A stretch of DNA of 64,000 nt from Thiomicrorhabdus aquaedulcis (lineage in GTDB: Bacteria > Pseudomonadota > Gammaproteobacteria > Thiomicrospirales > Thiomicrospiraceae): the NCBI RefSeq assembly GCF_004001325.1, contig NZ_AP018722.1:2046001-2110000 (forward strand), read 5' to 3'. Below the pieces are notes generated by a model. It was given only the letters and a program-made list of their open reading frames with translations, was not told where the DNA came from and made no database searches. The translations under genes and the position numbers were made by a program. Below, piece after piece: positions 1 through 64,000 of this stretch; position 1 is the first letter of the stretch, and each line of letters begins with the position of its first letter.

Positions 1-436
1 TTGCAAATTCGCTGATACTGGCCAGTTTAATGCTCGTTGCTTCGCCATTAAAATCGCTTAACGCCACAGCATGACCTTGGGCTTTTAGCGTTTTTAAATT
101 TTTAAGCACCTCAATGTCTTTACTGACCGTATTGGGAATTTGCAACACCATTTGATGGGCGTGCGACTCGCCAAAACACGCCAAATGTTCGGGCGTTAGC
201 AGCTCTTTAGGCACGTTTAAAAACGCCGTTTGCGTTGGCGATCCGGCCATCAAGGCAAAGCCCATTTGCGCGTACGCCTGCTGCATTAAGTCGGCAATTT
301 CCTGAGTAGATTGTGCACTGGGTACATCGCCACTGTAAAAACACAACTCGTAGGCAAAGACTTGCATGTGGCGATCTAAAATGGGTTGCCGACCCATAAA
401 TACGGCAGGCGTTGTCGCCAAAGAAGCATTAGACAT
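1..436 (-). CDS. EAL/HDOD-domain signalling protein, partial (N-terminus only)
   Basis: Reading leftward from an ATG at 436 there is an open frame to the window edge (145 codons, C-terminus missing). The segment FMGRQPILDRHMQVFAYEL near residues 13-31 is the typical opening of YuxH-like proteins, which combine a degenerate EAL domain with a C-terminal HDOD domain and act in signalling rather than as c-di-GMP hydrolases. AAGGA lies 8 bases before the ATG and fixes the start. The HDOD half would be outside the window, so the two-domain assignment rests on the family resemblance of the N-terminus. It follows dihydroorotase on the same strand. Confidence 0.75.
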   Translation of the reverse strand, partial: MSNASLATTPAVFMGRQPILDRHMQVFAYELCFYSGDVPSAQSTQEIADLMQQAYAQMGFALMAGSPTQTAFLNVPKELLTPEHLACFGESHAHQMVLQIPNTVSKDIEVLKNLKTLKAQGHAVALSDFNGEATSIKLASISEFA

Positions 437-477
437 AAAGCAATCCTTTAAGATTTTTAAGACCTTTAAAGCCTAAA

Positions 478-507
478 AGAGACCTTTGCACACGTGCAAA
501 GATCTCT
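478..507. terminator. Hairpin, AGAGACCTTTGCAC family, downstream of pyrC
   Basis: Arms of 14 bases (478-491 and 494-507) separated by 2 bases pair with a single G/T mismatch. Read on the minus strand the stem is followed by TTTT, so it can serve as an intrinsic terminator for pyrC, whose stop is at 535. The arm sequence recurs at several other intergenic positions. Confidence 0.6.
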
Positions 508-534
508 AAAAATATAACGTATTGATACACGAGA

Positions 535-1890
535 TTAACGATTAAACAACATTCTTTGCCCTGGCGTAAAATCGGCAAACTGCCCTTGGTGATATTTTAA
601 TTGACCTGACACAATGGTGCTTACCACCGTTGATTTAAAGGTATGACCTTCCCAGGGTGACCACTGACACTTATACAAGTTATGCGCTTTATCGTCCACA
701 TGCGGCTTATTCATGTCCACCAGCACTAAATCGGCCCAATACCCTTCACGAATAAACCCACGGTCTTCAATTTGATAGCGAATAGCCACGTTGTGCGCCA
801 TTTTTTGCACAATGGTTTCTATGTCAAATACACCGTCGTGCACCATATCAAGCAATGCCACTACGGCCTGCTGAACCTGCGGCAAACCGGCGGGGGCACT
901 AAAGTAAGTATTGGCTTTTTCAGCCTGAGTGTGGGGTGCGTGATCCGTTGCAATAATGTCAATACGGCCTTCGCGAACTGCTTGGCGAATGGCGTCTCTA
1001 TCCGACTGTTTTTTAATGGCTGGATTGCACTTAATTAAATGCCCAGAAGTGGCGTAATCTTCTTCGCTAAACCACAAATGATGCACACAGGCTTCAGCGG
1101 TAATTTTTTTGCCTTCGACCGGGCCTGGCTCAAACAACGCCAACTCTTCGGCCGTGGTAATGTGTAACACATGCAAATTAGCCCCGGTTTCTTTGGCCAA
1201 TTCAATCGCCATGGACGATGATTTGTAACAAGCCTCTCTGCAACGAATATTGGGATGCTCAAACGCAGGAATGTCGTCACCGTATTGTTGACGATAAACA
1301 GCCTCTTGCGCTTGAATCATGGGCGTGTCTTCGCAATGCGTGGCGATTAACGTGGGGCTGTGGGTAAATATGTCGCGCAAAGCTTGCTCGCGGTCAACCA
1401 ACATATTGCCGGTTGACGCACCCATAAACACCTTTACCCCACACACGTTGCGTGGATTAACTTGTTTTAGCTCTTCAACATTGTCGTTGGTGGCACCAAA
1501 ATAAAACGAATAGTTTATCCACGATTTTTGCGCGCCAATTTGGTATTTGGCCTCTAAATTCTCAATTGTGGTGGTGGTTGGCTTCACATTGGGCATGTCC
1601 ATAAAAGCGGTAATACCCCCAACCAAAGCCGCTTTAGACTCGGTAGAAATATCGCCTTTTTGAGTAAGCCCTGGGTCTCTAAAGTGTACTTGATCGTCAA
1701 TCATGCCCGGAATTAAAAATAAGCCCGTCGCATCAATAATTTGATCATCGTCACCGGCTTCAAATTCAATGTGTTGAGCAATTTTTACAATACGGCCATC
1801 TTGCACCAATACATCGGCCACCCAAGTTTTATGTTCGTTAACCAACGTAGCATTTGAAATAAACAGTCTATTAGTTTGTGCCATGTTCAC
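535..1890 (-). CDS. pyrC: Dihydroorotase (amidohydrolase superfamily)
   Basis: 451 residues, about the length of class I dihydroorotases. It would interconvert N-carbamoyl-aspartate and dihydroorotate in pyrimidine synthesis, in the cytoplasm. Visible family marks: IPGMIDDQVHFRDPGL near residue 58 (metal site), GVKVFMGAST near 152 (carboxylated lysine region), an ATHCED block, LHVLHITTAEE, and ATDHAPH near residue 308 holding the catalytic Asp. The first His of the usual HxH metal motif is Gln here (QVH); I recall this variant from some dihydroorotases, so activity is not excluded. The GTG start at 1890 is chosen because AAGGA lies about 7 bases upstream; an ATG two codons later is possible. 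pyrE is at 16.7 kb, not linked. Confidence 0.88.
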   Translation of the reverse strand: MNMAQTNRLFISNATLVNEHKTWVADVLVQDGRIVKIAQHIEFEAGDDDQIIDATGLFLIPGMIDDQVHFRDPGLTQKGDISTESKAALVGGITAFMDMPNVKPTTTTIENLEAKYQIGAQKSWINYSFYFGATNDNVEELKQVNPRNVCGVKVFMGASTGNMLVDREQALRDIFTHSPTLIATHCEDTPMIQAQEAVYRQQYGDDIPAFEHPNIRCREACYKSSSMAIELAKETGANLHVLHITTAEELALFEPGPVEGKKITAEACVHHLWFSEEDYATSGHLIKCNPAIKKQSDRDAIRQAVREGRIDIIATDHAPHTQAEKANTYFSAPAGLPQVQQAVVALLDMVHDGVFDIETIVQKMAHNVAIRYQIEDRGFIREGYWADLVLVDMNKPHVDDKAHNLYKCQWSPWEGHTFKSTVVSTIVSGQLKYHQGQFADFTPGQRMLFNR

Positions 1891-1913
1891 AGTAACGTCC
1901 TTTTAGTTTACTA

Positions 1914-1947
1914 AGAGACCTTTGCATTCACTCGTGCAAAGGTCTCT
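1914..1947. repeat. Perfect inverted repeat, AGAGACCTTTGCA family
   Basis: Two perfect 13-base arms (1914-1926 and 1935-1947) around an 8-base loop, in the 320-base gap upstream of pyrC. A degenerate relative follows at about 1973-1998. The rest of the gap to 2210 is AT-rich and I see no gene; it probably holds the divergent promoters of pyrC and the binding-protein operon. Confidence 0.7.
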
Positions 1948-2210
1948 AAATTTATAAATTTATATTGATATGATGAAACCTTTGCGCAAAAGTCTCATAA
2001 TGTATACTTATAAAACCTTTAAACGTTACTAAACACATATAAACGCTAATGGTTGGTTAAATTAATGCGTGTTATTCTATCCTGAAATACGGTTATTTTT
2101 TTAAGCCAATATGCTTTGTAACACACAATTTTGTCAATAAGACCGTTGCAACCGTCTTTTATTAGCCTTGCAGTTAAACGCTAAACAACCATCGTGACCA
2201 GGTAATTACA

Positions 2211-3317
2211 GTGCGAAAAACAAGGTTAACACATTTTATATCAGTTTTTTTTATGACTAGACGGATAATGCATACCACTCATTTTATTAGCTTACCGGTC
2301 AGCTCGCTGCAGACCTGGCGAGTTTTAAGCCTTTTACTGCTTACAGTGTTTAGCGTGCTAAGCTCAAAATCGGCGTTAGCCAACTCCAATAACAATACCA
2401 ATTCTTCTCAAGCAGTGTGCGTACACATCGCCTCTTACAAGATCGGTTATGAGTGGCAAGATGGCATTGATGCGGCACTTTCGCAACACCTTAACCAGGC
2501 CTGCCAACTTAAAACATTTTACATGAACACCCAAAACACCTTAAGCACTGAAAGCCTCACACAACGTGGCGAACAAGCCAAAGATTTTATTGAACGCGAA
2601 CAACCTAATGTGGTCATTGTATCGGACGACGACGCGGTTAAATACGTTTTACAACCGTATTTTCGCGACCATAGAATTCCGTTTGTATTTTGTGGACTTA
2701 ATAACGGTGGTGCAGTGTATGACCTGCCCTACAGCAATGCAACTGGCATGGTGGAATACTCGCCAGTAGGCCAGCTGCTTAAACTCTTATTTAGCATTAA
2801 CCCAGCTAAAACTCACGTAGCTTATTTAAATACCCTGGGCACCACGGCTGAAAAAGACGCCTTAACGTTTCATAGAGTTATGAAAAGAATGGGTACGCCC
2901 TACACAATTTACACTGTGGCTAACCAAGAAGAATGGCGAGCCATGTATCTAAAAATTCACAACGACCCACACGTGGATTTGGTGTTTTTAGGCAATACCG
3001 TGGCGTTTAAAAATTGGAACCACGCAGACAATTTAGCGTTTACCCTCGTTAACAGCCAAAAACTTAGCTTTGCCGAGCACAATTGGATGATGCCTTATGT
3101 AAGTTTAGGTATTTTAAAATCGCCCTACGAACAGGGCGCTTGGGCGGCACAAACGGCCAAAGCCATTTTAAATGGCATGCCTGTAGAGCGTTTACCTGTG
3201 GTGCCCAACCGTAATTTTCAACTGTGGTCCAATCTTAAGCAATTAAACGCCATTAAACAGACGTTACCCGACTCATTATTGTCACAAGCCATTTTATACA
3301 GCGAACCAGCGCGATGA
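2211..3317 (+). CDS. Periplasmic substrate-binding protein (ABC_sub_bind type)
   Basis: 368 residues with a basic N-terminus, a hydrophobic stretch at about 35-52 and an ALA cleavage-type site, so exported. The body resembles the ABC_sub_bind family (PF04392-like): alternating Rossmann-like segments such as PNVVIVSDDDAVKYVL, IPFVFCGLNNGG and VDLVFLGNTVAF. No permease or ATPase gene is nearby. The gene overlaps the next one by 4 bases (ATGA), so the two are translationally coupled; the likely role is ligand sensing for that c-di-GMP enzyme rather than import. The GTG at 2211 is a weak start; ATGs at 2253 and 2268 would still leave a signal peptide. The ligand is unknown. Confidence 0.75.
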   Translation: MRKTRLTHFISVFFMTRRIMHTTHFISLPVSSLQTWRVLSLLLLTVFSVLSSKSALANSNNNTNSSQAVCVHIASYKIGYEWQDGIDAALSQHLNQACQLKTFYMNTQNTLSTESLTQRGEQAKDFIEREQPNVVIVSDDDAVKYVLQPYFRDHRIPFVFCGLNNGGAVYDLPYSNATGMVEYSPVGQLLKLLFSINPAKTHVAYLNTLGTTAEKDALTFHRVMKRMGTPYTIYTVANQEEWRAMYLKIHNDPHVDLVFLGNTVAFKNWNHADNLAFTLVNSQKLSFAEHNWMMPYVSLGILKSPYEQGAWAAQTAKAILNGMPVERLPVVPNRNFQLWSNLKQLNAIKQTLPDSLLSQAILYSEPAR

Positions 3318-6180
3318 CCCCCGTTAAAACTAACCCCCTTAACAAACGTGCCAAACATGGCTTTTTAGCAAGCCTGCAAGGCCAAATGTCTTTAAAAACC
3401 AGTCTGTTACTAACTTTGGCCGCTCTGCTGTTTGTCAGCCTAGCGGTGATTGCTCAAATTAATCAACAATTTCGTGCCGCTGAAACGGTGTTTGAAGACA
3501 ACATTACTCGGCTCATGCAACAACAACTCACTGAAGCTAAGCGTGCTGAAACCTTGCTTAATGCATTGTCACAGTTTTACGCCTCAGACCTTATTAAATC
3601 GGATACTGCTTACGAGCAATTTTCACAAGGTTTGGTTGACAAAATAGACCACATAGAAGCCATTGGTTTGGCGCAGCTTATCCAAAAAGAACACGCTTAT
3701 ATCTTTGAAAACCAACAAAAAAACTTAGGTTATGAAGACTTTACCATTGAAAACAAAAACTTATTTTTACAAGAAACGGCCAATACCACTGACCAACACT
3801 TAGCCATTCACCTGATTGCCCCGCTCTCACCAGAACACTCTATTTATTTAGGACAAGATTTGCTCAGCTTGCCTAATATTGCGTTAAAACTAGATCAGGC
3901 CATTAAAAACAATCAATTTTTTGCAGAAACAACGCAATTAACTGTTCGTCGTAACCCTAACTCTTTAGAGCATGAAATATTTTCTTTGTTTTTAAAACCC
4001 GTCTATTTAAGCAACCCTAAAAGCCTGGGTACTGAAGAACGGCAACGCCAAATTAAAGGCGTCGCGTTTATGGCGACACCAACCGAAAAAATACTGCTAG
4101 ATATGGTAGAGACCCTTTTTGCAGACAAAAAAATACGCATCATCGTATCCTTTCAATCAGGCACGCTTGAGGTGAGTAAAACCCTCATAAACAGCTTGCC
4201 AGATACCCTCTATGAACTGCCCTGGCTTAAACAAACCTTTAGCAGCAAATTTGCTTTAAACTTATCCAGCCCCAACACCGTGCTGCATATTACTCATCAT
4301 TGGCCATTAAGCGAGCTTAAGGCCTGGCCTGTTATATTCAGTGCTCTATTAGCACTGCTTTTTTACACCGCATTAATGCTCTTGTTACTGCTGGGAATAC
4401 GCTACACCAAAACACTGCAACAAGCGCAAAACCGCCTAACCCAAATTATTCGCACCTCTCAGGACGCGGTGATTGTCACCAATCGTCAAGGCTACATTCA
4501 AGAATGGAACCCCGAAGCCACTCGCCTTTTTGGCTATTTACAAGAGCATGCTTTGGGACAATGCATTGTCTGTCTTATTTTTGAAAACCCCGACAATCTT
4601 CAGCCATCCGACCGCCAAAACGAAGCCCTTTTAATTGACATTTTTTCAAACAACATAAACTTACAACGCCAGCAAGGCAAAACCAATCGCACCGAAGTTA
4701 CCTTGCGCACCCAAAACGGCGAACGCCTTACGGCCGAAGTAGCAACGGCCATTTTAAGCGTACAAAATGACTTAGAGATAAGCTTGTTTATAAAAGATAT
4801 AACCTATCAGCGTCGTACCGAAGCCGCAATTAAACAACTGGCCTATTACGACCCACTCACTCAGCTTGAAAATCGCACCCATTTCAAGCAGCAAATAGAA
4901 CACCTGATTCACCAAAAAAACATCAGTCATTTTGCACTGTTCTTTTTAGACCTAGACGGTTTTAAACAAGTCAACGACACTCTAGGGCACAGCGTAGGCG
5001 ACGAGCTTTTAAAGGTTATTGCTAAACGCATCACCCATACCTTGCGTGATGCCGCCCACGCCACCCATATTTGTCGCTTTGGTGGTGATGAATTTGTGCT
5101 GATGCTCGGCGGCGTCTCAGAACACGATGTGGCGCAAATATCGTTACGTTTGCTTTCGCAAATTGAACGTTTGGTTAAAGTAAACGAAGACGAGTTGCAT
5201 GTATCTGCCAGCATTGGCATTGCCTTGTACCCCCAGCACGGTCACAATGTTGATACGTTATTGCGGCACGCCGACACCGCCATGTATCAGTCTAAAGCCG
5301 CTGGCAAAAACACCTTTTCGGTTTACAACGACGTTATGGAACAAGACCTTTCCAAGCGTACTCAGGTCGAAAAACACCTGCGTAATGCCATTCGCAATAA
5401 AGAGTTCTCGTTGGTATACCAACCGCAAATAGAGCTTAAAACCGGTCTCATTGTTGGCGTTGAAGCCTTAATTAGGTGGAACAACCCCATTTTAGGCAAT
5501 GTGCCACCCGATGAGTTTATTTCGATTGCCGAAGAGAGCAATCAAATTATTGCCATTGGCGACTGGGTAGCACAAACCTGCATTAACCAATTAAACGCTT
5601 GGAAAAACAGCCCTTTTGATTATTTGCACATTGCCCTTAACGTCAGTGGCGTGCAATTTGAACACCCGCACTTTTAGACACCATTAGAGTGATGATGACA
5701 CAGGCCAACATTAGCCACCACCTTCTTGAAATTGAGCTAACCGAACGCACCATCATGGGCAACGTGACCGAAAACATTTCGCGCTTTAACAACATTCGAG
5801 CCGAAGGCTTTGGTTTGTCGGTAGACGACTTTGGCACCGGCTATTCGTCATTAAGTTATTTAAAAAAGTTTCCCTTAAGCATTTTAAAAATAGATAAAAG
5901 CTTTGTAGACGGCTTACCCAACGATGAGGAAGACGCGAGCATTGCCACAGCCATTATTAATTTGGCACACAGTTTAAACATGCAAGTCGTCGCCGAAGGC
6001 GTAGAAACCTTTGCGCAACTCACTTTTTTAAGCGCCCTTAACTGCAACAAAGCCCAAGGCTATTTTATTAGCCGCCCGTTGCCGATTGAACAACTTGAAA
6101 CCTGGTTGCAAATCCACCGCCAAGGTTTTTTTGCCCAAGAAAATTTTTATATAAAGAACCAACCACATGAAACCCTTTAA
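3314..6180 (+). pseudogene. CHASE-PAS-GGDEF-EAL c-di-GMP enzyme, single frameshift
   Basis: Membrane protein of about 955 residues if one base is restored. Order: TM helix at about 27-47, CHASE-like periplasmic domain, second TM at about 340-365, PAS (QDAVIVTNRQGYIQEWN), GGDEF with intact FGGDEF near residue 592, EAL with intact VEALIRW. The frame stops at TAG 5675-5677 just after NVSGVQFEHPHF; the EAL domain resumes in the next frame (LLEIELTERTIM, VDDFGTGYSS) and runs to 6180. Adding one T to the run 5672-5675 joins the halves seamlessly. As written, the product would lose the second half of the EAL domain. It is coupled to the binding protein upstream, which is the likely input. Assembly error or true mutation cannot be separated here. 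Confidence 0.85.
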
Positions 6181-6496
6181 CTCAAACAACCCCATTATTT
6201 GGTTGCTTATTGGCACAGTGCGTGGTTATCAACTGTTTATTAGCCCACTGCTAGGACCACGCTGTCGGTTTTACCCGAGCTGCTCACACTACGCCATTGA
6301 CGCGCTAAAACAACACGGCGTGTTTTGTGGCAGTTGGCTGGCGTTAAAGCGCATTGGCCGTTGTCATCCGGCCAATCCAGGAGGCATTGATTTTGTTCCT
6401 CAGTGCGGCTGTCAATCGCACGCCAAATGCCAAGAACTCACGCACGACCAACCAGAACCTGACACCCAAGCCAACGACGTAGCCAAACCTAATTAA
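6167..6496 (+). CDS. yidD: Membrane protein insertion efficiency factor YidD
   Basis: 109 residues with the YidD signature: a short hydrophobic N-terminus, [30 protein letters not shown], and [14 protein letters not shown]. YidD helps insertion of inner membrane proteins by the YidC/Sec route. It usually sits in the rpmH-rnpA-yidD-yidC cluster; here it overlaps the end of the GGDEF-EAL gene by 14 bases, an unusual place. The C-terminal tail after FVPQCG is longer than typical and polar. The ATG at 6167 gives the expected N-terminus. Confidence 0.9.
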
Positions 6497-6506
6497 TTGG
6501 TCTTTG

Positions 6507-6518
6507 ACCAGGCCTGGT
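6507..6518. repeat. ACCAGGCCTGGT palindrome, intergenic
   Basis: Exact 12-bp copy, just after yidD, flanked by TTG on the left and TTAA on the right so that the inverted repeat extends imperfectly. One of 18 exact copies in the window. Confidence 0.85.
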
Positions 6519-6640
6519 TAAACGTCAAAATGCATCTAAAAAGCGCATTTAATACAGCTGTCATGTTTTATGGCGCTTAACGCGATAGAATAACAAGATT
6601 ACCTATTAAACCTCCTTTAACCGCTTGTTAGGATTTATTC

Positions 6641-8768
6641 ATGCTTGTTCACGAACCGACGTTATCTTCTACCCAAATTCAACCCGCCGAACGTTATATA
6701 AACCGCGAACGCAGTTTATTAGAGTTTAATCGTCGCGTACTCGCTCAAGCCCTAAACCCTGATGTTCCGCTGCTTGAACGCTTAAAGTTTTTATGCATTT
6801 CCAGCACCAACATGGACGAATTTTTTGAAGTGCGCCTTGCCAGCTTATACGAGCTGGCCAAAGACCCTAGCGCGGTCACGCAACCCGACGGCCATTCGCC
6901 CATCGAAGCCATTAAATGTCTGTCTAAGGCCGCCCATCAAATTGTTGAGGAGCAATACCACACCCTAAACAACGTACTAACCCCAGAACTGCAAAAAGAA
7001 AACATTCGTTTTTTACGTCGCAACCACTGGAACCAAGAGCAGCGCGATTGGATTAAGCATTATTTTATCGAAGCACTTCAACCCGTATTAAGCGCCGTAG
7101 GATTAGACCCCTCGCATCCGTTTCCGCGCGTACTCAACAAAACGCTTAATTTTATTGTTTCGCTCGAAGGCAAAGACGCGTTTGGACGCTCTAACGGCTT
7201 GGCCATTGTTCCGGTACCACGCTCATTACCGCGCCTTATTAAACTGCCCAGTGAAGCGACCTCTGGTGAAAACGACTTTGTGTTTTATCGTCCATTTTGC
7301 ACGCCAATGTGTCCTTATTGTTTCCAGGCATGACCGTTACAGGTTGTTACCAATTTAGAGTTACCCGCAACACCAATCTGTTTATTGACGAAGAAGAAGT
7401 AGACGATATTATGAGCGCCCTGCAAGGCGAGCTGTCAACTCGTCAATACGGCGACGCCATTCGTATCGAAGTGGCCGACAACTGCCCGCGTCACATTGTG
7501 GATTACTTATTAGAGCGTTTTAAACTGGATGAAACCGCACTGTACCAAGTAAACGGCCCGGTTAACTTGCACCGTTTAGACGCCGTGCCAGGCAAAGTAA
7601 ATCGCCCCGACCTACTTTACCCACCGTTTAGCCCCAAAGTATTCGAAGCTAAGCGCCCCCAAAAAAATGCCTTTCGCTTTTTAATCGCCAAAAAGAGCCG
7701 GCTAATATTTTTGAGCAACTGCAAAAACGCGATATTTTATTGCATCACCCGTACGATGCCTTTGCTCCGGTTATCGACTTTTTGCAGCAAGCCGCCAACG
7801 ACCCCGACGTGCTAGCCATTCGCATGACGCTGTACCGTACCGGTCAAGACTCGCTTATTATTAAAGCCTTAGAGCGTGCCGCCAAAAATGGCAAAGAAGT
7901 CACCGCCGTGATTGAACTGCGCGCACGCTTTGACGAAGACACCAACATTATTCAAGCCACCCGTTTGCAAGATGCGGGCGCACACGTGGTGTACGGCGTG
8001 GTGGGTTACAAAACCCACGCTAAAATGATTTTGGTGGTGCGTCGTGAAGGCGACAAATTACGCCATTACGCCCACATGGGCACCGGCAATTACCACCACA
8101 TTACCACCCGTTTTTACACCGATTTTGGCCTAATGACCGCTAATCCGGCGATTGGGCGCGACGTGTCTAAAATTTTTCAGCAACTTACCAGCTTGGGCGA
8201 CACCAAGCACATGGAAGTGTTGTTGCAATCGCCTTTTACTCTGCACAGCGGCATGTTAGAGCGCATTGCGCGTGAAGCCGCCAGTGCACGCCAAGGCAAA
8301 CCCGCCCGCATCATTGCCAAAATGAACGGCCTTGAAGAGCGCACCATTATTGATGCGCTGTACGACGCATCGAGCGCGGGCGTTAAAATTGATTTAATTG
8401 TTCGCGGCATTTGCAGTTTGCGCGCCGGCGTACCAGGCCTGTCCGAAAATATTACGGTTACTTCTATTATTGGCCGATTTTTAGAGCATCACCGTATCTA
8501 CTATTTTGAAAACCAAGGCCAACCCGAACTGTTTTGCGCCAGCGCCGATTGGATGCGACGTAATTTATTGGCGCGGGTTGAAACCTGCTTTCCCATTTTA
8601 GACCCCAAATGCTTTCAGCAGGTGTACACCGAAGGCTTGGCCATGTACTTAGAAGACAATGTGGGTGCGTGGCAGTTGCAACCCAATGACGAATACACGC
8701 GTAAACAAAACGACCAACCCCTGTTTAGCGCCCAACAAACCCTTATCGAAAAATACACTCGAGCCTAA
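6641..8768 (+). pseudogene. ppk: Polyphosphate kinase, two frameshifts
   Basis: The three reading-frame pieces together make a PPK1 of about 709 residues, the normal length. N-terminal piece: YINRERSLLEFNRRVL and TNMDEFFEVR. Middle piece: LFPGMTVTGCYQFRVTRN. C-terminal piece: DILLHHPYDAFAPV, GTGNYHHITTRFYTDFGL (catalytic His region), and RARFDE. The first shift is at the T run 7295-7298 (a fifth T gives RPFLHANVSLLFPGM); the second is at or near T run 7678-7682 (a sixth T gives FRFFNRQKEPANIF). PPK makes polyphosphate from ATP at the inner membrane; the exopolyphosphatase gene follows, so this is the classic ppk-ppx pair. Both breaks are single missing bases; the downstream piece shows no other decay. 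Confidence 0.9.
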
Positions 8769-8783
8769 ACTTTTTAAAAACAC

Positions 8784-8813
8784 GGCCTTTACACTCACTT
8801 CCTTGTAAAGGTC
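8784..8813. terminator. Hairpin after ppk
   Basis: Arms CCTTTACA (8786-8793) and TGTAAAGG (8804-8811) around a 10-base loop, extended by weaker pairs. It lies 16 bases after the ppk stop. The arm is related to the AGACCTTTGCA repeat family. The stretch from here to 9024 holds no gene I trust. Confidence 0.45.
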
Positions 8814-9024
8814 GGTCAATGTATGTTAAAGCTCGTTAAAGACCGATATAAAAATAGACGCAGTCTTCCTGTCAAAACATTTTGTGTTCGCTTAAACCTC
8901 ATCAAGCGTTCCTCCCAAATATTAAGCGGCTTTTTATGGTGCACGCGCGGCGCAAAAAAAGTAAACTACCGCAAAACCGCGCGGACAATACGGTTTATTG
9001 TTCGCCTATTTGAGAGCCTTGCCC

Positions 9025-10587
9025 ATGACAAACACGCCCAATTTGCCCCCCGAAATCCCTCAAAACACGCCATCGGGTAACGCAACCGATTCGGCCGACC
9101 AGTCTTTATATGCCGCCATTGACTTAGGCTCAAACAGCTTTCACATGATTATAGCCCGCGAAATTCACGGTCAAATGCAAGTGGTCGACAAACATAAAGA
9201 GATGGTGCGTTTGCGTGCCGATTTGGGTGTAAACGGAGAATTGTCCGAAAAAGCCTTTAGCAGTGGCATTGCCTGTTTAGAGCGTTTTGGCCAGTTAATT
9301 AATGGTATACCCACGCAAAATGTGCGCGCGGTAGGCACCAATACATTGCGCAACGCCACCAACAGTCGCTCTTTTTTAGCCCAAGCCAGTAAAGCTTTGG
9401 GGCATAAAATACAAATTATTGCCGGCCAAGAAGAAGCCCGACTCATCTATTTAGGCGTAGCGCATGGGCTGCCCAATAATGACGAGCAACGCTTGGTTAT
9501 GGACATTGGCGGTGGCAGTACTGAATATATTATTGGCAAACACTTTGACAACCAACACTTAAGCAGTACCGAAATGGGCTGTGTAAGCATCACGCAAAGT
9601 CACTTTCCTAAAGGTGCTATTACCCTTGAACGCTTAAATTACGCCATTGCCTGCTGCCGTCAAACCCTGCGCCCACACCGCAACAAGCTTAAAAAACTGG
9701 GTTGGGACACGGCCATTGGCGCATCGGGCAGCATTAAATCAATTGGCGAAATTATAAAAGCCAACGGGTGGTCAGACAACGGCATTACCTTACCGGCCAT
9801 GGTCAAGCTCAGCGAAGCACTTATTGCCGCGGGTTCGGCCGATGACATTAAACTTGAAGGCTTAAAAGACGAACGCCGCCCCGTTCTTATTGGCGGCTTA
9901 GCCATTTTAATGGCCACGTTTATAGAACTTAATATCGCGCAAATGAACGTGTCGGCCAACGCCCTACGTGAAGGCTTAGTGTTTGATACATTAGGCCGAC
10001 TATACGCCGAAGACGCGCGTGAAATAAGCGTAAACGCCATGCAACAATGGATGAAAGTAGACGTTCAACAAGCCAATCACGTGGCTCAAACGGCTCGTTC
10101 ACTGTTTAAGCAAGCACACACCATTTGGCCATTACGCCCAACCGAATACGACTTTAAACGCCTGCTTAAATGGGCGTGTATGCTTCACGAATGCGGCATT
10201 GCAATCAGCTACAAACGCTATCGTCAGCACAGTGCGTATTTAATTGAACAAGCTGACATGGCCGGGTTTGACCAACAAGAAAAACAAATTTTAAGCACGA
10301 TGATGCTCAACCACCGAGGCAAATTCATTCCTACGGTGTACGACGAGCTAGAAAAAGAGTTTAGTGAACAATTGATTTGCCTAACCGTCCTGCTGCGCCT
10401 AGCGGTACGCATTCACCGAGGCCGCGACCTAGAAGACGTAGACCCCGTATTAAGCATTGAAAACACCAACGAAGTGCACTTAAAATTTACCAATCAATGG
10501 CTTAATGAGCACCCGCTAACGCGGTTAGATTTAGAAACCGAAGCCAAACGACTGGAAGCCGCTGGGTTTAAATTGACGTTTGAATAA
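9025..10587 (+). CDS. ppx: Exopolyphosphatase (Ppx/GppA family)
   Basis: About 520 residues. The ASKHA-type phosphatase core is plain: AAIDLGSNSFHMII near the N-terminus, ERFGQ, RAVGTNTLRNATN, AGQEEARLIYLG, and MDIGGGSTEYIIG. The C-terminal half is the HD-like helical domain (LLKWACMLHECG, LNHRGK) normal for long Ppx proteins. It releases terminal phosphate from polyphosphate, or the pppGpp gamma phosphate if GppA-like. It follows ppk by about 250 bases. ATG 9025 is preferred over upstream TTG 8998 because the first conserved block begins about 30 residues later and GAGAG lies upstream of it. Confidence 0.9.
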   Translation: MTNTPNLPPEIPQNTPSGNATDSADQSLYAAIDLGSNSFHMIIAREIHGQMQVVDKHKEMVRLRADLGVNGELSEKAFSSGIACLERFGQLINGIPTQNVRAVGTNTLRNATNSRSFLAQASKALGHKIQIIAGQEEARLIYLGVAHGLPNNDEQRLVMDIGGGSTEYIIGKHFDNQHLSSTEMGCVSITQSHFPKGAITLERLNYAIACCRQTLRPHRNKLKKLGWDTAIGASGSIKSIGEIIKANGWSDNGITLPAMVKLSEALIAAGSADDIKLEGLKDERRPVLIGGLAILMATFIELNIAQMNVSANALREGLVFDTLGRLYAEDAREISVNAMQQWMKVDVQQANHVAQTARSLFKQAHTIWPLRPTEYDFKRLLKWACMLHECGIAISYKRYRQHSAYLIEQADMAGFDQQEKQILSTMMLNHRGKFIPTVYDELEKEFSEQLICLTVLLRLAVRIHRGRDLEDVDPVLSIENTNEVHLKFTNQWLNEHPLTRLDLETEAKRLEAAGFKLTFE

Positions 10588-10659
10588 TGTGCGACCCTTG
10601 CGCGCTTAAACCCGCGCAATTAACCGTAATTAACCTCAACTAGCATTAAGCCATCGCTC

Positions 10660-11859
10660 TTAATACACGTCTAACTGAATGCGTTTTTGAGCTTTAGCGT
10701 CTAACCAGGCCTGGTCGGCTTGAGCTTGGCTTAAACCGCCCAGACTTTGCATTATGGCACTCCACGTTTGCTCAACCGCTTTGGCCATGGTGGCTTGAGC
10801 ACCACACACATACACCACCGCCCCTTTTTGCCACTGCTGCCAAACCAAGGCGCGCTGTTGCCACAAACAATCTTGCACATACACTTTGTGCGCTTGATCG
10901 CGTGAAAAAGCCGCAAACCACTGTAACTGCCCAGCGGCTTCCCAAGTGCGCAAATCGTGGCATTTTAAACAGTGCGTTTGCGCGCTCGCCTCACCCCAAA
11001 ACAGCACGTTATGCGAAGCATCTAACCAGGCCTGGTCATCCTCAAACTTAACATCCTGCATTGTTACATGGCTCATTTGCGCAACGCGCTGTTGCATAAA
11101 CCCTATAAACGGCGCAATCCCCGTGCCCGCGCCAATCATAATAATGGGCAAGCGTTCGTTAGTGGGCAATTTAAAGTTGCGATTGGGTTTTACATCGGCT
11201 TGCACCACATCGCCTACGCTTAAAAGGCTTAAGCATCGTGTGGCCACGCCAAAGCGTTGCCGAGGTGCGGTCAGGCTCGATACAGCGGGCGTAAACTGCA
11301 CTAGCTTATAAATGAGGTTTATCTCTTGAGTCACAGAACCCGACAAATAACCAGACGAACCAACCCCATTGGGCGCACTGGCAATCGAATAATAGCGTGG
11401 TGCCAGAGGCGACATCCAGTTTAAAAACTCAAGCCCCAAATTCACTAAGCTGGGAAACTCGGCCAACACATCCAGCATATCGCGTGCGTAAGCGTAGTCG
11501 ATCATTGCTTGACGATTTTGCCAATCGCCCAATCCTAACTGTTGTTGCATTTTGTTTAAAATCGCCGGATTCACACGGGTAAGTTCTAAACGCTCAATGA
11601 GTGCTTGGCGAGCGGTACTGTGAACATTACGCAAAACAACAGACTCATCGCCGCTTAACCCTAACGACGCTAACATTAACGCCACCACTTGCGGGTGATT
11701 GGTCACGCTCACCGCCACCCAATCGCCAGGCTGATAGTCGAGCGTGCAGTCTAACTCATTATCGTTGGCTGAGTTTAACGCCCGCAACGTCAATTCAAAC
11801 GCAGGGCTTTCAATACCCGATGCGGTAAGCTCTAAATTACGAATCACTTCAAATTGCAT
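10660..11859 (-). CDS. CysJ-like diflavin-type reductase lacking the flavodoxin domain
   Basis: 399 residues covering only the FAD- and NAD(P)H-binding parts of the sulfite reductase / cytochrome P450 reductase family: RYYSIASAP near residue 155 (FAD), an extended connecting helical domain before it, MIGAGTGIAPFIGF near 240 and VVYVCGA near 350 (NADPH), ending in the typical QLDVY. No flavodoxin (FMN) domain and no sulfite reductase haemoprotein gene is adjacent. It probably moves electrons from NADPH to a separate carrier; the partner is unknown. The gene holds two exact copies of the ACCAGGCCTGGT palindrome (10704 and 11025), both encoding DQAWL. Confidence 0.75.
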   Translation of the reverse strand: MQFEVIRNLELTASGIESPAFELTLRALNSANDNELDCTLDYQPGDWVAVSVTNHPQVVALMLASLGLSGDESVVLRNVHSTARQALIERLELTRVNPAILNKMQQQLGLGDWQNRQAMIDYAYARDMLDVLAEFPSLVNLGLEFLNWMSPLAPRYYSIASAPNGVGSSGYLSGSVTQEINLIYKLVQFTPAVSSLTAPRQRFGVATRCLSLLSVGDVVQADVKPNRNFKLPTNERLPIIMIGAGTGIAPFIGFMQQRVAQMSHVTMQDVKFEDDQAWLDASHNVLFWGEASAQTHCLKCHDLRTWEAAGQLQWFAAFSRDQAHKVYVQDCLWQQRALVWQQWQKGAVVYVCGAQATMAKAVEQTWSAIMQSLGGLSQAQADQAWLDAKAQKRIQLDVY

Positions 11860-11927
11860 TTTTCACCTATAAAGCCCATTAAACTCATTAAAAACATCAT
11901 TTTTTCATAATAACACGCCAAAAACAG

Positions 11928-11949
11928 CTTTGACCAGGCCTGGTCAAAG
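11928..11949. repeat. 22-bp perfect palindrome centred on ACCAGGCCTGGT
   Basis: The 12-bp core (11933-11944) is extended on both sides by complementary CTTTG/CAAAG into 22 bases. It lies upstream of the minus-strand reductase, in the 331-base gap to 12190. The gap also has an AGAGACCTTTGC-type inverted repeat at about 12136-12171, overlapping the region just before the next gene. I see no gene in the gap. Confidence 0.8.
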
Positions 11950-12135
11950 GCAAAATAACGGTTTTGCCCATTTAAAAAGAACCATTATGATGACTAAACC
12001 CCCACCCTGTTTACGCACCGCACGTTTGGCTTAAACCTAAAAGTTGCCTTAAACAAACAGCACAAAACGCGCTCGACATAATGGAATAAAAAAGTTAACC
12101 TTATGGTTAATTTCAATACTTAGTTTTTATTGTTT

Positions 12136-12171
12136 AGAGACCTTTGCATGAGTGAGGCGCGAAAGATCTCA
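12136..12171. repeat. Degenerate AGAGACCTTTGC inverted repeat
   Basis: Arms GAGACCTTTGC and GCGAAAGATCTC can pair with a few mismatches around a loop of about 12 bases. It lies about 20 bases before the start of the binding-protein gene and could affect its leader. Confidence 0.45.
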
Positions 12172-12190
12172 TTTAGCAAGGGTTAAATCG

Positions 12191-13164
12191 ATGCCATCAA
12201 TAAATTTAAATAAGATAAATAGGTCGATCACGTCATTATGGCTCGCACGTGGGATTTCACTTTTTATCGCCTTAACCCTAACGTTAACCCAAACAGGCTG
12301 CAACAATACTACTTTAGCAATAGGCGTGCACCCTTGGCTGGGGTATCAGCCCATTCACCTTGCTCAACAACACAATTTATTACCCGCTGAATTTTCGTTA
12401 ATACACACCACTTCAGCCTTACAAACTCAGCAAAAACTGCGCAACGCAGAGCTGGATGCAGGTTACTTAACCTTAGACGAAGTGCTGTTATTAAAAGAAC
12501 AAGGTGTCGATTTAACCATTGTATTGGTTACTAATGTATCCACCGGTGCGGATAAAATATTAGCACGCCAACCCAATCAAACTAAACACGACATAATTGG
12601 TAAAACCCTGGCTTACGAAGCGGGAGCTGTGGCGAATTAATGCTAACGGCTTTTTTAAAACACCATCAACTCAGCCCTAAAGACTTAAAATTGGTGCCAC
12701 TCGCCACACCCAACCATTTAAACGCTTGGCAAACTCAAGACCTAGACTATTTAATTACTTACGATCCCATTGCGCAAAAAATACTGCCCGCCAACGCCCA
12801 TATTGTGTTTGACAGCCGTCAAATCCCCGACTTAATTATAGACGTACTGGCCGTAAGAACCCCACTGTGCCATGAGCGACCACAAACCATTAAACGCTTA
12901 ACCCAGGCACATTTTGCAGGGCTTGAACTTATTAAACGCGACTTTCAAGAATCCAGCTACCAAATAGCCGATAACCTAGGACTTACACAAGCCCAAATTG
13001 TTCAGGCTTTGGCCGATATAACGCTACCCTCAAAAGAAATTAACCACAAAATGCTGGCCAACGACTTTGACCAAAATACACAAACAATAAGCCAAATACT
13101 GTATCAAGCGGGGTTAATCAAAACCTTAACACAGCAAAAGATCCATACGGATACCTGCTTGTGA
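12191..13164 (+). pseudogene. NMT1/THI5-like substrate-binding lipoprotein, single frameshift
   Basis: Two frames give a 324-residue lipoprotein when one base is added near 12636-12640. N-terminal part: signal sequence with lipobox LTQTGC, then AIGVHPWLGYQPIHLAQQH, typical of NMT1/THI5-type binding proteins (nitrate, taurine or thiamine-precursor relatives). C-terminal part: MLTAFLKHHQLSPKDLKLV, the usual continuation. The stop and a new ATG overlap as TAATG, the same arrangement used for coupled genes elsewhere in the window, so two coupled half-proteins cannot be excluded. ATG 12191 has AAGGG upstream. No permease follows; instead a diguanylate cyclase overlaps the end by 4 bases. Confidence 0.75.
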
Positions 13165-15107
13165 AAATACTTTTTTGTCTATTCACGCTTCTGTTAAGCA
13201 TGCAACTAAACACAGTCAATGCCGCCAAACAGCCGCTTGTTGTAGGGGTGTACGCTTATCAATCGCCGCTTAAAGTGACGCAAGAATATCAGCCCTTAAT
13301 CTCATTTATGGCCTTAAAGTTACCCAACTTAGACATTCAATTAAACGTCCTCAGTGCACCAGACTTAAAAGAAGCGGTACGCAAAGGCCAAGTGGATGTG
13401 CTGATTACAAGCCCTAATTTGTATGAAGAAATTCGTCACGAAAACTTTATCACCGGGGTCGCGGCTACAGTGCAGCGCCAATATGAAGGCGTTGCCACCA
13501 CCAGCTTAGGTGGCGTTATATTTACCCTGGCTAACAACACTCAATTTACCCACTTACAAGATGTACAGCATGCCAAAATTGCCACACCTAGCCTAATCAA
13601 TACAGGTGCTTATAGAGTGCCTTTGTACGAACTGCACAAAGCCAACCTCAATTATACCAACCTAAATTTGCTCGAAGTTGGTTGCAACGATGCCGTTGTT
13701 GAGGCTATTTTACTGGGCGATGCAGACGTAGGGTTTGTGCGAACAGGCGTGCTTGAAGATTGGTTTGAACGGGGAGATTTGTCACCGCAAGCGATTAGAG
13801 TCATAAATCAAAGAACCCTTAAAAGTTTCCCATTTTTACTCTCTACTCAGCTTATGCCCGAATGGCCGGTAGTGATTATGCCCAAGGTATCTTCTGCGCT
13901 GTCTAGAGAAGTCTTGTCGGTGCTGTATCAATTTAACAATCCGTCAGAACATAATAATCATGGCCGCATTGCCAATTTTGCACCACCATTAGACTATAAG
14001 CCTTTTGAAAACATGCTTAGAGAAATGAAATTATCGCCCTATGATGTAACACCCAAACCCACTTTTAGTAGTATTTGGTCTAATTATTGGCACTTTATCG
14101 CCTTAGGTTTATTATTGTTTTTGGTTATTTTAGTGGCTTTTATATTAGCCGAAGGCTACCGTAGAAAAATTTGGCAAATACACTTAAGGCTCAGCCAAGT
14201 TGTTGATGCAACCCGAGTAGGTACGTGGGAATGGAGCCCCGAAACAGGCCGCATTATTATAAACGAACACTATGCCAGTCAAATTGGTTACCAAATGGCT
14301 GAGTTATTGCCGTTTAATTACACCAAATGGCAGGCTTTGGTTGCCCCTGATGATTTAGACGCCGTGCAACAAAAAATTAATCATCACTTTAGCCATCCTA
14401 ATCTTCCCTATCAAGCTGACTTTAGGTTAAAACACAAAAAGGGTCATTGGGTTTGGATTCACGCCAAAGGGCTTGTAGTGGATCACTCGCCCAATGGACT
14501 GCCTTTGTTAATGGATGGAACGCACACCGACATATCGTTGCAAAAAAAACATGAGTTACTGCTCAATAAAGAAGCAAACTTTGACCATTTAACCGGATTA
14601 ATGAACCGCAATTATTTTATGCATTCGCTTGAAGCCACGCTAAATAAAATTGTGCCATCGGTTATTGATGCAGACAACTCAGACTCTTCCATGACTCAGG
14701 CCTTGGTGTTTATTGATTTAGATAACTTTAAACCGGTAAATGACAAATACGGCCATGAAGCAGGCGATGCCGTGCTTAAAAGCTTTGCACACCTACTCAA
14801 AGAATCGCTTAGACCTGACGATTTAGCGTGTCGTCTTGGCGGTGATGAATTTATTTTGTTAATTCAAAACATTGCACATCGAGCGCAACTCGACAGCATC
14901 ATAAACCGCATATTAACCCAGCTGCAAACCCCCATGATATATGACCAAAACCCGCTTAATGTGTCGTGCAGTATTGGCGTTTATGATTACGTTGCATCAC
15001 AAACATCGATTAATTTACCAGCCGATGAAGCGGTTAAAAAAGCCGATTTAGCCATGTACCAAGCCAAAGCCTCTGGAAAAAACAAAGTGGTTTTTTACTC
15101 TACTTAA
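13161..15107 (+). CDS. PhnD-like sensor, PAS, GGDEF diguanylate cyclase
   Basis: 648 residues. A signal peptide is followed by a periplasmic binding domain like phosphonate-binding PhnD (LVVGVYAYQSPLKVTQ, GQVDVLITSPNLYEEI), a TM helix at about 311-332, a PAS domain with a PAC-like end (QADFRLKHKKGHWVWIHAKG) and a C-terminal GGDEF domain with intact RLGGDEF near residue 565. It should make c-di-GMP in response to a periplasmic ligand. The GTG start overlaps the stop of the preceding lipoprotein, so the two are made together; the lipoprotein may deliver a ligand. The pattern repeats that at 2.2-6.2 kb with a different binding-protein family. Confidence 0.87.
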   Translation: MKILFCLFTLLLSMQLNTVNAAKQPLVVGVYAYQSPLKVTQEYQPLISFMALKLPNLDIQLNVLSAPDLKEAVRKGQVDVLITSPNLYEEIRHENFITGVAATVQRQYEGVATTSLGGVIFTLANNTQFTHLQDVQHAKIATPSLINTGAYRVPLYELHKANLNYTNLNLLEVGCNDAVVEAILLGDADVGFVRTGVLEDWFERGDLSPQAIRVINQRTLKSFPFLLSTQLMPEWPVVIMPKVSSALSREVLSVLYQFNNPSEHNNHGRIANFAPPLDYKPFENMLREMKLSPYDVTPKPTFSSIWSNYWHFIALGLLLFLVILVAFILAEGYRRKIWQIHLRLSQVVDATRVGTWEWSPETGRIIINEHYASQIGYQMAELLPFNYTKWQALVAPDDLDAVQQKINHHFSHPNLPYQADFRLKHKKGHWVWIHAKGLVVDHSPNGLPLLMDGTHTDISLQKKHELLLNKEANFDHLTGLMNRNYFMHSLEATLNKIVPSVIDADNSDSSMTQALVFIDLDNFKPVNDKYGHEAGDAVLKSFAHLLKESLRPDDLACRLGGDEFILLIQNIAHRAQLDSIINRILTQLQTPMIYDQNPLNVSCSIGVYDYVASQTSINLPADEAVKKADLAMYQAKASGKNKVVFYST

Positions 15108-15171
15108 TATTTATTTACTTATTTAAAATCTATTTAGCGCAATGTGTTCATCAACCCATTACGCTAAACCA

Positions 15172-15663
15172 CTAAATTAGCGACATTAACCAAGGTGCGC
15201 TGGCAATTAAGGTAATAGCCGAGGTTAAACCCGTAATTAACCCTATTACAATTTGCGGCATTAAATTGCTTTGCTTTACTTCAAACTGCGCCATTTGACG
15301 CTCTACCGAACTAAACACATCCACCTGCTTTTTAAGCAAACTGTTTAAAGTAGAAATTTGTTTAAACAGCAACTGCTGTTCTTTTTCGAGGCCAGTGCGT
15401 GATTTCTTAGCCTGTTCGTCCAAGTCGCGTACCTGACCGGCCAACTGACCAATCGACGCGTCCATTTGCTTAACCAGGCTTTGCAAGGCGGTTTTATCGT
15501 CTTTAAGCCATTCAAAATCGGGCGTAATCATGTCCGACATGTCCATATCGTCGGTAAAACGTTTGCCCTGCGCGTTATTTGCGCCGCGATGGCGACGCAT
15601 CGCCTGCTCAAGCAAAACGCTTTTTGATCCCAACGGTTCCACATTTCTTAAATCAATGGCCAT
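15172..15663 (-). CDS. Hypothetical tail-anchored coiled-coil protein
   Basis: 163 residues, not recognised. It has a charged N-terminal third, a long heptad-like helical segment at about 60-130 rich in Leu, Gln, Lys and Glu, and a C-terminal hydrophobic segment (IVIGLITGLTSAITLIAS) at about 138-160. This suggests a cytoplasmic coiled coil anchored in the inner membrane by its tail. The strand faces the diguanylate cyclase, and divergent nfo begins 150 bases upstream. GGAG lies just before the ATG. Confidence 0.65.
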   Translation of the reverse strand: MAIDLRNVEPLGSKSVLLEQAMRRHRGANNAQGKRFTDDMDMSDMITPDFEWLKDDKTALQSLVKQMDASIGQLAGQVRDLDEQAKKSRTGLEKEQQLLFKQISTLNSLLKKQVDVFSSVERQMAQFEVKQSNLMPQIVIGLITGLTSAITLIASAPWLMSLI

Positions 15664-15812
15664 GAATACTCTCCTAAATCGCTTAAATACGCCGCGCTAC
15701 AATAACTGTCAAACTTTTGTCACCAGCGCCTATTTTAACCAACTAATGCAGAAAACGTGCCAAATGCAAAAAAGTGCGTCAAAATAGTCGTCTTACTTTT
15801 AGGGAATGCACT

Positions 15813-16655
15813 ATGAAATACATTGGAGCTCACGTATCGGCCGCAGGCGGTGTTGAAAACGCGCCATTGCGCGCCCATCAAATTGGGGCAACGGCCTTTG
15901 CGCTGTTTACCAAAAACCAACGTCAATGGGTGGCCAAACCCTTAAGCCCGCAAAGCATTAACGACTTTAAAGCCGCTTGCCAACGCTACGGTTACAACGC
16001 CAAACAGATTTTGCCACACGACAGTTATTTGATTAATTTAGGTCACCCGCATCTTGATCAACGGCAAAAATCATTGGACGCCTTTATAGATGAATTGCAG
16101 CGCTGTGAACAATTAGGCATTGGCTTGCTTAACTTTCACCCCGGCAGCCACCTGCGTGAAGTGTCCGAAACCCGTTGCATGGACTTTATTGCCGAATCGA
16201 TTAATTTTGCCTTAGCCCAAACCACCGACGTGTGCGCCGTACTCGAAAACACCGCCGGCCAAGGCTCTAACTTGGGTTATCAACACGAACAACTGGCGTA
16301 CATTATTGATAAAGTTGAAGACAAAACCCGCATTGGCGTCTGTTTTGACACCTGCCACGCCTATGCCGCCGGGTACGATTTAAAAAACGACTACGACGGT
16401 GTAATGCACGACTTTGAAACCGTGGTGGGTTTTAACTATTTAAAAGGCATGCACATTAATGATTCTAAAGCCAAGCTGGGGCAAAAACTCGACCGCCATC
16501 ACAGTCTTGGCGAAGGCGAGATTGGTTGGGACTTTTTTAAAAAACTCATGCAAGACCCGCGAATTGATGAAATCCCCATGACATTAGAAACCATTAACCC
16601 CGATATTTGGGCGCACGAAATTCAAACCTTAAAAACCTTTGCCGGGCAAACTTAA
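15813..16655 (+). CDS. nfo: Endonuclease IV (AP endonuclease)
   Basis: 280 residues, standard length. Begins [13 protein letters not shown], with [53 protein letters not shown] and [14 protein letters not shown], which hold the three-zinc ligands of the family. It cuts 5' of abasic sites in base excision repair. ATG 15813 is chosen because AGGGA lies 8 bases upstream and the family N-terminus starts there, although the frame is open further upstream. Confidence 0.95.
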
Positions 16656-16739
16656 TCTCGCGCAGGATTGTCTTGGTTTACCTCAATGCGACCTTAGAGT
16701 AAGATAACCACTCAAACTTGATACTAAAAAAGAAAATTC

Positions 16740-17393
16740 ATGGATAAAACTCAATTTATCGAATTCGTAATGCAAACCGGCGTGTTAAAACTGGGCGAAT
16801 TCACTTTAAAATCTGGGCGCGTTAGCCCGTACTTTTTTAACGCGGGTCTGTTTAACACCGGCGCACAATTAGCCACACTGGCCGCCGGCTACGCCAGCGC
16901 CATCGCGCAATCCAACCTAGCATTTGACGTACTGTTTGGCCCAGCTTACAAAGGCATTCCTTTGGCCGCTACCACCAGCGTGGCGTTGGCGCTTAATCAC
17001 CAAATTAACAAACCTTATGCGTTTAACCGCAAAGAAGCCAAAACGCATGGCGAAGGTGGGAACATTGTCGGCCATCCATTGCAAGGTAACGTGTTAATTA
17101 TTGACGACGTAATTACCGCCGGCACTGCCATTAGAGAAGCCATTGACATCATCACCGCACAAGGCGCACAGCCCGCCGGAGTTGTGGTGGCGTTAGACCG
17201 CATGGAAAAAGGCCAGGGTGAATTATCGGCCATTCAAGAGGTCGAGCAACAATTTGGCATTCCGGTTATGAGCATTATCAATTTAAACGATATTATTCAC
17301 TATCTAGCCCACCACTCTAAAGACCCTAATGCACCGCATTATTTGGCGGCCATGCAAGCTTATCGTCAGCAATACGGTATAAAATCCGCATAA
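16740..17393 (+). CDS. pyrE: Orotate phosphoribosyltransferase
   Basis: 217 residues. Makes OMP from orotate and PRPP, the fifth step of pyrimidine synthesis. Marks: [16 protein letters not shown] near residue 23, [11 protein letters not shown] near 64, [13 protein letters not shown] near 95 and the PRPP-binding [16 protein letters not shown] near 118. Followed 12 bases later by the SixA-like phosphatase gene, probably in one transcript. Confidence 0.96.
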
Positions 17394-17405
17394 GGAAACA
17401 TTTAC

Positions 17406-17909
17406 ATGTCCAGCAAACTCCGTGAATTAATTTTGCTTAGGCACGCCAAATCCGACTGGCAACAAGCCGAACTCGCAGACATTGACCGCCCCCTTTCCAG
17501 TAAGGGCAAAAAAACCGCCGCTAAAATAGGTAAATGGATAAAAAACCAAGGGTTATTGCCCGACTTAATTTTGGTATCGCCCGCGGTTCGCACCCAGCAG
17601 ACGCTTAAACGCGTCTGCAATGAATGCCCAGCCAATTCCATTGTGGTGCCAGAACTGTATCTGGCCGACTTAGACACCTTAAAAACCGTACTTGCGCAAG
17701 CACCAACGGCGCAAAGGATTATGTTAATTGGCCACAATCCTGGTTTAGAACGTTTGTTTAACTATTTATGCAATCAACCTCTAGAGCAAGACTTTAACCT
17801 GTTTCCCACGGCGGCTTTAGCGCATTTTATTATGCCCAACAATTGGTCTAGCCTTGAAGCGGGTGATGGCCGTTTAGCACAATTTGTGCGCCCTAAAGAG
17901 GCGTTCTAA
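17406..17909 (+). CDS. SixA-like histidine phosphatase
   Basis: 167 residues. The RHG catalytic motif is LILLRHAKSD near residue 10, with the second catalytic His in LIGHNPGLE near 108 and R-T-Q-Q at SPAVRTQQT. This is the SixA branch of the histidine phosphatase superfamily; E. coli SixA removes phosphate from phosphohistidine proteins. The substrate here is not shown by the sequence. ATG follows pyrE closely with AAGGAAACATTTAC upstream. Confidence 0.85.
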   Translation: MSSKLRELILLRHAKSDWQQAELADIDRPLSSKGKKTAAKIGKWIKNQGLLPDLILVSPAVRTQQTLKRVCNECPANSIVVPELYLADLDTLKTVLAQAPTAQRIMLIGHNPGLERLFNYLCNQPLEQDFNLFPTAALAHFIMPNNWSSLEAGDGRLAQFVRPKEAF

Positions 17910-18169
17910 AAAGTCGGTCTAAAATCGGTTTAAAACCTACCTTTAAAAAAACATTTGCACGTGCAAGGTGCAATGCTCTCTCTGTTTAAATACCATTAAA
18001 AGCATAAACGTAGGTTAAACCGTAAGTTAAATAGACAAATAACTTAAACTCCCTCAACTTTAGCCATTAAATATTTTTTAACCCTCTTTTAAATGTTATA
18101 TTTAATGTATAAAATCTCATTAATTTATTTAAACCTTACCTTCTTAACTATCTATAAGGATAATTATCT
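17910..18169. promoter_or_regulatory. AT-rich leader upstream of the OmpA-like gene
   Basis: Gap of 260 bases. It starts with a degraded TTTGCACGTGCAA hairpin (about 17955-17970) and ends with an AT-rich tract and AAGGA 9 bases before the OmpA-like ATG. The strong Shine-Dalgarno and following well-adapted codons suggest a highly expressed gene. I cannot name a specific promoter. Confidence 0.35.
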
Positions 18170-18799
18170 ATGAAAACTAAACTTTTGCCTTTAGCAGCCG
18201 CTCTTTTATCGGTTGCAGCAATGTCTTCTGTTCAAGCGGCTGAAAAACCAGCGTCGGCTAAAACTACTGCTTACATCGTTAACTCTGACGGTGCTTATTT
18301 AGTCGATACTTGGGGACGTTGTGTACGTTCTATCGACTGGACAAAGGACACCGCTAACAACAAATGTGAAGGGATTGCAGAACCTAAGCCTGAGCCAGTT
18401 GCTGAAGTAGCTCCTGCTCCTGCTCCTGTTGTTGCTGCACCGGTTGAAAAACCTGCTCCGCTAAAACTAGGTGGCATTCAAGAACATTTTGATACTGACA
18501 GAGCTGTTTTAAAATCGACTGCTTACCCAGAACTAGACAAATTTGTTAAGTACATGGGTGCTGTACCTGCCAGCAAAGCAAAAATCGTCGGTCACACTGA
18601 CAGCACCGGTTCTGATGCGCACAACCAAAAGTTGTCTGAAGCACGTGCTGGCGCAGTTAAAGGCTATTTAACCAGCCAAGGTATCAATGCTGACCGTATG
18701 GACGTATCTGGAATGGGTGAAACTCAGCCTATCGCCAGCAACAAAACCAAAGCTGGTCGCGCTGAAAACCGTCGTGTAACGGTTGAAATCGTTGAGTAA
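18170..18799 (+). CDS. OmpA-family outer membrane / peptidoglycan-binding protein
   Basis: 209 residues. Signal peptide ending VQAA, a short domain with a Cys pair (GRCVRSIDW, NKCEG) resembling the region before OmpA domains in gammaproteobacteria, a Pro/Ala/Val/Glu linker at about 65-95, then an OmpA-like domain: FDTDRAVLK, IVGHTDSTGSDAHNQ, LSEARAGAVKGYL, GMGETQPIASN and GRAENRRVTVEI. The Asp and Arg needed for diaminopimelate binding are present. There is no beta-barrel domain, so it is a periplasmic or membrane-associated linker to peptidoglycan. Codon use is unusually regular. Confidence 0.88.
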   Translation: MKTKLLPLAAALLSVAAMSSVQAAEKPASAKTTAYIVNSDGAYLVDTWGRCVRSIDWTKDTANNKCEGIAEPKPEPVAEVAPAPAPVVAAPVEKPAPLKLGGIQEHFDTDRAVLKSTAYPELDKFVKYMGAVPASKAKIVGHTDSTGSDAHNQKLSEARAGAVKGYLTSQGINADRMDVSGMGETQPIASNKTKAGRAENRRVTVEIVE

Positions 18800-18870
18800 T
18801 TAACACTCTCAACTCAAATTAAATTATGAGTTGAGTTTGTGATAACACAGTGATTAAAATATGATTATTA

Positions 18871-18907
18871 AATACCCGCGCAAACTAGGTTTACGCGGGT
18901 ATTTTTT
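18871..18907 (+). terminator. Intrinsic terminator after the OmpA-like gene
   Basis: Stem AATACCCGCG / CGCGGGTATT with a 12-base loop, followed by a T tract. It can also serve the convergent TauE/SafE gene because the left arm is preceded by A-rich sequence. Confidence 0.9.
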
Positions 18908-18918
18908 GCCCATCTTTT

Positions 18919-19692
18919 TTAAATAAATGCCTTATACAGCAGTGACAGCCCTACCAGCACCGTAACCACTTCAAAACTGCGCTTTACCCATACATTGCCT
19001 TTTACAATCGCAAAATGCGCGCCCAAGTAGCCGCCTAACAACGAACCTAAGATTAATGCAGGCAACCAGTCCCATCTTATTTCACCCAACACGCCCAGCG
19101 TTGCCGCACCAAACCCGTTCCAAAAAATGCCCACCAACACCAAGGTATACGAAATAGCGGTTTTGTAGTCCAACCCAAACCAGCGAATCAGCCAAATGGT
19201 GACAAATAATCCCGTGCCCGAGGTTAAAGAACCGTTTAACACTCCAATCAAAAACAGCACCAAAGCGCCAATGACCAGGCCTGGCCAATCGCGGTGTTGT
19301 GTGACCATCACTTGCCCCAGCTGAGGTTTTAACCACGAATAAACCCCCAAGCCTAAGGTAAGCAAACCCAGTAAACCTTGCGCTACTTGTTCATTCACCT
19401 GCAAAATAAGACTCGCGCCCAGCACTACCCCCGGCAAGCCTGCCAGTAAAATATACCCAGAAAAACGCCAGTCAAAGTGTGTCGATCTTAAATGACGTGC
19501 CGTGGCGCCTAACCCCAAAAACACACTGGCTACCTTATGAGTAGCCAACGCCACGCCAAAGGGTAACCCTAAAAAAAGTAAGGCCGGCAGTTGCAACAAC
19601 CCCGCGCCACCGCCCGCTAAAGCCGAAAAAAAATTGGCCACAAACGACACTAAAAACAATCCAAAATGTTCGATTAAACTCACATAATCCAC
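18919..19692 (-). CDS. TauE/SafE family permease
   Basis: 257 residues with about eight hydrophobic segments. The opening ANFFSALAGGGAGLLQLPAL is the repeat motif of this family (PF01925), and a second half-repeat is seen near GVLNGSLTSGTGLF. Members export sulfite, sulfoacetate or other organosulfur anions; the substrate is not shown. A sulfur-anion exporter would fit a sulfur oxidiser, but that is inference. A near-copy of the ACCAGGCCTGGT palindrome (19274, one mismatch) encodes PGLV. Confidence 0.85.
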   Translation of the reverse strand: MDYVSLIEHFGLFLVSFVANFFSALAGGGAGLLQLPALLFLGLPFGVALATHKVASVFLGLGATARHLRSTHFDWRFSGYILLAGLPGVVLGASLILQVNEQVAQGLLGLLTLGLGVYSWLKPQLGQVMVTQHRDWPGLVIGALVLFLIGVLNGSLTSGTGLFVTIWLIRWFGLDYKTAISYTLVLVGIFWNGFGAATLGVLGEIRWDWLPALILGSLLGGYLGAHFAIVKGNVWVKRSFEVVTVLVGLSLLYKAFI

Positions 19693-19700
19693 CTTACCCT

Positions 19701-19712
19701 ACCAGGCCTGGT
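19701..19712. repeat. ACCAGGCCTGGT palindrome, intergenic
   Basis: Exact copy between mscS and the TauE/SafE gene on the minus strand, 9 bases upstream of the TauE/SafE start, so close to its ribosome binding region. Confidence 0.85.
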
Positions 19713-19741
19713 TACAAAAAACCCCTTGTAAAAAGGGGTCT
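19713..19741 (-). terminator. Intrinsic terminator after mscS-like gene
   Basis: On the minus strand a stem ACCCCTTT / AAGGGGT with a short loop (19721-19739) is followed by a run of six T, directly downstream of the MscS-like gene. Confidence 0.85.
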
Positions 19742-19776
19742 TAATCAAAACAACGCAGCCATTTCATTACAGACGG

Positions 19777-20589
19777 CTAAGACTCTGACTGATGTAAATG
19801 CACGTCCATTTGTGGATAGGGAATGCCAATGCCTGCTTCGTCAAAACGCAGTTTTACTTTTTCGTTCATATCCCAATACACCGCCCAATAGTCGGCTGAG
19901 ACCACCCAAGGACGCACCACAAAATTAACACTGTTGGCTCCCAGTTCAGACAGCGCTACCACGGGAGCAGGTTCTTTTAACACCCGCTCATCGTCGGCCA
20001 ACAATTGCTCTAAAATGGCTTTGGCTTGACGCAAATCGGCCTCGTAACTAATACCAAATACCATGTCTACTCGGCGAGTAGCGCGTGCCGAATAATTGGT
20101 AATGGGGCCGCCGTAAATTCCGCCGTTAGGCACAATAATCTCTTTATTGTCGCCCGTGCGTAAGGTGGTGCTAAAAATTTGCACATTTTCAACCACACCC
20201 GCCACACCGCCGGCTTCGATAGAATCGCCACTTTTAAAGGGTTTAAACACCAAAATCATCACCCCAGCGGCAAAATTTTGCATCGAGCCTTGCAACGCTA
20301 AGCCAATGGCCAACCCAGCGGCGGCAATTAACGCAATCAGCGACGATGTGTCAACTCCAAGCTGGTTTAACGCCGCAATGATCACAAACAGCATCAGCAA
20401 TGCGTTAAGAATGGATACCGCAAAATTGACCAGCATGCTGTCCATGGACGGCACACGATCTAATACGCGCTTAATCACCTTAACCAGAATCTTAACCGCG
20501 TAGCGCCCCACCACAAAAATCAACAACGCCAACCCAACCTTGATTCCCCAAGGCAGTGCGTAATCGTTTAGCATCAATTCAAAATTCAT
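19777..20589 (-). CDS. mscS: Small-conductance mechanosensitive channel (MscS family)
   Basis: 270 residues, close to E. coli MscS. Three N-terminal TM segments are followed by the pore-lining TM3 and gate region (GLALQGSMQNFAAGVMIL near residue 95), the beta domain (FKSGDSIEAGGVAGVVENV), the hinge IIVPNGGIYGGPITNYS and the C-terminal alpha/beta domain. It opens under membrane tension to release solutes during hypo-osmotic shock. A separate MscL-type channel is encoded at 23.8 kb and a BCCT osmolyte transporter at 31.8 kb. Confidence 0.92.
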   Translation of the reverse strand: MNFELMLNDYALPWGIKVGLALLIFVVGRYAVKILVKVIKRVLDRVPSMDSMLVNFAVSILNALLMLFVIIAALNQLGVDTSSLIALIAAAGLAIGLALQGSMQNFAAGVMILVFKPFKSGDSIEAGGVAGVVENVQIFSTTLRTGDNKEIIVPNGGIYGGPITNYSARATRRVDMVFGISYEADLRQAKAILEQLLADDERVLKEPAPVVALSELGANSVNFVVRPWVVSADYWAVYWDMNEKVKLRFDEAGIGIPYPQMDVHLHQSES

Positions 20590-20619
20590 TTTTGCTCCTA
20601 TCTTGCTTTTGGCATGGCG

Positions 20620-22025
<1,406 letters not shown>

Positions 22026-22089
22026 GGCCGTCTCCTTTTAGTGTGTAACCCCTGTTTTGGGGCAATACGTTAATTGATAATTTGCAATG

Positions 22090-22101
22090 ACCAGGCCTGG
22101 T
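22090..22101. repeat. ACCAGGCCTGGT palindrome, intergenic
   Basis: Exact copy in the gap between dut and yajQ (both minus). Its immediate flanks G/C extend it to GACCAGGCCTGGTC, 14 bases. Confidence 0.85.
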
Positions 22102-22149
22102 CAAACGTGTTTTTAATGTTTTATTGTTTTGATTGTTTTGTTAAAGATA

Positions 22150-22611
22150 TTACAGCGCACCCGTGTGGCCAAAACCACCTTGACCGCGTTCAGTAGCGTC
22201 ACCAAACTCGGTTACTTGGGTAAAGACCGGTTGCAACACCGGCACAATCACCATTTGGGCAATACGTTCACCCACCGCCACGGTGTAAGGCTCGTCACCT
22301 CGGTTCCACACCGACACCATTAACGGTCCTTGGTAATCCGAATCAATCAGCCCCACCAAATTGCCCAGCACAATACCGTGCTTGTGCCCCAACCCCGAGC
22401 GCGGCAGCAGCATGGCCGCAAAACCTGCGTCGTCTAAATGAATGGCCATACCGGTGGGAATCAACACCGTTTGCCCGGGCAAAATGGTTAAAGGTGCGTC
22501 AACGCACGCGCGCAAATCCAAACCGGCTGACCCTTTGGTGCCGTAATGTGGCAGTTCAATTTGGTTGCCCAAACGGGGGTCTAAAATTTTGTATTGCACC
22601 TGAAGAGTCAT
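22150..22611 (-). CDS. dut: dUTP diphosphatase (dUTPase)
   Basis: 153 residues. All five trimeric dUTPase motifs are visible: [46 protein letters not shown] and the C-terminal [11 protein letters not shown]. It hydrolyses dUTP to dUMP, keeping uracil out of DNA and feeding thymidylate synthesis. ATG at 22611 has GGAAG upstream. Confidence 0.96.
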
Positions 22612-22760
22612 GGCTCGCTTCCTTTAAAATAAGTTTGGCGGGTATTTTACAACAAAGCTCATTTAAAAAATGCCACAATGAGAGGCCTTTGCACGAGTCT
22701 ATTGTCGGCTAAACGGTTAAAATTTCTGTTTTTTATCTGCCTCTATCTTAAGGAGTTTTT

Positions 22761-23645
22761 ATGACCACGTTATTTTCACGTTCTGTTTTGGGTATGGCTT
22801 TGTTTGGCGCGGTTTTAATGCCAGCTTACGCCCAACCGATCACCCTAAGCGATGTTGGCTTTGCCACCCCAGAATCGGTTGAATACTATGCCGCCCAAGA
22901 CGTTTATTTGGTGGCCAACATTAACGGCAGTCCGTTTGATAAAGACGACAATGGCTTTATCTCTAAGGTAAGCCCCAGTGGCGAAGTGGTTAATTTAAAA
23001 TGGCTAGACGGCGCGTCACCCAACGTGCGACTTAACGCCCCCAAAGGCTTTGAAGTCATTGGCAACAAACTCTACGTGGCCGACATTGATGTAGTGCGCG
23101 TATTTTCATTGCCCGACGGCCAGCAGCTCAAAGACATTAAAATTGAAGGCAGCACGTTCTTAAACGGCTTAAGTCGTATAGACGACCAGCATTTTTATCT
23201 AACCGACAGTGGTTTAAACCTGGGCTATAAAGCCTCTGGTCAAGATGCGCTGTACAAAGTGTCCACCGCCGGTGAGGTTCAAATAATTCAAAAATCAGCC
23301 AATTTAGGCCGTCCTAATGGGGTAACGCCTTATAAAACCGGCGTGGCCATGGTCACTTTTGGTACGGGCAAACTGCACTATTTAAACTCACAAGGTCAAA
23401 CGACCGCCTTAATGACGTTGCCAGGCGGCAGTTTAGACGGTTTATTAGCCATGCCAAACGACGCGTTAATCACCTCGAGCTGGGAAACCTCGTCTATTTA
23501 CCACATAGACGCTCAACGCCGCGTGACCACGCTCATTAATCATTTAGACTCGCCGGCCGATTTAGGCTTTGACAGCACACGCAATCGCTTGTTGATTCCG
23601 CTGTTTAAAACCAACGAAATAGTGATTTTGCCGTTAAAAAAATAA
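22761..23645 (+). CDS. Exported SMP-30-like beta-propeller protein
   Basis: 294 residues with a signal peptide ending AYAQ. The body has repeated beta-strand units with NGSPFDKDDNGFISKV, LNGLSRIDDQHFYLTD, LGRPNGVTPYKTG, DGLLAMPNDALITSSW and SPADLGFDSTRNRLLIP, like the SMP-30/gluconolactonase six-bladed propeller. The Asp/Asn positions fit a metal-binding lactonase, but the substrate is unknown and some family members have no enzyme activity. AAGGAG lies 7 bases before the ATG. It stands alone, about 110 bases before mscL. Confidence 0.75.
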   Translation: MTTLFSRSVLGMALFGAVLMPAYAQPITLSDVGFATPESVEYYAAQDVYLVANINGSPFDKDDNGFISKVSPSGEVVNLKWLDGASPNVRLNAPKGFEVIGNKLYVADIDVVRVFSLPDGQQLKDIKIEGSTFLNGLSRIDDQHFYLTDSGLNLGYKASGQDALYKVSTAGEVQIIQKSANLGRPNGVTPYKTGVAMVTFGTGKLHYLNSQGQTTALMTLPGGSLDGLLAMPNDALITSSWETSSIYHIDAQRRVTTLINHLDSPADLGFDSTRNRLLIPLFKTNEIVILPLKK

Positions 23646-23755
23646 CCACTTGGCTTTTTTGATGCCATCAAATCGATTAACCTATGTTTTCCGAGGAAAT
23701 TAGCGATAATCGTGCTTGGTATTTACAAAACAAGAAAAACGAGAGGAGTGTTACG

Positions 23756-24172
23756 ATGAGTTTAATAAAAGAGTTTAAAGAGTTCGCTGTTAAAGGCAAC
23801 GTCATCGATTTAGCGGTGGCGGTCATTATTGGAGTGGCGTTTGGCAAAATCGTCAGCTCACTGGTGGCCGATGTGGTGATGCCGCCGATTGGGGTGTTAA
23901 TGGGAGGGGTCGATTTCTCAGACCTGTCGATTGTGATTAAAGAAGCGGTAGGCGAAGCCCCAGCGGTCGTGATTGCCTACGGTGCGTTTATTCAAACCGT
24001 GGTGGATTTTATGATCATCGCTTTTGTCATTTTTATGGCCGTTAAAGGCATTAATCGCCTTAAAAAAGAAGACGTGGTGGTTGAAGAGGTTAAAGCCGAA
24101 CCCGCACCGTCCGACGAAGTGCTGTTACTCAGCGAAATTCGCGATTTATTAAAGGCACAAAAAAATCTTTAA
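23756..24172 (+). CDS. mscL: Large-conductance mechanosensitive channel
   Basis: 138 residues, normal length. The N-terminal [20 protein letters not shown] and TM1 ([20 protein letters not shown]) are highly typical, then TM2 near [16 protein letters not shown] and a C-terminal amphipathic bundle helix (LLSEIRDLL). Emergency osmolyte release valve of the inner membrane. ATG 23756 is fixed by AGGAG 8 bases upstream and by the conserved N-terminus; the frame is open to 23684 but that extension is not family-like. Confidence 0.96.
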
Positions 24173-24181
24173 AAGACCTTA

Positions 24182-24223
24182 CTGTCAATGCAATTGACCA
24201 GGCCTGGTCAATTGCATTGACAG
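24182..24223. terminator. 42-bp perfect palindrome centred on ACCAGGCCTGGT
   Basis: The 21-base left half and its exact reverse complement meet without a loop; the core palindrome copy is 24197-24208. It begins 10 bases after the mscL stop. As RNA it would fold into a very stable hairpin, so it probably ends mscL transcription, though no T tract follows. Confidence 0.8.
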
Positions 24224-24269
24224 AACAAACCGCAGCTTAAACCCTTCTTAAACTGGTCACGGCACATCG

Positions 24270-26369
24270 ATGAAACCCAATCAAACCTCTGAACGCGCTT
24301 TTTTTAACCTGCAACTAAGCAGTGCTTTGGCGTTTATTTTTGGGCTGGCATTGGTGCTGACCATCTTTTTCATTTACCAACAATGGCACGCTTATCAACA
24401 ACACGCGCAAGCGTTTCGCGCTCAATTTAGCCAAACGCAATTTACGCAGTTAAACGACCAAATCAAACGTGAAACGCGCCTTATTAACGCCCTGATTGAC
24501 AAAGGTCAGTTTGACGCCGCTCAACAAACCCAAGTGCTCAATCGTCTGCGTGAAACCCGCATTGGCCCTGAGCAAATTGGCTACTTTTTTGTTTTAAAGC
24601 TTAACCAGATCGACGGCGGCGCCGACTTTGCCCGCCATTTGCTGTTGCCCATTGACCCTGCACAAGAAGGGCTGCCCATGGACTCCAGCCTTAAAGATTC
24701 ACAAGGCCACGCCTATCGTGAAACCTACCTTAAGCAGCTTAAAGAAAATGGAACCGCCAAAGTATCGTATTGGTATCAAAAACCAGGCGCCCAATACACC
24801 AGTCAAAAAGTGACGCAAATTGAGTGGATAAAACCGATCAACTGGCTCATCGGCGCCGGATTATACACCGACGACATTGAAGCGATTATTTATCAACAAC
24901 AGCAGCAATTAAAGGCTCACTTTGTGCGCCAAGCCGGCATCTCACTGGCGCTTACCGTGCTGTTTATTAGTCTAGCCCTAATGGTGAGTTTAAGATTGCA
25001 AGCGCGATTAAAAACGCGTTTTGCGCAACTTAAAACCAACCTTACGCACTATCAAACGCAACTTGAAACGCTTAACCAAACACTCGAATCTGAAGTGGCC
25101 CAAAAAAGCCAAGAACTGGAAGACCTATACCAACACGACGCGCTGACCGGCTTGTTTAACCGGGCTAAACTGCTCAGCGATTTAGCCAAGCGCAAAAACC
25201 TAACCACTCCGCCACCGTGCCTGCTGATTTCGCTTAACATTGACGATTTTAAAGCCTTAAACGAACTGTTTGGCATGGAGCTGGGCGATCAATTGCTCAT
25301 CACCGTCAGTGAAAATCTCAAAGTCCAACTCCCCAATGCCAAACGCTTATACCGCATTGGCGCCGATGAGTTTTTAGTCTGGATGCCCAACAGCCTACAA
25401 GCACCGGGGGCGTTAGACGCGCTGCTGCAGCAGCTGCATCAGGCGTTAACCGTCGATTTGCAAGCTCCCAATTTACAAACCATCTCGTTTAACTTAACCA
25501 TTGTGGCCACCACCGCACTTTCCAGCCCGCTAAGCGAATTGGAGATGGCGATGCGACTTGCCAAACAAAAGAAAAAAGACATTTTAATTTATGCCCCGCA
25601 AATGGATCAAAAACAACGCTCTTTAGACAATCTGCACATCACCAGTCTGTTAAAGCAAGCGCTAGCCAATGATCAAGTGATGCCGTACTTTCAACCCATT
25701 TACAATCTTCACACCCAAAAAATTGACAAATACGAGTGTTTAATTCGAATTAAAACCCCAACCGAGGTGTTATTGCCCTATCAGTTTTTGCCCGTGGCCA
25801 AAAAGTCCAAACTGTACGCGCAATTGATGCAAGCCATGTTGGTTAAAAGCTTTGCCATGTTTGCCAACAATCAGTACCGATTTAGCATTAACTTATCATA
25901 CGAAGACATTGTGGGTGAAGACATTCCCAAAACCTTAGAGCACCTGCTCACCCCCGACATTGCACCACGAGTGATTTTTGAAATTTTAGAAACGGAAGGG
26001 GTCGAAAACTATCAAATCGTCTCGAGTTTTATTCAAAAGGTTAAGGCACTGGGCTGTCAAATCGCGGTAGACGATTACGGAACGGGCTTTTCAAGTTTGG
26101 AACACTTGCTCAAGCTCAACATTGATATTTTAAAAATCGACGGCTCACTCATTCAAAGTTTACCGCAACCCCATGCCATGGCCATTGTGCAAAGCGTGGT
26201 GTTTTTTGCCAAACAACTCAACATCACCACCGTGGCCGAATTTGTCAGCCACGCCGATCTATTAAGCTGTGTGAACGACTTGCAAATTGATTACGCCCAA
26301 GGTTTTTACATAGGCCAACCACAACCCACCCTGCAAACTGAGCCACTTAAGCCAATAACCGCGAATTAA
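24270..26369 (+). CDS. Cache-GGDEF-EAL c-di-GMP protein with degenerate motifs
   Basis: 699 residues. TM helix at about 21-41, a single-cache periplasmic sensor (YFFVLKLNQIDGG, WIKPINWLIGAGLYTDDIEAI), TM helix at about 218-238, coiled coil, GGDEF and EAL. The GGDEF signature is RIGADEF, and the EAL signature is YECLIRI, so both differ from consensus. The EAL domain keeps NLSYED, FEILETEG and VDDYGTGFSSLEHL. It may be a weak enzyme or a c-di-GMP receptor of the LapD kind; the sequence cannot decide. It runs toward coaBC, with a palindrome between their ends. Confidence 0.87.
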   Translation: MKPNQTSERAFFNLQLSSALAFIFGLALVLTIFFIYQQWHAYQQHAQAFRAQFSQTQFTQLNDQIKRETRLINALIDKGQFDAAQQTQVLNRLRETRIGPEQIGYFFVLKLNQIDGGADFARHLLLPIDPAQEGLPMDSSLKDSQGHAYRETYLKQLKENGTAKVSYWYQKPGAQYTSQKVTQIEWIKPINWLIGAGLYTDDIEAIIYQQQQQLKAHFVRQAGISLALTVLFISLALMVSLRLQARLKTRFAQLKTNLTHYQTQLETLNQTLESEVAQKSQELEDLYQHDALTGLFNRAKLLSDLAKRKNLTTPPPCLLISLNIDDFKALNELFGMELGDQLLITVSENLKVQLPNAKRLYRIGADEFLVWMPNSLQAPGALDALLQQLHQALTVDLQAPNLQTISFNLTIVATTALSSPLSELEMAMRLAKQKKKDILIYAPQMDQKQRSLDNLHITSLLKQALANDQVMPYFQPIYNLHTQKIDKYECLIRIKTPTEVLLPYQFLPVAKKSKLYAQLMQAMLVKSFAMFANNQYRFSINLSYEDIVGEDIPKTLEHLLTPDIAPRVIFEILETEGVENYQIVSSFIQKVKALGCQIAVDDYGTGFSSLEHLLKLNIDILKIDGSLIQSLPQPHAMAIVQSVVFFAKQLNITTVAEFVSHADLLSCVNDLQIDYAQGFYIGQPQPTLQTEPLKPITAN

Positions 26370-26386
26370 ACACCCAATTGGCTTTG

Positions 26387-26398
26387 ACCAGGCCTGGT
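26387..26398. repeat. ACCAGGCCTGGT palindrome between convergent genes
   Basis: Exact copy about 17 bases after the GGDEF-EAL stop and 67 bases from the coaBC stop. It could act as a shared bidirectional terminator. Confidence 0.8.
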
Positions 26399-26465
26399 TA
26401 TTTTGGTTTTACCGCACATAAAACCAAACCCATCATTGCAGGCTTGACCCCCAATCTATGGCGGT

Positions 26466-27746
26466 TTACGGCGCAGATGCCGTGTCGTGGCACGGCATGA
26501 CGATAGGATGGTTTGCAATAAAACCCAGCAACGCCATGGCTTGTTGGGTTTTGCTGGATGTTGTCAAAGGCTGCTCTTGTGTTGCCGTCATTAACGTTAA
26601 AGCGTTGTGGTCTTGCTCAAACCCCATTTGCTCGCCCGCGTGCTCACCCACTAAATTGGCGCATATCATGTCCAATTTTTTGCTGTGCAACTTACCGCGC
26701 GCGTACTCAAGCACGTTTTGAGTTTCGGCCGCAAATCCGACAACAAAAGGCTTACCTTCTATTTTTGGCTGGCTGGCCACCCACGCCACAATGTCGGGGT
26801 TTTTAACCAAGTGCAACGTCATCTCATCATTATCGGCATTTTTTTTAAGTTTGTGTTGCGCCCACTGCGCCACTCTAAAATCGGCTACCGCCGCCGCACT
26901 GATAAAACAATCGGCGGTTAATGCGTGCGCTTGCACCCATTCAAACATGTGCAGTGCACTGCGAACATTCAATCGATTAACATTTTGTGGCGTCGCCAAA
27001 TTGACCGGGCCGGCAATTAACGTGACTTGTGCACCCGCCTTGGCCGCGACTTGCGCAATCGCAAAGCCCATTTTGCCCGAACTTCGGTTGCCCAAAAACC
27101 GCACCGGATCCAAATCTTCATACGTAGGACCGGCGGTAATCACCAACGATTTACCACGCCAATACGCCGTTAAATCTAACCAGGCCTGGTCATCTTGTGC
27201 TGTGCGTTGCTTTAAATCGTGCTGAAACGCCAACACCGCCTCAAAAATAACCTGCGGTTCGGGCAGTCGCCCTTCGCCCACTTCGCCGCACGCTTGTTCA
27301 CCCAAGCCAGGATTTAACACTGTTAAACCGCGCTGTTTTAGCACCTCAACGTTTTCTTGGGTGGCTGGGTTGTTCCACATTAAACGGTTCATCGAGGGCG
27401 CGAGCATAATCGGTTTTTCGGTCGCCAAACACACGGTGGTGAGTAAGTCATCGGCACGCCCCATGCGCAGTTTGGCCAGGGTTTCGGCACTGGCTGGCGC
27501 AATCACAATCTGATCTGCCCAGCGCGCCAGTTCAATATGCCCCATGCCGGCTTCTTGGTGCGCGTCAAATAAACTGTCGCGCACCGGATGCCCAGACAAC
27601 GCCTGAAACGACAAAGGCGTAATAAACTCTTTAGCACCGGCGGTCATCACCACCTGCACATGATGGCCGGCTTTTACAAATAATCGCGTAAGTTCCAATG
27701 CCTTGTACGCGGCAATGCCGCCGGTAACGCCTAAAAGTATGTTCAT
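26466..27746 (-). CDS. coaBC: Bifunctional phosphopantothenoylcysteine decarboxylase / phosphopantothenate-cysteine ligase
   Basis: 426 residues. CoaC half: ILLGVTGGIAAYKALEL at the N-terminus (FMN site), catalytic His in GHIELARWAD, PSMNRLMWNNPATQ, and ACGEVGEGRLPEP with the active Cys. CoaB half: VITAGPTYEDLDPVRFLGN and RSSGKMGFAIA, then ISAAAVADFR and LKKN. It makes 4'-phosphopantetheine in coenzyme A synthesis. An exact ACCAGGCCTGGT copy (27179) sits in the linker between domains, encoding DDQAWLD. A hexanucleotide run upstream is AT-rich; the start is the family start. Confidence 0.95.
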   Translation of the reverse strand: MNILLGVTGGIAAYKALELTRLFVKAGHHVQVVMTAGAKEFITPLSFQALSGHPVRDSLFDAHQEAGMGHIELARWADQIVIAPASAETLAKLRMGRADDLLTTVCLATEKPIMLAPSMNRLMWNNPATQENVEVLKQRGLTVLNPGLGEQACGEVGEGRLPEPQVIFEAVLAFQHDLKQRTAQDDQAWLDLTAYWRGKSLVITAGPTYEDLDPVRFLGNRSSGKMGFAIAQVAAKAGAQVTLIAGPVNLATPQNVNRLNVRSALHMFEWVQAHALTADCFISAAAVADFRVAQWAQHKLKKNADNDEMTLHLVKNPDIVAWVASQPKIEGKPFVVGFAAETQNVLEYARGKLHSKKLDMICANLVGEHAGEQMGFEQDHNALTLMTATQEQPLTTSSKTQQAMALLGFIANHPIVMPCHDTASAP

Positions 27747-28074
27747 GGTTGTGTGGGTTCTTTTTATGATTTTTTTGTGGTTTTTTTAAGGAACAGCCTT
27801 TGCACGAATAAAACACAACAGAAAAATAAGTACAAACTTATCTGATTGCGACTAAAAATCCAGCCAATTGAAAGCTATTGACAGGTTTTCTAACAAAAAC
27901 CAGATGAATTTTAACCCTTTTTATCCGTGTATTCACGCGTCGCAAAGAGCTTGTTTAAAGTAACGCGGTTTAAAGTTTAAATTCAGCTTTGCTATTTTTC
28001 ATGCGCTCATGATACCCAAATACCAACTTAGCCGCCAAGCTTGGTTCGTTAAACTTAACTCCAAGCGCTTAATT
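27747..28074. other. Gap with no gene: decayed upstream copy of regulator region
   Basis: No reading frame here looks real. An AGCCTTTGCACGA fragment (about 27796) belongs to the AGACCTTTGCA repeat family. From about 27975 the sequence GTTTAAATTCAGCTT matches that at about 38390 upstream of the regulator gene, so this is the left end of the duplicated segment. Confidence 0.55.
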
Positions 28075-28117
28075 ATGTATGCCATTCGTTTTAGTTTTAT
28101 TAATTCGCACTGGAGTG

Positions 28118-28975
28118 TCAACACTTTTTCGTACCTAGATTTTCTTCAATTTCTTTTAGTCGGTCTAGCCTTATTTGCTCGAACTTTGCAGGCGCAATAT
28201 AACCGTTCGAGCTGTGTGGCCTGATGTGGTTGTAGTGCCCCATATATTCCGAAACCAGCCAACGCATTTCTTGTTGGTCGATTAATTTTGTAAGCTGATA
28301 AACGGTTTCTGTTTTGAAAGACTTAAAGAAGCTTTCAATAACGGCATTATCCCAACAATTTCCGCGACGACTCATGCTTTGCTTAATGCCCCAATGGGCA
28401 ATCAGCTTGCGGTAAGCATTACTGATAAATTGACTGCCTTGGTCCGTGTGAACCATCAGTCCTTTTGGTGGTTTACGATTCCACAGTGCTCTTTTTAATG
28501 CGGTTTCGATGAGCTCTGAGCGCATATGCGATTCCAATGCCCATCCGACTACTTTTCTTGAGTAGAGGTCAATGTAGGTGGCCAAGTACATCCAGCCTTG
28601 CTGGGTTTTAACTTGCGTTATGTCACCGACCCATACTTGGTTGAGGTAGCTGACTTTAAACTCCCGTTTGAGTAAGTTTGGCTGTATTTTTGGGTCATTA
28701 ATGGCCGCACTGCTGGCTTTCTTAAACTTCTTACGAGTGTGGACGATTAGGCCTTGTTCTCGCATGATTCGAGCAATCTTACGCCGACTCATCGTCACTT
28801 TCTTTTCGTTGGTTAAATAACCTTTTATGCCTCTTGCTCCTGCATTTCCTTTTAAGATGCCGAAGGTCTCTTTAACCAAATCAGTATTCTCTTTTTGTTC
28901 GGCTGCCTTATCTGTGGGGTCTAATTTTAGCCAGCTATTAAAGCTGCTGACGGGCACGTTTAATACCTTACACAT
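28118..28975 (-). CDS. IS3 transposase, OrfB (integrase catalytic domain)
   Basis: 285 residues with the IS3 HTH_21 region (GARGIKGYLTNEKKVTMSRR) and rve integrase core. DDE residues: Asp in WVGDITQVKT, Asp in MVHTDQGSQF, and Glu in NAVIESFFKSFKTE. In its frame the sequence is open upstream to the OrfA overlap (KYAWIQKHREEFPLVLMCK), which is the normal link region, so the active product should be an OrfAB fusion made by -1 frameshifting. The C-terminus reaches almost to the left inverted repeat. Confidence 0.93.
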   Translation of the reverse strand: MCKVLNVPVSSFNSWLKLDPTDKAAEQKENTDLVKETFGILKGNAGARGIKGYLTNEKKVTMSRRKIARIMREQGLIVHTRKKFKKASSAAINDPKIQPNLLKREFKVSYLNQVWVGDITQVKTQQGWMYLATYIDLYSRKVVGWALESHMRSELIETALKRALWNRKPPKGLMVHTDQGSQFISNAYRKLIAHWGIKQSMSRRGNCWDNAVIESFFKSFKTETVYQLTKLIDQQEMRWLVSEYMGHYNHIRPHSSNGYIAPAKFEQIRLDRLKEIEENLGTKKC

Positions 28976-29022
28976 CAGTACAAGCGGGAATTCTTCTCGA
29001 TGCTTTTGTATCCACGCATACT

Positions 29023-29310
29023 TTATTTCTCGAGACTGGCGAAGTATGCGGTGGCTTTTTTTAAGATGTCTCGCTCCATTTTGGCTTGAGCGAGTTCTTT
29101 TTTAAGCCGTTTATTTTCTTGTTCTAGAGATTCCGAGAGTTTTGGAATCACAGCCAAATCATTTTTAAGTTTATGTGCACGAACCCAAGTGTAAACAACG
29201 GTAACGGGTAACTCATAATCTCTTGCGGCTTGAGCTGAACTTCTTCCACCATTGACGATGGCGTCAATAACTTCTTTTTTAAGTTCAAGGTCGTATTTTG
29301 CATTGGCCAT
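29023..29310 (-). CDS. IS3 transposase, OrfA (HTH protein)
   Basis: 95 residues: an N-terminal helix-turn-helix (YDLELKKEVIDAIVNGGRSS, DYELPVTVVYTWVRAH) and a C-terminal leucine-zipper-like helix (LSESLEQENKRLKKELAQ). Near its end the minus strand has a run of seven A (29056-29062 on the plus strand as T7) in the context TTA AAA AAA GCC. Slipping back one base there moves the ribosome into the OrfB frame, giving HRILRQSREIKYAW, so this is the likely programmed frameshift site. GGAG precedes the ATG. Confidence 0.92.
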   Translation of the reverse strand: MANAKYDLELKKEVIDAIVNGGRSSAQAARDYELPVTVVYTWVRAHKLKNDLAVIPKLSESLEQENKRLKKELAQAKMERDILKKATAYFASLEK

Positions 29311-29477
29311 TTCGGGTCTCCTTTGGATGGTGATTTTATAACATCATCTAGGTACGAAATAGTGTAACCACTCCGCACGTTATGCTTAAGATTTTTACGG
29401 CCATAACCTCTGCGGCCGGCGTGAATTGGTGGCGTTCTTTTTTGAAGACTTATTAATTAGTTAAGACCTTGCAACGC

Positions 29478-30032
29478 TTACTCTTTTTTGCGCGTTGGCC
29501 ACATTCGTATCAGTGTATTGTCTTTTAACACATAATGATTAAACAACGCTGCTGCCACATGTAACGCAATCAGGGCATAACCTATTTGCCCCAACACCTC
29601 GTGCAGATCTTCAAATCGCTCGGCCCACAAGGGGTCTGGAGTAACCAGACTGGGAACATTTAGGCCAAAAAACCAAATGGTTTTGGCCTTGGCGCTGACC
29701 ATAAGCCAACCCGCCAACGGGGTAAAAAACATAAAACCGTATAACGCAATGTGCCCCCAACGCGCGGCGATGGCTTGCATGGCACTGGGTGCAGGGGCAA
29801 TTAAGGGCGTAAGTTGAATCCATTGCAACAATAAACGCACCCCCACTAACCCCAAAATAAGCAAGCCAATGGCGTGATGTAAATTTTTTATCCAAAAACG
29901 CACATCACTCTCTTTGTCAAACATGCCTTTTAATTCAATGCTGCCGTAGGCCAGCACAATCAGTCCAAACATAAGCCAATGTAAGGCTATTGAACTCACG
30001 CCATAATGCGCTCTGGTGTTTTTTAAATGCAT
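29478..30032 (-). CDS. Cytochrome b561 family protein, copy in the decayed duplication
   Basis: 184 residues, four TM helices, with haem-ligand type His in LHWLMFG, NLHHAIG and ALHVAAALFNHY. It differs from the copy at 38996 at about 17 of 184 residues, while the C-terminal third is almost identical. Such proteins pass electrons between quinone and periplasmic acceptors. This is the only intact gene in the duplicated segment at 28-30.6 kb; neighbours that were once beside it are reduced to fragments, so it either has its own role or is too young to have decayed. Confidence 0.85.
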   Translation of the reverse strand: MHLKNTRAHYGVSSIALHWLMFGLIVLAYGSIELKGMFDKESDVRFWIKNLHHAIGLLILGLVGVRLLLQWIQLTPLIAPAPSAMQAIAARWGHIALYGFMFFTPLAGWLMVSAKAKTIWFFGLNVPSLVTPDPLWAERFEDLHEVLGQIGYALIALHVAAALFNHYVLKDNTLIRMWPTRKKE

Positions 30033-30082
30033 CTGTTCTCCTTATATGGCCATTTTAAACAGCCACCTTATATAAACATTTC

Positions 30083-30149
30083 TACTTGCGAAAAAATGTC
30101 GGCAAACAAATTGCCCATCCAATCAAATATATCGCGGTAATATCGGCGA
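30083..30149 (-). pseudogene. Fragment of FccB 3' end
   Basis: This stretch aligns with 39581-39640, the last 20 or so codons of the FccB-like gene (shared AAACAAATTGCCC and ATATCGCGGTA). The stop codon position has changed. Nothing else of the 425-codon gene remains. Confidence 0.7.
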
Positions 30150-30294
30150 TGTTGTTGCGATTCATTTCAAGCGGAACATAGCCTAAATTAGCAACCGATT
30201 GTGAGGGGGGGCACAACCCGTTGTTTTTAGAACGGGTAAAACGACAGCGGCGTCATCATGCGATTGTTTAAATCAGTTTCGTTGGTGGTCATCA
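30150..30294 (-). pseudogene. Fragment of the Asp-rich cytochrome gene
   Basis: Aligns with 41430-41576 of the cytochrome gene (shared GCGATTCATTTCAAGCGGAA, ACGACAGCGGCGT and TTCGTTGGTGGTCATCA), with small changes, one run of seven G, and no signal, haem or stop parts. The join to the previous fragment at ATCGGCGAT removes most of the FccB gene and the C-terminal half of the cytochrome gene. Confidence 0.75.
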
Positions 30295-30297
30295 ATG

Positions 30298-30627
30298 GCA
30301 TGCGCCGAGCAGGTAAACCTTCTTTATTACTTTACGCCGTTAACACTCTACGACAATCTATTGCGGTTAAAAAATACTCTCTCTTAGCTTTGACGACGAA
30401 TGTTTAAAATGTGCAAGCCAAAGATTTGAAGCTGATTTTGTAAGCCTATCAAGAACTTTATCCTGAACTGGATTTAAGCCAATGTTATTTATTTTTGGAT
30501 GAAATCTAAGAAATCAATGGCTAAAAAAGGTTATCCAAAGTTGTTATTCAACGTTGCTATTCAACGTTGCTATTCAACTTTGCGATTCAACGTTTGAATC
30601 GCGTCATCAGTCGGGTTGCTCAATTTA
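30298..30627 (+). pseudogene. Fragment of the DUF4143 ATPase gene
   Basis: Aligns with about 46317-46580, from the Walker A region (GGCATGCGCCGAG) through TCCTGAACTGGATTTAAGCC (Walker B region) to GCGTCATCAGTCGG. The reading frame is broken by stops and indels, and a tandem repeat interrupts it at 30541-30592. The 5' and 3' ends of the gene are absent. Confidence 0.75.
30541..30592. repeat. Four 13-bp tandem repeats
   Basis: Four consecutive units close to TTGCTATTCAACG (30541, 30554, 30567, 30580), each with at most two changes. They sit inside the dead ATPase fragment and have no counterpart in the intact gene. Confidence 0.85.
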
Positions 30628-30633
30628 AAACAC

Positions 30634-31023
30634 CTAAGCCTGCAGCAAACTTTCTAAATGCGGCGAAGCCATGGGGCGACCTTGCTCGTTTACCGCCACA
30701 CCCAGGGTTTTGGCGCTTACAATCAAGCGGTTATCGGTTTGGTGGTAAATGTTTTGCACAAAGGCGTATTGAATGCGCGAGAGTTTTTGCACGGCCACCG
30801 TAACGTAAAAATCGTCTTGCGATTTAAGCGGTTTTTTGTAGTCAATTTCAACGCGCAACACCATTAAGTTAATGCCCGCGTGCGCTAACGCCGCAAAGTC
30901 TACGCCGTTGGCCAATAAAAACTCATGGCGCGCGTGTTCTAAATAATTTTGATAGACGCTGTTGTTAACGACTTTTTGCAAATCGCATTCGTAATCTCTT
31001 ACCCGCATGGTGTACGTAAACAT
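30634..31023 (-). CDS. Acyl-CoA thioesterase, YbgC/4-HBT family
   Basis: 129 residues, one hotdog fold. VRDYECDLQKVVNNSVYQNY holds the position of the catalytic Asp seen in 4-hydroxybenzoyl-CoA thioesterase types (Asp in the DxQxVVNN segment), followed by EHARHEFL. It should hydrolyse a short acyl-CoA; the substrate is not shown. It is divergent from radC with only 71 bases between start codons, and its 3' end lies 7 bases from the ATPase fragment. Confidence 0.85.
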   Translation of the reverse strand: MFTYTMRVRDYECDLQKVVNNSVYQNYLEHARHEFLLANGVDFAALAHAGINLMVLRVEIDYKKPLKSQDDFYVTVAVQKLSRIQYAFVQNIYHQTDNRLIVSAKTLGVAVNEQGRPMASPHLESLLQA

Positions 31024-31094
31024 ATTAATTTTACCTGTGTTTTAATTTGAGGTTATAGTGTTGGCATTGTGTTGTTTTGCATAGGAGTGCGCAC

Positions 31095-31775
31095 ATGGCC
31101 ATTACCGATTGGCACGAAAACGATCGACCGCGTGAAAAATTGCTTAAATTTGGTCCGCACAGTTTAACCGATGCCGAATTGCTGGCGATTTTTTTACGCG
31201 TGGGCATTAAAGGCAAAAGTGCGGTGCATTTGGCGCAAGATTTATTAGACTATTTTGGCAGTTTGGACGCGCTGTTAAAAGCCGACCAAACTACTTTTTG
31301 CCAAGCGAAAGGCCTGGGCGAGGCCAAATACGTGCAAGTACAAGCCATTTTAGAGATGTCGCAACGCCATTTTAAAGCGCAGTTGCAACACGGCCAAGCC
31401 ATGACCCAACCCGAAAGTGTGGCGCGCTATTTAAGCCATCAACTGGGATTTGAGCACCGTGAGCAATTTGTGGTGCTGTTGCTAGACCAACAACACCAAT
31501 TAATTCACACCCAAACCCTGTTTGTGGGCACGCTTAACCAAGCCACCATCCACCCGCGCGAGGTCTTAAAAGTCGCTTTAGACCATCACGCTGCGGCGGT
31601 TATATTAGCCCACAACCATCCATCGGGCGACCCCACGCCCAGCGCCGCCGACCACCGTTTAACCCAACTGCTGGTAAACGCGCTAAGCTTGGTGGACATT
31701 AGAGTGCTTGACCACTTTATTTTAGGCGACAGCGGGCGCTGGCATTCGTTTGCTCAACAGGGGCAAATGCCTTAA
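31095..31775 (+). CDS. radC: RadC/JAB-domain DNA repair-associated protein
   Basis: 226 residues from ATG 31095 (AGGAG 9 bases upstream; the frame opens at 31077). N-terminal helix-hairpin-helix-like region ([16 protein letters not shown]) and the C-terminal JAB/MPN domain: [17 protein letters not shown]-like [12 protein letters not shown], and the metal motif [15 protein letters not shown]. The name is historical; the biochemical role of RadC is uncertain, although a metalloprotease-like fold is conserved. Confidence 0.93.
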
Positions 31776-31800
31776 ACCGCATTGGCGCCGCTTTAATGGT

Positions 31801-33777
31801 TTAACGCAATACATGCAAAAAGTGCATGTGTTTATGATAGTGGTCAATAATGTCATTAATTAAAGCCTGCTTTGACCAGCCCATTACATCGTAATCCTGG
31901 CCACCTTCACGCAGATGAATTTCCGCTCGGTAATAACGTGCAGACTCTTCAAAACTCTCTTCGGGTTGATCCACTTGTGTAAACTCGGGTTTAAGGTGTG
32001 ATCGACTGCGAACCTCATACACAAAGTCGGCTTCTTCACCGTGAAAAACCACCATTTTAACGCGATCTTTTTCGGCGTCGTACTCCACCTGAGCCACCAG
32101 AGATTGGGCGTTTAACTCCGCCGCAACTTCTTCACACGCCGCTTTGGCTTTTTGTTTAATAAAGCGGCTCACCACCGACTGACTTGGATAGTCAATGATG
32201 GTGTGCAAACGTTCTTTCCAGTCGCCTTGATTAGCCGGTGCAATGGGAGCCATGTTTAACTGTAAGCTGTCGCGTTTGGCCATGTCCACTCGCAACGCCT
32301 TAATTAAACCATAGGTCGCAATAAGCAATACCACCGAAAAAGGCAACGCGCTGGCAATGGTCATGGTTTGCAAGGCGCCTAAACCGCCCATTAATAATAA
32401 GATGGCTGCAATTAAACCTACGCCGACCACCCAATACATTCGTTGCCACAACGGGGTGTCGTCACGGCCGCTTGAGCAGAGCATATTAACCACCATGGCG
32501 CCTGAGTCGGCCGACGTGACAAAGAAAATAACCACCATTACAATAGCAATAAAAGACAGGACAGCACCCCATGGAAACATGTCTAAAAAGGCAAACAACG
32601 CCAGCGCCACATCGTTTGAAACCGCTTCAGACAAGCTGTTCATTCCGCCGTTTAAAATCATATCAATGGCCGAGTTGCCCAAAAATGTAAACCACATTAA
32701 GCTAAAGCCCACCGGAACAAACAACACGCCAATGACAAACTCTCTAATTTTACGACCACGCGAAACTCTGGCAATAAACAGTCCCACAAAAGGAGCCCAC
32801 GCCAGCCACCAAGCCCAATAAAAGATTGTCCAACCACCAATCCAATCGGTTTTTTGATAGGCAAACAGGTTAAAAGTAACCCGAACGATGTCCGATAGGT
32901 ACGCACCAGTGTTTTGAATTAAGGCCTGCAATAAAAACACCGTTGACCCTAAAAACAGCACCAACAACATTAAAATTACCGCCAAGCTCATATTTAACTC
33001 TGAAAGCCGACGAATCCCTTTATCTAAGCCAGTGGCAACCGAAATCGCCGCCAATCCGGTTACCGCAGCAATTAAGACCACTTGCATCATCGCACTGATT
33101 GGCACGCCAAACAGCGTGTTTAAACCGCTGTTCATTTGCAATACACCGTATCCTAACGAAGTGGCAATTCCAAATACCGTACCAATCACCGCAAACACAT
33201 CCACAGCATGTCCTATTGGACCGTAAATTCGATCGCCAATAAGCGGATACAAGGCCGAACGTAACGTAAGTGGCAGTCCATGACGATAACTAAAAAAGGC
33301 CAAAATGAGCGCCACAATGGCGTATATGGCCCAGGCGTGTAATCCCCAATGAAAAAAAGTAATGTTCATGGCCTGACGTGCGGCCTCTACCGTGCCGGGA
33401 TCACCAACCGGGGGGGCTAAAAAATGCATAACGGGTTCGGCCACGCCAAAAAACATCAATCCAATGCCCATGCCCGCCGAAAACAGCATAGAAAACCACG
33501 TTAAGTTAGAGTAATCGGGCGATGCATGGTCAGGACCAAGCTTAATTTCTCCATAACGGGACAAGCCTAAAAACACCACTGTAATGAGAATAATCGCAAC
33601 CGTTAAAATATAAAACCAACCAAAATTAACAATAATGGCGTTTTGCAAACCACCCAATACCGCCTCGGCGTGGGTAGGAAAGGTTACTGCATAAATCAGC
33701 AGCAAAACCACCAATCCTGAAGCGGTGTAAAATACCGGCGGATTTAACTTGGCCGGTGCTAAAGTCGAATCGGACAT
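31801..33777 (-). CDS. BCCT-family betaine/choline/carnitine transporter
   Basis: 658 residues, about 12 TM helices. Family marks: GLFSAGMGIGLMFFG-like segment (MLFSAGMGIGLMFFGVAEP), WGLHAWAIYA, and the tryptophan-rich WTIFYWAWWLAWAPFVG substrate box, followed by FIARVSRGRKIREF. The long C-terminal cytoplasmic tail (about 150 residues) resembles BetT-type choline carriers and may sense osmolarity. It imports trimethylammonium osmolytes with Na+ or H+. GGAG precedes the ATG at 33777. Downstream of a broken porin gene on the same strand. Confidence 0.92.
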   Translation of the reverse strand: MSDSTLAPAKLNPPVFYTASGLVVLLLIYAVTFPTHAEAVLGGLQNAIIVNFGWFYILTVAIILITVVFLGLSRYGEIKLGPDHASPDYSNLTWFSMLFSAGMGIGLMFFGVAEPVMHFLAPPVGDPGTVEAARQAMNITFFHWGLHAWAIYAIVALILAFFSYRHGLPLTLRSALYPLIGDRIYGPIGHAVDVFAVIGTVFGIATSLGYGVLQMNSGLNTLFGVPISAMMQVVLIAAVTGLAAISVATGLDKGIRRLSELNMSLAVILMLLVLFLGSTVFLLQALIQNTGAYLSDIVRVTFNLFAYQKTDWIGGWTIFYWAWWLAWAPFVGLFIARVSRGRKIREFVIGVLFVPVGFSLMWFTFLGNSAIDMILNGGMNSLSEAVSNDVALALFAFLDMFPWGAVLSFIAIVMVVIFFVTSADSGAMVVNMLCSSGRDDTPLWQRMYWVVGVGLIAAILLLMGGLGALQTMTIASALPFSVVLLIATYGLIKALRVDMAKRDSLQLNMAPIAPANQGDWKERLHTIIDYPSQSVVSRFIKQKAKAACEEVAAELNAQSLVAQVEYDAEKDRVKMVVFHGEEADFVYEVRSRSHLKPEFTQVDQPEESFEESARYYRAEIHLREGGQDYDVMGWSKQALINDIIDHYHKHMHFLHVLR

Positions 33778-33833
33778 ATTTCTCTCCTTGGTAAAACCAA
33801 ACGTAACATCACTAAACTAAGCGTCCATAACCC

Positions 33834-34906
33834 TTAAAAATCGTATCGCGCACCCAAAACCAAAGCGTGACCGTTTGATTGCGTTTGATACCCTCCTAGC
33901 GGGTTAAACTCTTCGGAATCTGGCGTGTAAATGGCGTAACTGTTTTCTTCATAAAAATACTCAACAAACACTTTAAACGCTTTGGTGTATTGATAATCGA
34001 CCCCAAGATGGTAAGAAGAACCTATAAAAATGCATCGGCTTCATCATTTTTACCGGCTTTACCATCGCCTTTAGACACCATGGCTTTAAACGTATAGTCG
34101 TTTAAAGTATATGAACCATACAAATTGGCCACCATTGGATTGGCATTTTGCACAACCGTATGATGCGATTGCAATTGCTCTACTTTAGTAGCAAACCGCC
34201 AAGCACCGCTGTGATAAGAGCCCGACACCCCAAGTAAATTAGCGCGTTCGTCATGGCTGTCTTGATACGCCAGCGCCAGTTGAACCCCTTGGTGTTGATA
34301 CGACAATGCTGTTTGCAAAGTATCTAAATAGGCGGTGCCCGCGCCATCGGTCATATCAACGCCTGACACGGTTAACTGCACGCCGTTTAATGGCGGTGTT
34401 GTGTACGTGAGTGCTTCACGGCGAAAGGTTGCGTGGGTGGCAAATCCAGAATAAAACGAGCTAAAATAATCGACCGGATAAGCGATGTTATTGTAATAAG
34501 CCAACCATTGATTGCCCAAAGCCAAAGAGCCCCACTGGTCGCTTGACGCGGTTATTTTAGCGATGCGTGGCCCGTTATTTTCTTTATAAAATCCTTGAAA
34601 AAACGACGGATCTTGCGCTTGCATTTGCGCCACATCCAACGGAAACTCTAAGACCGCGCCCAGTTGCACGCCATTGTCTAAGAGGTAATTGGCCTGAACC
34701 CCAAGCCGAGAGTACGCATCTCGCAAGCCGTTGTAATGATTGTCTTCACCGGCTTGCGCCTTATCGACCACTACCGACTCGGCTTGAACACGCAAAGAAC
34801 CATAAGGGGTGAGCGTTAATTCGGCAAACGCGGCTGTTGCGCCACTTAAGCCAAACAAAAAAATCAGAGCAGAAACTAAAAATGCAGTACCAAAAAATTT
34901 TGACAT
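33834..34906 (-). pseudogene. Outer membrane porin, single frameshift
   Basis: 357 residues when the frame is repaired. Signal peptide ending TAAFA, then a beta-barrel of the gram-negative porin type: LTLTPYGSLRVQAES, SRLGVQANYLLDNG, GSLALGNQW, FRREALTYTTP. The frame stops after DEADAF because the coding-strand T run (34026-34030 on the plus strand as A5) is one base short; adding one T continues FIGSSYHLGVDYQYTK to a terminal RYDF, the usual C-terminal Phe of barrels. As written it would lack two or three strands. It lies upstream of the BCCT gene on the same strand, which suggests a shared osmolyte-uptake role. Confidence 0.87.
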
Positions 34907-35164
34907 AAGCCGTCCTTTTGAGTTTAAAAAAACGCGCTATTTTAAAAAAATTAAGCAGGCTGACCTTTTCAACCGTAACACACCCCGCCTACCTTATCAA
35001 ATAGGCTTAATGCCAAAATTAAGCACTATTATTAAATTAATAAGCTCATAAACTGATTACAACACCGTTGTACCGGCTGGCGTTTAAAGTGGCTAATGAC
35101 CGGCTAATATTAACGTCACACAACCAGCTCAAGTTGGTAAACTAGTGCCCTTTAAAGCCTATGG

Positions 35165-36247
35165 ATGCAAACCCACATGATTAAACTCACCGAATACAGC
35201 CATGGCGCAGGCTGTGGCTGTAAAATTTCGCCGCAAATTTTAGACTGTATTTTGCAAACTCAATTGCCCGTAGCCGCTCACCCCAATCTGTTGGTAGGCA
35301 ACAGCACCAAAGACGATGCGGCGGCGTACGACTTGGGCAATGGCACGTCGGTGTTAAGCACCACCGACTTTTTTATGCCGATTGTGGACGACCCGTTTAC
35401 CTTTGGGCGCATTGCCGCCACCAACGCCATAAGCGACATTTACGCCATGGGCGGCACACCGCTTATGGCGATTGCCATTTTTGGCTGGCCGATTGACAAA
35501 CTGCCGCCCGAAGTAGCGCAACAAGTGATTGAAGGCGGCCGCGCCACCTGCGAAGCCGCCGGCATTCCGTTGGCGGGCGGGCATTCGATCGACGCCCCCG
35601 AACCCATTTTTGGATTGGCGGTAACCGGCCTGGTCAATAACGCGCATTTAAAACGCAACGCCGGCGCACAACCCGACTGTCAACTGTTTTTAACCAAGCC
35701 GTTGGGCATTGGTATTTTGGCCACCGCACAAAAACAGAAAAAAATAAGCCCCGAACATTTAGAACTTGCCATAGACGCCATGACCACACTCAATACCATC
35801 GGCGCGCAATTTGCCACGCTTAAGGGTGTAACCGCACTCACCGACGTAACCGGCTTTGGTCTATTGGGGCATTTACTTGAAATTTGTGAAGGCAGTGGCG
35901 TTACGGCACACATTGAATTTGCCAAAGTGCCGGTATTGCCGCACGTTTTAGACTATTTAGCGCAAGGCTGCATACCTGGGGGCACGGGGCGTAATTTTGA
36001 CAGCTACGGTCACAAGGTCAGCACCGCCAACGGCGAGGCGTTAACCGACATTCAAAAAATGATTTTGTGCGACCCGCAAACCTCGGGTGGGTTATTAGCC
36101 GTGGTGGCCAATGAGACCGTGGCCGAATTTAAAGCCATGGCGTTACAGGCCGGACTGGCGCTTGAATCGATTGGCTTTACCGCACCATTGACAGCACCCG
36201 TAAACTCGCAAACCGGCTTACAACCCGCTTACGTTGTGGTGGTGTAA
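35165..36247 (+). CDS. selD: Selenide, water dikinase
   Basis: 360 residues. Makes selenophosphate from selenide and ATP. Marks: [11 protein letters not shown] near residue 12 (catalytic Cys instead of selenocysteine, with the essential Lys), [47 protein letters not shown] and [12 protein letters not shown]. The stop overlaps the start of mnmH as TAATG, so the two are coupled. ATG 35177 is an alternative start; neither has a strong Shine-Dalgarno. No selA or selB was seen in the window. Confidence 0.95.
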
Positions 36248-37455
36248 TGACCCAAGACAACGCGGCCATCACCCAATTTAGCCAAGACCTGCCCCAAACC
36301 GCCGACTTTAAACGTTTGGTGTTAGAACAAACGCCGTTAATTGATGTGCGTGCGCCGGTGGAATTTTTACAAGGTGCGTTTAGCCAGGCGATCAACTTAC
36401 CGCTCATGACCGACGCCGAACGACACGCCATTGGTGTGTGCTACAAACAGCACGGCAATGCGGCGGCGGTTAAACTGGGGCATCAATTGGTTAATGAGGC
36501 GGTGCGTGCGCCCAGAGTGCAGGCCTGGTTAGACTTTGTAAGCCAGCATCCCAACGCGTTGTTGTACTGCTTTAGAGGTGGCATGCGTTCTAAAATTGCC
36601 CAACAATGGTTGCGTAATCAGGGCTGCGACATGGTGCGTTTAAAAGGCGGCTACAAAGCGTTTAGGCGGTTTTTAATTGACTTTTTAGCCCACGCGCCCG
36701 CCCAGATGCAGGCGCAAAACATCACCCCGTGGGTGTTGGCCGGGCGCACCGGTTCGGGTAAAACCCAAGTGATTCACACCCTCCCCAACGCTTTGGACTT
36801 AGAAGGTTTGGCGCACCATCGCGGCTCAACATTTGGTCGGCACGCTTGGGCGCAACCCACGCAAATTAATTTTGAAAACCAGTTGGCCATGCACTTAATG
36901 CGCTTAATAGAAGACGCTATAGACCCTATACGTCATTTAGTAATTGAAGACGAAGCGCGCAATATTGGCTCGGTGGACATTCCCAAGCCGTTGTTTGACC
37001 ACCTAAAATCGTGCGCTCGCGTGGTGTTAGACACACCATTGCCCGAACGACTGGCCATTACCTATGACGAATACGTGGTGCAAGCTCAACAAGAATACGC
37101 CACCCTGACCGACTGGGAAACCTTTATGCAAGCCGCACTGGCGCGCATTCAAAAACGCTTGGGCGGAACACGCTACCAGCACATTTTGCAACAATTTAAC
37201 CACGCGCTGAGTGTGCAACGCAGTGATCCCAGTCAGGCGCAGGATGCGCACCATGCCTGGATTAACACGCTGTTGGTCGAGTATTACGACCCAATGTACG
37301 ACTACCAAATGGCCAAAAACCAACAACCCATCGCCTTTAGTGGCAACGCTAGCGCGGTGCAAGAATTTTTTGCGCACCTTAATCAAACCAGCGATTCAGG
37401 GCAAACAGCGCAAAACTTAACCCCTTTACCCAACTTACCAGGCCTGGTCAAATGA
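36247..37455 (+). CDS. mnmH: tRNA 2-selenouridine synthase
   Basis: 402 residues, also called selU or ybbB. N-terminal rhodanese domain (LIDVRAPVEFLQGAF near residue 31, catalytic Cys in LLYCFRGGMRSK near 97) and C-terminal P-loop domain (LAGRTGSGKTQV near 160). It replaces sulfur by selenium in the wobble 2-thiouridine of tRNAs, using selenophosphate from SelD. It begins in the selD stop. The C-terminus contains an exact ACCAGGCCTGGT copy (37437) encoding LPGLV, four codons before the stop, so this copy is near the end of the operon. Confidence 0.95.
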   Translation: MTQDNAAITQFSQDLPQTADFKRLVLEQTPLIDVRAPVEFLQGAFSQAINLPLMTDAERHAIGVCYKQHGNAAAVKLGHQLVNEAVRAPRVQAWLDFVSQHPNALLYCFRGGMRSKIAQQWLRNQGCDMVRLKGGYKAFRRFLIDFLAHAPAQMQAQNITPWVLAGRTGSGKTQVIHTLPNALDLEGLAHHRGSTFGRHAWAQPTQINFENQLAMHLMRLIEDAIDPIRHLVIEDEARNIGSVDIPKPLFDHLKSCARVVLDTPLPERLAITYDEYVVQAQQEYATLTDWETFMQAALARIQKRLGGTRYQHILQQFNHALSVQRSDPSQAQDAHHAWINTLLVEYYDPMYDYQMAKNQQPIAFSGNASAVQEFFAHLNQTSDSGQTAQNLTPLPNLPGLVK

Positions 37456-37462
37456 GTATTTT

Positions 37463-38320
37463 GTGTTAAAGCGCCTGCCTGTCTTGGCACGCTCTTGGTT
37501 AAACGTGTCGTGGTTAAATCTGTCTTGGTTTAGCTTTATTTGGCTAAGCTTTATCTTGGCGATTTACCTAAGTTGGTTTGCGTTGGCGCAGGTCAACTTT
37601 TTGTACCCCATCTGGTATGAATACGCAGGCATTAAACAAAACATAGAACAATTTGCACCGCAAAATCAATACCGAAAACACTTTGAGCACACCGACGATG
37701 CCACCCGAAAAACCTTGTTTGCCTGCATCGTGCAGGCCATTCGTCAAGGTGATCATGAAGGTCAAGGTCAAGACAATCCAAGCAATCCAAGCAATCCAAG
37801 CAATCAAACCGACCAAAGTTTGCGTCAATTACATTACCAAGTAACCTTGCCTAGCGTGTTTGCTCCGGTAACGCTGCACGTGCCGTTGTTGCACAACGCC
37901 GAAATTACCCATTTAACCGACGTGGCCAATCTTATTAGCCGGTTAAAAACTGTCGGTCTTGCGCTGTTAATGGCCTGGAGCGCGCTGCTGTTAGGGCTGC
38001 TTTGGCGCAACACGCCTTTTGTGAGCCAACGCACGGTATGGCTTAATGTGGCGCTCGGATTAGGCGCAATCGGCTTGCTGGTGAGCGCTTTAGGCGCAAA
38101 AACCGTGTTTTACCAACTGCACGTTTGGGTGTTTCCGCCCCAACATCCGTGGTTTTTTTACTACCAAGACTCGCTCATGAGCACCTTAATGAAAGCCCCC
38201 GACCTGTTTGCCTACATTGGTGCGACGCTGTTAATGGTCGCTTTACTGCTGTTTAGCGCACTCACCTTCGTCCTGCGCGCGCTGTTTAAACGCCTTAAAA
38301 CGCGCCCAAAAACGCTTTAA
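37463..38320 (+). CDS. DUF1461 integral membrane protein
   Basis: 285 residues, four TM segments (about 25-47, 165-185, 195-215, 250-275). The pattern FYQLHVWVFPPQHPWFF followed by DSLMSTLMKAPDLF matches DUF1461 / TIGR01906 membrane proteins; function unknown. An Asn-Pro-Ser tripeptide repeat from a 9-bp tandem repeat (37775-37801) lies in the periplasmic loop. GTG 37463 starts 7 bases after mnmH, so it may be cotranscribed. A 20-bp palindrome follows its stop. Confidence 0.75.
   Translation: MLKRLPVLARSWLNVSWLNLSWFSFIWLSFILAIYLSWFALAQVNFLYPIWYEYAGIKQNIEQFAPQNQYRKHFEHTDDATRKTLFACIVQAIRQGDHEGQGQDNPSNPSNPSNQTDQSLRQLHYQVTLPSVFAPVTLHVPLLHNAEITHLTDVANLISRLKTVGLALLMAWSALLLGLLWRNTPFVSQRTVWLNVALGLGAIGLLVSALGAKTVFYQLHVWVFPPQHPWFFYYQDSLMSTLMKAPDLFAYIGATLLMVALLLFSALTFVLRALFKRLKTRPKTL
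37775..37801. repeat. 9-bp tandem repeat, three units, in DUF1461 gene
   Basis: Three exact copies of AATCCAAGC encode repeated Asn-Pro-Ser and keep the reading frame. Unit number could vary between strains. Confidence 0.85.
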
Positions 38321-38335
38321 CCAGGCCTGGTTAAA
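38316..38335. terminator. 20-bp perfect palindrome centred on ACCAGGCCTGGT
   Basis: The core (38320-38331) is extended by TTTA/TAAA, overlapping the last codon of the DUF1461 gene. It is a likely terminator for the selD-mnmH-DUF1461 transcript. An AGACCTTTACAC relative of the other repeat family follows at about 38354. Confidence 0.75.
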
Positions 38336-38468
38336 CCCTAAAAAGCAATTAAATGAGACCTTTACACGGTAATAAACTCTAAATTCAGTTTAAATTCAGC
38401 TTGGTTCATTATGATAAGTCTCTATTCTTAACCGGTTTAATCGTCACATTCAATTGGGAGAACACGGC

Positions 38469-38969
38469 ATGCACGCCATTCGCTTTAGTCTTGTTATTTT
38501 TAGCTTAATTTTTACCATCGCCCTGACCGACATTGTCTACGACTGGGAAGAAGCGGGCGCGATTGATTCGCACGTGATGGTTGAGATGTTTATGGCCATG
38601 GCCTCGTTGGTGGCGTTTGTGGTGTTAATGCGGTGTATGTGGCTGGACAAAAAAGCCTTAAAAGAGTCCGCGCAACGTTTATCGTCGGCCAAAAGAGCGT
38701 TAAGTGCGGCCGAACATCAAACTCAAAAACTCATGGGGGATTTTTCTAAAATTATTCAGGCGCAATTAACCGACTGGCAATTTACCCAAAGCGAAAAAGA
38801 GGTGGCGTTGTTGCTGTTAAAAGGCTTAAGCCTAGAAGAGATTGCGGTGGTACGCGAAACCAAAGAGAAAACCGTGCGCCAACAAGCGTCCAATTTGTAT
38901 AAAAAAGCCGGCGTCTGTGGCCGGCATGAATTGGTGGCGTTCTTTTTTGAAGATTTGTTAATAGATTGA
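38469..38969 (+). CDS. Membrane-anchored LuxR-type (GerE) regulator
   Basis: 166 residues from ATG 38469 (GGGAG upstream; TTG 38454 would add five). Two N-terminal hydrophobic segments (about 4-20 and 35-55), a coiled coil (about 58-90) and a C-terminal LuxR-type helix-turn-helix: FTQSEKEVALLLLKGLSLEEIA, then TVRQQASNLYKKAGV. There is no receiver domain, so the signal must come through the membrane part or a partner. It precedes the convergent cytochrome b561 and sulfide dehydrogenase genes. A broken copy lies at 28.1-29.5 kb. Confidence 0.75.
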   Translation: MHAIRFSLVIFSLIFTIALTDIVYDWEEAGAIDSHVMVEMFMAMASLVAFVVLMRCMWLDKKALKESAQRLSSAKRALSAAEHQTQKLMGDFSKIIQAQLTDWQFTQSEKEVALLLLKGLSLEEIAVVRETKEKTVRQQASNLYKKAGVCGRHELVAFFFEDLLID

Positions 38970-38995
38970 GATCGTTACACGAAACCGTTACACAT

Positions 38996-39550
38996 TCACT
39001 CTTTTTTGCGCGTTGGCCACATTCGTATCAGTGTATTGTCTTTTAACACATAATGATTAAACAACGCTGCTGCCACATGTAACGCAATCAGGGCATAACC
39101 TATTTGCCCCAACACCTCGTGCAGATCTTCAAATCGCTCGGCCCACACAGGGTCTGGGGTAAACAGGCTGGGAACATTTAGACCAAAAAACCAAATGGTT
39201 TTGGCCTTGGCGCTGACCATAAGCCAACCCGCCAACGGGGTAAAAAACATAAAAACGTACAACGCAATGTGCCCCCAACGCGCGGCGATGACTTGCCTAA
39301 CACTGGGTTCGGGGGTAATTAAAGGGGTAAGTTGAATCCACTTTAGCCCCAATCGCACCCCCACCAATCCCAAAATAAGCAAGCCAATGGCGTGATGTAA
39401 ATTTTTTATCCAAAATCGCACCTCACTCTCTTTGTCAAACGCGTCTTTTAACTCAATGCTGGCGTAGGCCAGCACAATCAGACCAAACATAAGCCAGTGC
39501 AACGTCATTGAACTCACGCCGTAATGCGCGCTGGTGTTGTTTAAATGCAT
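38996..39550 (-). CDS. Cytochrome b561 family protein
   Basis: 184 residues with four TM helices; haem-ligand His candidates in LHWLMFG (about 18), NLHHAIG (about 52) and ALHVAAALFNHY (about 158-165). It follows fccB on the same strand by 27 bases, so it is probably the last gene of an fccA-fccB-b561 transcript. A di-haem b-type protein could link the periplasmic sulfide dehydrogenase to quinone; FCSD normally donates to soluble c cytochromes, so this is inference. The homologous gene at 29.5 kb is about 90% identical in protein. Confidence 0.88.
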   Translation of the reverse strand: MHLNNTSAHYGVSSMTLHWLMFGLIVLAYASIELKDAFDKESEVRFWIKNLHHAIGLLILGLVGVRLGLKWIQLTPLITPEPSVRQVIAARWGHIALYVFMFFTPLAGWLMVSAKAKTIWFFGLNVPSLFTPDPVWAERFEDLHEVLGQIGYALIALHVAAALFNHYVLKDNTLIRMWPTRKKE

Positions 39551-39577
39551 TTAATGTCCTTTTAACCCCTTCTTGAC

Positions 39578-40855
39578 TTACGCAAATGTGTCAGAAAACA
39601 AATTGCCCGCCCAGTTAAACATATCGCGGTAGTTATCGGCAGACGGCGCTTCTGAGGCGGGATAACCCACCCCTGGCACCAACTCCATTTGTTGACTGAT
39701 GCTGTTGTACTGATACACCGCCGTTAACCACGACGCCGTATTAGACGAGATAGGACTATAACAGGCCGAGTTGGTTTTGGGGGCACTGTCGAGTGGAAAG
39801 TTATTTAAGGTTCGCAAAATAGCGTCAGCACAGACTTTGGCTTGCGAATTACCCATGTGCCCCGCTTTGGGTTGCCCGGTGCCCTGACTGTCGCCAATAA
39901 TGTAAATGCCCGTTGCCCCCGCAACGGTTGACTCATAACTAAGTGGATTAATGGGCGCCCAATTGCCACTGTTTACCCCAGCGGTAAAAATAAGCGGCGC
40001 CGCCTTTTGGTTGGGAATCACATTTAAGACTTTTGCGCTTAACGTTTGGTTGGCCGCACCACTCACACTGTAGGTGACGCTCTTTGTTGCTGAGTTAACC
40101 GATTGCACCACCGCATTGGGCACATAGGTTATGCCGTAGCTGGCAAACGCCGCACTGAAGGTGAGTTCTTCAATGGTAATGCCTGGGTTTGCGTCCAGCA
40201 CCGTGACGGTGCAATTGCTTAAGCCTTTGCTTTTAAGAAAGTCGGCCACCACGCAGGCGCGCTCATAAGGTCCAGGTGGGCAGCGATACGGGGCGGCGGG
40301 CACGGTCATGACAAACGCATCGCCATCGACCATGGTGTCTAATTGTGCTTTTAACAAATTGGTTTGCACCCCCGCCTGCCAGGCGTGCGGCACTTGGTCA
40401 AAATCGTGCCCGGGTGCGGCCACAAAATCAATGCCGGGGGCAAGCACCAAACGGTCGTACGCTATGCTTTGTCCGTTTGATAAAGTAAGGGTTTTAGCGG
40501 TTTTATCCACATTTGTGACGGTGGCGTGCACCATTTTTACCGCATAACGCTGATGGTGGTTTAAATACCCAAAACTCAATCCAGCGGTAGTTTTTTGTTC
40601 ATTTAAGACCAAATTACTTAAAATAGGCGACACGTAAGTTGGGTTGGGCTCAATTAAGGTCACTTGCACCCCTAACCCGCCCCACATTTTTAAATATTTG
40701 GCGGCGGTAGCGCCGGAAAAACCGCCCCCCACCACCACAACGTGAGGCACGGTGGCGGCACGCGCCACACCGGGCAATAAACTGGGCACCAAGGCAAACG
40801 CCCCTCCCAGACCCAAAGCTTTTAATACCGTTCTGCGTGAAAATTTGGTTGTCAT
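39578..40855 (-). CDS. fccB: Sulfide dehydrogenase (flavocytochrome c) flavoprotein subunit, FccB-like
   Basis: 425 residues. Twin-arginine signal (SRRTVLKALGLGG), FAD-binding HVVVVGGGFSGATAAKYL near residue 37, and the FCSD hallmark YRCPPGPYERACVV near 193. A Cys near the C-terminus (NSACYSP) could complete the redox disulfide known in FCSD. C-terminal GIYIIGDSQGTGQPKAGHMG is the second FAD region. It oxidises sulfide in the periplasm and passes electrons to a c-type cytochrome, here encoded 12 bases upstream. The gene is one of several lines of evidence for a sulfur-oxidising host. Confidence 0.92.
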   Translation of the reverse strand: MTTKFSRRTVLKALGLGGAFALVPSLLPGVARAATVPHVVVVGGGFSGATAAKYLKMWGGLGVQVTLIEPNPTYVSPILSNLVLNEQKTTAGLSFGYLNHHQRYAVKMVHATVTNVDKTAKTLTLSNGQSIAYDRLVLAPGIDFVAAPGHDFDQVPHAWQAGVQTNLLKAQLDTMVDGDAFVMTVPAAPYRCPPGPYERACVVADFLKSKGLSNCTVTVLDANPGITIEELTFSAAFASYGITYVPNAVVQSVNSATKSVTYSVSGAANQTLSAKVLNVIPNQKAAPLIFTAGVNSGNWAPINPLSYESTVAGATGIYIIGDSQGTGQPKAGHMGNSQAKVCADAILRTLNNFPLDSAPKTNSACYSPISSNTASWLTAVYQYNSISQQMELVPGVGYPASEAPSADNYRDMFNWAGNLFSDTFA

Positions 40856-40867
40856 GGTTATTCCCCT

Positions 40868-41926
40868 TTAATCGTCATTGTCGTCGTTGTCGTCATCATC
40901 GCCGTCGTCCCCAGAACTACTGGGTTGCGCCATGAGCCAGCTGCTCATGGCGGCAATTTCGGCGGCGGTGTAACCGTGGGCTTGTGCGGTCATAATGGCG
41001 GCATCGTCCAATATTTCGCGGGCTAACTCATCACCCTCGTCGGTAATGCTGTCCCAACCAGTCACCGAACGACCGTTGGTGCCGTGACATTGCGCACACT
41101 GCGACACCAATAAACGCCCAGTGCTTAAGGTGTAGTTTTGCACCGATGCGGCCACCACGGTAGTGGGATGGTCGTCAGCGTCGTAATCGTCGTCTATGCC
41201 ATCGTCGTCACTGTCGTGATCATCGTCTTCGTCTTCATCATTCGTACCGTCGCCATCATCATCGTCGTCTTCACGGTTAAAACGGCCGTCGTTATCGTCG
41301 TCCTCGTACACATTAGGAATGCCATCGCCATTAGTATCTAAAAGGTCAAACGAGACCGCTTTTACGGTCATGCCAGCGGCACTGGGCACCGCAAGCGGCG
41401 CGTCGGTCACGCCGTCGTTGTTGGCATCGATGATATTGTTGCGATTCATTTCAAGCGGAACATAGCCTAAATTGGCGGCCGATTGCAGGGTAAACAAACC
41501 GCTGCTTTCGGTACTGGTAAACGACAGCGGCGTAATCACGCGATTGTTTACATCGGTTTCGTTGGTGGTCATCACCAAGCGGCAATCTAGGTTGCTGGGT
41601 AGGTTTAAGGTAAAAGGGTGCTGTGCGGTGCCGTTGTTGGTCGAACTGACTTTGTAATACGCGCCATTGGCGCAAAAGGCCTCAATTAACGTGCCCGGAA
41701 CCGTACCGCTAATGCTGGCGGTCGTCGGCAGAGGAACGACTGGATCGGTTACCGGATCGTTCGAAGAACCGCCACCGCCACAACCGCTTAATAACAGCGC
41801 GGCACACAACGTGGACAAAGCCCAAGGGGCATGGCTCTGGAAAGAGCGAGTTTGAGTGTTATGTTTAACAACCCGTCCGCAATGCAAACGGTTTAAATTT
41901 TTACGTATTTCAGGCATCTGGCTCAT
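40868..41926 (-). CDS. Asp-rich c-type cytochrome lipoprotein, FccA-like partner
   Basis: 352 residues. Signal with lipobox LLLSGCGGGG, an Ig-like region, then a calcium-type Asp-rich repeat region (DTNGDGIPNVYEDDDNDGRF and following DDDGDGTNDE units, about 195-260), and a C-terminal monohaem domain with CAQCHG near residue 282, with a Met later (AAMSSWLMA) as a candidate sixth ligand. The tail ends in another run of Asp and Asn. It lies just upstream of fccB, where fccA is expected. Normal FccA is a small one- or two-haem cytochrome without these extensions, so partner assignment is inference from position and haem. Confidence 0.8.
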   Translation of the reverse strand: MSQMPEIRKNLNRLHCGRVVKHNTQTRSFQSHAPWALSTLCAALLLSGCGGGGSSNDPVTDPVVPLPTTASISGTVPGTLIEAFCANGAYYKVSSTNNGTAQHPFTLNLPSNLDCRLVMTTNETDVNNRVITPLSFTSTESSGLFTLQSAANLGYVPLEMNRNNIIDANNDGVTDAPLAVPSAAGMTVKAVSFDLLDTNGDGIPNVYEDDDNDGRFNREDDDDDGDGTNDEDEDDDHDSDDDGIDDDYDADDHPTTVVAASVQNYTLSTGRLLVSQCAQCHGTNGRSVTGWDSITDEGDELAREILDDAAIMTAQAHGYTAAEIAAMSSWLMAQPSSSGDDGDDDDNDDNDD

Positions 41927-42104
41927 GTTGGACTCCTTAACTATGCGCTAAATTTTTGAACCTTATGCACAACCTTGACGACTCAAGTGGTTCAAATTTA
42001 TCGCTAGCGTAAAGTGTCAAACGGCGCATTAAAAGTGGGCAAATGTCTTTTGGGACATATGCCCTAGGCTTTGTAAGCCTTATAAACCAAGATAAATCAA
42101 AGCA

Positions 42105-42116
42105 ACCAGGCCTGGT
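42105..42116. repeat. ACCAGGCCTGGT palindrome after the sensor kinase gene
   Basis: Exact copy in the gap between the kinase stop (42150) and the cytochrome gene, both minus. The remainder of the gap (41927-42149) has no gene and probably carries the fcc promoter. Confidence 0.8.
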
Positions 42117-42149
42117 CAGTCGCATTTGGGCACAACCATTCACCCAATA

Positions 42150-43607
42150 CTACATCGTAGGCAAAAACACCTTGGCCACTGTTCCGCTAGGCTTTTGTTG
42201 AGATGGGCAAGTGCCCGCAGTGCAATGCGATTGCAAACGCACTTGCCAGCCATTGGCGTTAGCCAACGCCTTAACCACCGCCAAGCCCAATCCGCTGCCG
42301 CCCGTGTGCGTGTTGCGCGAACGTTCTAGACGATAAAACGCTTCAAACACCTGCTCTAATTCGTGCGCGGGAATGCCTGGACCTAAATCGGCTATGGCAA
42401 TTTGCCAGCCATTTTGCCGGCCATTGTTAACCCAGTTTAGTGCAACGGTAATGGGTTGATTGGGCGCGTAGCGCAACGCGTTGTCCAACAAGTTAGACAA
42501 CACCCGCTTAAGCGCCAAAGCGTTGCCCTCCCAAAAGGTTGGCGCGTCCATGCAAGGCTTAAAAACAATCTGTGAAGACGTGCCATACGGTTCTAACCAG
42601 GCCTGCACAAACGCATTTAAATCGCATTGATCTATTAAATGGCGGCTTTGAGTCACATCACGACCCAAATCGACAAACTCGCCAATGAGTTGATTCATTA
42701 ACGTTAAATCTCGGGCAATCGACTCAACCAATCCCGCTGGTGTGCTGCTGGGCAACAGCTCTAGCGCCAACTGCAAACGGGTAAGTGGCGTGCGTAAATC
42801 ATGCGACACGCCGCTTAACAACACCGTGCGTAAGTGCAGCGCGCGCGCCTCATTGTGCAACAGTTGGCCAATGGCTTGGCTTAGGCGCATTAACTCATCA
42901 CTGATGTTGAACGACTCTTTTGGCCAAACGGTGGAAGGGTTTTGCTGTTTGCGCGCGTCCAATTGCGCCACCATGCGCGCCAGCGGTTGAGTCATATTGC
43001 GCACCACCCAAACCGACACCGCCAACGCCAGCACCACACTCAACGCCAACAGCAACAAACCCAGCTTGGGCAAACCCTGACCAAAATGTTGCTGGGCTAT
43101 GCCTAACTGCAAGGTGTGACCGGCTAAAGAAATCGTTGTCCAATACTCAAACGGCGCATCGGGTGGCGCGTTGGGGTCAAAAGACCAAACAACAGGTTGA
43201 TTAAATTGGCGCGTTAAGGCCTCGGCACTCCAGCGCAAAAAGGGTTTGCTCGACGCATTTAAAGGGGCGTTTGCGGCCAGAGCACTGGCAACACGCAATT
43301 GCACGCCGTGCTTTAGCGCCAGCTCGGCTGCAAAATCGGCGCGTGCATTGGGTGGCAACTCTACCCAAGTTTTAACGCTTAAGGCCATAAACGCGGCTTG
43401 ATCGAGGGCGTTTTTTTCGGCCATGGGTTTTACCACCGCTAAAAACAGCACGCCCACCAACAAGGCGGTAAACCCCAGCATTACGCCGGTTAAACGCAGG
43501 GCGATATTAAAAAACAGGGTATTGGGCAAGCGGGCTAACAACCGTTTAAATCCTTTTATAAAAACCCGATTGACCAGGCCTGGTTTACACATCCAAACGG
43601 TAGCCAA
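42150..43607 (-). CDS. Sensor histidine kinase (EnvZ-like)
   Basis: 485 residues. TM1 at about 35-58, a periplasmic domain, TM2 at about 182-205, HAMP, HisKA with VSHDLRTPLTRLQLALELL near residue 272, then the ATPase domain with N box LLDNALRYAP, G1 DLGPGIPAHE and G2 GGSGLGLAVV. It overlaps the 3' end of the response regulator gene by 23 bases. An exact ACCAGGCCTGGT copy (43573) encodes KPGLV near the N-terminus. The likely targets are the neighbouring fcc and peroxidase genes, but this is inferred from position. Confidence 0.9.
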   Translation of the reverse strand: MATVWMCKPGLVNRVFIKGFKRLLARLPNTLFFNIALRLTGVMLGFTALLVGVLFLAVVKPMAEKNALDQAAFMALSVKTWVELPPNARADFAAELALKHGVQLRVASALAANAPLNASSKPFLRWSAEALTRQFNQPVVWSFDPNAPPDAPFEYWTTISLAGHTLQLGIAQQHFGQGLPKLGLLLLALSVVLALAVSVWVVRNMTQPLARMVAQLDARKQQNPSTVWPKESFNISDELMRLSQAIGQLLHNEARALHLRTVLLSGVSHDLRTPLTRLQLALELLPSSTPAGLVESIARDLTLMNQLIGEFVDLGRDVTQSRHLIDQCDLNAFVQAWLEPYGTSSQIVFKPCMDAPTFWEGNALALKRVLSNLLDNALRYAPNQPITVALNWVNNGRQNGWQIAIADLGPGIPAHELEQVFEAFYRLERSRNTHTGGSGLGLAVVKALANANGWQVRLQSHCTAGTCPSQQKPSGTVAKVFLPTM

Positions 43608-44271
43608 CGCCGCGCACGGTGCGCAAATGCTCTGGGCGTTCGGGATGGGTTTCTAATTTGCGTCGCAGACGGGTAATGCGCACGTCCATGGCGCGGTCAA
43701 ACGGCCCGCGCTCATAGCCTTGCAACTGGCTGACCAGCACGTCGCGGCTGACCACTTGGTTGGGGGATTGCAACAGTAAACTAAGTAAATCGGCTTCGCC
43801 TTGCGTGAGTGCGCAGGTTTGACTTGAATTTGGCTGAATTAAGCGCAGTTTATCGGCGTCAAAAAGCCATGCACCAATGCGGGGCAAGTTGGGTTTAGTC
43901 GCAGACGATTCTGTGTTGCGGCGCAGTAACGCGCGCAATCTTGCCACCAGTTCACGCGGGTTAAACGGTTTGGCCATGTAGTCGTCGGCGCCCACTTCTA
44001 ACCCCACAATACGGTCAATGTCGTCGCCCAACGCCGACAGCATCAACACCGGAAAAACATAGTTTAAGCGCAGGTTTCTTAAAATAGACAATCCGTCCAG
44101 GCCTGGCAACATCACATCCAAAATAAGGCAATCGGGTGTGCGCAACGCCAGAAGCTCGTCTAACGCTTGAGCGTGCTGTGCGGCCCTCACTTCAAACCCT
44201 TGCAGGGTTAAATAAGCGCTTAACAGCTCAACAATGCCTGCGTCGTCTTCGACCAAAAAAATTAACGGCAC
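43585..44271 (-). CDS. OmpR-type response regulator
   Basis: 228 residues from GTG 44271. Receiver domain with VEDDAGI, phosphorylatable Asp in LILDVMLPGLDG near residue 53, and Lys in YMAKPFNPRE; C-terminal winged helix with FDRAMDVRITRLRRKLE and VRGVGYRL. The frame is open further upstream to 44619 but that part is not family-like and has no good start. No strong Shine-Dalgarno marks the GTG, so the exact start is uncertain. It is first in a two-gene transcript with the kinase and divergent from a small secreted protein gene. Confidence 0.9.
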   Translation of the reverse strand: MPLIFLVEDDAGIVELLSAYLTLQGFEVRAAQHAQALDELLALRTPDCLILDVMLPGLDGLSILRNLRLNYVFPVLMLSALGDDIDRIVGLEVGADDYMAKPFNPRELVARLRALLRRNTESSATKPNLPRIGAWLFDADKLRLIQPNSSQTCALTQGEADLLSLLLQSPNQVVSRDVLVSQLQGYERGPFDRAMDVRITRLRRKLETHPERPEHLRTVRGVGYRLDV

Positions 44272-44467
44272 GGTAGCAGCATAAATAGAAATGTCCTTTG
44301 AAAAGTGTCTTGCGGTATTGTGCCCTGTTAGCCCGCGCCTTGTAAACGCGCTGTAACACTTTGTTACAAAACCCAACCCCGCTGAAACCCATTGAAACCA
44401 CTTTAAAAACACCCAAGCCGCATACTGCAGGGCGTTAACACACGTTGAGTTTAAAAAGGCACGCACT

Positions 44468-44776
44468 ATGAAACAGCATCGGTTATTACGCCACGCACTT
44501 TGGATCAGTACTTTGGCACTTTTAATGGTCAGCAAACCGGTTTGGGCGCAAGAAGCGCACACCCAACAAAATCTGCAAAACCAATGGGGGCCACAACAAC
44601 CCAGCCCCAGCGTACCCAATCCACTGATTTACGGCACGCCCAGCACATCCACTGCCCCGTCGCTAGGTGGGTTTGGCCAGGGTTATGAACAAAGGCAACA
44701 GCAAACTAAACAAAAACAACCATCGTCACAACACACCAAAGGCTCAGGGTCAAAACGTGCGCAATCGCCGTATTAA
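44468..44776 (+). CDS. Small secreted Gln/Pro-rich protein
   Basis: 102 residues, not recognised. Signal peptide ending VWAQE, then a low-complexity region rich in Gln, Pro and Ser with GGFGQGYEQRQQQTKQKQP. No domain seen. It stands between the divergent response regulator gene and the peroxidase gene and may be transcribed with the latter (32 bases apart). AGGCACGCACT lies before the ATG. Confidence 0.55.
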   Translation: MKQHRLLRHALWISTLALLMVSKPVWAQEAHTQQNLQNQWGPQQPSPSVPNPLIYGTPSTSTAPSLGGFGQGYEQRQQQTKQKQPSSQHTKGSGSKRAQSPY

Positions 44777-44808
44777 TCCTGTGTCAAGCACTTAAAAAAG
44801 GAATCCTT

Positions 44809-46011
44809 ATGCACGTTAAAACTACGCCAAAATGGCGCATTACCGGCGCTTTTATCGCCTTCGCCGCCGCAAACTTAGTGGGTTGCGGCGGAGGTACAAC
44901 CAACGACGCACCGGCCAGAATATCGCCGGCCAATGTAGACCCTGTGGCCGCAGCCGCATTGGGCGAATTGCTGTTTAACGACCCAAATTTATCGTTAACA
45001 CGTCAGCAGTCGTGTGCCACGTGCCATAACGCCGAGCATGGTTTTATCGACAATCGTCCCAACTTTTTAAACTCGGCAGTCTCATTGGGTGACGATGATG
45101 CGTCTTTGGGCACGCGCAATGCGCCTACGGTGGCGTATGCGGCGTTTATTCCGCTGTTTGCACAAGGCGCAGACGGCCAATATTTGGGTGGACAGTTTCA
45201 CGATGGACGGGCTAAAAATTTAGGCGCGCAAGTGAATTTAAACGGCGGCCCCATTTTAAACCCGGTTGAGATGATGATGCCCGACCAGGCCACAGTCATT
45301 GCCCGTCTACAAGAAAACCCCGATTATGTGGCCAAATTTACCACGCTGTTTGGTGCCGATGTGTTTTCAAGAAACGATACCTTTATCTTTAATCGCATTG
45401 GTCAATCGATTGCCGCCTATGAGAAAACAGCCCTCTTTAGTCCATTTGACTCAAAATACGACCGCTACTTGCAAAGCGCCTACACCCTAACCGACACCGA
45501 AACCTTAGGCTTACAACTGTTTAACCAACACTGCGTGCAGTGCCATCAATCGCAAGCCACAACGGGTGTCAACCAAGAAGTGTTTAGCAACTTTAAATAC
45601 TACAATTTGGGCGTGCCCAACCATCAAGCGGTCAGAGACGCCGTGGGCGATCCATCGGCCGACCCAGGTTTAATGGGCAACCCCAATGTAAACAACGACC
45701 CGCTACTGGCCGGAAAGTTTAAAACCCCCACACTGCGCAATGTGGCGATTACCGGGCCTTACATGCACAATGGCGTGTTTCAAGACTTACGCACCGTGCT
45801 GCAATTTAAAGATCATCGCCGCATCATCAACAACGCCGAGCGTACCATTAACCCTGAAACCGGCCTAGCCTGGTCAGACACCGATTACACCGACACCGTG
45901 GATTACAGCAACGCGCCGGCCTTAAGCGACAGCGACATTGACGCCCTAATGGCCTTTTTACCCCTGCTTACCGACGCCCGCTACGAAGCCTTATTACCAG
46001 GCACGCCCTAA
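44809..46011 (+). CDS. Di-haem cytochrome c peroxidase family lipoprotein
   Basis: 400 residues. Lipobox NLVGCGG; two haem motifs SCATCHNAEHGF near residue 66 and QHCVQCHQ near 242, with FHDGRA and NPVEMMM typical of the bacterial CCP/MauG family, and FKTPTLRNVAITGPYMHNGVF near the C-terminus. Family members reduce peroxide or oxidise protein side chains in the periplasm; which applies here cannot be told. A GGAATCC precedes the ATG. It lies in the redox region near the FccB, b561 and di-haem lipoprotein genes. Confidence 0.88.
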   Translation: MHVKTTPKWRITGAFIAFAAANLVGCGGGTTNDAPARISPANVDPVAAAALGELLFNDPNLSLTRQQSCATCHNAEHGFIDNRPNFLNSAVSLGDDDASLGTRNAPTVAYAAFIPLFAQGADGQYLGGQFHDGRAKNLGAQVNLNGGPILNPVEMMMPDQATVIARLQENPDYVAKFTTLFGADVFSRNDTFIFNRIGQSIAAYEKTALFSPFDSKYDRYLQSAYTLTDTETLGLQLFNQHCVQCHQSQATTGVNQEVFSNFKYYNLGVPNHQAVRDAVGDPSADPGLMGNPNVNNDPLLAGKFKTPTLRNVAITGPYMHNGVFQDLRTVLQFKDHRRIINNAERTINPETGLAWSDTDYTDTVDYSNAPALSDSDIDALMAFLPLLTDARYEALLPGTP

Positions 46012-46032
46012 ACCTTAACCACAAACGTGAGC

Positions 46033-46062
46033 GCTTAACCGACCAGACCTGGTGGGTTAAGC
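46033..46062. repeat. Inverted repeat with degenerate palindrome core
   Basis: Arms GCTTAACC (46033-46040) and GGTTAAGC (46055-46062) enclose ACCAGACCTGGT, the palindrome with one change. It follows the peroxidase gene. Confidence 0.7.
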
Positions 46063-46194
46063 AAATACATGGCAGGGCGATCCGCTTAGACAAGTTGCTT
46101 AGACAAATTGTTTAGACAGATTTGAACCGTGGGCTTGCACCAAAGCCTTAAAACTGTCTTTACATAAAATACAATTTGCAGTAAATTGTCGTTT

Positions 46195-47487
46195 ATGAAT
46201 ACAAAATCACTCTTTAAACAACTCATTGCGGACTTTCATGCCGCACCGATACGCCCATTAATGACGCGAGATGTGGTGTTGCCACTGGATATTGAAAAAA
46301 TTGTGGTCGTCACTGGCATGCGCCGAGTGGGTAAAACCTCTTTACTGCTTAACGCCATCGAGACTCTGCGGCAATCCGTTGCGGTTCAAAAAATACTCTA
46401 TCTTAGCTTTGAAGACGAACGTTTAAACGTGCAAGCCGAGGACTTGGATCTAATTTTGCAAGCCTATCGAGAGCTTTATCCTGAACTGGATTTAAGCCAA
46501 TGTTATTTCTTTTTTGATGAAATCCAAGAAATCAGCGGCTGGGAAAAGTTTATCCGACGTTTGGATGACGCCATCAGTCGGCACATTTATTTAACCGGCT
46601 CCAACTCCAAGCTTCTTAGTTCAGAAATTGCCACCTCCTTGCGCGGCCGTTGTTTGAGTTTTGAGGTCTTTCCACTAAGTTTTGGCGAGTTTTTACGCTT
46701 TAAAAACATTGCCCCAGACCTGATTAGTTCTAAGGGCCGAGCGTTGATCGGTTTAGAGTTTGAACGCTATTTAATACAGGGCGGATTTCCGGAGTTGGTC
46801 AACATTGAATCAAGTGAAATTCGCCGCAAAATTATTCAGGATTACTACGATGTCATGTTGTTTCGTGATGTCATTGAACGCTATCAAGAAAGCAATATTC
46901 CAGCCCTCAAATATTTTTTAAAACGGGTTTTAGAAAGTGTGTCCAGCTCGCTCTCGATTGCAAAAATCCATAACGAGATGAAATCGGCTGGTTTTAAGGT
47001 GGGCAAAAACAGTCTGCACGATTATTTAGCCATGAGCGAAGCGGTTTACTTTACGGTCATCGCCAGTAAATTCGATCCATCTATTGTGCGACAAACGATG
47101 GCTGAAAAAAAAGGCTATATCATCGACAACGGATTTTTAACCCAACTTAGCTTTCGATACCAACACGATTACGGCAAATTGCTTGAAAATTTAGTGGCGA
47201 TTAGTCTGCGTCGCCAAGACCCCAATGTGCATTTTATTAAGGGCGTGCAAGAGTGTGATTTTGTATTATCCACTGCAAAAGGTCTTTTGCCCGTGCAAGT
47301 TGCTTACGACCTGAGCCACCCAGACACCTTAGCGCGCGAGCTAAAAGGATTGGTCAAAGCCGCGCAATTTTTGAATGCATCAGCCGGAATCATCGTCACA
47401 CTCAACGAAGAGCGCACCTTGATACATCACGGTATTAACGTAACCATCTTAAGTGCTTGGCAATTTTTATTAACAGAACTGAATTAA
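46195..47487 (+). CDS. AAA-type ATPase with DUF4143
   Basis: 430 residues from ATG 46195. Walker A VVVTGMRRVGKTSLLLNAI near residue 37, Walker B YFFFDEIQEISGWEKFI near 100, sensor-like LTGSNSKLLSSEIATSLRG, then the DUF4143 C-terminal domain (SRRKIIQDYYDVMLFRDV-like start, and LENLVAISLRR). Such genes are abundant, often acquired by transfer, and of unknown role. Inverted repeats with degenerate palindrome cores lie on both sides (46033 and 47511). A dead partial copy is at 30.3-30.6 kb. Confidence 0.85.
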   Translation: MNTKSLFKQLIADFHAAPIRPLMTRDVVLPLDIEKIVVVTGMRRVGKTSLLLNAIETLRQSVAVQKILYLSFEDERLNVQAEDLDLILQAYRELYPELDLSQCYFFFDEIQEISGWEKFIRRLDDAISRHIYLTGSNSKLLSSEIATSLRGRCLSFEVFPLSFGEFLRFKNIAPDLISSKGRALIGLEFERYLIQGGFPELVNIESSEIRRKIIQDYYDVMLFRDVIERYQESNIPALKYFLKRVLESVSSSLSIAKIHNEMKSAGFKVGKNSLHDYLAMSEAVYFTVIASKFDPSIVRQTMAEKKGYIIDNGFLTQLSFRYQHDYGKLLENLVAISLRRQDPNVHFIKGVQECDFVLSTAKGLLPVQVAYDLSHPDTLARELKGLVKAAQFLNASAGIIVTLNEERTLIHHGINVTILSAWQFLLTELN

Positions 47488-47510
47488 ACGTTAACACGCG
47501 TCAAAACACG

Positions 47511-47527
47511 CTTTGACCTGGTCAAAG
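47511..47527. repeat. Inverted repeat, shrunken palindrome
   Basis: CTTTGACC and GGTCAAAG around a single T, the same arms as the 22-bp palindrome at 11928 but with the central AGGCC lost. It lies just after the ATPase gene. Confidence 0.65.
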
Positions 47528-47654
47528 TGTAAAAACATTAAAAAGTTTAAAACTTAAGCGAACTGACAAAATTCTGTAACAGCCGTTTGTTACCCTTAGT
47601 TTGTTACCCTTAGTACACTTTTTGTTAACGCATTCTCAATTGAGCACCTCTAAA

Positions 47655-49556
47655 ATGAAACCAACCACTCTTAAAATCAGCTTGGCGTTAAGTGCCCTTA
47701 CCCTAGCCGTACTTTCGCTGGCGTATTTGGACAACTCCGATTCTACCAATACCACAAGCGCCGCTTTGGATGCCAACAAAACCTTTGCCTCAATTGAATT
47801 CACTGACACGGCCGCTCCCAGCACGGCGGCACAAATGGCGACCACCTACACCGAATCCAGTGCCATTGTGACCTACACCGACGGCACGAAAGACACCTTT
47901 CCATTAAGCTACACCAAATTATTTGGCGTTAACGACAAAGTAGGCACCAACCCCTATCCAGCCGGCACCTTGTACAACGAAGCCATGCAACCCATCTTAG
48001 ACCCTAACGGTCTACCCGCCGTAGCCGAAACCCCGGACGCCAACAGCTTATTAAACATTGACGGTCAAATTTATTTAATTTCGCATTTAGAATACGACTG
48101 GCGCGAAGTGCTGGCCGATGGTTCAGAATCGACCGCGCGTTTGGCGCGTAAACCCATGAGTATGATTTTAACCAAAATGGCGCAAGACCCTAAAAGGGGT
48201 GCATTAACCGCAGTCGATCAAGCGCCCATTGACTTCTCAAACGTCGATGGCCTGTGGATTCCGTGCTTTGGTTCGCAAACGCCCTGGAACACCCATTTAG
48301 GCTCGGAAGAAGATTACGACTTGCAATACAACCCACTGGCCACAAGTTATACCGTCACCCAATCGGGACTGGATCAGTTGGATAATTTGTACTTTACCTC
48401 CAGCAGTACACCCGTTGCCAACCCTTATCATTATGGCTACATGCCAGAAGTCACAGTAAACGCAAACGGCACACCCAGCGTGGTCAAACATTACTCTATG
48501 GGACGCGGTACCTGGGAGATGTCTAAAGTGATGCCCGATGGCAAAACCGCTTATCACGGCGACGACGGCAGTAACGTGGCCTCTATTATGTACGTGGCCG
48601 ACAAAGCCGGCGACTTAAGTGCTGGCACACTGTATGCGGCTAAGGTAACCGAACAAACCGGTTCTTATTCAGCCAATATTAAGTGGGTCAAACTGGGACA
48701 AGCCACCGATGCACAAGTTAAAACGCTGGCCGACACGCATAGCTTTGGGGATATTTTTAACAACGAAGCCGCCAACCCTGATGGCACTTGCCCAACCCTA
48801 ACACGGGTGCGCGCTGGTTCAACCACCGACGAATGCTTAAGCGTTAAAACCGGCAAAGAACAAGCGGCGGCGTTTTTAGAAACCCGTCGTTATGCGGCGT
48901 TACTGGGTGCCACCACCGAATTTAACAAAATGGAAGGCATTGCGGTTAACAACAAAGACAAGCATCTGTACATGGCCATTTCGTATTTAGATGGCGGCAT
49001 GAAAGACAACGGTTTGCCGGCTAACATGGAACATTTAAAAATGGCTAAAATCAGTGCCGGTGCGACCTTAACCCTGCCGATGGCGGCTGGACAAGACGAC
49101 ATTAATGGCAATTTAATCGCCTCAGACTACGTGGTTACAAACTTTTACATCGAAGACAATTTGCGTGGCCGTGACATCACTCCCGACGCGTTGGGTAACA
49201 TCGCCGACCCAAGTTACATCGCCAACACCGACAACGTGTTTTTCTCTGAAAAAATGCGCACTCTGTTTATTGGTGAAGACTCGGGCACACACGTTAACAA
49301 CTTTGTGTGGGCTTACAACGTCGACACCAAAAAACTCTCACGCATTTTAACCAACGTAGCCGGTGCCGAAGCGACCGGCCTACAAGCGGTCGAAAACATG
49401 AATGGCCACGCCTACATCATGAGCAATTCGCAGCACCACGGTGAATACATCAGCACCATGAACGCCGATCTTGCAGCCGCTGTGGACGCCATTGGCGTGC
49501 AAAAAGTTAATGCCGGTAACTTTGGTTACATTGGCGGAATTCCTGCCATTAAATAA
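47655..49556 (+). CDS. PhoX-like (DUF839) exported protein
   Basis: 633 residues from ATG 47655 (the frame opens earlier). Hydrophobic N-terminal segment, then a domain like PhoX phosphatases: IPCFGSQTPWNTHLGSEEDY near residue 215, HYSMGRGTWEMSKVMPDGKT near 295, DDGSNVASIMYVADKAGDL, and GEDSGTHVNNFVWAYN near 550. PhoX uses Ca and Fe at its propeller centre; MGRGTWEM replaces the usual GRFKHE. It may hydrolyse phosphate esters in the periplasm, but a different role is possible. It is flanked by a peroxidase gene upstream and a di-haem lipoprotein gene downstream. Confidence 0.75.
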   Translation: MKPTTLKISLALSALTLAVLSLAYLDNSDSTNTTSAALDANKTFASIEFTDTAAPSTAAQMATTYTESSAIVTYTDGTKDTFPLSYTKLFGVNDKVGTNPYPAGTLYNEAMQPILDPNGLPAVAETPDANSLLNIDGQIYLISHLEYDWREVLADGSESTARLARKPMSMILTKMAQDPKRGALTAVDQAPIDFSNVDGLWIPCFGSQTPWNTHLGSEEDYDLQYNPLATSYTVTQSGLDQLDNLYFTSSSTPVANPYHYGYMPEVTVNANGTPSVVKHYSMGRGTWEMSKVMPDGKTAYHGDDGSNVASIMYVADKAGDLSAGTLYAAKVTEQTGSYSANIKWVKLGQATDAQVKTLADTHSFGDIFNNEAANPDGTCPTLTRVRAGSTTDECLSVKTGKEQAAAFLETRRYAALLGATTEFNKMEGIAVNNKDKHLYMAISYLDGGMKDNGLPANMEHLKMAKISAGATLTLPMAAGQDDINGNLIASDYVVTNFYIEDNLRGRDITPDALGNIADPSYIANTDNVFFSEKMRTLFIGEDSGTHVNNFVWAYNVDTKKLSRILTNVAGAEATGLQAVENMNGHAYIMSNSQHHGEYISTMNADLAAAVDAIGVQKVNAGNFGYIGGIPAIK

Positions 49557-49593
49557 GGCGAACCAGGCGTGATCGCACGCTAAATTTGTCCTA

Positions 49594-49630
49594 GCCAGCG
49601 TACCGAACCCTTCGTGCGCTGGCTTTTTTG
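49594..49630 (+). terminator. Intrinsic terminator after PhoX-like gene
   Basis: Arms AGCCAGCG (49594-49601) and CGCTGGCT (49618-49625) followed by a run of T. Confidence 0.85.
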
Positions 49631-49663
49631 CATGTATCACAACCATTTTTTAAGGTCTTTATT

Positions 49664-51696
49664 ATGAACGCACGCACTGCTTTAATATTTATGCCCCAGC
49701 TACTGCTTGGCACACTGGCGACACTGCTGGTCGGCTGTGGTGGGCAAAGCCCTTCATCCGAATCCACATCCTCCGCTAACACTGCCGAAGACAACCCAAC
49801 CATTTTGGTCAAACAACTCGCCTTAACCGGCGACTTTGCCAGCCCGCTTAACTTTGACAACCCGTATGCGCAAGTACCGGCGCAATGTTACATAGAAACC
49901 AGTCACGGCCGGCAAAACGCCTGTCTTTTTTGCCACACCAACGGTCTTTATAATTTAGGCTTGGGCAATAACAATCCGCAAGCCGGTGCGGTGCCCATGG
50001 TTAATTTTCAAATTGACTATGGGTTTGACCCCTTTAGCACCACCGCCCCTTACGCCAGCATTAACCGTTGGGAAAACACCCTTTACCCAGAACAACTCGC
50101 ACAACACGTTGCAAAGCTGGGCGTGGTAACCCAAGAGTGGGACATGCAAAGCTACATTCGTCAAAACAACTGGCAAACCGCCTATAACCAGCGCCCTGGT
50201 TCATCCAAAGAGTGGGACAGCGGCTATGAACATCCGTTGCGGTTGTTTCCGGGGTTAAACCCAGCCGACTTACCCGCCGATAGTGATGGATTTGTACGCA
50301 CCAAACCAAACAGCAACGCCAACAACGCCTTTTTAACGATGGCACCGGCGGCATTACCGGCTGGCGCGCCATTAACTTTATGCCCTACGGCATTTTTACG
50401 CCCATGAGCGGCTCGGTATCGGGCATTTACATTCGTTTACCGCAAAAGTTTATGCAAAACGCCAACGGTCAATTTGACCTACCCACTTACGCCAAAAACT
50501 TAAACTTGCTCGAAAAAGCCATCACCGACACCTTGGGCGATCTTGCCGGCACAAGGTACAGCGGCATGGCGAGCGATGAAAAAATAGTGCGCGGTGCGTA
50601 TCCAAAAGGCACCGAGATTGCCCACCCATTGCATTATGTCGACATGGAAGCCGACGGTAAATCGGCCGTAAGCGCATTTCCAGGCACGCGCGCGCAACGC
50701 GTTAAAGAGATTCGTTACATGTACAAATACGACCACTACAACCCCATGGACGCGCGCCCCGGTGACGAGGGCGGCAACAATATTTTCGGTAACGACCAAC
50801 AAGGTTGGGTCGACAACGGCGCAGGTTGGTATTTGGCCGGTTACATCGAAGACACGCAAGGCGAACTGCGGCCACAAAACCGTGAAGAGATGGCGCAATG
50901 TTTGGGCTGTCACTCTGGTTTTACCACCAACACCCTTCAACCCACGTTGACCAGTGGAACCGGCAACACCGTGGACAGCACTTGGGCGCTGCCCAGAAAA
51001 CTCACCGGTGACACGGGCTGGCAAGAGATGAATTATTTAGGGTTTAGTCGTACAAACAATATAACTCTAAGCACCCAACCCGAACCCCAAAACCGTCATG
51101 CCAATATGGGCGAATTTGGCTTACTGTTAAATTATGTGGTGGGCGCCAGTCTGTACGGCGACATGCCCGAGCCATTAGAGCAAGGCTTTAGCCAAGCCAT
51201 TACCCAAGCCAACGGCTACAGCCAAAATTGGCCAGCCTTAAACGTAAGCAGCGCCAGCGCATTTGAGCAAAGCAGCGCCGCTCGCCAAACCTCGCTAAGA
51301 GAGTATGTCAGCCAAAAAGGTTACTTAAACGCCGACGGCACGCTTAAAGCGTTTTTACTTTACCCAAACCAAGCCTACGCCCTAGAAAGTGCGGCGCGCT
51401 ACCGTCAAGTGGTGGTCACTCAGCGTTATCGGTTTGGTAAAGATGTTTTTGCACAAACGCCCTTAACGTATAAACATTATCGTCTTCCCGGGCAAGAAGC
51501 CTTAAAAATAGACAGCACACCTTATGCGTTTGGCGAGGTCATTACCGAGCGTTCGGTGCAGCTGACCGACCCAGCGCGGTTTGATTATCAAGCAGGCGAC
51601 AGTGTCACGGGCATTGAAGAATTATTGCCCTTTAAAGACGGTGGCACCTATTTTCCAGAGTATGTACCCTACTTAACACACACTCAGTCTCAATAA
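49664..51696 (+). pseudogene. Large di-haem cytochrome lipoprotein, single frameshift
   Basis: 677 residues after repair. N-terminal lipobox TLLVGCGG, first haem motif ACLFCHTNGL near residue 87, second AQCLGCHSGFTT near 417. Otherwise not recognised; the long inter-haem region has many aromatic residues (NNIFGNDQQGWVDNGAGWYL). The frame breaks at T run 50330-50334; adding one T gives NNAFFNDGTGGITGWRAINFM, which joins the two parts smoothly. It follows the PhoX-like gene by about 105 bases after a terminator and probably has its own promoter. A respiratory or peroxide-related role is possible; none is shown. Confidence 0.75.
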
Positions 51697-51804
51697 CCTG
51701 AAGTTTAGCGGTAAGTTTTTAAAGGGATTACTTGCAATTGCCCTAGGTTTTGTGGATAATCCCGCTTTCTTATTTTCCGCTGCCTTAACGTAGCGTAAGT
51801 TTAG

Positions 51805-51820
51805 AAATATTCGAATATTT
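51805..51820. promoter_or_regulatory. 16-bp AT-rich palindrome upstream of rpmB
   Basis: AAATATTCGAATATTT reads the same on both strands, about 90 bases before rpmB. It could be an operator or a hairpin; no factor can be named. The gap 51697-51908 holds no gene. Confidence 0.4.
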
Positions 51821-51908
51821 TTAGTTAAAAACACCCCAGTGTGCAAAACACGTTCTGTGGTGATTTTAATAAGTTTTAGTTTTCAATAAGTTTTAAAGGG
51901 ATTGTGAA

Positions 51909-52145
51909 ATGTCTAGAGTATGCCAAGTAACAGGAAAACGTCCTGCGGTCGGTAACAATGTTTCCCACTCACAACGTAAAACACGTCGTCGTTTCTTACC
52001 AAACTTGCAATCGCATCGTTTTTGGTCTGAAGCTGAAAGCCGTTTTGTTAAATTGCGTGTCACTGCTGCGGCAATGCGCATTATCGACAAAAATGGCATT
52101 GACTCTGTGATCGCTCAAATGCGTTCACGTGGTGAGAAGGTCTAA
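51909..52145 (+). CDS. rpmB: Large-subunit ribosomal protein L28
   Basis: 78 residues, exact family length. [21 protein letters not shown] is the typical N-terminus, then [14 protein letters not shown] and [18 protein letters not shown]. Component of the 50S subunit. AAGGGA lies upstream of the ATG. Followed 10 bases later by rpmG, the usual two-gene operon. Confidence 0.98.
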
Positions 52146-52155
52146 GGAGACTGTC

Positions 52156-52308
52156 ATGCGCGATAAAATTAAATTACAGTCAACCGAGTCTCATTATTTT
52201 TATACTACGGATAAAAATAAAAAGAACATGGCTGGAAAGTTTGAAATCAAGAAGTTCGATCCAGTGGTTCGTAAACACGTCTTGTTCAAAGAAGCTAAAA
52301 TCAAATAA
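52156..52308 (+). CDS. rpmG: Large-subunit ribosomal protein L33
   Basis: 50 residues, [20 protein letters not shown] to KEAKIK, and conserved [15 protein letters not shown]. There is no zinc-binding Cys set (the C- form), so it is the zinc-free type and needs no zinc. AAGGAGA lies before the ATG. Confidence 0.97.
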
Positions 52309-52336
52309 TCTTACCCAGATTATTGATTGTCTGACC

Positions 52337-52365
52337 AAAACCCGGTTCAAAAGACCGGGTTTTTT
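52337..52365 (+). terminator. Intrinsic terminator after rpmG
   Basis: Stem AAAACCCGGT / ACCGGGTTTT with a 7-base loop, ending in a T tract; 30 bases after the rpmG stop. The left arm begins with A, so it may also work for the convergent cyclase gene. Confidence 0.95.
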
Positions 52366-52413
52366 ATGCCTCGTTATTGCCTTTGCAAATTCAAGTTATA
52401 GCCTCAAAAACGT

Positions 52414-55254
52414 TTAAACCATCATCAACTGGTTACGACCTTGCTCCTTGGCCAAGTACAACATTTTATCGGCCTGCTTAAACATTTCTTCAGAATCCAT
52501 TGACTCATTAACCGTAGCGTACAGCGCACCAATCGACAGTGTAAGCACCTTAAACGGTGAGTTTTTATTGGCAATTGCCAGCGCCTCAACTCGCTTAAGT
52601 ACCTCACGCAAATGCGTTTTATAAGTGGCTTTGCTGTCAAACGATGTCAGCACTAAAAACTCTTCACCGCCCATTCTAAAGACAAAATCGTTGGCTCGAT
52701 GAAAGCTGCTTGACAACACACTGGCCACGTTTTGCAATACCACATCGCCATGCTGATGCCCATAGGTATCGTTTACAAGCTTAAACAAATCAATGTCCAA
52801 CACCGCCATGCCGAGGGTGCGACCTTCGCGTTTAGCACGCCTTAATTCGTGCTCAATAACCTCATTGTAGTAACGGCGATTGTATAATCCGGTGAGCTCG
52901 TCGGTAATGGATAACTGCTCTACCCGTTTTTTGTCGGTAATGTTAACGCGCGTGGCCAAACAACGGGTAAACTCACCCCGCCAGTTTTTCTTGGGGGTTA
53001 ACGTTAAGTTTACCCAATAGAGCGAACCTGATTTGGTTTTACCCTCTACATCGCCCTGCCAGGTTTTGCCCTGTATAACCTGCTGGTAAATACTTTGAAT
53101 GTGTTCATTGAGCAATGTATCACTGGATAAATTTACATAGGGCATGTCCGTAAGCTCTTCAGCCGAATACTCACTTAGCTTGACAAAAGCGTGACTGGTC
53201 CAAATAATTTTTTGGGTGCGTAAATCAATTTCGGTGGCGTATGAAAGCTCATGAATTTTTGCAATGTAAGCCTTTTGTTGACGCTTTTGGTAGGCGTACA
53301 CGCCAATAAGCAACAGCAAGCCCATGATAATAAGCATAGCCGGCGCTAGCACCTGCATGAGCTGCTGATTGCTTATTTTATTGATCACTTCGAGCTTAAC
53401 CCAACGGTTAAAAATAACTTGACGCTGCTCTTCGGTCACTCTATCCAATGCTTTTTGTAAAATACTAAACAAAACCTTATCTTGCGCTTGCACGCCTATG
53501 GACAGTTCAAAACGCTCTTCAAACTGTCCAATAATGCGAATACCGTCCAAACCGTATTGACGCTGGGCGTAATTTATAACCGCTAAATTGTCCAAAAACC
53601 CAGCCGCACGACCGTCCAGCACCGCCTCAAGCCCTTGGCGAACATTTTGCACTTCTAACAGCGTCACATTAGGGTAACTTCGTTTAAGCAACTCGTGCGA
53701 CCAATAGTCTTTAACCACGGCAATGGTATAGTCTTCTAACTGTTTGTAATTGCCAATAAACGGCATAGACTCATTACCCGCCAACGCCATAGGAAACGAC
53801 AGATACGGTTGAGTAAATTGCATGTAGGTTTGTCGATCTGGCGTGGCCACGGCACACGAATACACGTCCACCAAGCCTTCTTTAGCCATTTGCGTTACTT
53901 CACCCCAGGTCTTGTCCACAACCGGCTCAAACTTAATGCCCAACATTTGTTCAAACAGCTTGAAGTAATCGGCTGACATGCCACTAAACAGCCCATTGGA
54001 ATCGGTAAACTCAAACGGTGCCCAATCGACATCGTTGCCTAATTTAATAACGGGGTGCGCCGCTAAATACGCCAGCTCTTCGGGTGTAAAAACCCCTCGA
54101 TTGTCGTCAAAAATAAACGCAGACATGTCCAAACTTTTAAACTGGGCGGGAGTAATCAAACCAATGTCTTTGGCATCAGCGGCAATACCCATTAATTTGT
54201 CTGGGTCGACGGTTCCAATAGGTATTTGTCCAGACTGCACGTATTGCAGCGTGGCTTTGGCCTCGGCCAATAAGGCCTCTTTGGATTTGTCTACCGGATA
54301 ATTCTGTGCAATGTGCTCAACCAATTCTTCAGGGTGCGCTAACGCGTATTGCCAGCCTTTAATACTGGCGTCTTTAAAGGCTTTAACAACGTGAGGCTGC
54401 AAGGTGGCCATCTGTTGCGAAACAATCACAAAATCATCGTAACTTTGTGCGCCGTAGCTTTTAGGGTCAACAATGTAAAAAGGCACCCCTTTTTGGGTTA
54501 ACCGATATGGCTCATTGGTAGAATACGCGCCGTATAAATCAACTTTTTTACTAATAAAGTCGTTTAAATTCCCCGAGGCTGGTATGTTTTTAATGGGCGT
54601 GCTGCCTACCGCATTGGCTTTATGAATAAGCGTTTGAATTTGTAAATTGCCATAATGCATAATGCGCTTGCCACTAAGCTGGGATAAATCGTAAATGGGT
54701 TCGTGCGACAACAGCACCATGGGCGAAAACTGAAATGAGGCCATTACCAATGAAATAGGCGCACCTTTGGCGTATTCGACCACCAACGAGCCATAACCCA
54801 CGCCAAAATCTGTGCGCCCACTCACTACTTCTTGATTAACATCCAAGCCTGGTTTCCACGTTTGAATTTGTACATCTAATCCAGCTTGCTGGTAATAACC
54901 TTGAGAAAGTGCTGCGTAAAACCCTGCAAATTGAAATTGATGATGCCAGTTAACTTGAAATTTTATAGGAACTAAAGCCGAGCCTGATGGCGATGGCGTA
55001 GAGGCCAACGAGGAAGAAGAGATCAATGTTGAAGATTGTGCCGTGTCATTTTGCACGGGTGAGACGTTTTGCGCCTGTGCCAAATTTAGCCAACCCACCA
55101 AACCTATTAAACTAAACACCAAGCTCAAAAACCCTAGCGCCTTAAACACACCCAAGTGCATTAAAAACGGTATGGCTCCGTTTAGTAACAACCGCGCCCA
55201 ATAAAGCGCTGTGGGCACAACAGATAAAGTCATTGAAAACGGCTGAATTGGCAT
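52414..55254 (-). CDS. Double-binding-domain sensor, PAS, GGDEF diguanylate cyclase
   Basis: 946 residues. Order: N-terminal hydrophobic segment (about 40-60), NMT1/THI5-like domain (FQVNWHHQFQFAGFYAALSQ near residue 100), SBP_bac_3-like domain (LGNDVDWAPFEFTDSNGLF, VDVYSCAVATPDRQTYMQFT), TM at about 635-655, PAS, then GGDEF with MGGEEFLVL (GGEEF) near residue 865 and ITDELTGLYNRRYYNE. It should make c-di-GMP in response to periplasmic ligands. Compare the loci at 2.2-6.2 and 12.2-15.1 kb, where binding protein and cyclase are separate genes. The start codon is the farthest upstream ATG in frame, so the exact N-terminus is uncertain. Confidence 0.9.
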   Translation of the reverse strand: MPIQPFSMTLSVVPTALYWARLLLNGAIPFLMHLGVFKALGFLSLVFSLIGLVGWLNLAQAQNVSPVQNDTAQSSTLISSSSLASTPSPSGSALVPIKFQVNWHHQFQFAGFYAALSQGYYQQAGLDVQIQTWKPGLDVNQEVVSGRTDFGVGYGSLVVEYAKGAPISLVMASFQFSPMVLLSHEPIYDLSQLSGKRIMHYGNLQIQTLIHKANAVGSTPIKNIPASGNLNDFISKKVDLYGAYSTNEPYRLTQKGVPFYIVDPKSYGAQSYDDFVIVSQQMATLQPHVVKAFKDASIKGWQYALAHPEELVEHIAQNYPVDKSKEALLAEAKATLQYVQSGQIPIGTVDPDKLMGIAADAKDIGLITPAQFKSLDMSAFIFDDNRGVFTPEELAYLAAHPVIKLGNDVDWAPFEFTDSNGLFSGMSADYFKLFEQMLGIKFEPVVDKTWGEVTQMAKEGLVDVYSCAVATPDRQTYMQFTQPYLSFPMALAGNESMPFIGNYKQLEDYTIAVVKDYWSHELLKRSYPNVTLLEVQNVRQGLEAVLDGRAAGFLDNLAVINYAQRQYGLDGIRIIGQFEERFELSIGVQAQDKVLFSILQKALDRVTEEQRQVIFNRWVKLEVINKISNQQLMQVLAPAMLIIMGLLLLIGVYAYQKRQQKAYIAKIHELSYATEIDLRTQKIIWTSHAFVKLSEYSAEELTDMPYVNLSSDTLLNEHIQSIYQQVIQGKTWQGDVEGKTKSGSLYWVNLTLTPKKNWRGEFTRCLATRVNITDKKRVEQLSITDELTGLYNRRYYNEVIEHELRRAKREGRTLGMAVLDIDLFKLVNDTYGHQHGDVVLQNVASVLSSSFHRANDFVFRMGGEEFLVLTSFDSKATYKTHLREVLKRVEALAIANKNSPFKVLTLSIGALYATVNESMDSEEMFKQADKMLYLAKEQGRNQLMMV

Positions 55255-55464
55255 GGGAGTGCTCTGTCTTTTTTAAAGTAAAAACGGGTTTTATTATAAG
55301 GGAATCACAACCAAAAACCGCGATATTTAACCCCTTTTTATACCTTCAAAGCGCGCCACGGTCGACAATCCATATAAACATAGAGCGGTTAGTGACCCAA
55401 TACAACAACGCAACTTTAGTAAACTTGTACAATAAACCTTTATATTTTATTGCGAACCTTCATT

Positions 55465-56292
55465 ATGCCCGAACTGCCCGAAGTAGAAACCACCCGCAAG
55501 GGCATTCAACCCAAAACTCAACAGCAAACCATTAGCCACGTTGTGATTCGCAACGCCAGTTTGCGTTGGCCGGTAGATCTTAACTTAATAAACACTCTAC
55601 CAGGCCTGGTGATTAACTCTGTCACGCGGCGCGGCAAATACATCTTGCTAAACACCCCTGCGGGCAGTTTACTGATGCATTTAGGCATGTCGGGTAATTT
55701 ACGCATAGTGCCGTTGGGCACAGCGCTTCAAAAGCACGACCACGTCGACATTGAACTTGCCAACCAGCACGTTTTGCGCTTTAACGATCCACGGCGTTTT
55801 GGTTCTATTTTATGGCAAGACCAGCAAGACGGTACACCATTAACGCACCCATTATTGGCTAAATTAGGGCCTGAGCCGTTGTCAGACGACTTTAACGGTG
55901 ATTATTTATTTGCCCAAACCCGTGGGCGCAAAGTGGCCATTAAAACCTGGGTAATGAACAGTCAAATGGTGGTGGGTGCGGGTAATATTTACGCCAACGA
56001 AGCACTGTTTATGAGCCACATTCACCCACAAACGTTAGCCAACAACCTTAATCAATCGCAATGCGACACCTTAGCCAAAAACATTAAAAGGGTCTTAAAT
56101 GCCGCCATTAAGCAAGGCGGCACTACTTTAAAAGACTTTGTAACCCCCGATGGCAAGCCCGGCTACTTTGCCCAGTCGCTTAATGTATATGGTCGCCAAG
56201 ACCAGGCCTGCTTACAGTGCCAAACTCCCATTCAAAAAGTGGTGCTAAATCAACGCGCAACCTTTTTTTGTCCGCACTGCCAGCCACGCTAA
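55465..56292 (+). CDS. mutM: Formamidopyrimidine-DNA glycosylase
   Basis: 275 residues. Starts MPELPEVETTRKG, with catalytic Pro1 and Glu2; VGAGNIYANEALF, DFVTPDGKPGYFAQSLNVYG, and the C-terminal zinc finger CLQC-x16-CPHC. It excises oxidised purines such as 8-oxoguanine. ATG 55465 is fixed because Pro1 must follow the initiator Met; the frame is open upstream to 55450. An exact ACCAGGCCTGGT copy (55599) encodes LPGLVI, and a near copy (one end changed) lies in the zinc finger at 56207. Confidence 0.96.
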   Translation: MPELPEVETTRKGIQPKTQQQTISHVVIRNASLRWPVDLNLINTLPGLVINSVTRRGKYILLNTPAGSLLMHLGMSGNLRIVPLGTALQKHDHVDIELANQHVLRFNDPRRFGSILWQDQQDGTPLTHPLLAKLGPEPLSDDFNGDYLFAQTRGRKVAIKTWVMNSQMVVGAGNIYANEALFMSHIHPQTLANNLNQSQCDTLAKNIKRVLNAAIKQGGTTLKDFVTPDGKPGYFAQSLNVYGRQDQACLQCQTPIQKVVLNQRATFFCPHCQPR

Positions 56293-56308
56293 GGTATTTA
56301 GTGGAATT

Positions 56309-57465
56309 TTATAGTGTGGCGGCTTTTATTTGCGCCTTTAACTGTTTGGCCGCCATGGCGTAACCGCCTTCGGCACTGTCCACAAAATGCACATGTTCCA
56401 CCCCCGTTTGCGCCACCAAACAGGTAATTATGGCCGAATGAGTTTGATGGCAACCGTAAAACACCCGACCTTGTTGGCGTGCTTCCTCGAGCCAGGCCAA
56501 CAGGGCGTTTAAACTTTTTTGATCGGCCGACATGACGGTGCGATACACATCGTCTAATTTAATGTAATCGGTGTTTTTAATTAAATCTTGTTTGTAACCA
56601 CCCCAATCCACGCCATTCACGTGCTTTTTATAGGTTAACCAATACCACCCTACTGCATTCTCTAAACGGATTTTCCAGCGCATTCGCCATACATTCCAGC
56701 TTGATAGGGGTTGGGCTTTGGTGAGAGCTTCGGCGTTGATTTTACTGGCACTAAAAGAGAGGTTTAAGCCTTTTTCGTTCAGCGGATGATGCTGCTGTTC
56801 ATTGCCCATAAAACGCAGCAGCGCCTGCAAAAACTCTCTATACCATGCAAAGGTTTGTTCTGGCGTAACGCATCGTGGCTTTACCAACAAACTAAAGGTA
56901 ACCTCTTTTGCACTAGGAATTTGATTCCAACGGCACTCAAAACCGCTGAAGTCAGCATCGGCTTCAATGTCTTCTGACAAAGCATAATGCGCTTGGCTTT
57001 TTACCAACCCATCGGCTTCCTCTAAGCCCCTCCCATAAAAAAATATTGTGTCATATTGACCGTGCGGGCATACCGACACACCAACACTTTTTTAGTCAGG
57101 TCGGATACAGGAACCAAACCCACTCTAAGCTCTAATTTAAGGCCATCGCGCGCCAATTCTTGACAGCCGCGCAAGGCTTTTTTTATCTGTGGCAACGCAG
57201 TGGGCGGCACACAAAATGTTGCGCCATCGCCTCCAAATACAAAGGGCGCCGCCAAGGGTTTTAAGGCGTTGGTTAAGGCGGCAATGGTGCTGCCGCCAAC
57301 GGCGTTGACATCACGATAGCGCCCTTCTTGAATCGCTAAAGTAGAGTTTTTAATGTCCGTAACAATCACCACCCAGTCGGCGGGTACGGCCACATAAGCG
57401 TTCACATCTAACGTGGCTTCTAACATGGTAAAAATAGGTATACTTTGTTCAAAAAAATCGCTCAT
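56309..57465 (-). pseudogene. DUF3095 protein, single frameshift
   Basis: 385 residues after repair, the normal DUF3095 length. N-terminal part: VIVTDIKNSTLAIQEGRYRD and FGGDGATFCVPP, resembling the core of class III nucleotidyl cyclases (Asp residues for metals). C-terminal part: EADADFSGFECRWNQIPSA and YRTVMSADQK. The break is at the coding-strand T run (57037-57043 on the plus strand as A7); adding one T gives QYFFYGRGLEEADGLVK. The function of the family is unknown; the cyclase likeness is my reading of the motifs. It lies tail-to-tail with mutM. Confidence 0.75.
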
Positions 57466-57569
57466 AATGCCCTCTTAACAACGAGTTAAAATTCGTAAAA
57501 AAATCAATTTTTAACAACCAATTTTAACTAACTATTGAACCCTTACCCAGAAACGACTATTCTTAAAAC

Positions 57570-58094
57570 ATGAAAACACTCTCATCCTCCAACTCTGATC
57601 TTATAAGCCTTAAGCGCCCAAATTGGCGTTGGTCTTGGCGCCTAACGTGGGCGGGTGCCTTGTGCTCAATAACGTTGCTTAGTGGATGTGATTCGGGCTC
57701 AAAGCCAGCACTGCCAAATGTGACTCAATGGACGACTGTTGAGCAATGCGATTTGCACCATCAGGCTTGCTTGGCGCAAAATCAGCACCAGTCGGTGCGT
57801 TTAAATATCACGCCACACCCTATTCCCATTGCTCGGCCGCTCAACGTGAGTGTCACGCTTGATGCCATTACGGCCACCAAAGTTGAGCTGGATATTTCGG
57901 GGGTTAACATGTACATGGGCTTTAATAGGGTGACGTTAACGCCTCATCCGCAGCACCCTGGAGAATTTGTGGGCACGTCAATGTTGGCCTTTTGTACCAT
58001 TGCTAAAATGCAATGGCAAGTCACAGTGATGATTCATCAACCTGATGGTTCGCAAATTCAGGTACCTTATTTATTAGAAACGTCTAATCGTTAA
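57570..58094 (+). CDS. Hypothetical lipoprotein
   Basis: 174 residues. Signal with lipobox LLSGCDS; the rest is beta-rich with DISGVNMYMGFNRVTL and FVGTSMLAFCTIAKMQWQVTV, including two Cys in the N-terminal third (EQCDLHHQAC). The MYMG / CTIAKM arrangement is like proteins in the FixH/YtkA-type copper-related group, but I do not recognise it firmly. It stands between divergent DUF3095 and convergent coaD, with no clear operon. Confidence 0.6.
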   Translation: MKTLSSSNSDLISLKRPNWRWSWRLTWAGALCSITLLSGCDSGSKPALPNVTQWTTVEQCDLHHQACLAQNQHQSVRLNITPHPIPIARPLNVSVTLDAITATKVELDISGVNMYMGFNRVTLTPHPQHPGEFVGTSMLAFCTIAKMQWQVTVMIHQPDGSQIQVPYLLETSNR

Positions 58095-58186
58095 TAAGGT
58101 CGTTGGTGCAATGCGTGTGTTGGATGACAATCTTTAAAGACCTTTGCCCGTGTGGATGCCCAAATAAAAACAGTTAAAATCCATTT

Positions 58187-58687
<501 letters not shown>

Positions 58688-58770
58688 TTAAAAGTTTGCG
58701 CTATTCTACTGCATCCACTGCGATACACAACCCGCTTGGCATGGGTGTTAAAATACACGCCAAACGGCGT

Positions 58771-59526
58771 TCATCGAGCGCCGTTTGCGTCCCGACAAAA
58801 CAAGCCGTAACGTACTTGCGAGGTGGTTTTTTGACGATGACAGCGCCAATCATTGGGTAAGTTTGGCCAAGGTGTATTTTTTTCTTGCTCCAAATACAAC
58901 CAGGCCTGGTGAGAGTCTAAAAGAGAACTTTTCAACAACTTATCCACAGCCGGTTGCATCAGACTTTGGTTAAACGGTGGGTCTAAAAACACCACGTCAA
59001 ACCGAGGGTTCTCATCGATTGCTTGACGTTCAATCCAAGCTAATGCGTCACCTTGAACCACTTGAGCTTGCAAGGACGTTACCTTTAGCGTGGCCATATT
59101 GGCTGTAAGTTGCGCGCTGGCGGCTGTGGATAATTCTAAAAATGTCACCGCTTGTGCACCGCGCGATAACGCTTCTAGCCCCAAAGCGCCACTGCCCGAA
59201 AACACATCCAAACACCGCGCCCCAGGCACGGTATATTGCAGCCAATTAAACAAGGTTTCACGCACTCTGTCGGCGGTAGGTCGCAAACCGTCTTGTGAAA
59301 CTACTGGGAGTTTTCGACCACGCCATTGCCCACCAATTAAACGAATCTCGCCCAAAGTTGCTTTTACCGCTTGTGTGGTTTTAGTGCTGTGGATAGTTTG
59401 ACCAGGCCTGGTCGGCTTTGTTAAGCGTGGAGTTTGAGGGATAATGATTTTAGACAAGATTAAGACCTTTACAACCCTGTTAAGGTAAATGGAGACTTTT
59501 GCACCAGTGAAATGCAAAGGTCTCAA
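58771..59526 (-). CDS. rsmD: 16S rRNA (guanine(966)-N2)-methyltransferase
   Basis: 251 residues as the longest frame; the conserved part begins at about residue 60 (GEIRLIGGQWRGRKLPV), so a later start is likely and the first 50 or so residues may be untranslated. Class I SAM fold: DVFSGSGALGLEALSRGA near 114, FLELS, and the catalytic DPPF (VVFLDPPFNQ near 184). It methylates 16S rRNA in assembled 30S. Two exact ACCAGGCCTGGT copies are inside it (58899 encoding QAWLY, and 59401 encoding RPGQ). Confidence 0.9.
   Translation of the reverse strand: MRPLHFTGAKVSIYLNRVVKVLILSKIIIPQTPRLTKPTRPGQTIHSTKTTQAVKATLGEIRLIGGQWRGRKLPVVSQDGLRPTADRVRETLFNWLQYTVPGARCLDVFSGSGALGLEALSRGAQAVTFLELSTAASAQLTANMATLKVTSLQAQVVQGDALAWIERQAIDENPRFDVVFLDPPFNQSLMQPAVDKLLKSSLLDSHQAWLYLEQEKNTPWPNLPNDWRCHRQKTTSQVRYGLFCRDANGAR
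59492..59524. repeat. Inverted repeat, GAGACCTTTGCA family
   Basis: Arms 59492-59503 and 59513-59524 of 12 bases pair with one mismatch around a 9-base loop. A degenerate relative is just upstream at about 59463-59486. The gap up to 59546 separates divergent rsmD and the small membrane protein gene. Confidence 0.65.
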
Positions 59527-59546
59527 ATGGTTTATGGGAGTCGCTA

Positions 59547-59873
59547 ATGGATACTTTGTTTGATTTTTTAACGTTTAAGCGTTTTATTAGCTTTGAAGCG
59601 TTAATGGTTTTTTATTATACGGGTGCCTTAGTTATGCCTTTTATGGCTTGGGGTTTAAGTTTTTGGTTACTAACCAAATACCAACACGCGCGCACGGCAT
59701 ATCAAGCGGCTAAAACACAGTTTTGGAGCACACTGTCTTGGCGACACCGCCTAGTATTAATAATGAGTTTTGTGGTGGCGTTGGCGTTTATGCAGTTGTT
59801 TTGGCGGATGTTATTTGAGTTTTTAATAGCCTATTTGCAAATTAGAGACTCGGTAATGCAACTCGCCCTTTAA
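59547..59873 (+). CDS. Small membrane protein, DUF4282-like
   Basis: 108 residues with two TM helices (about 18-42 and 70-93). The opening FDFLTFKRFISFEALMVFYY and the second half (FWRMLFEFLIAY) resemble DUF4282 membrane proteins. Function unknown. It is divergent from rsmD and ends at a 26-bp palindrome shared with the convergent M16 genes. Confidence 0.65.
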   Translation: MDTLFDFLTFKRFISFEALMVFYYTGALVMPFMAWGLSFWLLTKYQHARTAYQAAKTQFWSTLSWRHRLVLIMSFVVALAFMQLFWRMLFEFLIAYLQIRDSVMQLAL

Positions 59874-59880
59874 CACGCAA

Positions 59881-59906
59881 CCCAATGACCAGGCCTGGTC
59901 ATTGGG
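59881..59906. terminator. 26-bp perfect palindrome centred on ACCAGGCCTGGT
   Basis: The core (59888-59899) is extended by CCCAATG/CATTGGG into a perfect inverted repeat. It lies between the stops of two convergent genes (59873 and 59925), so it is well placed as a bidirectional terminator. Confidence 0.8.
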
Positions 59907-59924
59907 TGCAAATTGATGCATGCA

Positions 59925-61274
59925 TTACTGCGGCTTACCCACCATTACCGTGGTCATGGCGTTTAAATCAATCTGACGTTGCCAAGCGGCCAAAACATCT
60001 TGTTTGGTTAAACGAGCCATAGCATTGGGAAACGCTTCTAAATAATCCAGCGGCAAGTTATAAAACCCCATCATAGAGATGTAACCAATAATTTTGCCGT
60101 TGCTGTCAATGCGCAACGGAAACCCACCCACTAAATTATCTTTAATCGCCTCAAACTGTTGCGCGTCAAAATCTTGCATAAAGCCTTTAAGGGTATTTTC
60201 TACCACTGTTTGAGCCTCTTTAGCACTTTGATTTTTAGTCGACAACGCCACGCTCCACGGTCCTGCATAGCGCATAGGCGCAAAGCCACTGCTAATGCCA
60301 TACACCAATCCGCGTTTTTCGCGCACTTCTGCCATTAACAATGAACCAAAGCCGCTGCCTCCCAATAAATGATTGCCTAAAAACAGCGCATAATAGTCTG
60401 GATGACCGCGTTCGACCCCAAGCTGACCATACCTAAAATAGGTTTGGCTCGAATCAAACTCTATGTTTTTCTGCACAGCTTGTTTACTTTTTATCGGTGC
60501 CGCTAAGGGTTCGGGTTTTTGCCCAATCGCACCCTTGGCAAACAACTGTTCAGCAATGGTTTGCGCCTGCGCTTTGGTCACATTACCAACAATAGAAATG
60601 GTGGCGTTTTGAGCCACCATATAGCGTTTGTAAAATGCATTAAGGTCGTTAAGAGTTATATTTTTAACACTATCAACAGTGCCTTGCACAGGATGAGCAT
60701 AGGGATGATTGGCGTACAACTGCGCCCAAAAGGCCTCATTGGCCAAATTTTCGGGTGACACTTGCTTTTGCTTTAAGCCTACCAACACCCGGGCTTTTTC
60801 ACGCAAAAACACCTCTTCACTCATCACCGACTCGGTTAAAGTGTCGCTAAACAAGGCCAGTGCGGGCGTTAAAATGCTAGAGCGTGTTAAGGTACGCAGT
60901 GAAAAACTCGCTGTGTCGCGTTGCACATCGCCGCCTAAATTTATGCCTAAAGCATCGGTTTTGTCAGCCAGCGCTTGTTCGCTCAAGGTTTTAGTTTGCG
61001 TGCCCAACAACAAAGTGGTCATGTAAGCCACGCCTGGTTTATCGCCATCACGCGCGCTGCCTGCATCAAAGGTCACGTCAATGTCCAGCATGGGCAATTG
61101 CGGTGCCGCCACATACATCACCTTGGTGCCCTTTTGCGTGTGCCAAGTTTCAACTTGAATACCGGCTTGTGCAACGGACACTAACAACGTAAACCCCATT
61201 ACCAAAGAGCTTGCCAATTTAACCAGGCCTGGTTGAATGCTCGCTTTAAAGGATTGCTGTATTAATGAAGGCAT
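59925..61274 (-). CDS. M16 family peptidase-like protein, non-catalytic partner
   Basis: 449 residues. Signal sequence then M16 fold segments: MDIDVTFDAGSARDGDKPGVAYMTT near the N-terminus, where the usual HxxEH is replaced (VAYMTTLLL), and RFGQLG-like FRYGQLGVERGHPDYYALFL. The metal-binding residues are missing, as in the second subunit of paired M16 peptidases, so this likely forms a heterodimer with the next protein. Its ATG overlaps the stop of the catalytic gene (TAATG), with AGGGAG upstream. An exact ACCAGGCCTGGT copy (61222) encodes QPGLVK. Confidence 0.9.
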   Translation of the reverse strand: MPSLIQQSFKASIQPGLVKLASSLVMGFTLLVSVAQAGIQVETWHTQKGTKVMYVAAPQLPMLDIDVTFDAGSARDGDKPGVAYMTTLLLGTQTKTLSEQALADKTDALGINLGGDVQRDTASFSLRTLTRSSILTPALALFSDTLTESVMSEEVFLREKARVLVGLKQKQVSPENLANEAFWAQLYANHPYAHPVQGTVDSVKNITLNDLNAFYKRYMVAQNATISIVGNVTKAQAQTIAEQLFAKGAIGQKPEPLAAPIKSKQAVQKNIEFDSSQTYFRYGQLGVERGHPDYYALFLGNHLLGGSGFGSLLMAEVREKRGLVYGISSGFAPMRYAGPWSVALSTKNQSAKEAQTVVENTLKGFMQDFDAQQFEAIKDNLVGGFPLRIDSNGKIIGYISMMGFYNLPLDYLEAFPNAMARLTKQDVLAAWQRQIDLNAMTTVMVGKPQ

Positions 61275-62647
61275 TACAATCTCCCTGTGTAGGCTTTAAT
61301 ATTGGAATGATCTTTGCCGTCAGGGTAAAGCGTGGCAACGGTTAAATTATCACGAACTAAATATTTTTTGGCTACCGCTTGCACCATTTGAGGCGTGACT
61401 TTGCGTAAATTTTCAATCCAATCATCATACGTATTAGCGGGCAATCCTACGCTTACCAATGCGCCAATAATCGATGCTTGTGCCTGAATTGAATCTTGAT
61501 GATAAACGTGCTGAGCCTCATCCATTGCCCAAACTCTTTCTAACTCATCTTGACTGACCAGTTGCGTTTTAAGCTTTTCAACTTCAGCCAACAAAGCTTC
61601 TTCAAGCGCGCTCACACTGTGACCAGCCACGGGCGCACCTGACAACTCAAACAAAGTACTTAAACGGTCGGTGGCACTGTACGAGGCGCTGACACCCGCC
61701 GCCAATTTTTGATTGCGCACCAAACTTACTTGCAAACGACTGCTGGCTCCGCCAGACAAAATACTGCTGAGCACAGATAATGCATAAACTTCGTTTTTGT
61801 CTTCTGCTGTCACTAAACTGGGCACGTGAAACCCCATTTGCAACGACGGCACTTGGGTGGCTCCCTTTAACTCTATACGGCGAATGCCCTCTTGCTCAAT
61901 TTCTTTTTGCGGCTTAAGCGTAGGCAATGTTTCGGGCTGATACCCCCCGTAATATTTTTTTGCCAGTGCTAATACCGCCTTAGGCTCAACATCGCCAACC
62001 ACCACAAGCGTGGCGTTGTTTGGGGCGTACCATTGGCGATACCATTGGCGTAAATCGTCTGCTGTGTAACTTTCAATATCATTCATCCAGCCAATAACTG
62101 GGTTACGTGCCGGACTGCTCATAAACGCTGTCGCATTAAATTGTTCATTAAGTTTTGAGCTGGGCTTGTCCTCCAAACGCCATCGACGCTCTTCGGTAAC
62201 CACATCTCGCTCTTTTAAAAACTCAGCCTCGTCAATTACCACGTTGCGCATGCGATCGGATTCTAATTGCATTACGGTCTCTAAATGTGGCGTACCTACC
62301 ACCTGATAATAGGCTGTATAGTTGGCGCTGGTAAACGCATTTTCTTGTCCACCCAGTTGCGACACTATTTTAGAAAACTCGCCGGGTTTAAGCGTTTTAG
62401 TGCCTTTAAACATCATGTGTTCGAGCATGTGCGACTGACCCGTGTGCCCAACGGGTTCATAGGTTGAGCCCACTTTATACCAGACTTGCTGCACCACAAC
62501 AGGCGCACGATGATCTTCTTTAACAATAACCTGCATACCGTTATCCAGTTGATACTGGGTCATGCTAGCCATGCTGTGCGCGCTTAGTAAAGACACGCTG
62601 GTAAACAATAAAGTTTGAGTAAGCCATTTTGAGGAACTAAGATTCAT
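61274..62647 (-). CDS. M16 family zinc peptidase, catalytic subunit
   Basis: 457 residues with a signal peptide (SLLSAHSMA). The zinc motif GQSHMLEHMMFKGT near residue 67 contains HxxEH, and a downstream Glu in DEAEFLKERDVVTEERRW completes the site. It is exported and probably degrades peptides in the periplasm, paired with the non-catalytic protein encoded next. GGAAG precedes the ATG. Divergent from ftsY; the two start codons are 193 bases apart. Confidence 0.92.
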   Translation of the reverse strand: MNLSSSKWLTQTLLFTSVSLLSAHSMASMTQYQLDNGMQVIVKEDHRAPVVVQQVWYKVGSTYEPVGHTGQSHMLEHMMFKGTKTLKPGEFSKIVSQLGGQENAFTSANYTAYYQVVGTPHLETVMQLESDRMRNVVIDEAEFLKERDVVTEERRWRLEDKPSSKLNEQFNATAFMSSPARNPVIGWMNDIESYTADDLRQWYRQWYAPNNATLVVVGDVEPKAVLALAKKYYGGYQPETLPTLKPQKEIEQEGIRRIELKGATQVPSLQMGFHVPSLVTAEDKNEVYALSVLSSILSGGASSRLQVSLVRNQKLAAGVSASYSATDRLSTLFELSGAPVAGHSVSALEEALLAEVEKLKTQLVSQDELERVWAMDEAQHVYHQDSIQAQASIIGALVSVGLPANTYDDWIENLRKVTPQMVQAVAKKYLVRDNLTVATLYPDGKDHSNIKAYTGRL

Positions 62648-62720
62648 ATTTTCTTCCTAATGCCAATCTGTTAAGGCCGCAACAAGGCGGGGGAATTACT
62701 TTATAATACCCAAATATAAA

Positions 62721-62758
62721 TTTACAAGTATCAATAATCTTTACAAGTATCAATAATC
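62721..62758. repeat. Two 19-bp tandem direct repeats upstream of ftsY
   Basis: Two perfect copies of TTTACAAGTATCAATAATC, 62721-62739 and 62740-62758, in the 193-base gap between divergent M16 and ftsY genes. They could be a regulator site or a simple duplication; neither can be told from one sequence. Confidence 0.8.
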
Positions 62759-62840
62759 GCCCTTTAATAAACCTTTAAGATGGGGCGAACAGCATTCAAC
62801 GCCACAAAATACAGTCATAAGACCATAATGGAACGCCCTC

Positions 62841-64000
62841 ATGTTTAGCTTTTTACGCCGCAAAAAAACCACACAACCCGACGATGCTCCTTTGCCAACC
62901 CAAGAAACACCCGCCCAAGACCTTATTAGCCTGACCAACACCGCTGACGTGGCAAGTGAGCCATCCGCTGAACCAAACGCAATCGTGACTGCATCTGCTG
63001 ACATTGCTGTTAACTCCACGCCACAAAACTCACCCGAGCTTAGGTTAGAAACAACAGAACAACTCGTCAAGCCAACCAAAGCCGGTTTTTTTACGCGTCT
63101 TAAACAGGGCTTAAGCAAAACACGCCAAAGTTTCACCCAAAGCTTGGCTGGTCTGGTGTTAGGCCGTAAAGAGATTGACGACGACTTACTCGAAGAACTT
63201 GAAATGATTTTACTTACCGCTGACGTAGGCATGGCCGCCACCGATCGCATCATTAAACACCTAACCGAACAAGTCAGCCGTAAAGAACTAAAAGACCCAG
63301 AAAGCCTTATTAACGCGCTTAAAATGCAATTGCAAGCCATGCTAACACCTATTGTGCATCCCTTAAACGTGGATGACTTTTTAGCGAATAATGACGGCCC
63401 TTTTGTTATTTTAATGGTTGGTATTAACGGCGTGGGCAAAACCACCACCATTGGAAAACTCGCCAAAAAGTTTCAACAAGAAGGCAAGTCCGTCATGCTG
63501 GCCGCCGGAGATACCTTTAGAGCTGCGGCAGTAGAACAACTGCAAACCTGGGGCGAGCGCAATAATGTCAACGTAATAGCACAAAAAACCGGTGCCGATT
63601 CTGCCGCGGTTATTTTTGATGCGATTCAATCAGCCAAAGCTAAAAAAATAGACATTCTCATTGCTGATACTGCTGGACGGCTTCACACTCAATCCAACTT
63701 AATGGAAGAGCTTAAAAAAGTAAAACGCGTCATACAGAAAGTAGACGCTAATGCACCGCATGAGGTGATGCTGGTGATTGATGCCGGAACTGGGCAAAAC
63801 GCGCTCAACCAAACCCAGCAATTTTACGATGCCGTAGGCGTCAGCGGCATTACTCTGACCAAACTAGATGGCACAGCAAAAGGTGGAATTGTCTTTGCTT
63901 TGGCTCAACAAAATAACATTCCCATTCGGTTTATTGGCGTGGGCGAATCAATTGATGACTTACGTCCTTTTGAAGGCAAAGAGTTTACTGAAGCGTTATT
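62841..64000 (+). CDS. ftsY: Signal recognition particle receptor FtsY, partial (C-terminus missing)
   Basis: 386 codons to the window edge. The acidic, Thr/Ala-rich A domain occupies about 1-85, then the N domain (TRLKQGLSKTRQSF) and the G domain with G1 VGINGVGKTTTIGKLA near residue 195, AAGDTFRAAAVEQL, DTAGR and TKLDGTAKGG. It guides ribosome-nascent chain complexes from SRP to the SecYEG translocon at the inner membrane. ATG 62841 begins MFSFLRRKK, the common FtsY start. The end is cut by the window edge; ftsE/ftsX, the usual neighbours, are outside. Confidence 0.95.
   Translation, partial: MFSFLRRKKTTQPDDAPLPTQETPAQDLISLTNTADVASEPSAEPNAIVTASADIAVNSTPQNSPELRLETTEQLVKPTKAGFFTRLKQGLSKTRQSFTQSLAGLVLGRKEIDDDLLEELEMILLTADVGMAATDRIIKHLTEQVSRKELKDPESLINALKMQLQAMLTPIVHPLNVDDFLANNDGPFVILMVGINGVGKTTTIGKLAKKFQQEGKSVMLAAGDTFRAAAVEQLQTWGERNNVNVIAQKTGADSAAVIFDAIQSAKAKKIDILIADTAGRLHTQSNLMEELKKVKRVIQKVDANAPHEVMLVIDAGTGQNALNQTQQFYDAVGVSGITLTKLDGTAKGGIVFALAQQNNIPIRFIGVGESIDDLRPFEGKEFTEAL

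Follow-up and report, generated by a model that had tools for sequence, protein, structure and literature searches.

Fragments of a sulfide-oxidation-type gene cluster in its putative ancestral slot, and an intact copy about 10 kb away, in Thiomicrorhabdus aquaedulcis

The window, by which is meant the whole stretch of 64,000 nucleotides of Thiomicrorhabdus aquaedulcis DNA that was analysed, contains two copies of a cluster of sulfide-oxidation-type genes, standing about 10 kb apart. One copy, at 38.45–47.49 kb, has an intact regulator, cytochrome b561, FccB, Asp-rich cytochrome and AAA_14/DUF4143 ATPase. The other, at 27.97–30.61 kb (here called the remnant), is a series of collinear, same-orientation fragments of the 38.4–46.6 kb cluster, 80–97% identical to it. 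Apart from an insertion sequence (IS), a cytochrome b561 gene is the sole open gene of the remnant. Which of the two copies is the original, and why is one gene of the broken copy still open?

The intact copy begins with a LuxR-type regulator (38454..38969, plus strand; Pfam GerE). On the minus strand follow the second copy of the cytochrome b561 gene (38996..39550), FccB, the flavoprotein of flavocytochrome c sulfide dehydrogenase (39578..40855), the Asp-rich cytochrome c (40868..41926), which has homologues in relatives, and a histidine kinase and response regulator (42150..44619). A di-haem peroxidase (CCP_MauG; 44809..46011) and the ATPase (46186..47487) are on the plus strand. In translation, the cytochrome gene contains a long Asp-rich DxDxDG-type stretch (41138–41341) before a CxxCH haem site, and this stretch resembles calcium-binding repeats.

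Comparison of positions 27001–31500 with the window by blastn gave three non-self matches, all with E <= 1e-34: 38914–39640 (85%), 41426–41574 (84%) and 46303–46561 (83%). After removal of the IS, eight segments can be chained, all alike in order and orientation, with E-values of at most 7e-11 for the four longest, 4e-7 for the middle of the regulator, and 0.005, 0.016 and 0.05 for the three shortest. The first-pass annotation had claimed that the fragments keep the gene order and orientation of the genes at 38–47 kb, and that one segment is present twice, one copy being without most of its interior. The eight segments agree with the former claim, and blastn and the chain together uphold the latter. 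Better matches at other loci had been proposed as the refuting observation; a search of the own genome (2,537,035 bases in two contigs) found no further match to the remnant beyond 38–47 kb. Being homologous to, and collinear with, an intact copy elsewhere in this genome, and having deletions, stops, frameshifts and an IS in its dead genes, the remnant is a pseudogenised paralogous segment.

The remnant starts with the upstream region and first part of a dead LuxR-type regulator (27974..28110, plus strand). Here, 27974–28002 corresponds to 38387–38415 (weakly, E 0.05), 28075–28105 to 38469–38499, and 28099–28110 to the start of 38562–38605. The latter segment continues at 29379–29410, within the rest of the regulator (middle and C-terminus; 29375..29466, plus strand), whose end matches 38914–38971. 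The segment at 29409–30046 corresponds to 38914–39564 and includes the b561 gene. Next are a 3' fragment of FccB (30084..30147, minus strand; 80% to 39576–39640), a fragment of the Asp-rich cytochrome c (30142..30294, minus strand; 83–85% to 41426–41574), and a fragment of the ATPase (30285..30542, plus strand; 83–85% to 46303–46561) with three in-frame stops and frameshifts. The ATPase fragment is interrupted by a tandem expansion of a 13-bp unit (30532..30594, 4.8 copies), after which the match resumes (30585–30614, corresponding to 46552–46581), so it runs on to about 30614.

The first-pass annotation described this state as a collapse, but the decay was piecemeal, as comparison with the intact copy shows. 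The regulator has lost about 62–69 nt and 308 nt in two internal deletions independent of the IS. The remnant is also without 1.8 kb between FccB and the cytochrome (39641–41425 of the intact copy) and 4.7 kb between the cytochrome and the ATPase (41575–46302). These at least four internal deletions are accompanied by the IS insertion, the 13-bp expansion and the loss of the ATPase 3' end past about 46581 of the intact copy. At the four internal deletion joints the segments overlap by 7, 2, 6 and 10 nt, as expected for deletions at short repeats, which are a candidate mechanism. The dead fragments of the ATPase, cytochrome and FccB differ from the intact genes with dS of 0.29–0.38 and dN of 0.14–0.21 (ratios 0.37–0.54) and contain stops. 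This would be the expected pattern of one free and one constrained branch.

The dead regulator is split by an IS3-family insertion sequence of 1,264 bp (28111..29374, minus strand). The regulator ends on both sides of this interval were correctly recognised in the first-pass annotation, but the element between them was overlooked. It has the usual properties of the family: two ORFs (orfA, 29023–29310, and orfB, 28118–28975, both minus strand), a transposase with the Pfam domains rve and HTH_21 found in the element, inverted terminal repeats and a short (3–4 bp) target repeat. Nothing in it is unusual for IS3-family insertion sequences. The target repeats, GCAC on both sides, are perfect, and the intact regulator has a single GCAC at the matching place (TTCGCACGTG), so the element simply inserted into a gene that was already homologous. 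Two more full copies, about 100% identical and with other flanks, are at C1:1939269–1940535 and C1:917536–918805, and the three near-identical full copies suggest recent activity. The IS was considered as the carrier of the duplication and rejected: it lies within the broken regulator, flanked by a target repeat of its own, and the two other full copies are far from the intact cluster.

The surroundings of the two copies are informative about which one is older. The remnant is placed between coaBC (26466..27746, minus strand) and a thioesterase gene (4HBT; 30634..31023, minus strand). The intact copy is placed between a gene here called 37463x (37463..38320, plus strand) and phoX. In relatives, the following order is seen in whole or in part: coaBC, regulator, (b561), FccB, cytochrome, (MscS-type channel), thioesterase, radC, 37463x, phoX. 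The coaBC homologue adjoins the regulator, FccB and cytochrome cluster, the thioesterase has homologues, and 37463x adjoins radC and phoX; 37463x and phoX are neighbours in several relatives (e.g., G018, G025, G027 and G008). An FccB ortholog (63–72% identity) is present in 17 relatives, and it lies 1.1–8 kb from the thioesterase in 15 of them. The two exceptions are G007, whose contigs end in the region, and G012, where FccB has moved. One relative, G015, has coaBC, regulator, b561, FccB, cytochrome, thioesterase and radC, which is the exact gene order of the remnant minus the ATPase. Based on the FccB phylogeny, the intact copy in the window belongs among the FccBs of the coaBC site, with those of G016 and G007 (support 0.91), apart from a second FccB paralog.

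The remnant thus occupies the genus-wide slot between coaBC and the thioesterase, and the intact copy splits genes that are neighbours in relatives. These facts indicate that the fragments are the decaying original and that the cluster has, for practical purposes, been relocated. The polarity proposed in the first-pass annotation, in which the fragments are a collapsed duplicate of the 38.4–46.6 kb region, is therefore reversed by the synteny of relatives: it is the remnant that holds the ancestral slot, whereas the derived one belongs to the intact copy. In G012, too, a regulator-FccB-cytochrome cluster has been relocated (L190, G012 C188, 2156–4290), and coaBC directly adjoins the thioesterase. 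Several relatives have radC next to 37463x; in the window the two are separated by genes for a BCCT transporter, a porin, selD and selU (31801–37455), which on gene order would be a second lineage-specific gain beside the relocated cluster. The closest congener thioesterase is only 79% identical in protein, so among the congeners there is no sister strain or species near enough to date the event. For b561, the best match among the 84,980 species searched was 50%, and hence gave no sister locus for dating.

How much of the cluster stood in the old slot? Among the 22 congeners searched, nothing matched the ATPase better than at 29% over a short part of its length, and the gene was apparently acquired. 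Since its fragment lies beside the thioesterase, and since it is without a good congener match, the old slot held the ATPase before the two copies parted. This lineage-specific gene alone proves the extended form at the right end of the collapsed copy. The first-pass annotation supposed a duplicated segment of about 8 kb. The ATPase was indeed once in the collapsed copy, but the kinase, response regulator and peroxidase fall within the stretch spanned by the deletion between the cytochrome and the ATPase, so their former presence there is no more than possible. Matches to the peroxidase and kinase across the genus are scattered or weak (31% is the best genus match of the kinase) and give no help for the ancestral arrangement.

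The intact b561 gene of the remnant (29478..30032, minus strand) encodes 184 amino acids. It differs from the second copy at 44 of 555 nt, has no stop, and shows a dN/dS of 0.22. Where outgroups allow a call, the residue changes are split 5/5 between the copies. Nonsynonymous change in its N-terminal half (15/197) is lower than that in the dead fragments (46/349, p 0.049). Purifying selection on the remnant b561 is supported by these comparisons. That this gene is also dead and still unbroken by chance is doubtful. The gene has lost the rest of its operon, and no promoter ahead of it is convincing (in the promoter and terminator scan, counts were at or below those of shuffles), but 184 codons without a stop or frameshift stand beside heavily broken fragments, and a dN/dS of 0.22 with changes shared equally by the copies would not be expected of a dead gene. 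A b561 without FccB in the corresponding slot of T. arctica (G027) also speaks for a living gene. There, b561 is the only gene of the cluster, flanked by coaBC and an MscS-type gene (L065, 7631–8245); the slot showed no trace of the regulator, FccB or cytochrome, nor did the genome contain an FccB ortholog. T. arctica can be read as a parallel, b561 having outlived its cluster there too.

Selection on b561 may be only part of the matter. The 3' halves of the two copies are 97% identical, and synonymous divergence drops sharply within the gene, as in gene conversion: synonymous changes are found at 18/55 in the first 84 codons and at 5/67 in the rest (p 4.5e-4, Fisher). The boundary at codon 84 was picked after the repeat match had been seen, so this p-value is optimistic; the fairer test is a change-point shuffle of codons, which reached a change-point of such size twice in 5000 trials. 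Compared with relatives, both halves of the window b561 copies are conserved to about the same degree (0.44–0.54 versus 0.46–0.51), which makes a conversion tract a better explanation of the drop than constraint alone. When relatives are compared with one another, the C-terminal half is somewhat more conserved, and markedly so in one pair (69% versus 85%). We infer gene conversion between the copies in the 3' half of b561, and C-terminal constraint may explain part of the identity.

Taken as a whole, the remnant is probably the pseudogenised original of a segment that was duplicated into the slot between 37463x and phoX, where the new copy stayed functional and the old one decayed. This explanation starts from the observed homology, order, orientation, ancestral synteny and decay. 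The original cluster, regulator-b561-FccB-cytochrome(-...-ATPase), would have been located in the slot bounded by coaBC and the thioesterase. Duplication of the segment in this lineage would have placed a copy about 10 kb away, between 37463x and phoX, and this new copy would have kept the function. The old copy would then have decayed by successive deletions, some of them at short repeats, by point mutations, by the 13-bp expansion and by the IS3 insertion. Only b561 would have stayed open in it, through purifying selection and through recombination with the other copy that refreshed its 3' half.

As for the route, tandem duplication and reciprocal loss is suggested as the leading mechanism. 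The block cluster-thioesterase-radC-37463x would have been duplicated in tandem; the second thioesterase, the second radC and most of the second 37463x would then have been lost, together with the decay of the first cluster. The operon could move in this way without a transposase. A possible tail of the second 37463x is present between the ATPase and phoX (47484..47521, plus strand; 80% to 38286–38325, E 0.002). This resemblance of 38 nt is short, and its part before a terminator-like palindrome is equalled in 1 of 2000 shuffles and also by two unrelated sites in the window. The palindrome, TTTAACCAGGCCTGGTTAAA, is at 38316–38335, and near variants recur across the window; it is perhaps a common terminator type. 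The full scenario is proposed tentatively, as possible rather than probable: the operon would have relocated through tandem duplication with reciprocal loss, no mobile element taking part, and the b561 of the old copy would have stayed alive and been homogenised through gene conversion.

The chief rival is that the intact copy is a xenolog from a sister species with the ATPase-bearing form, and that the resident copy decayed afterwards. The dS of 0.3–0.4 between the copies is of the size of a between-species distance, and neither the kinase nor the ATPase gene in the derived slot has a close match in the genus. Yet no integrase or transposase is seen in the ORF listing between 37463x and phoX, FccB is no closer than about 72% to that of any sampled species, and the possible 37463x tail behind the intact copy fits a local tandem duplication better. 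We consider this origin unlikely. Far less probable still is an original at 38.4–46.6 kb with the fragments as its later, collapsed duplicate, for although the fragments match this region alone and only the intact copy has all genes, the fragments stand where the genus ancestrally keeps the cluster, the intact copy parts genes neighbouring in relatives, and the original would have had to be lost, the cluster moved to the new site and a copy returned exactly to the old one.

Operon positions in bacteria shift over evolution. To our knowledge, the intermediate state of such a relocation is seldom observed. Under the preferred reading, the remnant as a decaying original, the event itself is a real but ordinary pseudogene fossil. 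Its value is that of a legible intermediate of operon relocation, with a single gene outlasting its operon: both slots and the products of decay are readable, and with them the deletion joints and the divergence of each segment. It also corrects a trap, as an intact copy need not be the original.

Tandem duplication-random loss is known mainly from the rearrangement of mitochondrial genomes (e.g., PMC4223735 and PMC3283314). Literature joining duplication-random loss with bacterial operons was represented by a mitochondrial review, and among the top matches of the broader literature, by title and abstract, none was on bacterial operon relocation by this route. The present locus shares with the mitochondrial cases a segment doubled in the same orientation, the putative loss of different genes from each copy, and a net change of gene order. 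It differs in being on a bacterial chromosome and in that the second halves with the thioesterase and radC are gone, save perhaps the 38-nt tail; here the model is a candidate. With the other FccB (flavocytochrome c sulfide dehydrogenase) clusters of Thiomicrorhabdus, the locus has in common a regulator, FccB and a cytochrome, at times joined by b561, in the slot from coaBC to the thioesterase. Unlike them, the window has a relocated intact copy with a two-component system, a peroxidase and an ATPase, and its original slot has decayed.
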